This document shows, in pieces, positions 1 through 64,000 of a stretch of DNA of 64,000 nt (its first letter is position 1; each line of letters starts with the position of its first letter). This DNA is from Acanthopleura granulata (taxonomy: Eukaryota > Mollusca > Polyplacophora > Chitonida > Chitonidae). The DNA lies in contig JABBOT010000010.1 in the NCBI GenBank assembly GCA_016165875.1, positions 14,967,357 through 15,031,356 on the forward strand, written 5' to 3'. Position numbers and translations under genes: made by a program. Under the pieces are notes generated by a model. It saw only the letters and a list, made by a program, of their open reading frames with translations, searched no databases and was not told where the DNA came from.

Positions 1-475
1 AAGGTACCTGTATACAGCTTGTCACAATATCAACTGTTCTCTTTCACTTTGATGCAGTAAGACTCGTCATTGAACTGAACACTGCATGTAGTTTGACCTG
101 GTCACAGGTTAAGCTTTAGTAGGTCTTCCAGTGATATATCTAAACACATAACTTCATTCTCATATTTTCCTAGAAATTGCTGTGTGACCTTAATTGTGTG
201 GTACACACTAAAATCGATGCTCTGATTGCTGACGGCAGCTGCTTTATTCCAGGATTTCATTGGTTGAAACAGCTTTCTCTTGTGTTTGAAATGAACTCCT
301 ATCACCCAGTAAAAACGCAAAAGTCAACCCTTTTGCAATGGGTAAGTGTATATGTTTATTGGTTTTGCTGGAGACAACGAAACTGCCTGACAGTTGTGGA
401 ATTTGGCTTGTTACAAGTTGATGTGTTGCTACTCTGTACACATATGTGGCATATCTACTTGTACCTTGGTTTCAG

Positions 476-631
476 AACGAATCATTAATGTCGCCTGACA
501 TAGAAATTGACCCATCACTGGCATATCTGAAGGGGCCTCCATCAGAGCTGAAGAACTTCAAGGTGCTGGGCACAGTTGGGAAGGTGTTGCTGGTGCTGGA
601 CAGGAGTACAGACAGCACCTATGTTATAAAG
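476..631 (+). CDS. RPS6KC1: RPS6KC1 exon 1 in window: kinase N-lobe start
   Basis: The exon is 52 codons in phase 0/0, between acceptor TTTCAG (471-475) and donor GTAGGT (632). It encodes LKGPPSELKNFKVLG, then the degenerate glycine loop GTVGKVLL and ends at YVIK, the ATP-anchoring lysine position. The PPSELK..VLG stretch is the recognisable RPS6KC1/RPS6KL1 entry to the kinase domain. The internal ATG at 488-490 is not the gene start, since the family has upstream PX and MIT domains. Confidence 0.88.
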
Positions 632-3600
632 GTAGGTGCACTGTGTGTAGGGAGGCTCACATACGTGTACATGGAGTAGAAAGAGCACAAGCAGCACTGT
701 GTGCCCAGAAAACAGCACTGTGTGCCCAGAAAACAGCACTACCTCACAAAGGAATTGATATTTGATCAGCCTCAGTAAAACCTCAACTTTGATCAGATTA
801 GTGAATGGCTCTAAAGCGAGCTGTGACACAGGGGACAAGATTAGCATGTTAACATGTCTCAGTTGAGATGAATTTAATCATGTCAGTCAAGGATTCGAGA
901 ATGGCTTCTTTCGTCTCTCTTTAAATAAACACATTGGCTTTCATGGAGCCAGCTTTTAAACACACATTTAAATGGGGAACATTATTCTCTCTCCAATAAC
1001 TATAACGTGGTCACTCGATCGTGTATTTGAGACATGGAAAGTGTTATGAGCTTTTGAAATGAGCAGGCCTGGGCTAAATGGAAAATGGCAGGGCCATAGC
1101 TTTTTCTATAAAAAGAAATAGATAGGTGAAACTGCAGTCTATGTTTGGAAAGATTAAACAAACACCGAGTTCAGTGCTGGCCCATGATTAAGTGATAATA
1201 ATTAAGGTAATAAAACTCTCACACCTTTATAATAAACTGGAAATGAAAAAATCCGGCGACAAAGGATATTTTACATCCATAAAATGTGGTTTAAAATCAT
1301 AGTCTTGACTTTTAACTTAACCATATATTTGGGTCCTTTGTCATTTCGTTATAGCTCAATGGAGCCTATGATGTGATCCAGAATCTGTCCAGGGACTAGC
1401 GCATTATAGATAGGAGTAGGCCACACAGGCTATGCCTATGTTATACAGGTGTGCATAGTTGTCACCTTTCTAGACAAGTATTTTAGTTTGCCCGTAAAGT
1501 GCACTTTTTTGGTGTGAAATTTTAGATCATATAGGGTAACTTATTTCAAAGCTAGTATTCACCGGAAGGGTTCGCTTCTAAGCCTACATGTAAGTGAAAA
1601 ATTTGCTGCCCACAGCGACTCTCTGTATCCTTGCATTTTACACAAACACGTTTGTTACATATCTGATACATTGTTCTTTCAGACGCTGCACAAAGCTGTT
1701 GTCACTCCAGTTCCCAAGCGACCGAATATCGTGCCCACCTCCTGCCCGTACATGGTGCAGTTTTACAAGTTTTACGAGACGGACAATGCCGTGTATATGC
1801 TGCTGCAATACGCCAGCGGGGGCAAGCTCTGGAACTACATCGGGGCCTACTTACAGTACAACCATGGCTCAGGCCTGAAGGGAAACGTGAACATATGCGA
1901 AGAAAAGGGCAAGGGGAACATCTACACTGGCCAGAAGCTACATTTGGAGGAGTCTGTTGGCCTGGACGGTAACAGGAATGGTAACTCTAACAGTGCCAGT
2001 GCTGGGGATGTCAGCGGAGACGTTGTCATCGATATTTGTGATAATGTGACGTATCTTTGCGAAAGAGACGGTAAAATGTGTGATATTACCAACCCGCTAG
2101 CAGAGGGTGGTGACCTGACTGATATTGTTACCATATGTGATAAGGATGGTAAGACAGAGGGTGGTATTACCACTGCAGTATGTGATGGGATTAGTGGTAA
2201 ACTTGGTGCAGATAAAACAGTCAGGAGCTTGTCTCCAGATGTTTGCTCATCAGCATATGTCGAGCTGTTTTCAAAAGAGACCCCTGTTTTACAGGAACAA
2301 GGGTTAACGGAGGTAGGAGTGAAATTTGTCAGCTATAAAGATTCGGCGGAAGCGAAGCCAGAAATCACGACCAATCAATCACTTCCCTCCACCACAAATG
2401 GTGTTGACCAACCGGATTTAAGGAATTGTAGCCTGTCCTCCGACGACATGATGCATACTGATTTGAGTGTTTCCCATAACACAAGTGCATTCTCAGAGAA
2501 GATTCCGCCGGGTGAAAGATTTGAAGAGACATTACAAGACAGTAAACGTTCCTTGGAGAATTTCTCCATAGGTAGTTTTGATGAAGGAGACAGTTTCCAC
2601 CGACAAGACAGCCACATGTCTGACTATATTAACAGTATTCCTGAAGAGTCTGAAGTCTTCTCAACGCAGGACGGGTTAACTTCTCCCTGCAAGGAACAGA
2701 GCAGCAGTGATCTGAAGCCACTCAACCCCCCGTACCCTGGTGCCTTAATAGATGAAGTAGATACAGAAAGTATTGTGAAAAGCACCAAAGAGTTGTTAAA
2801 GTCTGTGGACAGAAACTTGCAAGATGACAGGACTGCATTTAACACTGCGCCAAATTTGGAAGCCAGTCCCGAAGCCAGTATTAATAACTCAAATCTTCTG
2901 TCAAATATTACTTCAAATCATTCATCTTGTGAGCTTAGTATTTATGACTTAAACAAGTCCAAAGAAGGTGATAATTTGAGTTCTGGTGAGCTGCCAGCAT
3001 CAAACGGGACAGTTTCAGTGGACGACACAGTTGAGGTGGGTGTGGCTGTCCTGTCACATGACACAAGTGCTCCCAAACCAATCCCACCCGCAACAAAAAC
3101 TGAGGCGTCTTCGAGCGTGACTAAGCACACGGTTCAGCCAAGCCCTAGGGACAGGCAGCGGAGTGTAAGTGGCACTAGAAAGGGCACAAACATTATCAGG
3201 ATGAATTCGAAGGAACCCTGTCGCTCAGCGTCGTTCGAGTGCGACCTGAAATCGCCGTCGAAATCCCGCACGAGGACTATATCAGCTGTGTTTGAACAGC
3301 TGGATACGGCATCTGCACATAACCATGATGTGGTGAAGATTCCTGAGAACTGCATCAAACAGTGGGCAGCAGAGATTGTGGTGTGCCTTAACAGTCTCCA
3401 CTCCATGGGCATTGTCTGCAGGTGAGTACAGACATTGGCATTGTCTGCAGGTAAGTACAGACAAGTATCAGGGTGTTGTCTGCAGATAAGGACAGACATG
3501 TATCATGTGCATTGTCTGCAGGAGAGTACAGACATTGGCATTGCCTGCAGGTAAGTACAGACAAGTACATGTATCAGGGTGTTGTCTGTAGGTACATGTA

Positions 3601-6600
3601 CGAACATGTGTTGTGGGCATTGTCTGCAGATAAGAACAGACATGTATCATGGGCATTGCTTTGAGAACAGACATGACCAATACACAAGTGAGACAACTTT
3701 TACTAGCTTATCAAACACGTCATACACAAAACAGCCATAATCACACATACATGGACACATACTGAGCCTCAAAAACATAATAATACTGGTGACACGGTTA
3801 CTTGGTGACTGGATATGGAAACATATGCTGTCAGTAACCTCATACTGGGCAAGACAAAAGCTTTGCCTATTCAATGTAGAAGACCAATGCAGAAGCGAAT
3901 CAGTCAGGTCATGGTTTTTGGAGGAAAACAAAGTCCTCACTGTTACCATTGCCTCCCAAAGAAAACCAGAGTATTTTGTGGGATGTGGGATAAATTTTAA
4001 TGTTTGTTTCATCCAAAAACACAGCAAATGGGGCAGAAGTTCAAGATTAGAGTTTAGGTCGTACACAGCTGAAATCTCTGTATACTTGATATGAGCAACT
4101 GAACTGTGGTAGATATGATTTATGAGTGGTTGTTGTTGTTGCAGAGACCTAAACCCTGACAACATCTTGCTGGGTGACCGGGGCCATGTGCTACTGACCT
4201 ACTTTAGTCAGTGGTCTAACACAGAGGAGAGAGTGGAGGAGGAATGTGTGGAACAGCTCTACGTGGCTCCAGGTAAGCTGGCTCTACCTGATGTATGCTA
4301 CCTGTGTGAGTGTGGGCAACAGGTAACACAGGGTGGAGGAGGTTTATGTGGAGCAGCCGTATGTGGCTCCAGGTAAGCTGGCTCTACCTGATGTATGCTA
4401 CCTGTGTGAGTGTGGGCAACAGGTAACACAGGGTGGAGGAGGTTTATGTGGAGCAGCCGTATGTGGCTCCAGGTAAGCTGGCTCTACCTGATGTATGCTA
4501 CCTGTGTGAGTGTGGGCAACAGGTAACACAGGGTGGAGGGGGTGTATGTGGAGCAGCCACATGTGGCTCCAGGTAAGCTGGCTCTACCTGATGTATGCTA
4601 CCTGTGTGAGTGTGGGCAACGGGTAACACAGGGTGGAGGAGGTTTATGTGGAGCAGCCGTATGTGGCTCCAGGTAAGCTGGCTCTACCTGATGTATGCAT
4701 CATACCTGTATGAGTGAACACAGATCTGCTATGCTTGGTCAGATATCTGGTCACATTCTTCATGGAGGTCAGGTGTTAGTCAGGTACATTTCAGGCCGGA
4801 TGTTTTTCAGGTGTCAGGCCAGGTGTTTTGTCAGGTATCATTCCAGGTGTTTGTCAGGTGTCAGGCCAGTTGTTTTGCCAGTTATCAAGCAGGTGTTTTG
4901 CCAGGTGTCGTTTTTTTTCTGGTATCATCCCAGGTGTTTGCCAGGCATCATTCCAGGTGTTTGTCAGGTATGAGGCCAGACATTTGTCAGGTACCAGGCC
5001 AGGTGATTTGCCAGGTGTCAAGCCAGGTGTTTTTCAGGCATCAGACCAGATGTTTTGTCAGGTATCAGACCAGGTGTTTTTTCAGATTTTCAGATGTAGG
5101 AATAAGCACTAAGTCTGTATCTTTGGTTGTTTATGTGATATTTATTTTTATATCTGATTGTGTTTTACATGTACGCAGTACTGAAGAATATTTCACTTAT
5201 ATGATGGTGGCCAGCCTTATTGTGGAAGGAGGCCAAGCAAAACCAATGACCATCGGCAGGTTGCTGTATTACCTTTCCATATACGACTGAAGAGGAAGAT
5301 AGCATGAGCTAGACTGTCTTGAGGAGAGGCTCCTTGGTCATAGCACTGCACTAACTACTGCAGTCATGGAGGCCACTATTTAAGTGATACATGAATATTG
5401 TCAGTCATAGTTTATTTCTATTGTCTGTTCTTTCAGAGGTGCGAGGCATCACAGGGTACAGTGAGGTGTGTGACTGGTGGAGCCTGGGGGCACTGTTGTA
5501 TGAACTCCTTGTGGGAAGGGTAAGTATTGATGGGATCACAGGGTACAGTGAGGTGTGTGACTGGTGGAGCCTGGGGGCACTGTTGTATGAACTCCTTGTG
5601 GGAAGGGTAAGTATTGAAGGCATCACAGGGTAGAGTGAGGTGTGTGACTGGTGGAGCCTGGGGGCAATGCTGTATGAACTCCTTGTGGGAAGGGTAAGTA
5701 TCGAAGGCATCACAGGGTAGAGTGAGGTGTGTGACTGGTGGAGCCTGGCGGCAATGCTGTATGAACTCCTTGTGGGAAGGGTAAGTATTGAAGGCATCAC
5801 AGGGGAGAGTGAGGTGTGTGACTGGTGGAGCCTGGGGGCACTGCTGTATGAACTCCTTGTGGGAAGGGTAAGTATTGAAGGCACCACAGGGTACAATGTG
5901 GTGTGTGACTGGTGGAGCCTGGGGGCACTGTTGTATGAACTCTTTGTGGGCAGGGTAAGTATTGAAGGCATCACAGGGTAGAGTGAGGTGTGTGACTGGT
6001 GGAGCCTGGGGCCACTGCTGTAAGAACTCCTTGTGGGAAGGGTAAGTACTGATGGGATGACAGGGTGGAATGAGGTGTGTGACTGGTGGAGCCTGGGGCC
6101 ACTGCTGTATGAACTCCTCATGGGCAGGGTAAGTATTGAAGGCATCACAGGGTGGAGTGAGGTGTGTGACTGGTGGAGCCTGGGGGCAATGCTGTATGAA
6201 CTCCTTGTGGGAAGGGTAAGTATTGAAGGCATCACAGGGGAGAGTGAGGTGTGTGACTGGTGGAGCCTGGCGGCAATGCTGTATGAACTCCTTGTGGGAA
6301 GGGTAAGTATTGAAGGCATCACAGGGTGGAGTGAGGTGTGTGACTGGTGGAGCCTGGGGGCAATGCTGTATGAACTCCTTGTGGGAAGGGTAAGTATTGA
6401 AGGCATCACAGGGGAGAGTGAGGTGTGTGACTGGTGGAGCCTGGGGGCACTGCTGTATGAACTCCTTGTGGGAAGGGTAAGTATTGATGGGATCACAGGG
6501 TGGAATGAGGTGTGTGACTGGTGGCCTGGGGCCACTGCTGTATGAACTCCTCATGGGCAGGGTAAATATTGATGGGATCACAGGGTAGAGTGAGGTGAGT

Positions 6601-8912
6601 GACTGGTGGAGCCTGGGGCCACTGCTGTAAGAACTCCTTGTGGGAAGGGTAAGTACTGATGGGATGACAGGGCGGAATGAGGTGTGTGACTGGTGGAGCC
6701 TGGGGCCACTGCTGTATGAACTCCTCATGGGCAGGGTAAATATTGATGGGATCAGAGGGTAGAGTGAGGTGAGTGAATGGTGGAGCCTGGGGCCACTGCT
6801 GTATGAACTCCTTGTGGGAAGGGTAAGTATTGAAGGCATCACAGGGTAGAGTGAGGTGTGTGACTGGTGGAGCCTGGGGGCACTGCTGTATGAACTCCTT
6901 GTGGGAAGGGTAAGTATTGAAGGCATCACAGGGTAGAGTGAGGTGTGTGACTGGTGGAGCCTGGGGGCAATGCTGTATGAACTCTTTGTGGGCAGGGTAA
7001 GTATTGATGGGATCACAGGGTAGAGTGAGGTGTGTGACTGGTGGAGCCTGGGGCCACTGCTGTATGAACTCCTCATGGGCAGGGTAAATATTGATGGGAT
7101 CAGAGGGTAGAGTGAGGTGAGTGAATGGTGGAGCCTGGGGGCAATGCTGTATGAACTCCTTGTGGGAAGGGTAAGTATTGAAGGCATCACAGGGGAGAGT
7201 GAGGTGTGTGACTGGTGGAGCCTGGGGGCACTGTTGTATGAACTCTTTGTGGGCAGGGTAAGTATTGATGGGATCACAGGGTAGAGTGAGGTGTGTGACT
7301 GGTGGAGCCTGGGGGCAATGCTGTAAGAACTCCTTGTGGGAAGGGTAAGTATTGAAGGCATCACAGGGTACAATGAGGTGTGTGACTGGTGGAGCCTGGG
7401 GCCACTGCTGTATGAACTCCTCATGGGCAGGGTAAGTATTGATGGGATCACAGGGTACAGTGAGGTGAGTGAATGGAGGAGCTTTTTAACATAGAGAAGT
7501 AGAGGGGTGGGATTGTCAGAGAGTCCTGGTCTGAGGCTTAAATTGAGCCAACACTCTTTGTGTCCAAATGATTGAGGATAGAAAGAATGGAGAAGGGATC
7601 AATGCTGTTAGAGGACTCGTTCATAGTTCAGTATCCAGCTGATGTATCTGGTGCTGACATCATACATTACTCCCATTTATCATTTATATATAGGTGAAAT
7701 GTCATGAATTCCTTCACTTTTAAAAGTGTTATTTAACCTGTCAGACATCACTTTTGCTGTTGCATTTTAATATTTCACACTGAGATGCCTTGATGTTGAA
7801 ATGAAAAAATTATGAGATTCCAGTCTGAGCTTAGTGAGATGACATCGTAATACAAGTTTAGTCAAATTTAACATTCCTACATCACGCAGTCAGAAACGTC
7901 ACCATACAAGATGTTATGTAAAACATCACCCTATATGTAAGTCTATCATGGCCTAGGGCCAAAAAAGTTGCCTTATTTCATGAAATGGTCAAAATCATGA
8001 TATTGTCAAAATGTAAATGATAAATAGAGTATTACACACTGAAAAGTAGGAAAGATAACCTGCAAGCTGCAGATAACAATCTTTATGGTATCCACCTTAA
8101 CTGTGCAGTATTCTCTATGTGGTAACTGTCTGTTGTCTAACATTCTGTGTTGCTGTGTTGTTACAGAGCCTGTTGTCTGCACACCCCGGGGGAGTCAACT
8201 CTCACACCCAGCTCTTCCTTCCCGCCCACTTGTCAGACGAGGCCAGAGCTCTACTGGAGGAGGTAAGCACACTTCTGGTCTACACCAAACCAGTCGTCTA
8301 GTGCAATTCATCTGTTGGTTCGTTATATAGGTTCATCTAGTCTCCTGCTCAAACGTAGTCTGGGGCAATAATGGTTTTCACTCAGCTGCGTTATGGGTTG
8401 ATTTATTTATTTATTTATTTCATTGATGTTTTATGCTGTACTGAAGAATACTTCACCTATACGACAGCCACCAGCATTATGGGGGGAGGAAACAGGGCAG
8501 AGCCCGGGGAAAATCCACGACCATCCGTAGATTTGGGTTTTTTTATTATATGTAGATGCATTTAACAGATGTTTTTGGTAAGCCATTCTATTTTACATGT
8601 CATTTGTCCTCTTCTTCCATATTTAGGGTGGCCTTTGTTGCATATGTTGCATATGCATGTGTCAGTTTGCCCCCCTCCCCCCACCCCCAAAAAATTAAGA
8701 AAACAAAAGAATTAGTTAGGTCATTTGTGATGGTCAAGTGATGATATGAAGTAGGCAAGTTCCGTGCTGTACTACAAACGTACACGCTGTTACTGTTTCA
8801 GCTACTGCGTCACAACCCGCGCGAGAGGCTGGGTGCTGGCATTACAGGTGTGGAGGAGATCAAATCTCACCCGTTCTTCTGTGGCGTCGACTGGGCAAGT
8901 CTCACAGGCTGA
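476..8912 (+). CDS. RPS6KC1: RPS6KC1-like (RPK118) split pseudokinase, 3' part of gene, 6 exons
   Basis: Joined exons 476-631, 1683-3421, 4145-4272, 5437-5519, 8167-8262 and 8802-8912 have GT..AG junctions, compatible phases and 2313 nt in total (770 residues plus TGA). The family has PX and MIT domains upstream (not in this window) that bind phosphoinositides and endosomal partners, then a kinase domain split by a long insert. Seen here: N-lobe with degenerate glycine loop (GTVGKVLL) and YVIK lysine (residues 1-52), more N-lobe to the GGKLWNYI segment (53-113), a ~480-residue Ser/Thr/Asp-rich insert, catalytic-loop VCRDLNPDNILL, APE, DWWSLG and RERLGAG. The HRD position is CRD and the DFG position reads YFS, so metal binding is doubtful and it is probably a pseudokinase. 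From memory human RPS6KC1 has the same YFS. RPS6KL1 is the nearest alternative, but the very long insert favours RPS6KC1. Confidence 0.9.
632..1682 (+). other. intron of RPS6KC1-like gene
   Basis: This GTAGGT...TTTCAG intron is AT-rich. The only structure I see is a two-copy 22-bp tandem repeat near 694-740 built on GCACTGTGTGCCCAGAAAAC. No exon-like segment is visible. Confidence 0.8.
1683..3421 (+). CDS. RPS6KC1: RPS6KC1 large exon: N-lobe, long disordered insert, start of C-lobe
   Basis: This 1739-nt exon has phase 0 in and phase 2 out (donor GTGAGT at 3422). It starts TLHKAVVTPVPKRPNIVP, then the hinge region with YMLLQYASGGKLWNYI. About 480 residues follow that are rich in Ser, Thr, Asp, Glu and Asn, with no visible fold. 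The Arg/Ser run RQRSVSGTRK near the end suggests basophilic phosphorylation sites. The exon closes with IKQWAAEIVVCLNSLHSMG, the alpha-E helix, and IVCR of the catalytic loop. The insert between the two kinase lobes in one giant exon is typical of RPS6KC1. It diverges fast, so ordinary alignments will show two separated blocks. Confidence 0.9.
3401..3665 (+). repeat. tandem copies of the exon 2/intron 2 donor junction
   Basis: The last exon bases plus donor (GGGCATTGTCTGCAG then GTGAGTACAGACA) recur about seven times in the next 240 bp, irregularly spaced by roughly 30-60 bp. Two copies keep a strong GTAAGTACAG donor (near 3451 and 3551); others are decayed (GATAAG, GAGAGT, GTACAT). The orientation is the same as the gene. 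Confidence 0.85.
3666..4144 (+). other. remainder of intron 2
   Basis: Unique AT-rich intron ends in a T/G-rich tract and acceptor TTGTTGCAG at 4136-4144. Nothing coding or repetitive was recognised. The open frames across it on both strands have no family resemblance. Confidence 0.7.
4145..4272 (+). CDS. RPS6KC1: RPS6KC1 exon 3: catalytic loop, YFS in place of DFG, activation segment
   Basis: The 128-nt exon has phase 2 in and phase 1 out. With the preceding AG it encodes RDLNPDNILLGDRGHVLL then TYFSQW, so the DFG Asp and Gly are both missing. After an acidic activation segment it ends at EQLYVAP, with the final Glu of APE completed by the next exon. The catalytic Asp of RD and the Asn of PDN are kept. 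The donor is GTAAGC at 4273. Confidence 0.9.
4230..4698 (+). repeat. 100-bp tandem array carrying exon 3 donor junction, 5 donors
   Basis: Donor GTAAGCTGGCTCTACC occurs at 4273, 4373, 4473, 4573 and 4673, exactly 100 bp apart. Each copy is preceded by a match to the exon end (TATGTGGCTCCAG) and followed by the same intron stretch. Copies are almost identical, implying recent amplification. Reading past the first donor reaches TAA within about 50 bases, so use of later donors would truncate the protein. Confidence 0.95.
4735..5095 (+). repeat. degenerate ~24-bp minisatellite in intron 3
   Basis: About 14 diverged copies of a unit like CCAGGTGTTTTGTCAGGTAT fill this part of the intron. The unit repeatedly contains CAGGTG/AGGTGT. 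Copies vary in length and sequence, so this array is older than the adjoining 100-bp array. Confidence 0.85.
5130..5358 (-). mobile_element. SINE-family copy in intron 3
   Basis: Reading + strand it has a T-rich end, then TACGCAGTACTGAAGAATAT, TTCACTTATA, GGCCAGC.TTAT, CATCGGCAGGTTGCTG and the distal GAGGCTCCTTGG block. These segments recur in the same order at 23957, 30515 and 34350. It is diverged and its tRNA-like end is decayed. The tail lies at the low-coordinate side, so the element is on the minus strand. Confidence 0.75.
5437..5519 (+). CDS. RPS6KC1: RPS6KC1 exon 4: APE end and DWWSLG helix
   Basis: The 83-nt exon has phase 1 in and phase 0 out, acceptor TTCTTTCAG (5428-5436) and donor GTAAGT at 5520. 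It completes APE and encodes VCDWWSLGALLYELLVGR, the kinase alpha-F helix whose Asp anchors the regulatory spine. It is the only copy of this sequence in the array that has an acceptor. All later copies are donor-side only. Confidence 0.9.
5446..7480 (+). repeat. 87-bp tandem array of exon 4 plus its donor, 23 donors
   Basis: Donors (GTAAGT or GTAAAT) lie at 5520, 5607, 5694, 5781, 5868, 5955, 6042, 6129, 6216, 6303, 6390, 6477, 6562, 6649, 6736, 6823, 6910, 6997, 7084, 7171, 7258, 7345 and 7432. The step is 87 bp except one 85-bp step (2-nt deletion near 6522). Each unit has ~74 nt of exon 4, ending in the alpha-F helix codons, then ~13 nt of intron. 87 is 29 codons, so frames stay open until a unit carries GGGTAG; the first such stop is at 5631-5633 in unit 3. 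This also creates long open frames on the minus strand that are artefacts. Confidence 0.97.
7481..8166 (+). other. remainder of intron 4
   Basis: Unique AT-rich intron after the array, ending in acceptor TTGTTACAG (8158-8166). I see no further exon or repeat. Confidence 0.7.
8167..8262 (+). CDS. RPS6KC1: RPS6KC1 exon 5: C-lobe helices
   Basis: 32 codons, phase 0/0, donor GTAAGC at 8263. It encodes SLLSAHPGGVNSHTQLFLP and the helix LSDEARALLEE. The pattern HPGGVNSHT..L.LP followed by S.EAR.LL matches what I recall of the C-lobe of RPS6KC1. Confidence 0.88.
8398..8534 (-). mobile_element. SINE-family fragment in intron 5
   Basis: (TTTA)n, then TTTTATGCTGTACTGAAGAATACTTCACC, CAGCATTATGGGGGGAGGAA and CCACGACCATCCG. 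The (TTTA)n end and central domain are present; the distal tRNA-like end is missing, as expected of a 5'-truncated copy. Confidence 0.8.
8802..8912 (+). CDS. RPS6KC1: RPS6KC1 last exon: C-terminal end of kinase domain and stop
   Basis: 36 codons plus TGA, acceptor CTGTTTCAG (8793-8801). It encodes LLRHNPRERLGAG, then GVEEIKSHPFFCGVDW and ends SLTG. RERLGAG with E(I/L)KSHPFF is the AGC-kinase C-lobe end. The protein stops immediately after this, without an AGC hydrophobic-motif tail, as in RPS6KC1. Confidence 0.92.
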   Translation, partial: LLRHNPRERLGAGITGVEEIKSHPFFCGVDWASLTG

Positions 8913-11204
8913 CATGTTAACACACAGCCAGGACTGAGGCGCGCCAGACGCTGATGGAGCAGATGCTTGTACCAAAATGTACCCGATTTCGTGGTCACTG
9001 ATGTAAGGCCACAAACATCTAGCACCATTTAGTTCTGTTCCACGTTTTACGTATTTATGTGGTTGTTGATCCAGATTTAGTTCTGTACAGCTGAAGAGGG
9101 CACATTTTTGTAGATTTTATCTGGAAAACTGTGAAAGAGAGGAAAAGAATGGAAAAGACAGGAAAGGAAATGTTCATCAGAAGAATGTCCTTGTCAGCCA
9201 CTGGTGCACATGTGCGTGGAAGAGTAATTTTTTTTATATTGAATGACAAGAGAAAATTCATGGGGTTATTGTTTTCTTTGTAACCGTGCTTTTAAGTGCA
9301 ATTTCGTATTCCTCAAAGATTAGGAATAACTTTCATGGAATTCACGTTATCTCTGTACCTTTGGTGGAAAGTGTTTCTTTTTTCTTGACATTGCTGGAAG
9401 ACATGTGACTCAGTCAAAGATTTGTTGCCTTCAGCAGGTTTGGCCTTCTTGACCTTCAGCACGTTCGACCTTCTTGACCTTCAGCAAGTTTGACCTTTGT
9501 TGCTGTATGTTGGGGTGACAGACAACTGACAGGAGACATAAGCACTATGACATAGATAACAAAGCTTGACTTTCAAGCATTGAATGCCATGTGGAATTTT
9601 GTGGTTATCCAATTCTTCTCTGAGAACAAGTATGCTCTTGTGCCTCTGTCAAACAGTGATGAAACACTGTTATCCCTAGAATTGCCCTGATATTGTGTAG
9701 TTGTCAAAGAACAAAGTATTTAAAAAAACCTAAGGTTAAATAATTTCAAGGGATGTAAATGTGTGAAGACTCTTGAGTTGTCTCCCCTTACTTGTCTATT
9801 TACCAATAAGCCATATAGTGGTTTCGAATTGCGCATGAGCAGAACGCGTCATATGGTGGCCATTCGTGTCGACAGACTTCGGCAACAGCCCAGTGTAGAG
9901 CACAGTTGCATTTTTTTTTCTGTGTTTTTCACAGAGTTTTCCACGTGAAACAGCCCACAGCCCATGCATAGTCTCAGATGTCACAGACACATAAAATGCA
10001 CAAAATGGGCTGAATAGTGTGTCACTGCCTATGGTTACATTACTTTCAACACAGCCACAAGTGTCTGTTTATCTACCAGCGAAGGCAGTCCAGTCATGCG
10101 CTGTCAGCCATCTGGCTAAATCTGATTGAGAGTCAGATAATTATCTTTTCAGACAGAAATAATTTAAAACTACCATTGTCTGAATCATAGATCAGATATA
10201 ATATCTATTTAATATTAAGTGCACGTGTAACTCCCAATGAGTCCATTAGGGTATGTGTATATGTTATGCCATCACACTACACCTTTTTCCAATTTTTAAT
10301 GCTACAGTAGTCTAGGATTAGGAACATTTACATCCATGACACAAATGTATGTAAATTTTTATTTAATAACCAAAATCTGTGGTTTAAACTTCTTACAAAT
10401 ATATATATATATATATATGTATATATATTCTAGTTTTTTTCAAAATTGGTACATGTATCAAACCTTAATGTTTCATTATCGAGAAGAGCCTTAGATTAAA
10501 TTTTAACATTTAATCAAGTTGGATGAAAACATTGTTTTGCTTGTGGCCGTGTAAGTGGATATTTGTTTTGTTCATGAAGTCTAGATTGTGTTTTAATATG
10601 TACAATGTTGAAAGTTAACAGTGCTCATGAACTCTGTTTTCAGATATCAAGTGTTAACGTGAGGTCTGAAGCATGGTGTAACAGTATTTTGCCCTAGTGA
10701 TATCATTTTCTGCTCCCTTAGGTATCGTGTTGTATGGGTTAGTGTAACACATGTACTTCACTAGGTTTCCTGTGCTCATATTTTTAATACCGATCACACA
10801 TACAAGTACACATGTTGTATGAACGAGAAAGAGATTGTTGGCAGTTGTGGCAGTTATGTGATAAATATATAGTTAGAACATGCGTATATACATGTGTGTA
10901 GCATATGCATATGCCCAATAGGTAACCTTTAAATTAATTGTCTGTTATACATACATATAGTATATATATTGTTAATGCCTGTCAACATGTTTTGGTTGTT
11001 GGTGTTGTTGTGCTTACAATCAGAATCAAGTGTTAAGTAATGCACTGTGTGGACTTGGATATTGCAATTCCATCAGGTCAGTAGGATATTCAGTTTGCAG
11101 AAATCACATATATGTATGTGTGTTTACTAAATATCATATGACTTTAACAGTTCTGCAAGCATCTTGGTTGGTTTCAACATTTTGCCATTCTACTGTTGAG
11201 ATTT

Positions 11205-11338
11205 TCTCTTCGAGTAAGTGGACGTGGGTTTTCCCTTGGCTCTGCTCGGTTTCCTCCCACAGTAATGCTGGCAGCCGTCATATAAGCCGTATAAGTGAAA
11301 TATTCTTGGGTTAAACGCCAATCCAATAAATAAATAAA
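11205..11338 (+). mobile_element. SINE-family fragment
   Basis: Central domain GCTCGGTTTCCTCCCACAGT, then AATGCTGGCAGCCGTC, GTGAAATATTCTTGGG and a (AATA)n tail at 11325-11337. Only the 3' half is present, in plus orientation. Confidence 0.85.
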
Positions 11339-13596
11339 TCTTTGACCAAGCCTGATTATCCTCATATAAAGGGCCTTTTATGTTTAACAGCATGCAGTGT
11401 CCATCTGGAACATGGTCAGACAGTAAAACTGTAAAATATTCATGCAAGGTAGCTAATATGTATATATTTGAATAGACTTGTTGTCATCTTCCTGGATTTT
11501 ATATGGTCCACATGGATAAAAACTCATAGCACATAATATTCATTTCAGCTCAAGAAGTGCAAAAGTTTTGTTAGATTTGTTATTGAAATTTAACTGGGTA
11601 AACACTTCTTATTTGCATGAGATTTTTTCTGTTATTCTGTATTCATTCTGTTAAATTCATAAATTATGTGTTGCCAGGAAACTGCATAAAGCTGTACAGT
11701 CTGAAATTTGCTTCAGAATGCCAGGGCTTGTGTTCCATTGATCATGTGCTGTTGGGAAGTTTCAGTGGTCCCTGCTCACTCATTCGACAGTCTGTGACCT
11801 CATTGAAACAGTTTCATTTTCTGAGATCTGACTGCAGGAAACCATTACAATGTCATCACTGTCTGGAAAGAGATATCAGAAATGTGCGTTTGATGTATAA
11901 TTTTACATTTATGCATGACTTTTTATGGCACTACTGCACCACTGATATAAAAGAAAAATTAGTGAGTCATTTTCAGATTGAAACCTTGCCAAAGCCGAGT
12001 CATAACTTGGTGAGGCCTATACACAACAGTTTGTGATCCATAGATGCCTGCTTCAGGAAGGTCACAACATATTATCACACGCTGTTACAACTTGTGGTAA
12101 ATTTGTTTCTGATGTCATATGCTGGATGTAAATCATTTGGGATTCATATTAGATGCTGCCTTTTGATTTTCTTATTAATTTTAAGTCAAAATTTATCGAT
12201 GACACAAACAACAATCTTTTTGAAATGTGCGTTACCAAATCTGTTGAGTGAGAAATCAATTTTGACATCAAACCATACATCATGCAAAGTATTTATATTT
12301 CAATGTGTTTTTAGTGCTTCATTGTCAAATTTTTATATCTAATATTTCTTGGTGCTAAAGTCTTACTTTCAGAACTCTGTTAAGCGTATTAGTTGGATTA
12401 ATCTTTAAAGATGCAGAAGTAGAGCACAGATCAGATTGTTTTCTGATTTGTTAAAGAAATTGTACGCAAAACAATGTGGAGAGTCCCACATCTTACCTTC
12501 TGCACAGAAAATTCATTACTGCCATTGTTGTTGTTTTCTTCCTGCGATTTTTTTCACGGATTCCTGTGATATATACTTGCATACCTGGCTTTTGTTATTT
12601 GTGAGAGTTTCGCTGGCATAATTAGTGAAAATGTAACTTGGGGTAGAAAACGTCTAGTCTTGCTCAAACCATAAAGCCCATGAATATGTTGAACATTGAT
12701 ACAAGCTTAATTGAGACTTGGTCTCCAGTACAACTTGTTTGTACACTCTGTATTTTGTCAGGGCAGAGAACTTTAATGAAGACAATTCAGTGGAGAGCTT
12801 ATAGACAGGTACATGCTATTACAAAGAGAGGGTGGCATTATTTGTCACAGTGGATAAAATTTCTTGCCCGCCAGGATTTTTTTTGTTTCTGTTTTTGCTT
12901 TTTTACGTCAAAATACCCATATCACATGCAATATGAGTGCTAAATGTGCAGTCTTTGCTGAGTTTTCAGTTCATTTATTAAAGTAAGACCAGTTTAGTGG
13001 GTGGAGATTTTGAACAATTATGAGAGACAAGCTTTAAACAATGAAGAACAAAGTATTGCTGCACAGTATGCAGTTTTATGAAACTTTGTTTCAGTAAACG
13101 TGAATTGTCATTTCATGTGTTTGGTTATCGATCACAAGAAAAAACACGCTGCTCAAAGTGTGTGTGTGTGTAAAAGTGTAAAGTGTGAGACATGGGTGTA
13201 GTACTGCCAACCCAACTGGTCGTCGTAAATTCTTACAAATGACCATGTAGCTTTGTCATCTCTCTGCTCAGTAGGCTCAAAATATCTGGTATTTATGTCA
13301 GAATTTGTCAAGTGTATTATGTCATAAATATTTATAAAGCTGTACTCAGGGTATGAACAAAGTAAATAATGACACCGTTCACTTAGCACAAATGACTACA
13401 GTGTAACACCTTTAGGCAGTATTTGATCTAAGAAAATTGTGGCAAGAACATTGTTTATGTCCTTCCGGATATATTTGCATTGTAAACAGCTGTATTACAA
13501 GACAATACGATACAGGGCTAAACTGGTTTACCCTTTAGATGTCAGGTGGTGCCAATCCTCAAATGACATTCTTCTTGTCCCCTTTTAATATTCAGT

Positions 13597-13602
13597 AATA
13601 AA
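13597..13602 (+). terminator. candidate poly(A) signal AATAAA (+ strand)
   Basis: AATAAA in GTAATAAATAC, downstream of the RPS6KC1 stop and upstream of the convergent gene. Hexamer match only. Confidence 0.35.
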
Positions 13603-13855
13603 TACAACTTGAATTGTTGACAGTTTTACATCAGCATGGTGTATTTGTGTGTACTGGTGCCTGTACAGCTGATAATGATAAAAATGTCTGCTTGGTGTAT
13701 ATATGTGTACTTTGGTATGTTTGAGTTATGTTTTTGTGAATGTGATTTGAAAGAATTTTTCCATGTCTTTACATTTTGATCTCTCCACTCAGTTATGGAA
13801 AGGCGCATTCCTCTATATTCTTAAAGTATAATCAGAACTGTGTTCTTTCACTTCG

Positions 13856-13861
13856 AATAAA
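13856..13861 (+). terminator. candidate poly(A) signal AATAAA (+ strand)
   Basis: AATAAA in TTCGAATAAATATT, followed within ~35 bp by a T/G-rich stretch. It lies 2 bp from a minus-strand AATAAA, so this is a plausible shared end of the two convergent genes. Confidence 0.4.
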
Positions 13862-13863
13862 TA

Positions 13864-13869
13864 TTTATT
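13864..13869 (-). terminator. candidate poly(A) signal AATAAA (- strand)
   Basis: TTTATT on the plus strand is AATAAA on the minus strand, 1.4 kb beyond the stop of the minus-strand gene. Its use is inferred from position only. Confidence 0.35.
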
Positions 13870-14034
13870 GTTTCAATCTTGATATTTGTTATCAGTATAT
13901 CATTTCAGTCTACTTACAGCCATTACTGCCAGTGATAGCCCAAGTCGTGGGTCTAATTGTCCCCATTACAAACTGGGCCAGGCAGTCCCAATTATACACT
14001 GGGTCAGACCTAGAAACACCACTATGTTATACTT

Positions 14035-14440
14035 ATTTGATTTTTGCTTAACGCCATACACAAGAATTTTTCATCTTTACGTTGGCAGTCAGTATTATGC
14101 TCGGAAGTAATGAGAGTGCCTGACATAAACCACCACCCTTTGGCAAGTTGCTGACAAACTTCCCACCTATGATGAACAAGTACAAATACGCACACCATAT
14201 CGCTGGAAGGCAAGTGGTCTTCATTTAATGTTGGCCTGTGCAAATGGCCACATGAGTGTCGTAAGCCGTTCACTGTGACCAAGGCCGCTACCTGGAGTGA
14301 GAGCGGAGAAATATAAAAATTCCCTCTCTGAGGACATGTTTTAACCAACATTTTGTGTGCCCTAGCCACTGAATGACAAACACCTGTAACCACTAGACTA
14401 TGGCCTCTCCCAGACCACTTAGTATGACAGCAGTGAGGGG
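14035..14440 (-). mobile_element. SINE-related repeat, family with GGCAAGTTGCTGACAAACTT body
   Basis: Begins with the shared module GCTTAACGCCATACACAAGAAT, then runs into AAACCACCACCCTTTGGCAA, GTTGCTGACAAACTTCCCAC and a GGAAGGCAAGTGGTCTTC block. The same order is found at 30236-30480, 34621-34960 and 49562-49740. Its body differs from the main SINE family although the (TTTA)n-side module is shared. A 210-codon minus-strand open frame over it is not a gene. Confidence 0.7.
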
Positions 14441-14892
14441 TTCGGGGTTGACTGGGGTGAGGTAGCATGACGAGAGATTTGAGGAAGCAGCCATACCATA
14501 CTAAGTTCCAGAAGCACATGTACTGGGAGCTGGATTTGAGTGAATGATTTGGTGTTTGTTTCACCAGGAATACTGTGATGAACTCACCAGCAGCAGAGTT
14601 CTGCATGTCAACAATTCCAAGGCAACATACCATAGTTTGTGTTCCAACACACAAAACAGCTTATCATTACCAGCAGCTCTTGGAGACAGCAGGATTCTTA
14701 CTAACTCCAGGGGTGACCTAGAACATTTTCAACATAATCCGGAACCAAGAATTCCCCTACACATGTACAGATCATGGACAAGACACACCTTGTTAGTCTC
14801 GGTATGAAATGTCCTGGCAATTTTCAGCTGTAAATTTGTTTTTGCCTTATTGGGTTCAGTCCTCAATTTGGAATGCCATGACAGCTTTCATT

Positions 14893-15240
14893 TCACATTC
14901 AATTCTGATTCACTCTGAAATGTCCTGGCAACTTCCAGCTGATGAAATCTTGTCTCTGTGTGAAACATTCACGCAACTTGCAGTTGGTGAAATCTTGTCT
15001 CTGTGCGAAATGTCTCAGCAACTTGCAGCTGTTGGAATCTTGCCTCAGTGTGAAATGCCCCGGCAGCTTGCAGTTGGTGAAATCTTGTCTCTGTGTGAAA
15101 TATTCCCGCAACTTGCAGTTGGTGAAATCTTGCCTCAGTGTGAAATGCCCTGGCAGCTTGCAGCTGGTGAAATCTTGTCTCTGTGTGAAACATTCTGTAA
15201 ATTGCAGCTGGTGAAATCTTGCCTCAGCATGGAGTGTCTC
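14893..15240 (-). repeat. 45-bp minisatellite just past the stop of the minus-strand gene
   Basis: Seven copies of a 45-bp unit containing CAACTTGCAGTTGGTGAAAT then CTTGTCTCTGTGTGAAA. 45 is a multiple of three, so both strands show open frames of repeating 15-residue blocks. It lies 37-384 bp beyond the TGA of the FG-GAP gene, probably in its 3' UTR. Confidence 0.9.
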
Positions 15241-15276
15241 TTTGTAAGTCTGAGACCTTCACAAACTTCTTGTGGA

Positions 15277-15411
15277 TCATGTTGCTGAGATCTTGAGGGC
15301 AGAGACTGAGTTATCCAGGCAGCCTAACACCACCTCCTGAGTACCATCACCATCCAGGTCTACCAGGTGTACAGAGTTCACCCAATCCAACGTCTGGTAC
15401 TGGGCAGACTT
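15277..15411 (-). CDS. FG-GAP gene exon 8 (last), with stop
   Basis: 44 codons plus TGA. The acceptor is CTGTTTCAG next to AAGTCTGCCCAGTACCAGAC. It encodes LDWVNSVHLVDLDGDGTQEV then VLGCLDNSVSAL, a classical FG-GAP/VCBS blade. Its acceptor side is amplified upstream, so the frame stays open far into the intron. Confidence 0.87.
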   Translation of the reverse strand, partial: KSAQYQTLDWVNSVHLVDLDGDGTQEVVLGCLDNSVSALKISAT

Positions 15412-18400
15412 CTGAAACAGGCAAGAAAATGTGTAATACCAGACAGACTTCTGCAACAAGCAAGAAAACATGCAGAGGGAACGTAACCTGATACTGGGCA
15501 GACTTCTGAAATGGGCCAAGGAAATGTCTGATACTGGGCAGACTTCTGAAATGGGCCAAGGAAATGTCTGATACTGGACAGACTTCTGAAATGGGCCCAG
15601 GGAATGTGTGATACTGAGCAGACTTCTGAAATGGGCCCAGGGAATGTCTGATACTGGGCAGACTTCTAAAATGGGCCAAGGAAATGTCTGATACTGGGCA
15701 GACTTCTGAAATGGGCCAAGGAAATGTCTGATACTGGGCAGACTTCTGAAATGGGCCCAGGGAATGTCTGATACTAGGAAGACTTCTAAAATGGGCCAAG
15801 GAAATGTCTGATACTGGGCAGACTTCTGAAATGGGCCCAGGGAATGTCTGATACTGGGCAGACTTCTGAAATGGGCCCAGGGAATGTCTGGTACTGGGCA
15901 GACTTCTAAAATGGGCCAAGGAAATGTCTGATACTGGGCAGACTTCTGAAATGGGCCCAGGGAATGTGTGATACTAGGAAGACTTCTAAAATGGGCCAAG
16001 GAAATGTCTGATACTGGGCAGACTTCTGAAATGGGCCAAGGAAATATCTGATACTGGGCAGACTTCTGAAATGGGCCCAGGGAATGTGTGATACTGGGCA
16101 GACTTCTGAAATGGGCCAAGGAAACGTCTGATACTGAGCAGACTTATGAAATGGGCCAAAGAAATGTCTGATACTGGGCAGACTTCTGATGCAAGACAAG
16201 GAAAACGTCTAATACCGGGCAGACTTCTGAAAGAGGCAAGAAAATATACAGAGTGAATATAACCTGATACTGTGCAGATTTCTGAAACAGGGCCAAAAAA
16301 AAACAGACAGAGTGAATATAACCTGATACTGTGCAGATATCTGAAACAGGACAAAAAAACATACAGCGTGAATATAACCTGATACTGTGCAGATTTCTGA
16401 AACAGGGCCAAAAAAACATACAGAGTAAATATAACCTGATACTGTGCAGATTTCTGAAACCGGACCAAAAAAAACATACAGAGTGAATATAACCTGATAC
16501 TGTGCAGACTTCTGAAATCGGCCCCCAAAACAGGTAGTCTGAATATAATCTGACATTAAGCAGGCTTCCACTACAGTATAAGAAAACATTCAGGCTGAAT
16601 GTAACCTTTCACTGTGGGAATGGTGCAATCCTAGAAACAGCCTTTAGAGTTCTCTGTTAGGGCCTGTGGTAAACATGTGGTGTACAGCCCAATCTCAGCT
16701 GAATGTCCAACAGCAATGATGGCAGGGCAATACCGAGGACCCTGATCCACTCCCTCCAGGGCTATGGCCGTACAATCCTGCCATCCTGACCAGAATTTGC
16801 CAGCTTTTGGGTTTGGTTTACCTTGGAGAAGTTTTTCCTGCTGGACAATTTCTCACAGAATTCTAACCTATTAAAGCATAGGTGTTAACAGCCTACTGCT
16901 TGGCATTTTTATGAATGAATGAATGCTTATTGTTTAACGCCCTACACAAGAATATTTCACTTATACGAAGGCGGTGTCTCCTTGGTGCAGGACGGATTTA
17001 GACTGTATCTTTTATCTGGTGCTGCGTCACCGAAATGACTTGCCAAAGATACCCAACAAGCCCCCCTCACCCAGTCACATTATACTGACACCATGCCGAC
17101 CAGTCCACCCTCTATCCTCTTATTGCTGAGCACCTAGCGAGGAGGCAGGATGTACCATTTTGGTAAAAGCATGTATACACTGAGCATATATAATACAGTG
17201 CAATGGGAACATATAGGCAAATGAAGCTGTAACGTCAGCAATCTGCAGACATCTCAATATGCTTCTCATGCTAACTTTGTACAGGTGTACAGGTACGGGT
17301 TGAAACTGAACGTGTTTTCAGTGCAAAATTCTTCTGGCATATTGTCATGGATTTTAATATTGCTTCACATTTCATAAGAACTGCACAGGATATGTGCTGC
17401 CAACACAATTCACAGAAATATATATATACGTACTTGCTCTTTATGTCATTAGAAATGATATGTACAATCATTCGGCCCTCATTCGATCATGAATGTGCCA
17501 CAATATGCACATCCTGATCAGATCACAGGGCAAAGAATCGATCATGTGGCACAATATGCACATCCTGATCAGATCATAGGGCGAAGAATCGATCATGTGG
17601 CACAATATGCACATCCTGATCAGATCATAGGGCGAAGAGTCGATCATGTGGCACAATATGCACATCCTGATCAGATCATAGGGCGAAGAGTCGATCATGT
17701 GGCACAATATGCACATCCTGATCAGATCATAGGGCGAAGAATCGATCATGTGGCACAATATGCACATCCTGATCAGATCATAGGGCGAAGAATCGATCAC
17801 CATCATGTGGCCAAGATGGCAGCAGTGTATTGCGCTAGGATACGGCATACTGCATCTTGTGAATTAAGAAAATTTTTCTGAAACAATGTTTCTTGTCTTC
17901 TTTTTTTTTCTGTTAATCCTACCATGTTAATTCTTCTGTTAATCCTACCATGCTTGAGTACAAATACGAGTTTCTCATCCTTCTTTTCATGTCGCAGAAA
18001 TGGATTTTAAGATGACTATTTGTCAGCTCGCAGCAGTCAGCCAATCACTAAAGGGTATCTATTACAAAGACTGTACTTCTGCACTGGAAAACAATTTGCA
18101 CTATCACTTTTGGAACTTCCCTAAAACTTACAGAGAATAAGCACGAATCTGGGTTATCTAATGACAAGGAAGCAAATATTCATCAAAAATAAAAATAATT
18201 CCAGTGTTGCAGAGATCTGCTTCAATGCCGATCCCTAGACATGTAAGACTTATGATCCTACCTTTCCTTCATAGAACACCTGCAAGGCATTGAAGTGACC
18301 AGCACATAACAACAAATCTGATTGGATATCTGGAATGCTGAGGCCGGAAAGGTGCATGATGGGTAATCCAGTGTTGGCATATTCATCTTGAGACAGCTGT

Positions 18401-21400
18401 AAAACAAACAATATTTCTACATGTATTTATGACAATTTCCAACATATGGGCTAATGTAAAAGGTAATGAGTTACCAGGGCCGTACATCAAATCAAAGTCT
18501 GACATGCTGTTCAGATAGAAGAAAGATTATGGAACCGTTAGAAGAAAGATTAACAGGAATCTTTTAATCACCTCGCTAAGGGTTTTGTTTGTTGGTTTAT
18601 GGGTTCATCGGCCCATAGGACACATGTTTTAATCTTCAGGCATGTGTGTTAGAGTACTTCTCACATTCTGACACACATCACCTTCACTAACAGGCCATCT
18701 TGACTGAGAGAGCAATACAATCCTGCTCTGCCTGGTGTCATAGCCTTCTGAATCTCATAAGAGTTTTGACAGTAAATGTCCTGTCAACTTCCCTGTTAAC
18801 CATGCCTATAAACACTTCTCGCTATTAACATGTCAGCCATGTCCGCTGTTGAAGATTTTGTATTTTTGCTTACCTAAATGTTTGATGTGACTGACTGATT
18901 AGGGTTAACAACATGCCCCAAAATATTTCGGCTATACAATGAAAACGGGTTAGATTTATGAGTAGGGGGCACTGTAAAGCTGACCCTGTCCAGTGGACAC
19001 TACCACACTTAGCCCTCATGCCGACACGCCCTCACTGGGCGTGCAAATGAAGCAAGGTATATAGGTGAATGGTTCTGGCTTGAGAAACTGAAACCGTCTC
19101 ACGTAACAACCACTGCTCAGTTTGGACTGGAATGTCTTCTACACACAAGAACATACCTACACGAATACCCAGTATGTATTTACTTATTTAGTTTATTGTT
19201 GCTTAATGCCTTACTCGAGAATTCAAATAACCAACGTCCAGATGCTTACTGTGAAATCGTGCACGATATAGATGGATCCGTTGGATGCCCCCAGGGCTAT
19301 CTGTGTGACAGGCTTGTCAGCAGGGTAGTCCCCCTGGTCTGGGGGCAGGCTGAGCTTGGCCCGGGGAAGGAAGGTGCCACTACACATCTGCAATACACAG
19401 ACATCTCCACCACTCAGCTCAAGTTACTACTTCACGATGTATGAGCATGATTCCTGACACTAACATCAGGTCTACATCCCACAATGGCATGTTCCATGAC
19501 AAAGGCATTTAAAATTTAAAATAAACACAAAAAGAAATAAGCACAATGTTCAAAATGACATCAATTTTTGTATTAAGAACCAAAATTTTCTCCTAACAAA
19601 TGTTTATTTGAAGTTTATCCGAGAGTTTGTACAGAGAATTCATCACTTGATTCCTTAAATTTACTGATAAAAATTTCACATAATGCAGCACCTGTCAGGT
19701 GGCGTAACTCCGAAAAACCACAGCTTCATTCTGGCTCATTATTTCAGAACTTCTATCATGAAAGCAAAATAAGATTCTGAAATAAAATGCTGAGAAGTGT
19801 TTTCTGTTTTTGTTTTTTGACTGAGTTACACAGTTTGTGTACTACATCAACAGTAGAGCAGAGCCGGTAATCCACCTAAACTGTGTCCTTACGGCAGTGA
19901 TGGTTTCTGGCGTCTTGAGGGTGAGCACGACCTCTCCCTGGTTGATGACATGGACTTGACGAGCGTTGTCACTGGCCAGGATGTAACTCGACCTCTGACC
20001 CTGGTGACTTGTGACCTCTGCTGCCAGTAGACATTTCACACTCAGTGATAAGCCTGGGTCCTGAGAAAAAGACAGAAAACAAGGACCTGCACAAATTTTT
20101 GTCAAAAACAGTGTAAGATTCTGCCTGATGTTAGTGTTATAGGACAAAAAGATCACATCTTACCCTTGATGATCTCTCTTATTTATTTATTTACTTACTT
20201 GATTGTGACTTTATGCTTTACTCGTGAATGTATCACATATAAGCTGGCGACCAGCATTATTGCAGGAGGAGACTGCGGGCAGAGCCCAGAGGAAACTCAC
20301 AACCATCATGATCTGTTTTCGGTGTGTGCTTGGCCAAAACTGACGACTTGGGTGTGACGGTTCTAAGAGTTGTAAAAGTCAATTTAACAACCTTGCATGC
20401 AGTGCATTCTCTCTCTTTAGTCTTTGTATCTGCTTGAAGTCGGCTTTCTGCATACCTGATCAGCACTACAACGGCTACTGGTACCAAATATTTGTTCAGA
20501 AACCAAAAACATAATAATGTACTAAATTTAACAAACAGAACACATTTGTCTGGAATATTGCACAACTGAAAAATCCAAAAATCCAACCATCATATTGCTG
20601 AGTTCAGAATGACTTAATATTTAAATACCACATCAACAAAACTTAAGAGAGCCCAATGCAAGAGAAGATAACCCTGTATGTTACAGGGGAGGTAACTCAC
20701 CCTGGCTATGTGTTGATCATTGAGGTTGATTCTCCAGAGCTCAGCTGATGGTAGATGACCTGCTATCACACCACTGCTGTCACTACTCACTATGGATACA
20801 TTTCCAGCTACAACAAAGATAATGTATGATGGCACTTACAACATTCTAAGAATGAAACAGACTTCACAACTTCCTAAGTTCACAAGACACTATTTTTATT
20901 ATTAACTTAATTGTCACACAGGACTAGTGAGTCATCAAACGTAGTCACTTCCTAAGTTCACAAGACACTATTTTTATTATTAACTTAATTGTCACATAGG
21001 ACTAGTGAGTCATCAAACGTAGTCACTTCCTAAGTTCACAAGACACTATTTTTATTATTAACTTAATTGTCACATAGGACTAGTGAGTCATCAAACGTAG
21101 TCACTTCCTAAGTTCACAAGACACTATTTTTATTATTAACTTAGTTGTCACATAGGACTAGTGAGTCATCAAACGCAGTCATTCTCCATTTTCAAAGATT
21201 TGTAAATTATACAGCCTTTACCAAACATGATACCTGATGATATGGTTGTTTACTCACACAGTGCATACTACAAATACCTGCAGCTTCCTGTGAATGGTAT
21301 TTCTAGTCCACAAATATGTTTTAAAGGAAAAACAGAACATAACAAAATTTTGACATTTTACTCTGCCATAACTTATCCAGCAGTTCATGAATGTCAACAG

Positions 21401-24400
21401 ACTGAAAGTTTGGTACCACATGTAGACAGCAGAATGGTTTAAATCACTTCATTTATACAGATTCTTGTCTTACACAAAACATTTACAAACAATAACCAAG
21501 CAGGTCTGTGCATAAAATTTGGAAAAAAGCCAACAAAAACTTTGCCCACTGATCATAGATTTAGCCAGAATCTGAAATCAAGATGTCTCACTGAAACACT
21601 ACCCTCTATTTGCCCTAACTCTCCGGCGTTAATTTTATCAGAATAGAGTGTCTCAAAGACACTGAGACACCCTCCTGGCTAAACCTATTGCAGGGACTGA
21701 ATGATCGTTACATTTTAATGCCATCATGACACATAGCTTTTTTCATAAACATTGCAGGAGTAACAGTTCAGCGACAGATCAAAGGTTGCTAAGGAAACTT
21801 ACTAGCATCTTGTAAGACCTGCACACAGTTGATGCTGTGACTGGAGATGGATTGACGGGACAAGATCTGACCGTCACAGAACACGGTCAGCCGGCCTGTG
21901 GCGTCTCCCACAATCAAGTCCTTGTGGTAAAACCGGGTCACATCATGAACAACCAAATCTTGCACAGGGCCACTTTTTGTCTCTAAGGTACCCTGTTTAA
22001 ACAAAACACAGTGTGTTATTTGATTGGGTGTGTGTACTGGGTTGATACCACAGGAAGACATAGATGTACGTTCCAAATTATTTGTTATATAAAATTTTAA
22101 AAAGTCTTCCACTGCCTCGAATGCAGAAAGATGTTTAGTAATGAAGCTAATTGAAAGTTCAAAGTTAAACAACACATTGGTGATGACATCAGAAATGTGT
22201 ACTCGAGAGCATTTCACATAAACTGAAAATCAGGTTTAAAATGTGAGTTAAAAACCAGGCGAATTACAAGTACCATCCCTCCTGGGCAGGTATAACTGTT
22301 GGGCCTGCAAATTTCAGATCGCAATCCCAACGTGATCTCAATGATCTTACACAAACTGGAATGCAACATTGCATATTCTGCAAAACGTCAACGTTGTTTT
22401 GTAATACAGATGGGATTTATGTTAAAAGTTGTCAACACTTTGACCATAACGATGATGAGTGGCTTACAGAACTGCATATCACTGCTGAAAACCCAAAGGA
22501 AATCAACTAACGTACCCTGGGCTTTTGTGGTTGTTTGTCATGGCTTCCTGTAGGAGGTTGTTCATGAATTCTGATGATGCCATCTTCACCACCGAGGATG
22601 ACACTGAGTCCTGGATACCTGTAACACATAAAACCATGACACAGTAAACAGACCAGGCCATGGACATGGGTTAGCTTCACCTAAAAGTGTAGAACAAAAT
22701 AATCCAGATCAAATACAGTTTTTTTAAATCGGGAGACCTATAGGGTCTCATTATTTTGAGAATAAAATGAACAAGAGTTCAGGTGAACACAATACATGCC
22801 TCCGTCTGAACAAATACATTCATTTGAAACACTCTCGCATAAATGAATACCGGCAGTATTGTGATGAGTATGAACTGTGAGGGAAAGTACTTCATGGGTT
22901 TTCATGATATGTTCTTGTATTAAATATTGAACTTAAAAGTAAACATAAAAGAATGAATTTGGAAAGAAATGTTCTGTGTATGTAAATCATAGTTTTCATC
23001 CTGTTATGAGGTTTTGGGGCGGAGGCACTAAATATCATGGCAGCCATGGTAGCATATGTACAAATGTCCATTGCCACCTCTCTTTTTCACCTCAAATCTA
23101 TTTCTCTGCCAAAAAATGGAAATGGACAAATGTGAGTCGTGCCACATCTTCCTCTGCCTTTTCTATGCATCAGTTGAAATTTAAAACTGTACATAAAAGG
23201 CAATGGGAGCTGTAGCCCTAACACAAGATCCTATCAATTTATAAAGTATATGTGGGGATAGGTGCAATCTGGTTACCATGGCATTCATGAAAATCGGCAA
23301 GGACAAGTCACAACAAATCGTCACCTCCGTATATCTAAGTATCCACCAAGAATTAAAACTGAATACTGGTATGGAAAACAGTCCAACTTGTAGCCTGAAC
23401 ACGAAGTTTATACATAACTATATTGTTCATATCAGGTAAATGGCACTGTGGTTAATATGGCAACCACGGAAATGCTAAGAATGCACACTGCTTATGGATA
23501 ACAAACTCCTTGACTTCATTTCTAGTGACATTTCCATACAGATATTAGCATCGTTTTCAAGCCAATACATTAAACAGATTTGGTAAGGCTTACATAGGTA
23601 GAATAAGTAGAATTAAAACAACACACCTTGACGAATGGATGGGTATCAGTAATTAAGTATCAATAAGGAGTGAATGTTGCCAAGAAAGTACACTGGGTAA
23701 ATGTAAAGAATACGTCTGAGCCAGGTGTGATAGGGTAAGCTGTTTGGGTGACATGAAACAAGAAGAAAATAAACAATACATGAGTAGGGGTGAAAAGCTT
23801 AAGTAGTATATGTAGTATTATGGTGGTCCGTCTCCAGGGTGACATATGTGCTTGGCAGGAAGTATCCTTCGTCTATGTTGAGTTCTGGTTCTTTTTTATT
23901 TAAATAGCTTTCCAACAGTCTCCTGTTCTTGAAGTCAGATTTATTGATTGCTAATGCTTTTGTGGAGTTTTGGTTAGCGTGCTAGCGCAGCGTAATGACC
24001 CTGAAGACTCCGACCAATGCAGACTTTCAGAGTTCAAGTTCAGCTCATGCTGGTTTCCTCTCCAGCCATACGTGAGAAGGTCTGCCAGCAACCTGTGTAT
24101 GGTCGTGGGTTTCCTCCGGGCTCTTCCTGGTTTCTTCCCACCATAATGCTGGCCGCCATCATGTAAGTGAAATATCCTTGAGTACGGCATAAAACACTAA
24201 TCAAATAAATAAATCAACTATGCAACATAAATTTGCTTCCAAAGAGCTGTTTTTACCAAAACTGCTGTATTAAAGCTGTAGCTGGTCACCTTTTGGTACT
24301 GCTGGTAACTTTCAACACTGTAAACAGCTGTGCAATACCATTCAAGGTTCATGGTCTTTAGTTTTTAATAACTTTGGAAAACATTTTCCACTGCAAAACA

Positions 24401-26140
24401 GACGTCACCGTATGTGTCATGTTTGTTAACGGCTTCCACAGCATGTTGTTTCCCACAACAGTGTCAGATGATGTCATACATCAATAAGATTTAAGTCTGC
24501 TCGCTTCATTGTTTTCAAGCTCTCTGATCCCATTGGATAAATGGCTTATATTCTGTATCCAACAGTGAATTTTAATTGACTTTCAGAAGCCTTGGCTTGA
24601 AAACTATAAATCTATTAAAGTTTGAACAGATCGGTAATATTCCTGAATGCAGCCTCTATTGCAGTCTTTGTCTGTCAAACTTTCCAATACCCTGCTGAAC
24701 TTTAAACTGAAACTGGTAAATGAAGAGAAAAGCGGATTTATAAAAGTTAGCCTGATAAATAAACAATTAATGTGTTAGACCACGAGGCAAAAGTAAACTT
24801 TTGAAACTCTAGACATATATTAAGTGTGGAAGGCATTCAGGGGGATTGAGTTGTTGGTGGCTCATAAATTTGTAATGGAAATTAAAATATTAATTAAAAT
24901 ATTTAACAAGATAAGTCCTAACCTGCTGTGATTTCATGTCACGTAGTGGTGGATCTTCTTTCAAAATGGCGCATGCCATAAAAATGTTCCAAAGGCGCAA
25001 GAATATTTTAACTCTTTGGCAAGATATTAGGTTTTCAATGAACACTGGAAATGCATTGCTAAAAATACCCTTTAATGTTTGTACCACTGCTCTGTCAAAA
25101 TGTCAAAAGACTCAGACTACGAGAAATTAACTTTACAGTCCAGACCAAACTGACACACTACCACTGCTATTGCGCCAGCTGTAACAAAGCTTACACATCG
25201 AAACAAACTGTCCCAATCAGGGTATTTAAAACAGTTACTACAGGTATAGCGTATTTCAAAATATCTACTGAGATATTCTGGTAAAATTCTGGTTATTCAT
25301 GGTTTTCGTGATAATGGTGTACAAAAGAAAATTGAAAAGGTAAATAAATATCGCACATGGTGCATTGGTGCAAGAAAACATATTTATTTACTACGTTGCT
25401 GTTTAGCTCCCTAGATACTAAACAATTTTTCATGCATCCGTATCCAGCCCACATCTCATGTTCTAGCAATCAATAACGGCTAAAGAATGGCTCTAGAATA
25501 ATGCATCAAGAAATAAGGAAGAAAGTGTTGAACAAGCCCAATTCAAATGCTGTATACTGAGTATAGAGTTCAAATCTTTTTCAACCGTGGAAAACAACAT
25601 TTGTACATTTTATAGGGGATTGGCAAGATATAAGTAAATGTATTTGGATAAGATTTTGGAGCCGTCCGCTGGTAATTTTGGTCTTGTCAAGATGCATGAA
25701 ACCTAATTAAGTATTCGTACAGTAACTGAAACCTACAAATACCGGCACTGAAAAGTGAAACTTACCAGTAGCGTGTGAATATTTGGTTGCGTACCGGTAC
25801 GGTTAAAAATGGTTTTCTTTCTATATGAAAGTTCAATGTACGTACAATTAAGTTGAGGAATTATATAAGTAATGGTCAGCTTCGCTTGGCGCTAAACAAC
25901 ACCATGTATCATATTAACAATGACATCGGATAAAAAGCTGTGTAAAAAGTAAAAGAAACGGCAAGGAGGCCGATGCATGCAACACTCTGTGAGGTTATAA
26001 TGTTGCGGAATCAGTGAATGCTGTTGCAAATGGATATACATATACCTGAATAATGAGTCGACGACTAACGTGTTGAATCTGTCCTTCGTCTTGAAATTCC
26101 ATAATCTTTTAAGATTAAATTTGTCTTCCACTGGACGCAT
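15277..26140 (-). CDS. FG-GAP/beta-propeller-like protein, complete, 8 exons, 356 residues
   Basis: Exons in transcript order: 26140-26046, 22618-22516, 21992-21803, 20807-20701, 20060-19893, 19387-19250, 18396-18262, 15411-15277. All junctions are GT..AG, phases match, and the total is 1071 nt. The protein has repeated propeller-blade motifs: YPGLSVILGGEDGIIRIHE (33-51), DVTRFYHKDLIVGDATGRL (83-101), NVSIVSSDSSGVI, SYILASDNARQVHVI, ALGASNGSIYIV, LLLCAGHFNALQVFY and DLDGDGTQEVVLG (330-342), the last a calcium-binding DxDxDG. No signal peptide or membrane segment is seen, so it is probably cytosolic. I cannot name it. The small FG-GAP proteins ITFG2 and KPTN (KICSTOR subunits) or a BBS-like propeller are possible relatives, but no diagnostic segment convinced me. 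Confidence 0.85.
15400..16560 (-). repeat. array of the exon 8 acceptor junction, mostly 40-bp units
   Basis: On the minus strand each unit contains TTTCAG|AAGTCTGCCCAGTA, identical to the acceptor and first exon bases of exon 8. Copies start at about 15407 and 15448, then every 40 bp from 15501 to 16181 (18 copies), then near 16222 and five more at ~56-59 bp spacing to ~16510, which carry an A-rich filler. About 26 copies in total, all in gene orientation. A minus-strand frame continuous with exon 8 stays open to ~16119 and is a repeat effect. Confidence 0.93.
16561..16914. other. intron 7, unique part
   Basis: Non-repetitive intron sequence with no exon-like segment. The remaining plain stretch, 17164-17483, is also without recognisable content. 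Confidence 0.6.
16915..17163 (-). mobile_element. SINE-related repeat, GGTGCAGGACGGATTT body (copy 1)
   Basis: Starts GAATGCTTATTGTTTAACGC, CCTACACAAGAATATTTCAC, TTATACGAAGGCGGTGTCTC and continues to AGGATGTACCATTTT. It matches 38759-39008 over ~250 bp with roughly 90% identity by eye. It shares only the first ~45 bases with the main SINE family. Confidence 0.85.
17484..17801. repeat. 51-bp minisatellite, 6 copies, in intron 7
   Basis: The unit contains CAATATGCACATCCTGATCA then GATCATAGGGCGAAGA. CAATATGCAC starts at 17501, 17552, 17603, 17654, 17705 and 17756. 51 is 17 codons, so open frames of 126-130 codons arise on both strands; these are not genes. Copies are nearly identical. Confidence 0.95.
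17802..18261. other. intron 7, donor-proximal part
   Basis: Unique sequence up to donor GTAGGA of exon 7. A short direct repeat TTCTGTTAATCCTACCATG occurs twice at 17910-17952. Nothing else was recognised. Confidence 0.6.
18262..18396 (-). CDS. FG-GAP gene exon 7
   Basis: 45 codons, phase 0/0, acceptor TTGTTTTACAG, donor AAG|GTAGGA. It encodes LSQDEYANTGLPIMHLSGL and then DLLLCAGHFNALQVFYEGK, the hydrophobic-turn-strand pattern of a propeller blade. Confidence 0.85.
18890..19062 (-). mobile_element. degenerate SINE-related copy in intron 6
   Basis: GGTTAACAACATGCCCCAAA, ATATTTCGGCTATACAATGA resembles the shared module at 16925 and 38770 at about two thirds of positions. Beyond it the similarity fades. 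This is a low-confidence assignment by eye. Confidence 0.4.
19172..19225 (-). mobile_element. short SINE-family stub next to exon 6
   Basis: TATTTACTTATTTAGTTTAT, then TGCTTAATGCCTTACTCGAG. Only the (TTTA)n end and first module bases remain, 25 bp from the exon 6 donor. Confidence 0.65.
19250..19387 (-). CDS. FG-GAP gene exon 6
   Basis: 46 codons, phase 0/0, acceptor TATTGCAG, donor ACA|GTAAGC. It encodes CSGTFLPRAKLSLPPDQGDY, then VTQIALGASNGSIYIVHDFT. The internal ATG at the exon start is not the gene start because upstream exons join in frame. Confidence 0.85.
19893..20060 (-). CDS. FG-GAP gene exon 5
   Basis: 56 codons, phase 0/0, acceptor TTTTTCTCAG, donor GCC|GTAAGG. It encodes CLLAAEVTSHQGQRSSYILA, SDNARQVHVIN and GEVVLTLKTPETITA, consistent with one to two propeller blades. 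Confidence 0.85.
20172..20325 (-). mobile_element. SINE-family fragment in intron 4
   Basis: (TTTA)n/(TTAC)n, TTTATGCTTTACTCGTGAATG, CGACCAGCATTATTGCAGGA, GGGCAGAGCCCAGAGGAAAC. Central domain and tail are present; the tRNA-like end is missing. Confidence 0.8.
20701..20807 (-). CDS. FG-GAP gene exon 4
   Basis: 107 nt, phase 1 in and phase 0 out; acceptor TTTGTTGTAG, donor AGG|GTGAGT. It encodes GNVSIVSSDSSGVIAGHLPS, then AELWRINLNDQHIAR, a blade with an SDSSG turn where FG-GAP proteins usually carry DxDxxG. Confidence 0.85.
20870..21181. repeat. 78-bp tandem repeat, 4 copies, with TGAGTCA in each
   Basis: Units start at 20870, 20948, 21026 and 21104 (CTTCCTAAGTTCACAAGACA). Copies are almost identical. 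Each carries ACTAGTGAGTCATCAAACG, which contains the AP-1 consensus TGAGTCA. It lies in intron 3 of the FG-GAP gene. Confidence 0.95.
21803..21992 (-). CDS. FG-GAP gene exon 3
   Basis: 190 nt, phase 0 in and phase 1 out; acceptor TTTAAACAG, donor CTA|GTAAGT. It encodes SGPVQDLVVHDVTRFYHKDL then IVGDATGRLTVFCDG, the clearest propeller blade with a VGD turn, and SHSINCVQVLQDA. Confidence 0.87.
22516..22618 (-). CDS. FG-GAP gene exon 2
   Basis: 103 nt, phase 2 in and phase 0 out; acceptor TTACAG, donor AGG|GTACGT. It encodes YPGLSVILGGEDGIIRIHEQ and a polar linker PPTGSHDKQPQKP. GGEDG is the blade turn. Confidence 0.86.
22619..26045 (-). other. intron 1 of FG-GAP gene
   Basis: 3.4 kb between donor CAG|GTATAT and acceptor TTACAG. 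It contains a full-length SINE copy at 23957-24222 and otherwise unique AT-rich sequence. No additional exon is needed, since exons 1 and 2 join in phase through a split Arg codon. Confidence 0.7.
23957..24222 (+). mobile_element. near full-length tRNA-like SINE
   Basis: Ordered parts: TTAGCGTGCTAGCGCAGCG (tRNA-like 5' end), a box-B-like AGTTCAAGTTC, GGTTTCCTCTCCAGCC, GTGAGAAGGTCTGCCAGCAA, CGTGGGTTTCCTCCGG, the central CCACCATAATGCTGGCCGCC, GTGAAATATCCTTGAGTACG, GCATAAAACAC and a (AAATA) tail. It is the best reference copy in the window for this family. Confidence 0.88.
26046..26140 (-). CDS. FG-GAP gene exon 1, start codon
   Basis: 31 codons plus AG; ATG at 26140-26138 in context AAAAATGC (A at -3). 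It encodes MRPVEDKFNLKRLWNFKTKD, RFNTLVVDSLF. Donor CAG|GTATAT leaves AG, completed by G from exon 2 to Arg. In-frame upstream ATGs exist as far as 26209, so a slightly longer N-terminus is possible, but the upstream residues look non-coding. Confidence 0.75.
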
Positions 26141-26261
26141 TTTTAAGGGATTTACATCCACTGAAAGATATAAACGATATAAAAAAAAAGTAACAACAAT
26201 TAAACACACGTGCGAATTTTGTTTTGAAATCTCAACACGCCTTTCCTACCTTTATCAAAGA

Positions 26262-26300
26262 AGAGTTTATAAATTATCTCCCTTTACTCGTTCTCACCGG
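26262..26300 (-). promoter_or_regulatory. possible core promoter of FG-GAP gene
   Basis: On the minus strand AAAGGGAGATAATTTATAAA lies ~125-150 bp upstream of the chosen ATG and includes a TATA-like TTTATAAA. Location and motif only; no TSS evidence. Confidence 0.3.
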
Positions 26301-27720
26301 TGATCTTTTTCACTCTGCAGCACGTGGCTGACAAAGTGTTTACACTAAAAGAACAGATGAAAAACAGTGTAATAAAATTAATAAAAAATAAAAAAGCATA
26401 TTTACCGGCATACATGCACACGTATATTGGTTGTTCACAGATCATGAAATTAAATAAATAATTAAATAAATAAATTAATAGTTGAAAAATCTTAATAATT
26501 AATACATGTGTACCAAATTCTGCCGAATATACCAGTAAGGTATGGAGAACGTGGTGAGAAAGTGTTAGAGAGGGGAAACAGTCGTCTTTCGAAGTGAGAT
26601 TAACATCCAAAATCAGTACAAATGGTAGGCCTAAACAGATGCATTTTAAGCCAGGTAACATAAAAAATGACTTCTATATTTACTACGGAGCACTGCCATT
26701 GATGCCGTCACATGAAGTCATTTGAAGCTTAGCCCACATCGAGAACAAATAATATGTTTTAAACAACGATGTGAGCGCAAAGGCGTACGGAATGCAGAAG
26801 GGGGGGGGGGTGCCCCTCTTCCTTTTGAAGAGAGGGCAATAGTAAGTTTTTGGCCTCCCCCCAATCTTTGGTGTGGTAAGTGTAAATTTTTTTCAACTCA
26901 AATGTGGATAAAAAGAACAAATATGCTTAGGACATAACATAATATGTTTATCCAAGCTTTCCATCATAACAAAACACACAAAACTTTTCTCCGGCTGGTT
27001 GTAAAGGGCAGAGATTCCGGGAAGTAAAGGTGGCCTCGGGCCAGTCGCTTATTGGAATGGGATATAGAATAGTTCCACTTTTAACACCATGTCCAAATTA
27101 TATGAATTTCCATCGAAAAGGGAAAATATGCATTTTTTCCGTGTCTCATCATAATTTTAGTCAGTAAAAGATCGTCCAGAACTTGAACAAGTATCCAGCT
27201 ATTAAAGGTAGTTCACTCAAAGCCAAACAGAAGGCATTCGAGTAGGATTCGAACCAATGAGTATTTATGCTAGTTTACGATCTATATAGTCGCCGTTTTG
27301 CTATTTGTTTTATATCCTCCAAGTAAAAGATTAGCCTTTTTAAACTAAATCTACCTTAAGATGTCTTTATGAATTTGGCCCAGTATATATTTTGTACTCC
27401 GACTAAAAAAGAAGAACTATATGACGTTGCCCGAAAAGTTTTCAATCATAATTTTGATTGCCAATATCGTATCTTAGGCTATCTAACAAGCCAGAGCTTC
27501 CGGCGCCTTTTAGGGGGCCCCTGGACCCTCGCTATTGGACATGGATAGTATTTCCTCTGCTTGAGCCAACCCACATTCCACGACGTTCTGGTAACTTGAG
27601 ACTAAAAAATACCTTCTGAATTCCACCCAATGTAATTAAGTTCGCACTCCGACCAAAAAAACACAATGCCATGCACGTACCCTGAAAAAATCTCCCGTTA
27701 AATTTATAGGCCCTATGTTT
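26301..27720. other. intergenic, upstream of FG-GAP gene
   Basis: AT-rich DNA with a G-run at 26800-26809 and TAAATAAATAAAT-type stretches near 26450-26480. No coding segment or clear element was recognised. Confidence 0.6.
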
Positions 27721-27732
27721 CTTGAGTGACGA

Positions 27733-27937
27733 CGGGTTGCATTTCCTCGATCTAACGAATTAATCCGTTCAACAGTTGCCAGCGTGTTAGTTTCGTCGAC
27801 CTCAGATCGAGATTAGTTAGATCTGTTTGATGTGAAACACCATGCTCAAGAACTGTTCTCTCTGTGAGTTAGATCGACAAGACTGCAATGCACTGCGACC
27901 GATTGCATTTTCGTCGATCAAAGAGATTAATCCGTTT
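27733..27937. repeat. short direct and inverted repeats around TCGTCGATC..TTAATCCGTT
   Basis: A ~38-bp motif (GATTGCATTTTCGTCGATC...TTAATCCGTT) occurs at 27733-27770 and 27900-27937. An inverted half copy lies at 27868-27892 and a further inverted copy at 29352-29390. Confidence 0.65.
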
Positions 27938-28024
27938 CATAAATGGAGGAAAATGTAATCCGACATCACCCAAGAAATGGGTTCAGCAGAAGATTTTTTG
28001 GGTACCTGAACGTCAAAACTCCCA

Positions 28025-28132
28025 CCTTAAAAACCGAAGTAAAAACAAAAAAGAAAGAAAACAAAAGAAAAAAAATAACCAAAAAAAACCCCCAAAAAAC
28101 TAAAACAAAAAAACCAAAAAAAACACAAAAAA
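28025..28132. repeat. A-rich low-complexity tract
   Basis: Long A-rich run with interspersed C and G. Lysine-rich open frames over it are not genes. It is followed by a tRNA-like GGATTCGAACGCG motif at 28141. Confidence 0.85.
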
Positions 28133-28289
28133 CGAGAGCTGGATTCGAACGCGCATGTCGGCGACCTCAATGATCAAGAGACCAGAAAATTGTGTTGGCC
28201 AAACCCACATGTAATGTGAAGTACAAGACCTCGTCGCGAATTTCAACGTGATGCATGAAACTATAGGCCTGCTCATGTAAATTCAACAA

Positions 28290-28920
28290 TACCAAAGACT
28301 ATTCTGACACAATCTCAATTACCTTAAAGACTGTACTGGCAACACTAAAGACTGTACTGGCAACACTAAAGACTGTACTGGCAACACTAAAGACTGTACT
28401 GGCGTAAATTGGGCAACACTAAAGGCTGTATTAAAGTAAGCTCTACAACTCTAAAGACTGACGTAAATCAACTTGACAACAATAAAGGCTTTATTAAACC
28501 TAACAGTATTAACTGATGTACTGACGTTAACACGGCAACACTGATGGCTGCATGTAGTGAAGTAAACACGACAACGCTGAAAAGTGCAAGTAGTGACGTA
28601 AACACGACAGCACTGAAGGCTCCACTGACTAAACACAACACTGAAGAATTCACTGACGTACACCCAACAACACGTAAGGATGTATACCGACGTAAAGCAG
28701 ACAAAAGTAAAGATTTCACTGGCGTAAATCCAACAACACTAATTCCTGTGCGAACGTAAAGCCCAAAACACAGATGTCTGCATTAGGCCTACAGATTAAA
28801 CCCGACAACATAAAGTCTATTCTGACGTAAATCTGGCAACACAATAAAGGCTGTACTGATTGACTTAAACTCGACAACACTATAAAGGCATTATATAATG
28901 ACGTAAAACAACAAAACGAA
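28290..28920. repeat. degenerate minisatellite with TGACGTAAA and CAACACTAAAG cores
   Basis: Four tight 21-bp copies (AAAGACTGTACTGGCAACACT) at about 28324-28405 pass into ~12 longer diverged units. These carry TGACGTAAA, CGACAACACT and AAGGCTGTA. Several small open frames here are repeat effects. Confidence 0.85.
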
Positions 28921-29351
28921 TCATGCATTTATATGTATAGATCTGTTTATTCGACAATATGGTCTATATGAGGTCTATAAATGGGATCACTAAGTAAAAA
29001 CTACGCCAGTATAACGACCATAACAGAAAGGACTGTATACATGCCTGTGTATAAACCAGAAAGGTTTATATATAGGCCTCCACATCAGGTAGCGGTAATC
29101 TTGTTTCATTCACACATGAAAATAAGGGTTCATGGGTATGACAATCAAATCAATGAACAAGTATAAATCATATATTCATGTACGTTACCATTATATTATG
29201 GAACAAATCATATAGAGTCTTCAAGATCAAGATATAGATATACTACTTTCAGCCTTAGTTAGCCTACGCTCTCAAAATAAACTTGCCTGGATGAATCCAT
29301 TTCTGGTAATGAATTATTCCGTCCTTGATAGCTGATGAATCCCTAATCTGG

Positions 29352-29390
29352 AACGGATTAAAACCCTTAGATCGACGGGAAGGCAATCCG
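29352..29390 (-). repeat. inverted copy of the TCGTCGATC motif
   Basis: The reverse complement reads CGGATTGCCTTCCCGTCGAT then CTAAGGGTTTTAATCCGTT, aligning to 27900-27937 with few gaps. The copies bracket the 28.0-29.3 kb segment. Confidence 0.6.
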
Positions 29391-29449
29391 TCATCCTTCA
29401 AGTAACGGATTTACAGTTGAGGATCGTCGACTTCAGATCACCCTTGATC

Positions 29450-29655
29450 TTAGATGAGTGAGGTCGCAAGTTCGAATCCAGCTTCAGTTGCAGAGTTGTA
29501 ACGGCTGTAGCTCCAGGATTTTGTCAGGTATTGGCATTCAAGGTACGGTGGTTTGTTTCTGGTTTTGTCACATTTCCTTCCGCTGACATACCCACCTGCT
29601 TTCATGTAAGCGAAATATTTCTAATTATAGCATAAAACATCAAGAAAACGAACCA
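29450..29655 (+). mobile_element. tRNA-like SINE with different body
   Basis: Box-B-like CAAGTTCGAATCC at 29471-29483, a body unlike the main family, then a 3' part GGTTTTGTCACATTTCCTTC..CATGTAAGCGAAATATTTC and ATAAAACATCAA that resembles the main family's 3' module. Confidence 0.55.
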
Positions 29656-30072
29656 GGACAAATGTACTATGCAAACAAATGTGAAATCTGTAACAAGTCG
29701 GATTAGATTAAAGGGGATATTTACCAGGTATGCAATGTTTTCTCTCAAAGGTGTGACCAGAACATTCTAAGCAGCATATAGCGAGTTTTACTCCTTGGGT
29801 TGTTAAAATTGAGCCGACAATTGCTGAAGAAAACGAGCAATCCTTATCTTCTTATGGATTCTTTGAAATCATGTACTTAATAAAAGCAAATGAACTGTTG
29901 GATTCAGGGACTTCCAAGGCTTTACTGTTGATTAGGTAGGTTAAATTACAATGACAGACTCTGGCGGGCTATGAAAAGGGCCCAAAGTGTTACTCAATGA
30001 AAAGAGCAAAAGGCTTCATACCTTTGAATCACTTTGTTAAACGCGTAAATTAAGGTGTTTTTCGAATCCCCA

Positions 30073-30215
30073 GTAATTATTTATTTATTTATTTATTTAT
30101 TTGATTGATGTTTTACGCAGTACTGAAGAATATTTTACTTATACGACGGCGGCAAGCATTATATGGTGGGGGGAAAGCGGGTAGAGCCCGGGGGAAATCC
30201 ATAAGTTGTTGGCCC
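30073..30215 (-). mobile_element. SINE-family fragment
   Basis: (TTTA)6, then TTTTACGCAGTACTGAAGAA, TATTTTACTTATACGACGGC, GGCAAGCATTATATGGTGGG and AGAGCCCGGGGGAAATCC. Tail and central domain only. Confidence 0.87.
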
Positions 30216-30235
30216 ACCCAGTAATCATTTGCACG

Positions 30236-30480
30236 CTGCTTAACGCCGTACTAAAGAACATGCTATGGGGGTGATAAGTTTTATGGCGGAGAAACCGGTG
30301 TAAACCACCGACATTTGGTGTTGTTGCCGACGAACTTTTCCATGCACATGTGACATACAGATGTGTATACCATATTGGTTAAGACACGTTCGACTTTGCA
30401 AACGATCACACGAGCTCCTCCCACCACTGATTGCCACCAAGTCCGCACCTTCATATATAGAGCGAGTGCACCACATACAT
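30236..30480 (-). mobile_element. SINE-related repeat, AAACCACCGAC body
   Basis: GCTTAACGCCGTACTAAAGA, GTTTTATGGCGGAGAAACCG, GTAAACCACCGACATTTGGT, GACGAACTTTTCCATGCACA. Same family as 14035, 34621 and 49562. It is tandem with the SINE at 30073 and followed by another at 30515. Confidence 0.75.
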
Positions 30481-30514
30481 TTATGCCCATAGGAATAAGT
30501 AATGCATGTATATC

Positions 30515-30760
30515 TTTCTTTTTATTTATTTATTTATTTGTAGATTTACGCAATGCCCAAGAATATTGCGCCTATAAAACGGTGGTCAGCATTATGATGG
30601 TACTGTAAGATAACGGCCAGAGGCTGGGGGCTACCCTCGACCATCGGCGGGTTGCTGGTAGACCTACCCACATACGGCCGGAGTGAAAACAGAAGCTTGA
30701 TTTGAACTCACAGCGACCGCATTGTTGGGAGGCTCCTGTGTCATTGTGCTGTTCTATATA
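30515..30760 (-). mobile_element. SINE copy, near full length
   Basis: (TTTA)n, AATGCCCAAGAATATTGCGC, CAGCATTATGATGG, GACCATCGGCGGGTTGCTGG, CACATACGGCCGGAGTGAA, TTGATTTGAACTCACAGCGA and GGGAGGCTCCTGTGTCATTG. The box-B-like segment is inverted relative to the plus strand. Confidence 0.85.
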
Positions 30761-31741
30761 TCACCCTTACACCCCTTCCATGGAGGCCCTCTATCATCTT
30801 ACATATATAACAGCCTAGATATGTAATAAAGGCAGCTCTGAATAATCACAGTTCCATGAAATTATCCATCAATTTCTCCTTGATTTTCTCATTAGAACCC
30901 AATCATGCGCACAGAAACAAGATATGTGTACCCATCCAGGAGTACATCTGCAATATAACCTTCAGGGAATCTGCATTGCGTTGCATCATCAAATAATGCG
31001 GTCACTTGTATTGCATAACCCTCAGCTGGCTGCGTGTCCATAGTGTACCATGTGGTGTAATTCCTCACGAAACTGTTGGTTCCCCGGAGTAGCCTCCCAG
31101 TCGGCTGTTCATGATGTTACGTCACAGACGGAATTGCATAACCCGCCTCAGTGATGATCAGTTACACTGGGATACAGCACGGGCTGCTTCGCTGGCCGGA
31201 ATCTGCAAGTTTTCAAGCGGCAATGCAGTTCTCCAGTAACTCAGTGTTAGGTAATAATCAGTGATTGTCTAATGTCACACCCCCTAGAGTTCTCGGGTTG
31301 AAAAACAGAGCCGAGAAGAAATCAATTTCATCCTAGGGATGATATAATCGGTCTTCTTCTTAAGTACTATGCTGACTTTCTTGGCCGACGTAATATTTAA
31401 TCGAATCTGTCAGCCGTCGAGAGCTCCAGCCAGGCAGTTCGTTATACATGACCGCCAATGTTACCTCACATGTCAAATGTATGACGTAACGATGAGTAAC
31501 GGTTACATAAACTGTTAGCAAATGGGACAATTGCCTTTGGGCATATTAAGTGGATTTGTAATCAAATCGGCACGAGTCTAATATCTGAATCAGGCACAGT
31601 GTATGAATGATGGACTCTTCGTGATGAACTCCCCCGCCTGCAAGATATAATACCGGGAAGAAATGGATTATTTTGATTTCTTCGTCTGTTTTTGTCTTTC
31701 TCCAGTGTTACAATCCAAACAGGATCTTCAGTTTTATTCAA

Positions 31742-31852
31742 GTGTGTGTGTGCCAGCAACCTGCGGATTGCCGCTCGGTTTCCACCAGAATGCTGGCCGC
31801 CGCGTCGTATATGGGAGATATTCTTCTGCGTGCAGGGGTATAAATAAATTTG
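31742..31852 (+). mobile_element. SINE-family fragment
   Basis: TGTGTGCCAGCAACCTGCGG, TCGGTTTCCACCAGAATGCTGG, CCGCCGCGTCGTATATGGGA, GATATTCTTCTG and a TAAATAAA end. Confidence 0.7.
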
Positions 31853-32282
31853 TTGTCAGGTGAAAATGCGTCAAAACTGAAAATGATATTAATACCAGAT
31901 ATCATTCTGATAACAAGGTTGTACCCATACATCAAAAATATTGGAGTGGTATGCAGTTTTCCCACTTGACATTCGTTACTAATGCAATATGCTGAATATG
32001 TCAGTTTGTATATGAACATGTTTTTGTGTTTAGGAAGTGTGTTACGCACACGGCAAACGCCAAGTATAATTTACTATTTCTTGTACCCCTTTGTCCCAGT
32101 TTTGTTATCCTTGGCATAAGTGGACACGCGCAAATTTAATTCTCTCTAGAGAGGTGGGCTGAGACCTATCGTGATCGTACCAATCCATTAACACAAAGGT
32201 AAAAGTGTTTCAAAGCTTTAATTTGTGATTTTCTTTCTAAAGTCTCTAGGGTCGTACGGTAACAATAGGTGGCCATAGACAG

Positions 32283-33000
32283 GTGATAAGTGAATGGTCA
32301 AGAGTGTCCGTCTCTATGATAACCACTGCTTTCTGCCCTCAGCGCACCCTCTGTCAGGAGGCTGGAGGAACACCCATTGACCATCCACAACACAGGATGG
32401 AGACGTTTCCTCAAAGACTACGAAAATTTCGGCCGCATCTTACAATGCATTGTATAAAATTTTATCCCTTAACCTCTTGACCTCGATTTTCGACCACTCC
32501 GGCCACTGACCATATGTCGCAAAGGCAGGCTGGACACGCACTGACCAGCGCCATTGTTACGGGGTCGCTGACCAGCGACCTTTGCTAGAATCGCACGCGA
32601 CTTCAGACGAAACGCTGTGTGTGAAAGGGCCATTATTTTAATGTAAATGCGTTTTGGTTATGCCTTCTAGTCATTCGTGTCTGTAACCTGGCAGGTGCTG
32701 GATTTGGTGATGGAAACGGAATGATAAGGGAAAATCAGTGGTCATCTTGGCAAAAACTTTGTCAGGCAATCATCATGCATAAATGCCATTGTCGCGAGAC
32801 TAAGACTGCCAACTGTGCCAAAAACCACGCGCCAGAAAGGACGCAATACGCTGGTCAATGGGAAACTGACCAGTGGCATTACAGGAAGGCCATCATTGCC
32901 GGACATCGTGCTTACAGATTTATGTGATAGTCAGAAAATGGTCATCGTGTGTCTGGACTACGTGGTCAGCATAAAACCGCCGACATCGCCGTTATAATCG
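32283..33000. other. cluster of ten TGACCA/TGGTCA hexamers
   Basis: Hexamers at 32295 (TGGTCA), 32378, 32507, 32542, 32569 (TGACCA), 32739, 32852 (TGGTCA), 32867 (TGACCA), 32939 and 32963 (TGGTCA). A palindrome GGTCGCTG-AC-CAGCGACC spans 32563-32580. Not a simple tandem repeat. Another TGGTCA lies at 33645. Confidence 0.6.
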
Positions 33001-34349
33001 TCAATGCAAAACCATTATCTTCACCGAGATACGGAATCATAGTTCACAGGTAGCTAATATTAAGGCAAAATTAAATTCGTCCTACTGTCTTGCACGGATA
33101 TAACGAAGAAAAGGCTAGCTAGACAAAGCATGCATCACTGCGAACATTTTCCACATGTATATATATATTCGTGTGAAGATAATATTACAATATGTACCAG
33201 AAACATGGAATCATATTCTTTGCGCCCGGAACTAGCGTGCCTATATTTATTATATAACGTATAATATATTGTACCTATAAGTGCTCCAAGTTCACTCTTA
33301 CTGTACTGTCATCGCAGATTTGTTCATCGTGTATGGACTTGATAGGTCTAGTTGACGCATGCAAACTGTACTGAGTTACATTTCTTTAAGATCATTTTCG
33401 ACAAAGAACAAAATATGTGGGCATAAGACTTGCAATCTTGTTATAATATGTTATGTATGTACTAGTACATTTTCGGTGCATGCAAACTGTTTTGTTTGTT
33501 TCTTTTGTTGTCAGTGCCAACTAAATTCAGAAACAAAAATCCATGTTTCGGGTTATCAGTTATCCACATATATGTATCTTTTGTTCTATGAATGATTGAC
33601 AAGTTTTGAAGAGAATCTGCCCTGTTGTGTGCGGTCATTCCAGCTGGTCAAGCGTGTCTTGTGGCGGGGTGAGACTGACCGCTGTCCACTCACACGCAGG
33701 CTGACATCATCTGTTTTGTCCAGTGACATGGGTCAGGCTGTGTGCGGTCATCCCTCGGGGCAAAACTGACTAGCAGACCATTGCGTGTAGGGAGGCCCTG
33801 GTCCCAGGTTTGTGCAGGCTGCAGATAGTGAGGGTGAAATGTTAATGGAGTGCTCTTCCCGTTCTTGCATGGGGACGTTGACAGCAGGCCTTTCCCCGGG
33901 CAAGGGTCAGAAGTTTCCTAATGGCAAGTAAACTAAAAGCAAACAGTTTTTAAAACCCGTTGTGTTCAGATGACATGAACATGCGGTCCCCCGGCATAAT
34001 ACCGGGATCATGCTAATGCCACGTATAGCGATATGCTGCTTGGACACTCGTACTTCAACTACATGTCCCGGAACAATGCCAACGGTGTGACATTTGCTGG
34101 ATCACGCACTCTTACATGCATTTTCTGACATGTATACAAATGGAGTAATTTCGAAACGATAATTCATATGCATGTATTTGTACTGCATGGCATTTCTAAT
34201 TCCTCAGCTCTGGGTTCATTAGTAAAAGTTTTTATAATTTTTGATAGCTTTTATTAAATATTGTTCTTTTTGAAAAATTTCCATCATATGTAACAACATC
34301 AAAATTATTTTAAAGAGATGACATGCATAATTCAAAAAAAAAAAATACC
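33001..34349. other. intergenic, no feature recognised
   Basis: Mostly AT-rich, with a more GC-rich stretch at 33620-33900. No coding exon, SINE or array seen. Confidence 0.5.
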
Positions 34350-34620
34350 TATATTTATTTACTTTATTCGATGGGTGTTTTATGCCGTACTCTTATAATA
34401 TTTCACTTATACGACGCCTGCCAACATTATGGTGGGAAGAAACCGGGCAGTGTCCAGGTGAAACCCACGACCATCCGAAGGTTGCTGGTAGACCTTCTCA
34501 CGTACGATCGGAGAGGAAGCCAGCAAGAGCTGGACTTGAACTCACAACGTCCGCACTGATGGGAGGCTTCTGGGTCTTTGTGGTGCGATAGCGCGCTAAC
34601 TTACTGAGCCTCTACGATGG
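34350..34620 (-). mobile_element. near full-length SINE
   Basis: (TTTA), TATGCCGTACTCTTATAATA, CACTTATACGACGCCTGCCA, ATTATGGTGGGAAGAAACCG, CCATCCGAAGGTTGCTGGTA, GGAGAGGAAGCCAGCAAGAG, CTGGACTTGAACTCACAACG and the tRNA-like end GATAGCGCGCTAACTTACTG. Same structure as 23957-24222, opposite orientation. Confidence 0.9.
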
Positions 34621-34960
34621 CGGTCAGTTTCATAGGTGCAGGAAACTGGCGTTCCCGATTAAACCACTGACCCTTGGCAAGATATTGACGAGCCTTCCCA
34701 CATGTGACGTGCAGATATTAATTTTGGTGGAAAGCCAAATAGTCTCTAGCGGGCATTGGACAGAACAAACGGCCACACAAAGGTAGTCGTCCGCCCATTG
34801 TCACGAACCACCCACAAGCAATGAGGGCGGGGGAATCTGTCAATTGCCCACCAAAGGCTGGGCTTGAACCCGCGTTTGAGTAAGTCTAGTCCTTCAACTA
34901 TCGTTAACCAGAGTACTTTAATTATCAACTGCCTCATACCACACCACTTTGTCAATTGTT
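34621..34960 (-). mobile_element. SINE-related repeat, AAACCACTGACC body, joined to the SINE
   Basis: GCGGTCAGTTTCATAGGTGC, CCCGATTAAACCACTGACCC, TTGGCAAGATATTGACGAGC, CTTCCCACATGTGACGTGCA, then ACGGCCACACAAAGGTAGTC. It abuts the preceding SINE without spacer, as if inserted into or co-mobilised with it. Confidence 0.75.
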
Positions 34961-35260
34961 TCAACACATAGATTGCTTTTTCAAATGGAACTCTTGTTGC
35001 ACTGAGTCATTCTGTCATGTCTATACACGCTTGCACAGCTAAGCGCGTCGCAAACTTGTTTGTTAAGTGTTGGCAAGTGTATCTGAGATCAGCTTGCGTG
35101 AATCTTACTTGCATTGAGGCTTGCATTAGGTTGTCTAAATAACTGGTGGTCGGATAACATGTGCGATTTCTTTCCTCTGATATTTTGGAAACAGCTTTAT
35201 TTCGGGGATATTTGGTTGTACTGCCAAGCGACAAATGTGACAACTGTAGCAAAATGCTGT

Positions 35261-35400
35261 AGGTGAACCCTCGTGTTGATGGAGAATTAGCAGTCAGTCG
35301 GCTCTTAATAGTGTGTAAGTGTATACCGCTATAGGTGAACCTTCGTGTTGATGGAGAATTAGCAGTCAGTCGGCTCATAATAGTGTGTCAGTGTATATTG
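35261..35400. repeat. 72-bp tandem duplication
   Basis: AGGTGAACC(C/T)TCGTGTTGAT starts at 35261 and 35333, followed by GGAGAATTAGCAGTCAGTCG in both. Two copies, a few mismatches. Confidence 0.9.
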
Positions 35401-36179
35401 TTACATACTTCAAAGGCATATGTTCCATCGTTACGCCTTCAAAAAGTGTCCCCCTTTAGATGTATTCTCTAAGAAGGGAACTTTAGGTGTGGGATATATT
35501 TTATGAGTTGTTAATTATTAATTATTAAGTTTCAAATGTTATCACACGATGGAAATTGGAATATCATATTTGATATAATAAACCTTATTCAATAAACAAA
35601 TAAATAACTATAAGTAAAAACAATAAGAAAACCAATATGCCAAGGATGTGAACAACAATGCCAATGTTTCATTGTTCCAAACAACTGTATATAATTTTAT
35701 CCAGATATCTAATGGTAAAAGAAAGTGATTGAAGGATAAAGATAGGAATATTGTAATCAATAGGTCATTTAATACACGGATCAGTAAAGGATTAGAAACT
35801 TAAATGAATGCAAGTGCAACCTGTAAATGTCATAGAGATTATTTTTATTTTTAATTTTTCTTATATATTTTACTGATTTGACGATCAAGCCGCATATAGG
35901 CCTACTCAAAAATATTTCATTAAGATGGATAAACCTCGCAGATTACCACGTAGTTGACAAAAGTCAGTGAGATCCTAAACGCATCAACGCTTCTGAGACC
36001 TGAGCCATCAACGGCAAACAGTCTGTTTTGTAGTTTAAATAAGAGTTTCGCCCAATTACTTGAATTAGGTCCACAAGCAAGCATCAAACAGCTGGCGTAT
36101 GTTACCTAGTTATCAACACCAATGGGAACATAATAGTAGAAGTTGTCTACAGTTTATTTATTAATTATTTTTCTCACAT

Positions 36180-37480
36180 ACGCCTAGATGACGTATAGAA
36201 CCAGCAGACATAGAGGCCTAACTGACGTATAGAACCAGCAGACATGGAGGCCTAACTGACGTATAGAACCAGCAGACATACAGACTTACTTCGCGCATAA
36301 TATCAGCAGATACACATACCGAGCCGACGTACAGAACCAGGAAAAATACATACCGAGTTGACGTATTGAACCAGGAGACATACAGGCCTATTTGGCGCAT
36401 AATATCAGCAGACATACATACCCAGCTGACTTACAGAACCAGGAGACGAACAGGCCTAGAACCAGAAAACGTACTTACCGAGCTGACTTATAGAATCAGC
36501 AGAGATACATATCGAGCAGACGTATAGAACTAGGAAACATAAGGCCTGACGTATAGAATTGGCAGACATACAGGCCTAGCTGACTTATAGAACCAGGAGA
36601 CATACAGACCTAGCTGAATTATAGAGCCAACAGACATACAGGCCTAGCTGATGTATGGAATCAACAGACATAAAGGCCTAGCTGATGTATAGAACCAGCC
36701 GACATTCATACCAAACTGACGTATAGAACCAGGAAACATAAGACCTAGCTGACGTATAGAATCAACAGACATAAATGCCGAGCTGATATACAGAACCAGG
36801 AGACATACAGGCCTAGCTGACGTACAGAACCAGCAGACATACAGGACTAGCTGACGTATAGAACCAGGAGACATACAGACCTAGCTGCAGTATAGAGCCA
36901 GCATACAGGCCTAGCTGACGTATAGAATCATCAGACATAAATACCGAGCTGACGCATAAAACCAAGAGGCATACAGGCCTAGCTGATGTATAGAACCATT
37001 AGACACACAGGCCTAGCTGATGTATGGAATCAACAGACATAAAGGCCTAGCTGATGTATAGAACCAGCCGACATTCATACCAAACTGACGTATAGAACCA
37101 GGAAACATAAGACCTAGCTGACGTATAGAATCAACAGACATAAATGCCGAGGTGATATACAGAACCAGGAGACATACAGGCCTAGCTGACGTACAGAACC
37201 AGCAGACATACAGGACTAGCTGACGTATAGAACCAGGAGACATACAGACCTAGCTGCAGTATAGAGCCAGCATACAGGCCTAGCTGACGTATAGAATCAT
37301 CAGACATAAATACCGAGCTGACGCATAAAACCAAGAGGCATACAGGCCTAGCTGATGTATAGAACCATTAGACACACAGGCCTAGCTGACGTATAGAACC
37401 AGGAGACATACAGACCTAACTGACGAATAGAACTATTAGACATACAGACCTAGCTGACGTATAGAATCAACAGACATAAA
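36180..37480. repeat. ~36-bp minisatellite, about 35 copies
   Basis: The unit resembles GCTGACGTATAGAACCAGCA plus GACATACAGGCCTA. Copies vary, many with TGACGTATAG. Minus-strand frames of 65-76 codons inside it are repeat effects. A higher-order duplication lies inside it at 36644-37381. Confidence 0.93.
36644..37381. repeat. 369-bp higher-order tandem duplication inside the minisatellite
   Basis: 36644-37012 and 37013-37381 match across ten variant units. The only difference I see is GAGCTG versus GAGGTG (near 36781 and 37150). Such identity among otherwise diverged units implies very recent duplication or an assembly duplication. Confidence 0.88.
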
Positions 37481-38590
37481 TGTGTAGTTCTCATAAAGAA
37501 ACAGAATATTATTACTTTGAGTCACGGGGGCTCATTCGACAAGAGTGTCGTGCTGGTGGCTTGCTCTTCATGGCGGTCGTACCCAAGGATCGTTTCGCTT
37601 CTGACCACTAAGATCTTAGGTTTGAATCCAGTTTAAACTCCCCAAAACCTGATCGCCGTCTTGAAAGTGCAAATTAACAGATCGCCACCGAATAGTTAAG
37701 ATGGTCCTTGAGTTGTTTTTTAAGATATCCACACGAGGCTTTGAGCCAGTTCCCCAAGGGGTACGGACATATTCCCCATGGAAACTTCCCCACTCCCGAA
37801 CAATTCCTCTCAGTCAATTTCCCTCCTGGGCAATCCCCCCCCCCCCACACACCCACACCCACACATATCTATGAGTAGGAGAAAATAAAATCAACACCTT
37901 ATCATTACTTTAATATATATATTATATCATTACTTTAAATCATTATTTCAATGCTTTAAATTAATTTATGATATTAACATCGATATTATAATTATATATA
38001 TTGCATATATGTATATATTTCCATACATGCTAATCTAAGTAGCTAGCACATTATGCTAACTAGTTCGTTTTTGTTCCAGGTTGCTGTCTGATTGTCATAA
38101 TGGTATGGCTATTGGCTTGTGTACATTTTCCTAATTTCCCAGACCTCTACAATACACAGCTGGCCAAACACCTGGTCAGGTTTTTTAGCCAGCTGTATAT
38201 TGCTGCCACGGTCTGTGTGTATAAGACTATCCTTAATACACAACTCCGTGTTTCACTCCATCAGACCCGGGTCTTAGTCTTATACACAAATTATTTTCAT
38301 TTGTTTCATGTCGCTTTGTGCAGTTTAATTAGAACCAAACTGAGTACATGTTTAACTATGGTATTTATAATATCCATCGTAATATCCTAAAAGGACAGAT
38401 AAATTTAGAGTTTAAATTTAGAGTTCTGCCACAATAAATATGCAAAACAAATATAAATTTTCCATTTATTGAGAATTGTTTCAAGCATATGTAATAAAAG
38501 AGTAGATATACATGTTTTTTACTTAATATTTACTAATTCACGTCAGTTATGAGTTGTATAGAGCTATTGCAGTATAAAAATTATTGCTCC
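37481..38590. other. intergenic: tRNA-like motif, C-run, AT-rich stretch
   Basis: A box-B-like GGTTTGAATCCAG lies at 37619-37631. A C-run then (CA)n is at 37835-37865 and an AT-rich stretch at 37905-38025. No coding sequence recognised. Confidence 0.5.
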
Positions 38591-38599
38591 ATTCAGTGG

Positions 38600-38700
38600 T
38601 GTATACACAGGGAGGAAAATTGCCCAGGGAGTGGGGGTGGGGGAGTGGGGGTGGGGGGGTGGGGGTCGGGGTATCAAGGGTGGGATTGTCTGGGGGAATT
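38600..38700 (+). other. G-rich tract with quadruplex potential
   Basis: More than six runs of four to seven G in ~45 bp between 38630 and 38675 (GTGGGGGTGGGGGAGTGGGG). The flanks resemble, in inverted orientation, the C-rich segment at 37735-37860 (GGGAATTGAC, GGGATTGTC type words). Confidence 0.75.
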
Positions 38701-38758
38701 GACAGAGGGGAGGGATATGTTCTACATTCGTTCCCAACAGCCCCAAACTAAAAACATG

Positions 38759-39008
38759 AATGAATGAATGAATGCTTATTGTTTAACGCCCTACTCAAGA
38801 ATATTTCACTTATACGAAGGCGGTGTCTCCTTGGTGCAGGACGGATTTCCACCGTATCTTTTATCTGGTGCTGCCTCACCGAGACGACTTGCCGAAGACA
38901 CCCAACAAGCCCCCTCACCCAGTCACATTATACTGACACCGGGCCGACCAGTCCACCCTCTATCCTCTTATTGCTGAGGGCCTAGCGAGGAAGCAGAATG
39001 TACCATTT
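38759..39008 (-). mobile_element. SINE-related repeat, GGTGCAGGACGGATTT body (copy 2)
   Basis: GAATGAATGCTTATTGTTTA, ACGCCCTACTCAAGAATATT, TCACTTATACGAAGGCGGTG, to GTACCATTTT. Same element as 16915-17163, less decayed. It ends at the same word, giving a defined ~250-bp unit. Confidence 0.87.
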
Positions 39009-39104
39009 TTTAAAGTCTTTGGTATGACCCGACCCAGCTTCTAAAAACATGAAGGCAGCTCAAGTCGCAGTAAACTTTTAGGTGGTCATATACTACACGG
39101 AGCT

Positions 39105-39310
39105 CGTTGCTCACGTGGCCATACCGTCAGCCTGAGCTACATATGGATGGTAAATGTTTGTCAGTTGCTTGCCAACGATCACTGGTTTACTTCCGCAACT
39201 CCAGTTTCCTACATACCGGTGTACCTGTATATAATAACTGAACGCTGTGGCATAAGTGATCAAAATATTCCTTACTTCGGCGCTAAACCCCAAATACATG
39301 AATTAAAATA
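39105..39310 (+). mobile_element. degenerate SINE-family copy
   Basis: GCTTGCCAACGATCACTGG, TCCAGTTTCCTACATACCGG and a 3' part GTGATCAAAATATTCCTTAC, TTCGGCGCTAAACCCCAAAT resemble the family 3' half. Low identity. Confidence 0.4.
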
Positions 39311-42300
39311 AACAGATATAGAATGTCAGAAAATTATGAAAGTAATAAAATAATAAAAAATAAGAATTCAAATAAATAAATTACGCATACACAACCATGC
39401 CAAATGCAAAAATCTATTTACGCTTTGTAAAACTTGTCGGTCTCCTTTAAGTTCGATGAACATATATATCATGAGAAATTACTCAATTCCATAACAACGG
39501 TAATGTGCTATATTCCTGTCCAAGAGAAGGGTTATATAAGTATTATATATGTAGTCTGGAACCGTTAGATGAAACCTGCATCCGTTGCTGGAGACTGCTT
39601 CACTCCATTTACGAGCTGGTGCTTGTCAGCCGCACCTTGTCGGCGTGGGAATGGCAGGCCTCAACACAGAGACGCCATTGTTGCTTTTCGTCTGTTACGG
39701 CCAACATATTGTCGGATTTCCTTCGGCCAAATCAAAGATTTACTGAATAAGCGAGCCTACAACACAATACTTTGCACATAATCTATTCAGGCCTTTCTCG
39801 ACCAAGACGTTTCTTACGACATATCTAGTGGAATCACGTTGGAGATTACGCAATCCCAGAACCACAGCCATTTACGCACTATTAATCGTGGACCTTCGCG
39901 AAGCCATCAGGCAGGGTCCTAAAATAGCCCCCTTACGCAATCGCTGCAATGAAGGATGAATGGTAGTACATCTTGTACAACGTCGATAATATATTGCGTG
40001 ATTATGCTAGAGTTATCTTGAACAACGTAAGACATGTATTAAAACTTGCAATAAACTTTCCTATGAGTAGCACGTAGTCCGATACCCTACATATATTGTA
40101 ATACGAGATGCATTCGAGTTTATTAGAAGTTTAACCACAACACCTATGTTCATGTAAAATCATACTTGTACTACCTGTTTAAAAAATGGAATAACTATCA
40201 AAGTAGATCATCATGCAAAATATCTGGTAAAAGTTTCAGTGAGCATTCACAATTAATCACTATCATGTTCTCCCTGTATTAGCCAATTAAACATTTTCTG
40301 AACTGCGCAACGAAAGCACCTTTATTACATGGCAGTTAACAGAGAGTTGCCACAAAACTTAATGAAGCATGTGCATATGGGAAGGTAATTAGGTTTGTAT
40401 ATGTTTACTATCTGTGGCTTTAGAAATAACAAATAGATATTAATCTGAACACGCATAGCCCAGTCAAACCATTAACTTCCAAAAGGGCTTTTGTATAATA
40501 ATCACAGTTTATATTCTTACACGATCATCACAGTTTAATGTGTATTTTATAAATAATTATTGCTTAATGTGTTGTCAGTCTGAGCTGTATGAATGATGCT
40601 GACACTGTTTTCAAACTATTTTAAGTGATTCATTGACTTAATTGTTATAATCAATTCAGCTGTGGAGTATTTCCTCCTATGCTTAATCGCCGTCAGTCTT
40701 TTATGTGAATAAACCAACCATTGCCTTAACACTTTAGCTTATCAGTCTGTGTGGGTGTCAAAAAGTTGCCGTTGTGAATATATAGGCTGCTCTCAACGAA
40801 AACGTTTCACTTGATGCATAATTGATGTCTTTAACTACGTTGTTGTCCTGTCGGTCTGTTATCAAATCTGGCCGCGTGAGTTTTAGGGTTTAGCGCATCA
40901 GTGACATTAAACTTAGGTGAACTGGTGAAGTTTCTATGCCAATCAGAGCGATTGTGATGTGTATTTTGCTAAATTTTGACACTTGCATTATTTATTCCGT
41001 TTTTCTAATGGGGAAGAAAAGAAGAGCGCCAACGTTAATAGTGGCGACCAGAAATCCTCGGATGTTACATTACTGATTAATAGCGGCATGAGGCAGCCAC
41101 TGACTAAATGTTTTACTCACAAACAATAGGCAAATATGCACCACGCTTACTTTCGATCGGCAATACCGTATATGTACGGCCACAGAAAACAACCGCTTCG
41201 ATTTAATACGCAAATGTGCCTAATGCATTTCTTAAATTGATTTCAGGCAATGAAACATTCGATAAGGCTTAATAAAGGCTATCGTCGTAGCTCGTCATAC
41301 ACGTGCCTTGTCCCAGTAAAAGCCGTTGAAATGGTTGCTACATGGCTGGACTATACTTGTCATCTTGCGCCACGATGGCTTTGTGTGAGGACCATGGAAA
41401 CTGCTGTAAGTTGAATACAAAAGCGGGAGAGCATATGGCATTGAGAATCAAGTTGACAGTTACATTGTACCCTGATTTATCGCTTTTCGGCCTGATACCG
41501 GCTTGGCGTTATCCAGTTCTTGCGTATCAAATAGCCGGTATGGCACGCAGTGGTCAGCGGTTAGATTGATGACTTTAACCCTTGCTCTGCGTCCATTCTC
41601 CGGCCACAGCTGGTCTGCCCGGGTCCAGTTGTCCGGCTGGTTCACCTTGCAACCTTTACCAAACCTCTGAGAAACAAACACACAAAGTTTACCTCATGCC
41701 TTTAACTTAATATGCACGATTCGGGAGAGTCTATTTCATAACGCCGTCCGTAACGCGTGATAATAAAACATGAGTGGGGTCCCTGTCAATACCTGTTCTA
41801 AGAGGGTTAAAAGTAAAGGAAATTTGCTGGACACTGGTCAGACGAGAGCTTCTGGCTTTGTCACTAAGAGTGTAGTTAATCATGGCGGGGCTGGGATGAG
41901 GCCAAATCACCATCAGCAGCCGTGGACCGCTCGGTCACAACGGCCTAGTCATACCATCTGTTCCGCTTGGATGCGACAGGCTCTGGTAGACGGTAGATAC
42001 AGAACCAGCCTAACACCACCCCTGCGTGATATACTTTATCACTGAAACCACCATAAACATCTAGTGCATCCCCCTACCCTACCCCCACCATCCCCACCCC
42101 GGACACGCACCGATATATGGGGTTGGCTATCCCAAAACCAGCGTAAATATCACCATATTGTCAGTTGTCCACCAGCGGAATCCATCTAGGAAGTGTCTGC
42201 ATACACCTTGCTGTCTGCCCGTTACCAAACTCGCACAATGCCTACTCGTTTGTTATATTACCTATACAAGACAATCGACCATTGACTTCTGACGTTTTAG

Positions 42301-42989
42301 AGAATGGTCTTTTATATATACCTGCTAACAATTACAGTTTGATTACATTTGATCACTAATACATGTGAATAACCGTACAAAGAATTCTGGTCACCATTTA
42401 CCTTAGGTTTCAATAAATACTCTTAAAAAGTAAATCATGATGTTTTCACTGATCTGACAAAGTTATGCAAGTTTTCGTCAGTCCATCATCTTCTCCGCGC
42501 AATTAAGGATAGGTACATTTAACAATCCAACTTTTATATATACTTTTTGTATTATATACAACATTTTAAAGAAATGCTTCCCGATTACGAAGAATTTAGC
42601 AGTGTTGGTTCATTTTCATTTATAACATTATACGACTCATAAATGTGATGCAATATATTCGATGAGTATATACAAATGTTAATAACCGATTGAACACATG
42701 ATATAATGTTGGTCTGCCAAAGCTTTGAAATATTTGTTAACACGTGTAACGGACATCACAGTTGTTTATTTATAAGTTTTATTTGCATGTCTTCAGTACT
42801 ATAAATGTAACCAAGTAATAAAACATAACTTAACCATTTTCTTAGCTCAGCTTTTTCGACAAGAAAGACAACAATCTGAATTTATAAGGCTAGTGTATTC
42901 GCACGGACTTGATCATCAAATGGCCTTTAACATTTTGTATTTATGTAAATTTATAAATATTTATAATCGAGGATCCTATAGAAACCACG
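39311..42989. other. intergenic, no gene recognised
   Basis: AT-rich. Contains a C-rich run at 42068-42105 (CCCCCTACCCTACCCCCACC) and a less AT-rich segment near 41540-42060 without credible coding. The part at 40570-40720 looks lower in repeats and may be conserved. Confidence 0.5.
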
Positions 42990-42993
42990 TTTG

Positions 42994-42994
<1 letters not shown>

Positions 42995-43061
<67 letters not shown>
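42995..43061. repeat. (TA)n microsatellite
   Basis: About 28 near-perfect TA dinucleotides with one TG interruption near the right end. Confidence 0.98.
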
Positions 43062-43860
43062 TTGTTTATAAAGATATTTTTTCATTAGTTGCTTAGATAA
43101 AAACTATATAATTACATATATATTACAAAAATTACATTTATTCAGGAAGCGTGTAACCCATTGCCATATTTGCTAGGCCTGCAAGTTATATGTTTGACTG
43201 AACTGTCCCTTCTTGTGGCCTCAGGAAATGAAAATAGCAGCTGGTGTAGAAGTTATATTGGGACATTTTGGTAAACGCGCAGAACACCAAGAATACGTTT
43301 TTGAATTTAATGATGCAGCAACTATATATAATGGTCGATCGGTTTTAACAAGTTATCCATTTCAGAAGGCTCACGTAATCATTAGGCGCTGTCACAACAG
43401 CTTCCTTGTAATTCAGTGTTATATTTATATCTGTATTTATTTGCTGTTGACATGATTTTTAAATTTACTTGATATAAACAATGGTAGGTATATAAGGCTT
43501 GTAGAAAGAGCAGAAAGCAGCACTGTTGTTTATAGGTGCGCGCCTATCGATAGATAGATAATATGTCTTCGCATTGCTATAGACAACAATTCTTACCATA
43601 TATGATGACTTGACAAGTAGGATTATATGATTCTCTATTTTGAGTGAATCTTTCTGCTGAGTTCAACTAAATTATGCCTCTGGGTTTATTTGTTACAGGA
43701 TGTTGTATAATGATGCATGGAAATGACAAATTAGCATCAATTTAACCACACGTACAAAATATACCTGAGGCAAAAGTTAAGCTGTATTGGCGATCGTTAA
43801 AGGGTAGACTCCGGTGTCATTTACAGCTGACAGCATACGTGTTCAGAATGTTGTCAAGTG

Positions 43861-43932
43861 AGTCGATGGAGTGCGGTAATATACGGATTAAGTTGCAGTC
43901 GATGGAGTGCGGTAATACGGATAAAGTGCGAG
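43861..43932. repeat. two-copy ~39-bp tandem repeat
   Basis: AGTCGATGGAGTGCGGTAAT occurs twice, followed by (AT)ACGGAT(T/A)AAG in both. Confidence 0.85.
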
Positions 43933-44904
43933 TCTTATGCTAATCCTAACGCTGGAGGTAAATATGATGACCATAAGCCGGGTGAGACAGAAGCTCAGTT
44001 GTAATTACACACAGATGGATGTGGCGCTGGCGGGCTAACCATATATATATCTGTGAGCCGTGCTCTCTGGTGCTACATATTACACAGGTAATCATTGGAT
44101 AACGGGTATTGATCGCTCAAAACTCTGTAATTGCGAGACGCTAATCTGTATATAATACCACACACTTATATACTAACTGTATAATATATTAACTATATTG
44201 GCCAAAGCTTTGAGATAAATTTATAATACCTGGTTAATTCTCGTCGATAAAATCGTTTTCGGGGGCATCATTTTGTCAATATATGGTGCACGTGTTCATA
44301 TATACTCATGAACAGCTCGTGTCGAACGTATAACTATATACATTTAGTCCCTCTTGACGCTTCTCATAATTTAATATGTCTTGCCAACACATACTGACAC
44401 CGTTTGACTGGATTTACAGATGAAAGAATAAAAGTTCACTTGTTCTAAATCTAAAAATAAAAAAGAGAAAAAGTGTTGCGTAAAGCTGCTTACGTCTCTG
44501 TTCGAATGTATTTATGTATATGCTTGCTCATAAAGCTGACATCATTCAAATAATGCATCAAACGATGGGTCTCTTTTTCTTATTGTGCCGTTTATAAGTA
44601 GTGTCCTAACAATTAAATGAAAGCACGACAGAGTTAATCAGCTTTGTTCTCAGAGAAACCACAGCTTTCCAGAAGTCAGAAGTCGTGACGTCAGCGGCGA
44701 CAGCTGTCAAAACAACTATACATAAGTCAGGTGAGGGACGCTGGTGCGGCGTGTTCCCGTCGATGGCGTCTTTTCCGGAAATGGCTACTCTTTGACCCAA
44801 AACATGCATAAATATGATGAGTTAATAAGACATATTAATTAGTCTCAAAAGTTTCATTTTTTGAAAAATCTTGTTTTATTACTTCTCTTATAACATAAAT
44901 CTTT

Positions 44905-45028
44905 GAATCTGCGGTGGTCGTCCTCGCGTTCTGCCCGGTTTCCTCCCACCATAATGCTGGCTGCAGTCGTATAAGTGAAATATTCTTGAGTATATGGTGT
45001 TAAACACCAGTCCAGTAAATAAATAAGT
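44905..45028 (+). mobile_element. SINE-family fragment
   Basis: GCGTTCTGCCCGGTTTCCTC, CCACCATAATGCTGGCTGCA, GTCGTATAAGTGAAATATTC, TTGAGTATATGGTGTTAAAC and a TAAATAAATAAG tail. 3' half only, plus strand. Confidence 0.88.
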
Positions 45029-48000
45029 AAACATAATCTTAATTTTAGAAATCCTATTCATGTATGGCAGAAGTCTGCCAAGCTTTGATTTACCCATGTG
45101 TGTGACATAGGTCTTATCTGGTACGGCCAGGCTGTTGAACAGAATGGCAATTCTCAATGGTGTTACTATGTCCACATTAACCCTCCATTATCTCAAAAGA
45201 TCAGCTCGCCATGAACCATGTTGCTGGTGGTGGTGTAAAGTCAGACAATCATTCATTCAGTCTAAATAATTAACTTGTAGACAAGTAAATTAACGCCCAA
45301 TCTCTTTCGACAACAATTAGTACGAAATTTAAGGACAACACAAAGTTCGAAATGCAGATATAAAATGTAGGTGTATTGAAATCTGCGATACAAGGTTTGT
45401 TTCTTTGATTGATTTAACGTCACTCTGAACATAAATTCGTTCCAGTCAGGACGGTGTCTCAATAATGCAGCCCAGTCCCAACGCCGACATATTTACAGTG
45501 CTACCTCACTGACAGCCATATCGAAGCACCATGCATCACACCCACCAAATCACGCAGATTAAGAGAGAGACGGCGCAGTTCAATGTCAACGATTTTAAAG
45601 TTTTATATATCTACATGGCCTAACTCGGTTATGATTCGGTGTATGCATGGATACGCTCTAATCAACTTCACAATTACACCATGCACCGCAATGCTCCGGT
45701 CGGATGTGGGAAGGCAAAGGTGGGAAGGTAGCAAGACCTGGGTAGAATTAGGTTTCGTACATATTTCTCATCAAATAACGTTCTTGAATCATGAAATAGG
45801 GTGTTCTTCCATGCTATAGGATCTCCAGTGGGATTACAGGACCCTTTGAACAACTAAGCCGCGTGTTCGAATAAAGCTCGTATCAGAGGAACTGCGGCCT
45901 TAAGTCAGGAACGCATGACTGATTGTGACCTTACGCTACATCGGAAATATTTCAGCGAAACCGTGGCTAAAACATGTTAATATCTTGAACCAGCGTGATT
46001 TTGACCAAAAACTAGGTTTCTCCATAAAACTATATCGCTGACTGTATATCATGTATGCTGACAACTATCGCGTATAGCAATATACATTCCCTCGTACTGC
46101 ATGAAACGCCGAAAAATACACCTAAATGTTTTATATTTTCACAAATTTTCCACAATTCTAGCTCACAGGCTGACCGTGTCAAAACTTGAGATGGTTTCTT
46201 TCAAAAACTCATAGAGGATGTAGAATGTTTTCCCCCAACAACATCATATACTTTTCATTCAAGTTTTAAATGTTTGTTCCAATTTTAAGCAATGTTTTGT
46301 ATCTTCATCACAGTCTCAGGAAGTTTTGCATCTTTCTGAATTCTACTCATTTAACTTACTGCTGAGCTGAAACTTTGGTTTTTGTGAAAATAGCTGTTAA
46401 AGTAATCCTATTCACCCTTATTTCTCATGACACGTAGAATTTACATCATTTAAACTCGCTTAGATTAAGTTATTTACGAAACTCGCTTGGGGTAGGTATT
46501 TATATACAGGTATAGCCAACTGACAGGATTTAATTTACGCAGGAACCGGTATAACCCTAGATGCAACAGAGCATACATTTCAATGCTGAAGCAGTATTCT
46601 TTCTATTTTCTGTTCACGGTTCCAGTAGCGATCACCAGGGGTATACAAATGTATTTATCATATACGTGTATAATTCAGAAAATCGCCGCCTGTTTATTTT
46701 AGCCAGGTACCTGTGCGTATGCGGTAGTTTTATGGTACTTCAGCACTATAGCTCACAGCGTACAATTTTTAACGCAGTGTTTGATATTAACAAATGGTGC
46801 GACGCATTTCGGTCTGTGTGCTCAGAGGAGGCTTGGGAATAGCCGTCAGATATAATAGTTGCCTTCCAGTTATTTAGCGAGCCACTCACGCCTTATACAC
46901 TGTGACAATGACTACTGATAATTACCACCTTTTACTACATGACCAGGTGTTCAAATTTTGATGATGATACTGTGAGAAACATTTAGCACACGCCGTTGCT
47001 TTACAAAGGCCCGCACGGTGGTCATTACAGAGAAAACATACAAGTTTAACTAATGGCCCAATCGATGGGGAACACTTTTACATCTCTGCTCAGGAACGCC
47101 CGCAACGGAAATACAGAAATCTTACGGTGACTTCCCAGCATAAATACTCATCAAATCACTTGTCTCGTTAGGACTTCCCTTTGATCTCGCCGATTTCGCT
47201 TATTTGGTGGCTGGTGTTATAGTACAGGTATAACTGCACAGGTAAGCAGTGGTTGAGGAGGCTCACTGGTAGAGGTTACTCTGACCTAGGCGTACTAACA
47301 ATAGCTGTCAATACAGCCTGGCTTAAATCCTCTTTAGTCATTGAATTTAGATTCATCATTAATCCACGGGTCACTTCATTCTGATCTAACGTATTTTTTC
47401 TAATAAACCTGAGGCTCTCCTGGGTAAAAAACACATGCTGAAATAAAATGCTGCGCTACTTGTCCGCTGAGATTTGTAATGCATGGAAAGGTGTTTTTGA
47501 TAAATAAAGATTGAAATCTTCTCAAATAAGCCAGCTGTAATAGTGAAGTGAAAATATACCACGTCTTGTTACCAAGCATGGTTACTTCACTGATCTGTTT
47601 AAACGACATGTATATTTTTAAATGCAAATGCAGTTCAAAGTGTCGGTCATATTTGATACTCTAGTGTGATGCAGGCTTAGACTAAAATAAACCTCCTCCA
47701 TCTCTAACGACAAACTGTATTTGCAGCAGAACCATTTAACAAATATTTTCATGAATAGAATGTGTACAAAATAACGTTAGTGACACGTGAAAGAGAAACT
47801 GATATATGTTTTCTCTAACGTCAAATAGAATACAAACCAGAGTTCAAAAGTCCAAAATACTAATTATGTAAACAAAAGGATGTATTCTTTACGAATGGTC
47901 GCTCTAGTTGCAGCTGTTCTTAACTACACGCGCCTTTTGTGTCCAGTAAAATGCACTGATGACTATATTAACCCAAAGCGCCTCATACACACGACTATCC

Positions 48001-48440
48001 CCCACAACATGGATTTAGAACATGAAAGTGAGAGGCTCCACGTTGTGGCCAAATCTGCAATTACGAGTTCTGCAAAGCTTGTCATATTCATTAAATTAAC
48101 AGATGAAGGGCCTTATATCCTGGCAATTAATCATATTTGCAACGAGACATACATACATCTGGTTTATCGAAATGAATGTACCTTTTAACTAGAACAAAAC
48201 CGTTCTTTAAAAAAAAAGATTAAATAAAATCGTCATATATATTGAAGTAATTCATAACAGAACTGGAACATATTTGGATTTTCAACACTAGTGAAGAAAG
48301 TCTGCAAATCAATGCATCCAGCTATATTTCCCTTTATTTTCTTTTACACATCTATTTCTTTTACATTATTCGGACTGTAACACTAAGCTGCTTTATACTT
48401 CATGGATATCGTCGATATTCATGCGCCTCTGAATTTGCCT
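45029..48440. other. intergenic, no gene recognised
   Basis: AT-rich with scattered short open frames. One at 47880-48188 (+) starts with a hydrophobic stretch (MVALVAAVLNYTRLL) but has no family resemblance and is not supported as a gene. Confidence 0.5.
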
Positions 48441-48851
48441 GTCCACAAAGGCTGACGGAAAGGGGCGCCTCTGTAGCCTCGCCAGGTAGACACAGCGCAA
48501 TCTCCCCTCCCTGCGTGCCTGTAATCATGTAAGATAGGGGTCAGTTCGTATCGACCCTCTATAGCTTGGCTTCATTGCTAGCCATTACGGCCTCTGACGC
48601 TCTCCCTGTGCTCTACCGGTAATTCCATGCCTTTGTCCAGCTCTAAGCTTTGCATAAGGTAGATTACCCACAGCCGGGGGTGACCAGTAGAGAGCGAGTT
48701 CCCCTCTAATCCGATTAATTGGTTACAATGACCATATATAATACTCTAGGAGCTGGCCTATAATCAGTCCATCTCACGCTCTCACGCTGTTCATGGCACT
48801 GGCTACTTTCATTCCACTGTCTTTCTAGTCTTCCAGGTTTTGAAGACAATG

Positions 48852-48882
48852 AAGTGATGGCGTGCACGTAACGCCATCACTT
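48852..48882. other. perfect 12-bp hairpin
   Basis: Arms AAGTGATGGCGT (48852-48863) and ACGCCATCACTT (48871-48882), 7-base spacer GCACGTA. It sits in a moderately GC-rich stretch, 48440-48960, that lacks other repeats. Confidence 0.9.
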
Positions 48883-49561
48883 GGACGTGCATTATCCAAA
48901 CCTATGACACTCATCAGGTGCCATTAGGAGCGCTAAGAAAGGCACAACATCCTTGTTACACCAGTGACCACTGGACAGCGTCCAGCTGGGCGCAAATCTG
49001 CATCCGTCCATAATTAAAAAATGTCTTTTTCTGACTATTAAATGTCCTAGTGGGAAAAAATTTCTTCCTTTTTCTTAAAAATATAAATGTCTGCTGTAAT
49101 TGCCCCCAATAAATCTTATTAAAAAAAAAACTTCCTTTTTTCGTGATCCAACAGCATAGTTTATTCATGTATATAAATATAAGTTATTGAGTTTTTTGTA
49201 CCAAAATGCTACATCCCTATCAAAAAAATAACGAATGAGGGCGCAAAGGTGAAAATAATAAAAAAAATAGGAAAGACTGAAAATTAGAAAGAGAGAAAAT
49301 GACGAAACAGAGATATATTATTATTTTCGGCCACAAAAAAAACAAAACAAAACATTCTACGTGAACATTTCTTAGTAATCCTGCATGGATTACAAAAATT
49401 TAATAGCCGTAAAAAATTCGCCTTAAAATGGCCAAGCATTTTAGCGGTTTTGTCTTCCGTCGGGATGGTTTAGGAACTTTCGATTTCCAGAATTCTCGTA
49501 TATCTCTTCATTTATGTCATTGTTTTTCATCTAAACTCTCGTAAGAATTTCTTTTGACTTA

Positions 49562-49740
49562 GATGCACGGTGGTGATGAGTTTATGGGTAGAGGATACCG
49601 GGTTAAACCACCTTACATTGGCAAGTTACTGACGAACTTCCACAAGTTTGAAATGCACACTATATATTTGTGGAAGGCAAATGATCGTCAGCAAACGTTA
49701 GACAGTGTAAACAGCCACAAAGATCATCTTCGATCTCTTG
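49562..49740 (-). mobile_element. SINE-related repeat, AAACCACC body
   Basis: CCGGGTTAAACCACCTTACA, TTGGCAAGTTACTGACGAAC, TTCCACAAGTTTGAAATGCA, GGAAGGCAAATGATCGTCAG. Family of 14035/30236/34621. A plus-strand open frame of 104 codons across it and the next SINE is not a gene. Confidence 0.78.
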
Positions 49741-49751
49741 TTATCAATAAT

Positions 49752-49866
49752 TGTTATTTATTTATTTACTTGATTGGTGTTTTACGCCGTACTCAAGAAA
49801 ATTTCACTTATACGACTGCGGCCAGCATTATGGAGGGAGGAAACCCGGCAGAGCCCGAGGGAACTT
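49752..49866 (-). mobile_element. SINE-family fragment
   Basis: (TTTA)n, CTTGATTGGTGTTTTACGCC, GTACTCAAGAAAATTTCACT, TATACGACTGCGGCCAGCAT, TATGGAGGGAGGAAACCCGG, CAGAGCCCGAGGGAAC. The least decayed tail and central domain in the window. Confidence 0.92.
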
Positions 49867-52800
49867 ATTATCAATAAAAATTGAGAGGGTGGGTGTCGAG
49901 GGGGGGGGGAGTAAGCGGGGAATCTACAAATTCTTTGTCTAATTGAATTTTGTAGGCAACGAAAACGCAGGCCTTTTGTTTTGGTTTAAATACTGATTTT
50001 AGCGCCACTTTCTTGGAGGATATCGTGGCCCTTCAAATCAGTACTTTCTTTGAATATTTGTATATCACGGGAAAACTTGTTTTTGCGTGTGTACATAAGT
50101 TGACTACTGCAGTGAAATTTTTTTTATCACAATATGCTTATGACTGATTAGGTCTTTATCTGTTGTTGATAGTAAGGTTTATTATCTCCTGGCATCCCAC
50201 ACTGATACAAACATCACCTATAGTAGCCTTTTGATATTTTGATCGCGTGAAAAGCTGTGTAATCCCTTGTTGTTCACTCCCATGGCCATCTGTTAATGTC
50301 TAACCCACACCACTTGAAACCTGGGGTAAGTCAATCTAGATAAGTTAATCAATTAAGACCCCAAGGGATCTAACGGGGGTGGTGGTTTGCTCTTTCAGCG
50401 GAGCAAAGGGCGGGTCCCTCTTACCTCTCCGTTGTAAAGTTTCACACATAGGCTACACAATTCCAAGCTATGAGATACGCCCGTCAGACACTTATGTCGA
50501 TGGGTGGGCAGGGGATATCTCTCCCTGTTGAAGGCGATCAAGCGAAACGATCGGCATTCCTCCTTTACAGGGATTTTTGACAAACAGAAAAAAACCTTTC
50601 GATCAGTGCACAAATCGTTATCACCTGGTAAACACTCCAGGTCTAAGCTACAAGGAGTTCGACACTTATCACATACAGAACAAAACGTCACACGACAGCT
50701 AAACAGATGCAATCGACAGTTCGCTTGTCTGAGATTCAAACATAATAAATAAATAAGAGGAAAAAGAGTATTTAATTCATCATAAGGAGTTTTACACTTT
50801 TTGCTTTTGTGTTTAACATTGCATATCGTGTAAAGCGTTATCACTCCAAGCAGTCACATACAGGCTACCATAGAAACTTTCTTCTGAAAATACACCATCC
50901 GCGACAAGCTTAAAATACAACCTAGAATGAAGTTGTCAACCATATGTAATTCTTAGCATGTTTTTTGGAATGTATAAACATCCAAATGAAAATTTATTTT
51001 TACACCTTGTATGAATAGAGCTTATCACAATCAATGTAAGGACGCTTACATAGTTGAAAAAAATAAATTGGTTACAAAATTGTTTTGACAAGAAATTTTC
51101 TCAAATTCACGTTTGAAACATCTAAAGATAGAAATTAACAAAATGGTTTGCTGTGCTCTGCACATGACTGGGCAGGTACTTCAAAGAGAAATTCGACATG
51201 GCTATACACATGCAGTTGGGCTACAAACAGTAATTGCGTAGACCTTTCTTGTAATAATTTCAGAAACTTGCAAAGATGAAATTATATATCTGGTAAAATT
51301 TCTGTATACATACACAATATTTGCTGCATTTTACGACGGAGAAATGTGCCTTAAATCAGTGGCAGAAACAAATGGAGTAGATGTACACAAAGTACTGTAT
51401 CCTTACAATACTGGCATATTGAATTTTGCATACTCATTTTAGCTATAACCTTACTCCCTAAAAGCGATTGTGTACCATAATGTAACAAAACGGAACATCT
51501 AAATATTTTGTGTATATTGCACACATTGTGTGCTTGAGAGAAAAAAAGCCTGTGTATTTGTGAATTGAAACACAAAGTGACATGAAACTACACTATAAAA
51601 ATACACCATTTGTCTGAAGAGTGTGTTGTAATGTTCCGCTTACAAAGGGATGTAGGCGAAGTGTGGGTGTAAGGCATCAACTCTGAGAGGCAGGTGTACC
51701 CTCTTCCCGTTTATCTTTCTCCCGCCCCAAACCGGAGCCTGAGTACATAGCTCATGCAGAGGGAGGGCACGCCTGAGTTAACACGGCTACAGTTAAAGAT
51801 AAGATGACCCGTTCTTCTTGTCAGTCTGTTATATGGATATGTTGACAGCGGTTAAGACAACATATGAGCACCTGTATGCAAACGAAGGTAATTCAAGTTT
51901 AAAACGTGTGTGTAGTATAAATAAATGAGAAGAAGTCGGACAATGTTGATGACTGTGTATAATGACATTGTGATGTCATGTGACGGTTATCCCAGAAAGT
52001 GATCAAAAATTAGAGACATGAAGAAAGAAACGGAGGCAAACACAGAACAATCGGTTGTATTTTCTAAGGATGATACGAACTGAAGAAAATGTTATTTATA
52101 CAGATTTTATTTTTACAGCTACTCACACTGCAGGCAAACAACTGAAAAATATATTAATAGTGATTGTGTTTGGTTACAATTACGATTGTGTTTTCACACA
52201 TTATATACGCAGTCTGTCAATTCTTTTTTCACTTGAACCAAACAACTGCAATCTCCCAATAACCGTGCAATTCGAAATTTGCAACAAAATAAAATAATGC
52301 AAGTATTAATATATACCGGGCCCATATATGCCAAGAATGAATTATTTTCGAAAGCCTACACTGAGTGTTAAGACATAACGCATTCATTTCAGGCTTGCAA
52401 ATAACTTTTTGAGAGATGATTGACAAATTTAAAACCCGCCAATCCAACGAGTATTCAAAAGGTCCCCTATGTTATTTACATGTAAAGCTTGTTGGACACC
52501 AGTTTTTAGGTTTGTACCTAACAAGAGGGGATTTGATGCCTGACATGTCCTTGTCATACAGGCTGCTTATTTGCAGCCTTGCATTTCATTTAATTTCTGT
52601 CGTTTTTACTCGGATATTGAATCGCTTACAATATAAAGAGTGTAGATATGACAGAGTATGGTTAGGAGAAAAAATAATAACTTATTTTCAATTTTTACAG
52701 CTTATCTTTAAACCATTCATCAGTTTTGTGCGTTTTTTTTTTTTGTAATGTGCATTTGAATTAAGCAAAATCTATACACAGCATGTAATTTGGCTAAATT

Positions 52801-55800
52801 TCTGAACTGGATTCTATATAATTATACGGGCAATGCGTCGTTTTAAATAATTATTAGCTTGCTTGTGTCTAGAGGACCTCGTAAATTTTCACCTGTGTCA
52901 TTGAGTGAATTGCTATCACGGGGAACTCTTGTTGGGAGTGTTTCTGAATACAACACTCTGCGGCCAGCTGACCATAAACATGGCTGACAAAAGCTGGCTT
53001 TATCAGCCGTCGAATCCCAGAGCGTGATGGTCAAACCGGCCATCCAAATGCGGCACGTCTTTTGTTGTGGTAAAATGACATCTAAAAGCTGCCAGTTATA
53101 TTTATGATACGATGATATCTACTGTGAACAGAATCGTATGACGTGAGAATTAGGAAGTCAACCCAAATTGGCCTAAAACTTTCAGTGCCAGCTGTGATCA
53201 ATGCTGTGTGGCATGTTTTTCCAAAAAGCGAACTTCCTGATGGGTGTTGGCTTTGATTGGCTCAGAGATATTGATTGACAACGCCAATCAATACACGGTG
53301 GGGGGGGGGGACTTGTCTGCATGCCAGCTTCTTCTTACGAGCAAGGACGTTTCAAATATTTAAGTACAGACTCTCCATTCGTATCCGTCCCCCACAGCCC
53401 AGTTCGATCCGTGAAACCACTGAAAGAACACACATTCAACCATAAATATGCACTGCACGCTCTTAAACTAAATATATTAGCTGGAAGTTCAAGGGTTTAT
53501 CCTTTCTTTGTCAAGCTTTTTCGCATGTTTGCGTTCTCCACAAACGCATAGGCCTGCGTGATCGAAAAACAACGTAACAACTGAGATTTGCAAAATTTGC
53601 CCCACACAGCCTTGTGTAATAAGTGGATTGTTGCTTCACAAGAGTATTTAAACCGAAACGGGAAAAAAAATGTACAGGCCCTTGGTAATGACTTTTTGAT
53701 TGACATTTCGAATATTTGTTTAGTGAAAACCTGTCTGCCTGGACATGATATCTTTACAATTTGATATACGGGACACACGGATGTTGTTTCCATGGCATCA
53801 AGAAAAAACATAAAGATATTTGATATAAAAAGTATCAATGAACTTCGCGTAAAATGAAAATATAATTTCACTTCCAGACACTCCTTTCCTGAAATCCACG
53901 GCTACTTGGGTTATATAAGAATTACATAATCGCTATGTTATTTGCTGTCACATCTTGTTTTGCATTTTTGTACATCAGTATAAATGATAATATTTGTAGA
54001 AGACTTATTGTCATTATAATGTTTTATTTACAAATATGAAAAAATGACATGTATTGACAACTGAATAAATCACTGATTATCCAACCCTTCCCTGTTTACG
54101 CAAAGGTAAGGAGATACTGTTCTCAACAAAATTTAACTTACAATTTCTAGCTTTTCACATATATATCCCATTGTGCAAAGCAAGCCGCAAGGAATCACTG
54201 ATACACAGTTTTAAATATATTGTAAGCTTTATTAAATTATCCGGTGTTACATAAATTAGCAGCGTCGATTAATGATGATGGATTGCCACCAACACACTCG
54301 AAAACAACACAGGCTTGAATATGGCAACCAATCGACGGGCCGTCTGCCATATGACGTAATTAACTTACTCCAATCAGAGAGCTCTGTCAGACGAAAGGCC
54401 CATCAATCATATTACACCAGGGAGCCTTGGTTACGAGACACCGCCCGGTCCGTCACGCAACCGCTATGTTTTTCCGACAATAGACTTGACCTTTTGACCT
54501 AGCCATTTTCCTTTACGCTGACAGCACAAATTCTATAAAACTCTTGCAGCGAACGCTTTAAAAAAGAGGAAAAAAATTTACAAAAGGGGACTTCGGATAA
54601 AACATTCACATGTATGGGATAGTTTAGATTGAATTGCATTAATAGCAAAATAAATTTAAAAGTTAGGTTTTCAATCAGGCAACATTTGAGCTGAAAAAGT
54701 TAAAGGTTTTTACATTTTTTTATACTCTCCCTATACACATAACAAAAGGCACCTTTGATACGTAAAAGCTGTTCATCCTATCATAATTTAGATAGCATTA
54801 TGTATGAATGGTGGACAACCCTATCTCCAAATGTAACTGTGCTTAGCTAGTTGGTGATTCAAGCTCTTGGAACCCTTCTATATTTTAGTCTTCAAGCCAA
54901 CTATTTCATCATTGTGGAGGAAAAAACACGTATTAAATGGAAAATGCTTGTGTGTGTGATATGTACGCGCATATTAGGCAGACGGAATAGTTTGTACAAC
55001 TTCAAAGGAAGGAAAGACCTTTGTAAAACCACTCAAAGCTATATCCAGAAGACATGATGAAAACTTATGGAAATGCCTAATTTTTGTATGTCGTGGTCAA
55101 TAATTTTTCTATAGCTTTTATAGCATGGCATTGAGTGACCACACTGCCGTGCGATGTCCACTATGCGAGGACTCTATTGGGATGCAGGCCAGTTGCCAGC
55201 GGTGGAAAAGAGGCAGTAATCTCTGGACAAACACTCTGGCAATTCTTGTTCAACGTTGACCGTCTCTTGACCCGCACTCACTCCATCCGTTGCGCTGTGG
55301 CTACTTTTTATCTCACCTTCACCGGACGTTCTATTAAGCCTTAACTGGACATTCTTATTTTCCTCTGGCTATCCCACCGTGACAGGTGGACGAATGGACA
55401 TCATTCGCTGGGTGCTGCCAGCAAACGTAATTAAAGCTTCAGTAATGACTCTTCAATCGTGTTTTATAATTAGAAACATACGTCGCCATATCTCACCAAA
55501 ATATCAATAGTACACTCTCTGTGTAGGCCACAGGCATGGAATGATACAGCACCGACAAATAAACACATCCGCTGGAAGGAAGTCAAGAAAAAAACGGTCC
55601 ATAGATTTGTGCTCTAAGCCTAACTGAAAAATACAGGTAGTTCTTTTTTCTGTCAATACAACAGCTTGCACCGGGTAATGAAATCTAACTGATATAAAAG
55701 AAAACAAAAATGTGAATCCGACTGGTAACAGATATATATTTAATTAAGTTTATCACGAAACATTGAATCCATCAAGTTTTTTCCTTAGTTGGTTTTGTTT

Positions 55801-58800
55801 GGGAATTCACATCTGACCATAGTGGAGGGACGATTTACAAGGTCAAGTTTTCACGTTTTACTTTAAACTGATATAAAGCGGTTGAAAGTGAAAAAGGATT
55901 GGCAGTTTACTACTCAGTGCTATATGTTAAATTAGATTGAAAATTGTTTGATCTTGTCATTATAAATAAACTATAGAACAGGCAGTTAACTGCTATTATA
56001 AAGTGAAGAAGAGAAATTAGTTGGTGTTAATGGCTTTGAAATTTCAATTCTGGTTCAGAGTAGTTTCTCATAACATTGAGTTGGACATATTTTATTAGGC
56101 ACACATATTTAAAGCGACATCTTTTGAACATGTACAGTGCTGTCATGTAGACAGCCTAATGCACTGACTGGCTGATCGACTGAATGAAGGAATCAGTGAT
56201 TCCTCTTATGTCACCTATTTCTTCATGTGGAGAAATCGCCAACAGGAGTTATCTTCGAAGAAAGCCATTATTTTAATTAGTCATTCAATTAACGAGCTAA
56301 CTCCACTCGTCCGTTTCCTCTTTGTGCAGATTTGAGCAATTAGTTTTAAGTAACTATATGGGAATTTCATTAGGGGCACTATGAGAATTTGGTCTGTGCG
56401 ATATCTGAAGAGACCGATACAGGTGTATTCATTACTTGTACAGTTGCATAGAATGCCGACCATGAACGCTTTGAGATTCTGTGCACGGCCATCAGTTTCC
56501 TAGCCGCGACTTACGCCCAGCTACAGCGCACCATTATTAAGCAGCGTCTTAATGTTCTGTCGTGAAGATTTCTTTCTTTGTGCTCGGTGTAAAGACCCCA
56601 TTGAAAATGTGTGGGAAAGGCAGCCGACAACTGACAACTCTACACGGCTTGCGTAATCTTATACCACTCGAATCTCTCCAACTGCCAACCAATAGGCTTT
56701 TGTCCCCTTCTTCACTTAAATAGCAATTTGTCACTCCATTCCTTATACGGCCCGCCCATATACCTCAGACAAGTGTTTTAACGCCACTCTTGTACTGTTA
56801 AATATGGATATTCAGACAGCGCCTATAATTGTACCTGTATATACATGTATTCCGATAACAACAGTATATATTTGCCAGGTTTACTTGTCAAGAACGGTGT
56901 TTCCGACCGCGTAATATATATTATATTGCAAGGAGAATTCCAGACAGCAAGACTGAGAAATAGAGTTAGATCAGAATAAATGATTGGAGATTGACATTAT
57001 GACGTCATGCCTTCACAACTGAAGTGAAGGGTATTCTTGAGTAACCTTGGTCTCCCAACATTCGGGTACGTGTTAGGAGACTCATCTAGTGACAGCATGA
57101 CGTCATTCTTCTGGTTGTGGTACTGGCCTATACATGCAGACAGGAAATAGTAGGCTTGTCCAGTGGTTTTCAATATTTTTTCTATTCACACATACAAAGG
57201 TTTTGCACATAAATACACTCTCTAAAAATAATCTGTTAATAGGTCTTTTGAATCAATAATGCTACAGAATGTATTTTGTTTTGGGGGAAATTATTTTGTT
57301 AAATGTACCGCACATATTTTATTAATTCTACATAAAGATTGTAAATTAGAGAAATAGGCCATTTTATTGAATATTATTGCGCAGTATTATATTATAATAA
57401 CAGAACACATTGTAGCATCATTCAGACAACAGAATTTCTGTTAATATTAACAGATATATTTTTTTACATTTTGATCTCATATACTCAGTCACCGTGGAAG
57501 TGGCTTTCAACAAGCTATACCATAGCGGAATTCTCTTCTGTAGTTCTCCTGTAAAGATCAGATTTCTCGAAGAAGCAATTCAGATCGAGCCTATTCGAAC
57601 CACCTTAAAGGCCTATCCAACCACCAGTTATCAAGTAAAGTCGTATGGATCAACCAGCGAGAGAACGATTTGAACTTAAAACACTATATACAGTACGCCG
57701 AGTAATGCTAGAGTAGCGACGATAGTGCTAAAGGTTACATCAGTTGAGGTTTTATTGCAACTGTAAATGCTTATGCTAAATGACCGAGAATACCCGGCGA
57801 AAATTAAAAGACAACCTTGCTGAATAACCTTATAGACGGCCTGGATCAGTCCGAACAATCTGTGGACGCATAACCAAAACGATGATCCTTTAACAGTATA
57901 GTGTACTATCTTGCCAACATTTTCCATATAGTTAACATAGATTAATCTTTTGCCAAACCTGGTTTGCGTAGATCTTAGTATTGACGATACAATCTCAATT
58001 CACTCTCTTTATAGGCTGGCACTGAGAGCTGCGCGATGCGAAAAAAAATTCGCTCAAAACTCAGGGCACCTGACACTCCGCATGCCATTTACTGTTTTGC
58101 GGCATCATAGATTTCGTGGAGTAAAATCTCCCATACAATCATGATTTCGCTGATCAGGATGTGGAAATATCCTTGATCTCATAGACAAAAGACATTGTTC
58201 TCTTCACTCGATTGCTAATGACATACATTATAACCCGCAATCTATATATGCCAGCGGTTTTAAGCATTTCTATTAATTACAGCTATATTAACTTTTTATG
58301 TTAGATATTCATTTCTGTCTATATCTTTATACGACTAACTGTACGAAAAGAACGTATTAGTAACAATCTGTTTTAATATCTCACGATTTGCTCCATATAA
58401 CAAGAGTGATCACCATGACACATACAAGTGTAATTACCTATACTCTCACGATCCACAGACACAGCTGCAACCCAGGTTTTAGGTCATGGTTTCGTCATCA
58501 CTGCTCGATCCACAATGCAGGCAACAGGCCCATGACCAATGGCGTCCTGAGTTCGAACCCAGGTTTGGATTGTGAATTTACGTTAGGGGATTGTCTGACC
58601 GAACACGCTTACATAATTATAATGATTTACTTAATCTATAAATCCACCCAGCGTGACGTGAGTCCAATATTCTGCAGTGTGACGTAAAGTCCAAAACAAA
58701 TAAATATAAATAAACATATCTCAAGGATTTGAAAGAGAGTACATTAAAATAAAGGACAATACTAGACCAAATAAATGTATGCATCGATAAAAAAATCCTG

Positions 58801-61800
58801 TTTAAAGTTTAAAAAAACGTCACTTTTTTGTGATATTGCAGTTTAAAGTAAATTAAACGCCCACGTGGAGAAACTATAAAAAGCCACGCTCTTAATATTA
58901 ACCAATCAAGGGCGAGATATTTCTACCACTCGAGAATAATCTCTTTCCGCTGTGACGTCACTCGTACTTAGTTCACCACTTTGCCATATAGAAGTAGTGT
59001 TATACCAGCTGTTTCCCTTGTGATTACGAGACAATTCTGGCATACTTTATAGTCATTTTGAACGATTTTCTTTTTCGATTTTAATAATAAAGGGGGGCGT
59101 CCCTCGCACAGAAAAGAGTGTCTCGCCCCTAATACTGAAGAGCGTTGGGTACGCAAAATCGTGTTTCCGATCTCTCTAAAATGGCGTATCCTATGGCCTT
59201 CTAAGAAATAAAGATAACAAGATGATTTATAGTGTTACCAAACACGTCATAAAAGAATGTCTATGCCCGTTTTGGTCTGCGTAAACCGTCTTTTGAAAGA
59301 GCTTTAGTTATATATTTGTTGTTTTTTCTTTTAAGACATATAAATACGGGAAGAAACCTGAAGATTTACAATCCATAGAGAAGAGACAAAATGTGTTTTA
59401 CGATACCTGAGTGTCATAAATGTGATGGAAGCGTTTCCAGCGTTTCTAAATATGACTCTGGGGTTGAGGTGGTGGATATGGGGGACTTTTGCAGTCTTCG
59501 TTTTGTAAATCTGTATGGGAAGATTTCGAAACTGTTGTGTTTCTGTAGGGAAGAAGCAAAACTACCACAAACATTGTTCTGTCACTACTAACATATCGTA
59601 ATTACTGATGTTCATTATTAAACTTATACTTAAAGTGGATGAATGGCTCATGAATTTTGAAAATACGCGATTTATCGCAGTATACCAGTGTTTAATAACA
59701 ACAAGTTCCCGATGTGTGTGTCCATGAAAATGTTAATAATCTGAATTCCAGTCAACATAATGCTGTGTTATGGATTTATTCAAATATGTGCCTAGAGGCT
59801 TATGATATACATCGCCCAAATGACATTTTTACCTTCTTTCAACATGAGCAATTTTGGATCAACTGATGTCCAAGCGCCCACACCTATATGACGTAATGGT
59901 CAGCACTAATACGTGACTTGTGATACTATTCATCGTTTGCTTCATGGATACAACTGCAGTTCACTACAAATGTCAAAATACACAAGGGGTGTCATATGGG
60001 TATAATCCGTGTGTATCATCCTCCCACTGTAATAGATGTGTACCGAAGCGTAATCATGTGCAAGCATTGCATATGTATACGATCTATTGCCACAGAGCAC
60101 ATGCTACCGCGGACATCTGCCGCCCATTATGGGAGATACGTTATAATAAACCGATTACTATGTAATCTATGCAGTGACCGGTCCGAGCAGCAGCTGCGGA
60201 CGGACAGAGAGTGTGGACATGTCTCGCTAGGGAGTGACCAGCGGTTGTGGGACCTGTTGTAATGGTTATTAGACTGGACACAGCTGTCGACGTCATCAAG
60301 ATGTAGCGGCGTAAAGCCTCGGGTAAAACCATTCATAGTGCGCCTGTTTAGCATATTGCCTTGTACTCACTGGTAAAGTTGTTAAGTGCACAAAGAACGG
60401 CTAAAACTCTACCGTCATGTTACTTGTGGATTAGCGAACAGATTATTGACCTGTTTACTGACGGAGTAAATATGTGGTTCAATACTATAGCGTTTGGTTT
60501 TACAATAAGTGGATTTTGCTGCAAAGGTTCACTTTTTTTTTCAAAGGATTAAAATGTCATATGCCCTATGGAGTGAAGGTAAAATTCGAACCGATGATAG
60601 TGAAGTCGTTACCTAAAGATATGTTAGTGGTTACATGCATTTCAGTATTCAATGGGGGAGTTTAGAGTTCGAACTCTTGTCGCTAAAGGTAAGAAAAGCC
60701 CTATTGTACCATGTGACCTGTTAAAAATGTTAGGCAACTATTTCTGATTACATTTACTCTAACATGGGTGTCTAAGAAAAGTTAAAAAAAAAAGTTATTT
60801 AGACTAGACGTACGATAGGGAAAATTGAGGAGCTCGAAGTTTTTTAGTTTAAGAAGCTCCCAATTTAAGGAGACGTCGTTTGTACCTCCCTAACATGGCG
60901 AGACAGGTGATCGGTAAATTAAAATCCACAAAATTGCCTGACATTTTTGACAAGTCACATGGCACAGTTGAACTCTTTTTACATTTCTTCGACAAAAGAG
61001 TTCGAGCTCGAAACTCCCCTATTGGTTTTCATAAACAGCATGATCCTTAGAAATTAAAACAGTAACAAAGAGAGCAGTTCTCAGCATTCTTATGACATAT
61101 AGAAAAACCATGGTTATTTTGATGCGATTATACCGTATCTAATACCCATATCAAATTTCAGTCTTTCAGTTTTTAAGTCAATGATTAAGACATACATATT
61201 GAATCAGTAATACATACAAGTAAATGTAGGTCGTAGTCAAAACATACACCGTGTATGCTGAAGAGGGCATAACTGTATGGTCCGAGCGATCGAATGACTG
61301 TGCTGAGTTCATTACTTCAAATGTGCTACCATCAGCAATAGAATTTGGAAACTCACTGTCTTATGCTTATAAGAAGATGATTTCAAAAACACCAGTGGCA
61401 ATAATCACGGAAACTGATGGTGTAATCAATTTCACATGATACCCTGAAGGTCCAACCACTAAAAGACGATGTTTAATTCCAATATGTGTCAACAAAATGT
61501 CTGGTATATGCATGTTTCCCCAAATCCACACCACTATATTCCCTGAACACTTCAGATTGGTAATATCGTTGATGTGGCTGGTCTTTATGATACCTTTTAA
61601 CTTTTCTGAGGGATGTCTCAACGTACCGTTTCTGCGCTGAAATAATTTCGAGCGTTTGTCTACTACATGTATCGCATTCCTTTGTCTTTAGACTGAAATA
61701 GGAAATGTCTTTAAACCTGTCCACGAAGCTGTAACCTTGATGTAGACAAGTTTATAGTTTAAGTAAAAGTACAATTATTTAAAATGATGTGTTTTTATAA

Positions 61801-62740
61801 AAATATAATCTCGTTCACACCAATGTGATGTGAAACTAGCATTGGGCGAAAGTTTCAATGACATTATTTTTTTTTCGAATGACATGGTATTTTGGTCGTT
61901 ATATTCGTACAAGAAATTTAGAAAATAATGTGAATATTTTAGAGCGATTCACCCTTCTCTATCTCGTGATAGATCCGTCCGTATCCGATATTCTATGTGG
62001 GTGTGGCCTATTTGACCGACCCACCCGTAGACTTAGGGGTGTTCAGCTCTGTAGATTACTGAAGTACATTGCTAATGTAACATATTTTATATTTTTGGTG
62101 TAGAAAAGTCATGCTTTTCGTTGCACTCATGCATATTCGTTTGTTTCTCTTCGTCGTCTGCTTGATTCATCGAAAGCAAAACGCCGCGCACCGGTACCTA
62201 TTATGTTCGCTTCTAGGAATGAACTAATCCACGAAAGAAAGCTCAGTCCAACGTTGCCAAATGCCGTCTAACTGCTTCCACAAAAATGAACACCTGGCAC
62301 TAGGCCAGATAACGTTGTAGATATATATAGCTAGAATAGAGAGAGATTGTATAATATCTGTTTCAAGACATTCTTTGAACGTGTTTTTTTTTATTTAGTT
62401 AATCTCGTTAAGTCCAGTTTTCTCTTTTTGCTTACAAGTGATTTAGTCATCAGCAAACAGAATGACGATTTATATATTAACCGATCGAAACTATACTTTA
62501 ACCTTTATTGACGTGCGTCACCCGTATTATAAATATTATGAGTTGTATATTCAGTTAGGGAATATTATAAGTAAACACCGCCATGTCTGAAGTACGCCAA
62601 TGTCTTCTGATAACAATTAAACCATTACCTAAGAAGTTTGCGTCTTCTAGTTCTCACGAGATGTTCCGGTCGAGAGGCGTCTCTGATTAAGTCATTGAGA
62701 CAGTTAAGCCCTTTCTAATTGGGCCCTATTTGACGGGTTA
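49867..62740. other. intergenic, no gene recognised
   Basis: About 13 kb of AT-rich sequence without recognised repeats or coding exons. Open frames are short. The longest, 50395-50844 (-), 149 codons and Cys-rich, has no motif I know. A G-run lies at 53299-53310. A box-B-like GAGTTCGAACCCAGG is at 58550. Confidence 0.5.
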
Positions 62741-63110
62741 GATTTGGTCTTGTTGGTCTGAAGCCGCGCGGGTTATGTAACATTCACTCGCCGCGGATAT
62801 CTCCGCTATCCGGTCGTTAACGCCTTTAGCTTGGGCACTATCTCATTTTCGGTAATAATTATGCTGGAGTGCTTTGCTGTAGGCTCCAGGAAATTAATTT
62901 GATTTTCTCTGGTGCAGATTTTCGTTGGGTAGTTATTTGATGTTAGTTTGGCGATGGCATCACGCCATTCGGTCGCGAGATTCAATCTGGCTTGTAAGAG
63001 AGCAATAATTCACACAGACTGAAAATTGCCAGCTTTGGCCTGCGTCTGATATCGACTCGTAAAACGTTTACGTGGCAGTTCTAAACGATGTTCTCTAACA
63101 CGAGGACTAA
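62740..63110. promoter_or_regulatory. possible conserved non-coding element
   Basis: Less AT-rich than its surroundings, free of repeats, with several homeodomain-type cores (GGTAATAATTATGCTG, GAAATTAATTTGATT, GCAATAATTCAC). Composition-based guess only. Confidence 0.25.
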
Positions 63111-64000
63111 GAGAAATCAAGCCTAGTGCAGAAGCTGTTACAACAAGTCGCTTAACAGCCTTGAAAGATAAAATCATGCGGTACTTAAGTTCACAAATTG
63201 TATATATGCCATAAGAAGGCTGGAAGAAAGGGCAAGAATAGTTTAAGCCGGTGTCATGTATCGTTTTAATGAATCTTTTCAGTATATATACGAGACAGGC
63301 AAAAATGTAATTCGTTTACTGCCATATATTCTACACGTTCTGTTCGTCCTCTCACCGGTGAGTGAAAAATTCCTGTGCATGCCGTTCACAAGAATCGGTC
63401 AGTCGGTCAGTCTCATATAGTGCCCAAGTATATGGTTTTAAATGTTTTTTTATCAGAAATGACGCACTGCACGTATATAGGAGAGATGTGGGTCTGAGAC
63501 GTTGTTATACAACGCACGTCGTCTATAGGATATATTGACGAGGTGGATACACAATACGGATCCATTTAAGGAGTAGAAACACGGACGTACTTACAACAGA
63601 ACCAGGCAAACTAGAATAATTACACACTTTAACCGAAGGTGCAGCGCTCAGTGAGCAAGGACAGAAAGCACAGCTCGAGAACAATTGATATGATCCATAG
63701 TAAAGTGCAGGTGAAAGCAAGTAATCATAAAGTCACTCTGAACAGAGCGATATCAGAGCAAGGGTTCAATTACGGCGAAGTCCAGCTAATGCATTTCTGC
63801 CACGAGCTGACCAGCACATGAGGCCTCTGGACGGCGAGATTGGCCGGACTCCGGCCGCAGACCATCTCCCGCTAGACTGACCACGGGATTGACGTGTAAT
63901 AATACCACACCCTGACCACTAAGGCTCATCACACGCGGTAATTGGCAAGCTAAAGATTGCGCCTGAAATTTCTGTCGAATTAGTGTTGGAGCCGAATGAA
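63111..64000. other. intergenic to window end
   Basis: No gene recognised. A duplicated GGTCAGTC (AATCGGTCAGTCGGTCAGTC) is at 63394-63413. Confidence 0.5.

What the first reader, a model, noticed from the sequence alone, without database searches (positions are those of the whole stretch)
3401..16560. Four splice junctions each seed their own tandem array, in two convergent genes
The arrays at 3401-3665, 4230-4698 and 5446-7480 each begin at, and are built from, an exon end plus its donor in the RPS6KC1-like gene. The array at 15400-16560 is built from an intron end plus the exon 8 acceptor of the opposite gene. Units differ entirely in sequence (irregular ~30-60, 100, 87 and 40 bp), so they are independent amplifications. 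Ordinary intronic minisatellites should not repeatedly include the splice boundary. It suggests either a local mechanism tied to transcription or splicing (for example R-loop or RNA-templated repair) or selection for redundant splice sites. The observation is direct; the mechanism is speculative.
Basis: partly seen in the sequence, partly recalled or inferred. Interest (0 to 1): 0.9.

Follow-up and report, generated by a model that had tools for sequence, protein, structure and literature searches.

The report
Splice-junction minisatellites in a chiton
In two neighbouring genes of a chiton (a marine mollusc), short tandem repeats have grown four separate times out of an exon-intron boundary, copying the splice site up to about 26 times; this resembles the 'mirages' already described in amphioxus and looks tolerated rather than useful.

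Summary
Two convergent genes carry four tandem arrays, each built from an exon end plus its splice site: three donors (3421, 4272, 5519) in an RPS6KC1 (S6 kinase delta-1) orthologue and the exon 8 acceptor (15411) of a beta-propeller gene. A 30-mer across each junction finds 3, 4, 17 and 22 near copies on the intron side. The other 21 of 25 junctions tested find none above shuffled controls. Protein matches place the window in a chiton near Liolophura sinensis.

The kind is known: amphioxus 'mirages' (PMC3087553, PMC3902484). My paper searches listed no earlier molluscan case.

Best explanation: DNA-level tandem duplication and unequal exchange, tolerated because the outermost copy stays the working splice site. 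Splice columns are not clearly better conserved than other unit columns, and array 1 lost GT in 3 of 7 copies, so selection for redundant sites is not supported. GC skew fits an R-loop idea in three arrays and contradicts it in the fourth. Four of eight arrays on junctions exceeds placement controls (expected 0.70, P about 0.001; 0.00015-0.19 under other rules), but the window was picked for this feature and no genome-wide test could be run.

The parts
476..8911 (+). Gene 1: 3' six exons of an RPS6KC1 (ribosomal protein S6 kinase delta-1) orthologue: 476-631, 1683-3421, 4145-4272, 5437-5519, 8167-8262, 8802-8911 (stop codon overlaps the end, about 8910-8912)
   Evidence: Open frame of 770 aa with GT/AG; Pfam Pkinase; L. 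sinensis P0031 84% over 100% and mollusc 'ribosomal protein S6 kinase delta-1-like' proteins; alignment
3407..3658 (+). Array 1: 7 copies of the exon end + donor of the 3421 junction, spacing 29-41 bp; GT kept in 4 of 7
   Evidence: TRF; copies listed, spacing; junction 30-mer 28/30, 3 places at 24/30 or better
4233..4698 (+). Array 2: 100-bp unit = 40 nt of exon end + 60 nt of intron with donor, 5 donor copies (the last unit is partial)
   Evidence: TRF; units and spacing; exon/intron divergence contrast; junction 30-mer 27/30, 4 places
5444..7482 (+). Array 3: 87-bp unit = 76 nt of exon 5437-5519 + 11 nt of intron with donor GTAAGT, 23 donor copies; copy 2 differs from the exon copy at 5 of 87 nt, all in the first 7
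   Evidence: TRF; units; translation and donors; divergence; copy 1 v copy 2; junction 30-mer 30/30, 17 places within 1.5 kb
15277..26140 (-). Gene 2: beta-propeller / FG-GAP-like protein, 8 exons: 26140-26046, 22618-22516, 21992-21803, 20807-20701, 20060-19893, 19387-19250, 18396-18262, 15411-15277
   Evidence: 356 aa, ungapped alignment to L. sinensis P0008, 325 of 356 identical; hits in molluscs and other invertebrates
15396..16553 (-). Array 4: 26 copies of the exon 8 acceptor (first exon base 15411) with about 18-24 nt of exon; a 40-bp block (15505-16185) inside units of 39-59 bp (15411-15505 and 16185-16511); AG kept in 25 of 26
   Evidence: TRF from 15488; copies listed, spacing and AG count; junction 30-mer 26/30, 22 places at 24/30 or better
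4791..5085 (+). Array of about 23-bp units in the same intron as array 2, not matching the junction
   Evidence: TRF; the junction 30-mer reaches 24/30 at 4 places only within 1.5 kb, the number expected from the four downstream array-2 copies
14916..15227 (-). Comparison: 45-bp array just 3' of the gene 2 stop codon, not on a junction
   Evidence: TRF
17493..17799 (-). Comparison: 51-bp array x6 inside gene 2 intron 7, not on a junction
   Evidence: TRF
20869..21181 (-). Comparison: 78-bp array x4 inside gene 2 intron 3, about 60 bp from the exon 4 acceptor, not on it
   Evidence: TRF

Best explanation
These are mirage-type minisatellites. Shown: each array is a head-to-tail amplification of a DNA segment that straddles one splice junction, it extends into the intron, and the copy at the exon edge is the one that fits the protein. 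Inferred: a DNA-level tandem duplication (slippage or short-homology break repair) happened to span the junction. It was tolerated because splicing can keep using the outermost donor (first copy) or acceptor (last copy). Unequal exchange and conversion then raised and homogenised the copy number. The exon part of the outermost copy is shielded by purifying selection on the protein; the intron part is not. Array 2 fits this: copy 1 differs from copies 2-3 at 7 of 40 exon positions and at 0 of 60 intron positions. Duplications wholly inside exons are purged, so junctions are where exon-derived units can survive.
For: Unit anatomy at all four junctions. Clean split between 4 junctions with copies and 21 without. 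Copies are free to decay: 10 of 23 array-3 units carry an in-frame stop and one more has lost the exon frame through a 2-nt deletion; GT is lost in 3 of 7 array-1 copies. Exon versus intron divergence in array 2: 7/40 v 0/60 against copies 2 and 3, Fisher P=0.0012; 9/40 v 1/60 against copy 4, P=0.0010. The L. sinensis protein is identical to the exon copy across this stretch, so the copies are the diverged ones. Splice columns are not clearly more conserved than others: in array 3 (21 copies compared), 24 of 82 six-column windows are at least as invariant as GTAAGT and 44 of 86 two-column windows as GT; in array 4 (17 units), 20 of 39 two-column windows as AG. The L. sinensis proteins join at these junctions with no array-encoded insert. 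Similar behaviour, including turnover with exclusion of cluster boundaries and length variation, is reported for an amphioxus globin mirage.
Against: No RNA of this species was available, so use of the outermost site is inferred from predicted proteins of L. sinensis, whose own introns I could not see. In array 3 the intronic columns vary less than the exonic ones (mean non-consensus 0.024 v 0.051), which leans slightly towards constraint on the donor. Pure neutrality does not by itself predict 4 of 8 arrays on junctions (expected 0.70, P=0.00125), so some junction bias may remain unexplained. No polymorphism or unequal-exchange product was seen directly. The duplication step (slippage versus break repair) is not identified.
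Confidence: 0.8

Rival explanations
1. Splice junctions are true hot spots: transcription or splicing (R-loops, stalled polymerase, co-transcriptional structure) or the junction sequence itself promotes local tandem duplication.
For: 4 of 8 arrays lie on junctions against 0.70 expected, P=0.00125; three are in consecutive introns; array 4 has two unit lengths over the same junction. The three donor arrays are G-rich on the non-template strand, skew +0.30, +0.32, +0.49, against +0.02 to +0.16 in nine non-array intron stretches.
Against: The acceptor array has the opposite skew, -0.18; two of the four non-junction arrays are also at +0.20, the other two at -0.06 and -0.03. Four other arrays in or beside the same genes are not on junctions. 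P depends on the placement rule (0.00015 to 0.055, 0.19 for free placement), and the window was chosen because of this feature. Part of the donor-array skew may just be the skew of the copied exon (not tested).
Confidence: 0.25
2. Chance plus selection of the window: arrays fall anywhere in these genes, those on junctions are tolerated, and a window with four was noticed among many read.
For: Free placement gives P=0.19 for 4 or more of 8, and a cap of 120 nt of exon gives P=0.055. The number of windows read in the first stage is unknown to me.
Against: With exon overlap capped at one unit, 40 or 80 nt, P is 0.00125, 0.00015 and 0.0032. Amphioxus shows the same recurrence in several genes.
Confidence: 0.4
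3. Selection for redundant or decoy splice sites: extra donors or acceptors buffer mutation or regulate splicing.
For: GT or AG is kept in 5 of 5 (array 2), 23 of 23 (array 3) and 25 of 26 (array 4) copies. Array 3 intronic columns vary less than exonic ones (0.024 v 0.051). The nearest inner site of array 3 adds 87 nt and that of array 4 adds 39 nt, both in frame without a stop. A minisatellite is over-represented near alternative splicing regions in C. elegans (PMC4039745, abstract and section list only).
Against: GT and AG columns are not clearly better conserved than other columns. GT is lost in 3 of 7 copies of array 1. The nearest inner donor of array 1 leads to a stop at residue 632 of the 770-aa partial protein and that of array 2 at residue 716, so those two would give truncated products. 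L. sinensis proteins show no inserts.
Confidence: 0.05
4. Assembly artefact: collapsed or expanded repeats.
For: Copy number in long arrays can be wrong in any assembly; in amphioxus PGBD5 two versions of the genome sequence differed in copy number. Array 2 copies 2 and 3 are identical and the partial copy 5 matches them over its 66 nt.
Against: Units differ from each other (array 3 mean pairwise divergence 0.080 over 22 units, array 4 40-bp units 0.103 over 17), register is kept and flanks are unique; stuttered assembly would give identical copies.
Confidence: 0.03

Closest known systems
Mirages: minisatellites spanning exon-intron boundaries in amphioxus genes (Adh3, globins BflGb6 and BflGb9, troponin C; compared there with PGBD5). 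PMC3087553 (abstract and passages), PMC3902484 (passages); the paper that named them (Canestro and colleagues 2002) known only from the reference list (not held)
   Same: Tandem units made of exon end plus intron, many including AG or GT; both 5' and 3' boundaries affected; unit length differs from gene to gene (10-160 bp there, about 29-100 bp here); outer copy diverges from homogenised inner copies
   Different: A chiton mollusc, not a cephalochordate; up to 23-26 copies; three consecutive introns of one gene plus a neighbouring convergent gene; no RNA or polymorphism data here
Internal tandem repeats at exon-intron boundaries of human genes in segmental duplications (PMC2812944, passages)
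   Same: Tandem repeats crossing exon-intron boundaries, some forming new introns
   Different: There variable repeats change the transcript; here the arrays lie outside the orthologous coding sequence
Intron gain by tandem duplication of AG/GT segments (Rogers 1989 and later work, seen only as cited in PMC3087553 and PMC2812944)
   Same: Duplication supplies ready-made splice sites
   Different: No new intron is seen here; the existing introns have only become longer
Ordinary intronic minisatellites, for example the length-polymorphic 27-bp array in intron 3 of abalone TSSK1-like (PMC6905558, passages)
   Same: A mollusc; unit size, turnover
   Different: In the passages seen that array is placed inside the intron; here the unit includes the exon edge

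Membership tests
Mirages (boundary-spanning minisatellites) | Tandem repeats whose unit spans an exon-intron boundary | tested here: met
   Four arrays
Mirages (boundary-spanning minisatellites) | Either 5' or 3' boundary may be duplicated, with many copies keeping AG/GT | tested here: met
   Three donors, one acceptor; GT or AG in 4/7, 5/5, 23/23, 25/26 copies
Mirages (boundary-spanning minisatellites) | Unit sequence and length differ between genes (independent origins) | tested here: met
   29-41, 100, 87 and 39-59 bp, different sequences
Mirages (boundary-spanning minisatellites) | Normal splicing is not disturbed | tested here: inconclusive
   Predicted L. sinensis proteins lack inserts at all four junctions; no RNA of this species
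Mirages (boundary-spanning minisatellites) | Concerted evolution within the array, boundary unit excluded | tested here: met
   Array 2 only: 7/40 exon v 0/60 intron differences between copy 1 and copies 2-3; not formally tested in the other three
Mirages (boundary-spanning minisatellites) | Length polymorphism and somatic instability | not testable with these tools
   One haplotype only
Selected redundant splice sites | Splice dinucleotides conserved above the rest of the unit | tested here: not met
   array 2 too uniform to tell
R-loop-driven amplification | Positive GC skew on the non-template strand at every array | tested here: not met
   +0.30, +0.32, +0.49, -0.18

The most novel reading that the evidence does not exclude
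Exon-intron junctions are a recurrent hot spot for seeding minisatellites in distant animal lineages (amphioxus and chitons), because of the junction sequence or its co-transcriptional state. The resulting arrays then supply ready-made splice signals for new introns or micro-exons: the 55-59 bp units of array 4 hold an 18-nt in-frame piece with an acceptor before it and a weak CAG|GT after it.
Probability: 0.2. Interest if true: 0.75.

Novelty: new member of a known kind. Interest (0 to 1): 0.42.

Why it matters
It extends a phenomenon that the papers I could find describe in amphioxus (with a related human case) to a mollusc, with four examples in one 13-kb stretch. Chitons are a second system in which one can ask why minisatellites seed at splice junctions and whether they feed intron gain. 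Chromosome-level chiton genomes exist (PMC12005716 and PMC11068029, passages), so the question can be tested directly.

Tried and rejected
Selection for redundant sites, R-loop origin and assembly artefact were tested or weighed and put low (see rivals). Spliced-mRNA templating was rejected because units hold exon-intron joins. A coding role for array 4 was considered because the 40-bp block is free of stops in the exon 8 frame (ORF 15280-16143 minus); it was rejected because the L. sinensis orthologue has no insert there. First idea that the window might be amphioxus: rejected by protein hits. Naming the organism by an interspersed repeat through paper searches led nowhere (0 papers; a limpet paper on the Nin-SINE, passages, without letters to compare). 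Rfam and tRNA scans: nothing. Pfam on 20 of the 46 ORFs of 85 aa or more beyond 22 kb listed: no match at E 0.01, although one of the 20 (25895-26245) later proved to hold exon 1 of gene 2. Paper searches for other reports of boundary-spanning arrays: 9 of 9 listed; 7 of 7; 20 of 153; 7 of 7; 15 of 2,226; 3 of 3; 10 of 12. By title and start of abstract no listed paper reports a molluscan case; passages were read in two molluscan papers among them and none was found.

Rows dropped before the placement test: five TRF arrays under 75 bp within 476-26140 (692-740, 7978-8012, 9428-9497, 10399-10428, 17911-17952). None lies on a junction; counting them would give 4 of 13. The 30-mer test searched up to 1.5 kb on the intron side, running past the intron where it is shorter, and only 463 bases for the acceptor at 476. 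One search used one wrong donor coordinate (21788), replaced by 21803; three gene 2 boundaries were one base off (which is why the translation broke) and were corrected. In one search the best 120 of 767 hits were listed.
Full report
What the window is. The best protein match of the minus-strand gene is an uncharacterised protein of the chiton Liolophura sinensis, 93% over 100% of the 290-aa query. With all eight exons in place it aligns over 356 residues without a gap, 325 identical. The plus-strand gene matches an uncharacterised L. sinensis protein at 84% over 100% and, after it, proteins named ribosomal protein S6 kinase delta-1 in other molluscs. Both L. sinensis proteins come from a contig of the same length, 82,493,220, which suggests that the pair is syntenic. 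The window is therefore from a chiton near, but apparently not identical to, L. sinensis (Mollusca, Polyplacophora, Chitonidae).

The observation. Gene 1 exons end at 3421, 4272 and 5519 with donors GTGAGT, GTAAGC and GTAAGT. Array 1 has seven copies of the 3421 junction, one of them weak, four with GT, 29-41 bp apart. Array 2 has five copies of the 4272 junction exactly 100 bp apart. Array 3 has 23 copies of the 5519 junction, 87 bp apart except one 85, each holding all but the first seven bases of the exon and lacking its acceptor. Array 4 lies upstream (in the minus sense) of exon 8 of gene 2 and holds 26 copies of its acceptor, 25 with AG. Counting outward from the exon the spacings are 39, 55, seventeen of 40, then 41, 55, 59, 56, 57 and 58, so a 40-bp expansion sits inside a 55-59 bp array over the same junction.

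Control on all junctions. I took a 30-mer across every junction of the two gene models (25) and looked for its best match in up to 1.5 kb on the intron side, with 100 shuffles of each 30-mer. Four junctions gave 28, 27, 30 and 26 of 30, with 3, 4, 17 and 22 places at 24 or more. The other 21 gave 15-18, all below the maximum of their own shuffles. There is no twilight group of half-decayed copies.

Is it more than chance? There are eight TRF arrays of 250 bp or more between 476 and 26140 (array 4 extended by hand from 15488 to 15396). Placed at random without overlap, and with at most one unit of exon covered, 0.70 are expected on a junction; four or more came up in 0.125% of 20,000 trials. 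Free placement, which would destroy exons, gave 19% (run on the first 22 kb). These figures are conditional on a window picked for the feature, so I read them as suggestive only.

Selection or neutrality. In array 3 the splice columns are invariant or nearly so, but so are many others: among 21 copies, 24 of 82 six-column windows are at least as invariant as GTAAGT, and 44 of 86 two-column windows as GT. Against this, the intronic columns vary less on average than the exonic ones, 0.024 v 0.051. In array 4, 20 of 39 two-column windows are at least as invariant as AG among 17 units. In array 1 three of seven copies have lost GT. Ten of 23 array-3 units have an in-frame stop and one more has lost the exon frame. 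Using the nearest inner donor would give a stop at residue 632 (array 1) or 716 (array 2) of the 770-aa partial protein. For arrays 3 and 4 the nearest inner site adds 87 and 39 nt in frame. The predicted L. sinensis proteins have no such inserts.

A trace of turnover. In array 2 the exon part of copy 1 differs from copies 2 and 3 at 7 of 40 sites, the intron part at 0 of 60 (Fisher P=0.0012; copy 4: 9/40 and 1/60, P=0.0010). The L. sinensis protein is identical to copy 1 over this stretch. The simplest history (inference) is that copies diverged, spread along the array, and replaced the intron part of copy 1 by exchange, while changes to the exon part were removed by selection on the kinase. 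In array 3, copy 2 differs from copy 1 at 5 of 87 nt, all in the first seven, and is identical over the other 80, which suggests recent exchange or duplication at the exon edge.

Mechanism. The units hold exon-intron joins, so spliced mRNA was not the template. An R-loop origin would predict G-rich non-template strands at all arrays. Skew is +0.30, +0.32 and +0.49 at the three donor arrays and -0.18 at the acceptor array, against +0.02 to +0.16 in nine non-array intron stretches and +0.20, -0.06, -0.03 and +0.20 in the four arrays that are not on junctions. I therefore favour DNA-level tandem duplication followed by unequal exchange, with survival at junctions because one outermost working site remains. 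Whether junctions are also preferred as seeds is open.

Comparison with what is known. [quoted passage not shown] a role in intron gain was proposed there (PMC3087553, abstract and passages; PMC3902484, passages). Human genes in segmental duplications also show tandem repeats at exon-intron boundaries (PMC2812944, passages). The chiton arrays meet the sequence-based features tested; splicing and instability could not be settled. I found no molluscan report in the listings, which cover open-licence papers only and were partly capped. An abalone gene has a polymorphic 27-bp minisatellite in an intron, but the passages seen do not place it on a junction (PMC6905558).

Verdict. A real feature: a new member of a known kind, in a phylum where I found no earlier report. 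It is moderately interesting, because chitons could serve as a second test bed for why minisatellites seed at splice junctions.

Noticed in passing
476-26140 against 26141-64000: TRF arrays of 250 bp or more are crowded in and around the two genes (8 in 25.7 kb) and rare beyond them (one, 36182-37478, in 37.9 kb). Gene content beyond 26 kb is unknown; 20 ORFs from 25.9 kb onward gave no Pfam match.
   Followed up: partly
36182-37478: A 34-bp array of about 39 copies with a 369-bp higher-order repeat, 93% matches.
   Followed up: no
14916-15227: A 45-bp array starts about 50 bp past the gene 2 stop codon, with a 90-bp higher-order period.
   Followed up: no
about 8400-8540, 11220-11330, 16916-16980, 20160-20300, 23954-24196, 44857-45187, 49750-49880: Copies of one interspersed repeat, on both strands, seen by eye in DNA or translations; from memory it resembles the mollusc Nin-SINE, not confirmed here.
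   Followed up: partly
16226-16511 (minus): The 55-59 bp units of array 4 look like 18-nt in-frame micro-exons: TTTCAG before and CAG|GTTATA after in five of them.
   Followed up: partly
15280-16143 (minus): The 40-bp block is open in the exon 8 frame for 288 codons, though 40 is not a multiple of 3; the orthologue has no insert.
   Followed up: yes
15277-26140 (minus): A conserved invertebrate beta-propeller / FG-GAP protein mostly called uncharacterized in the hits, weakly like BBS2, BBS7 and ITFG2; function not known to me.
   Followed up: partly
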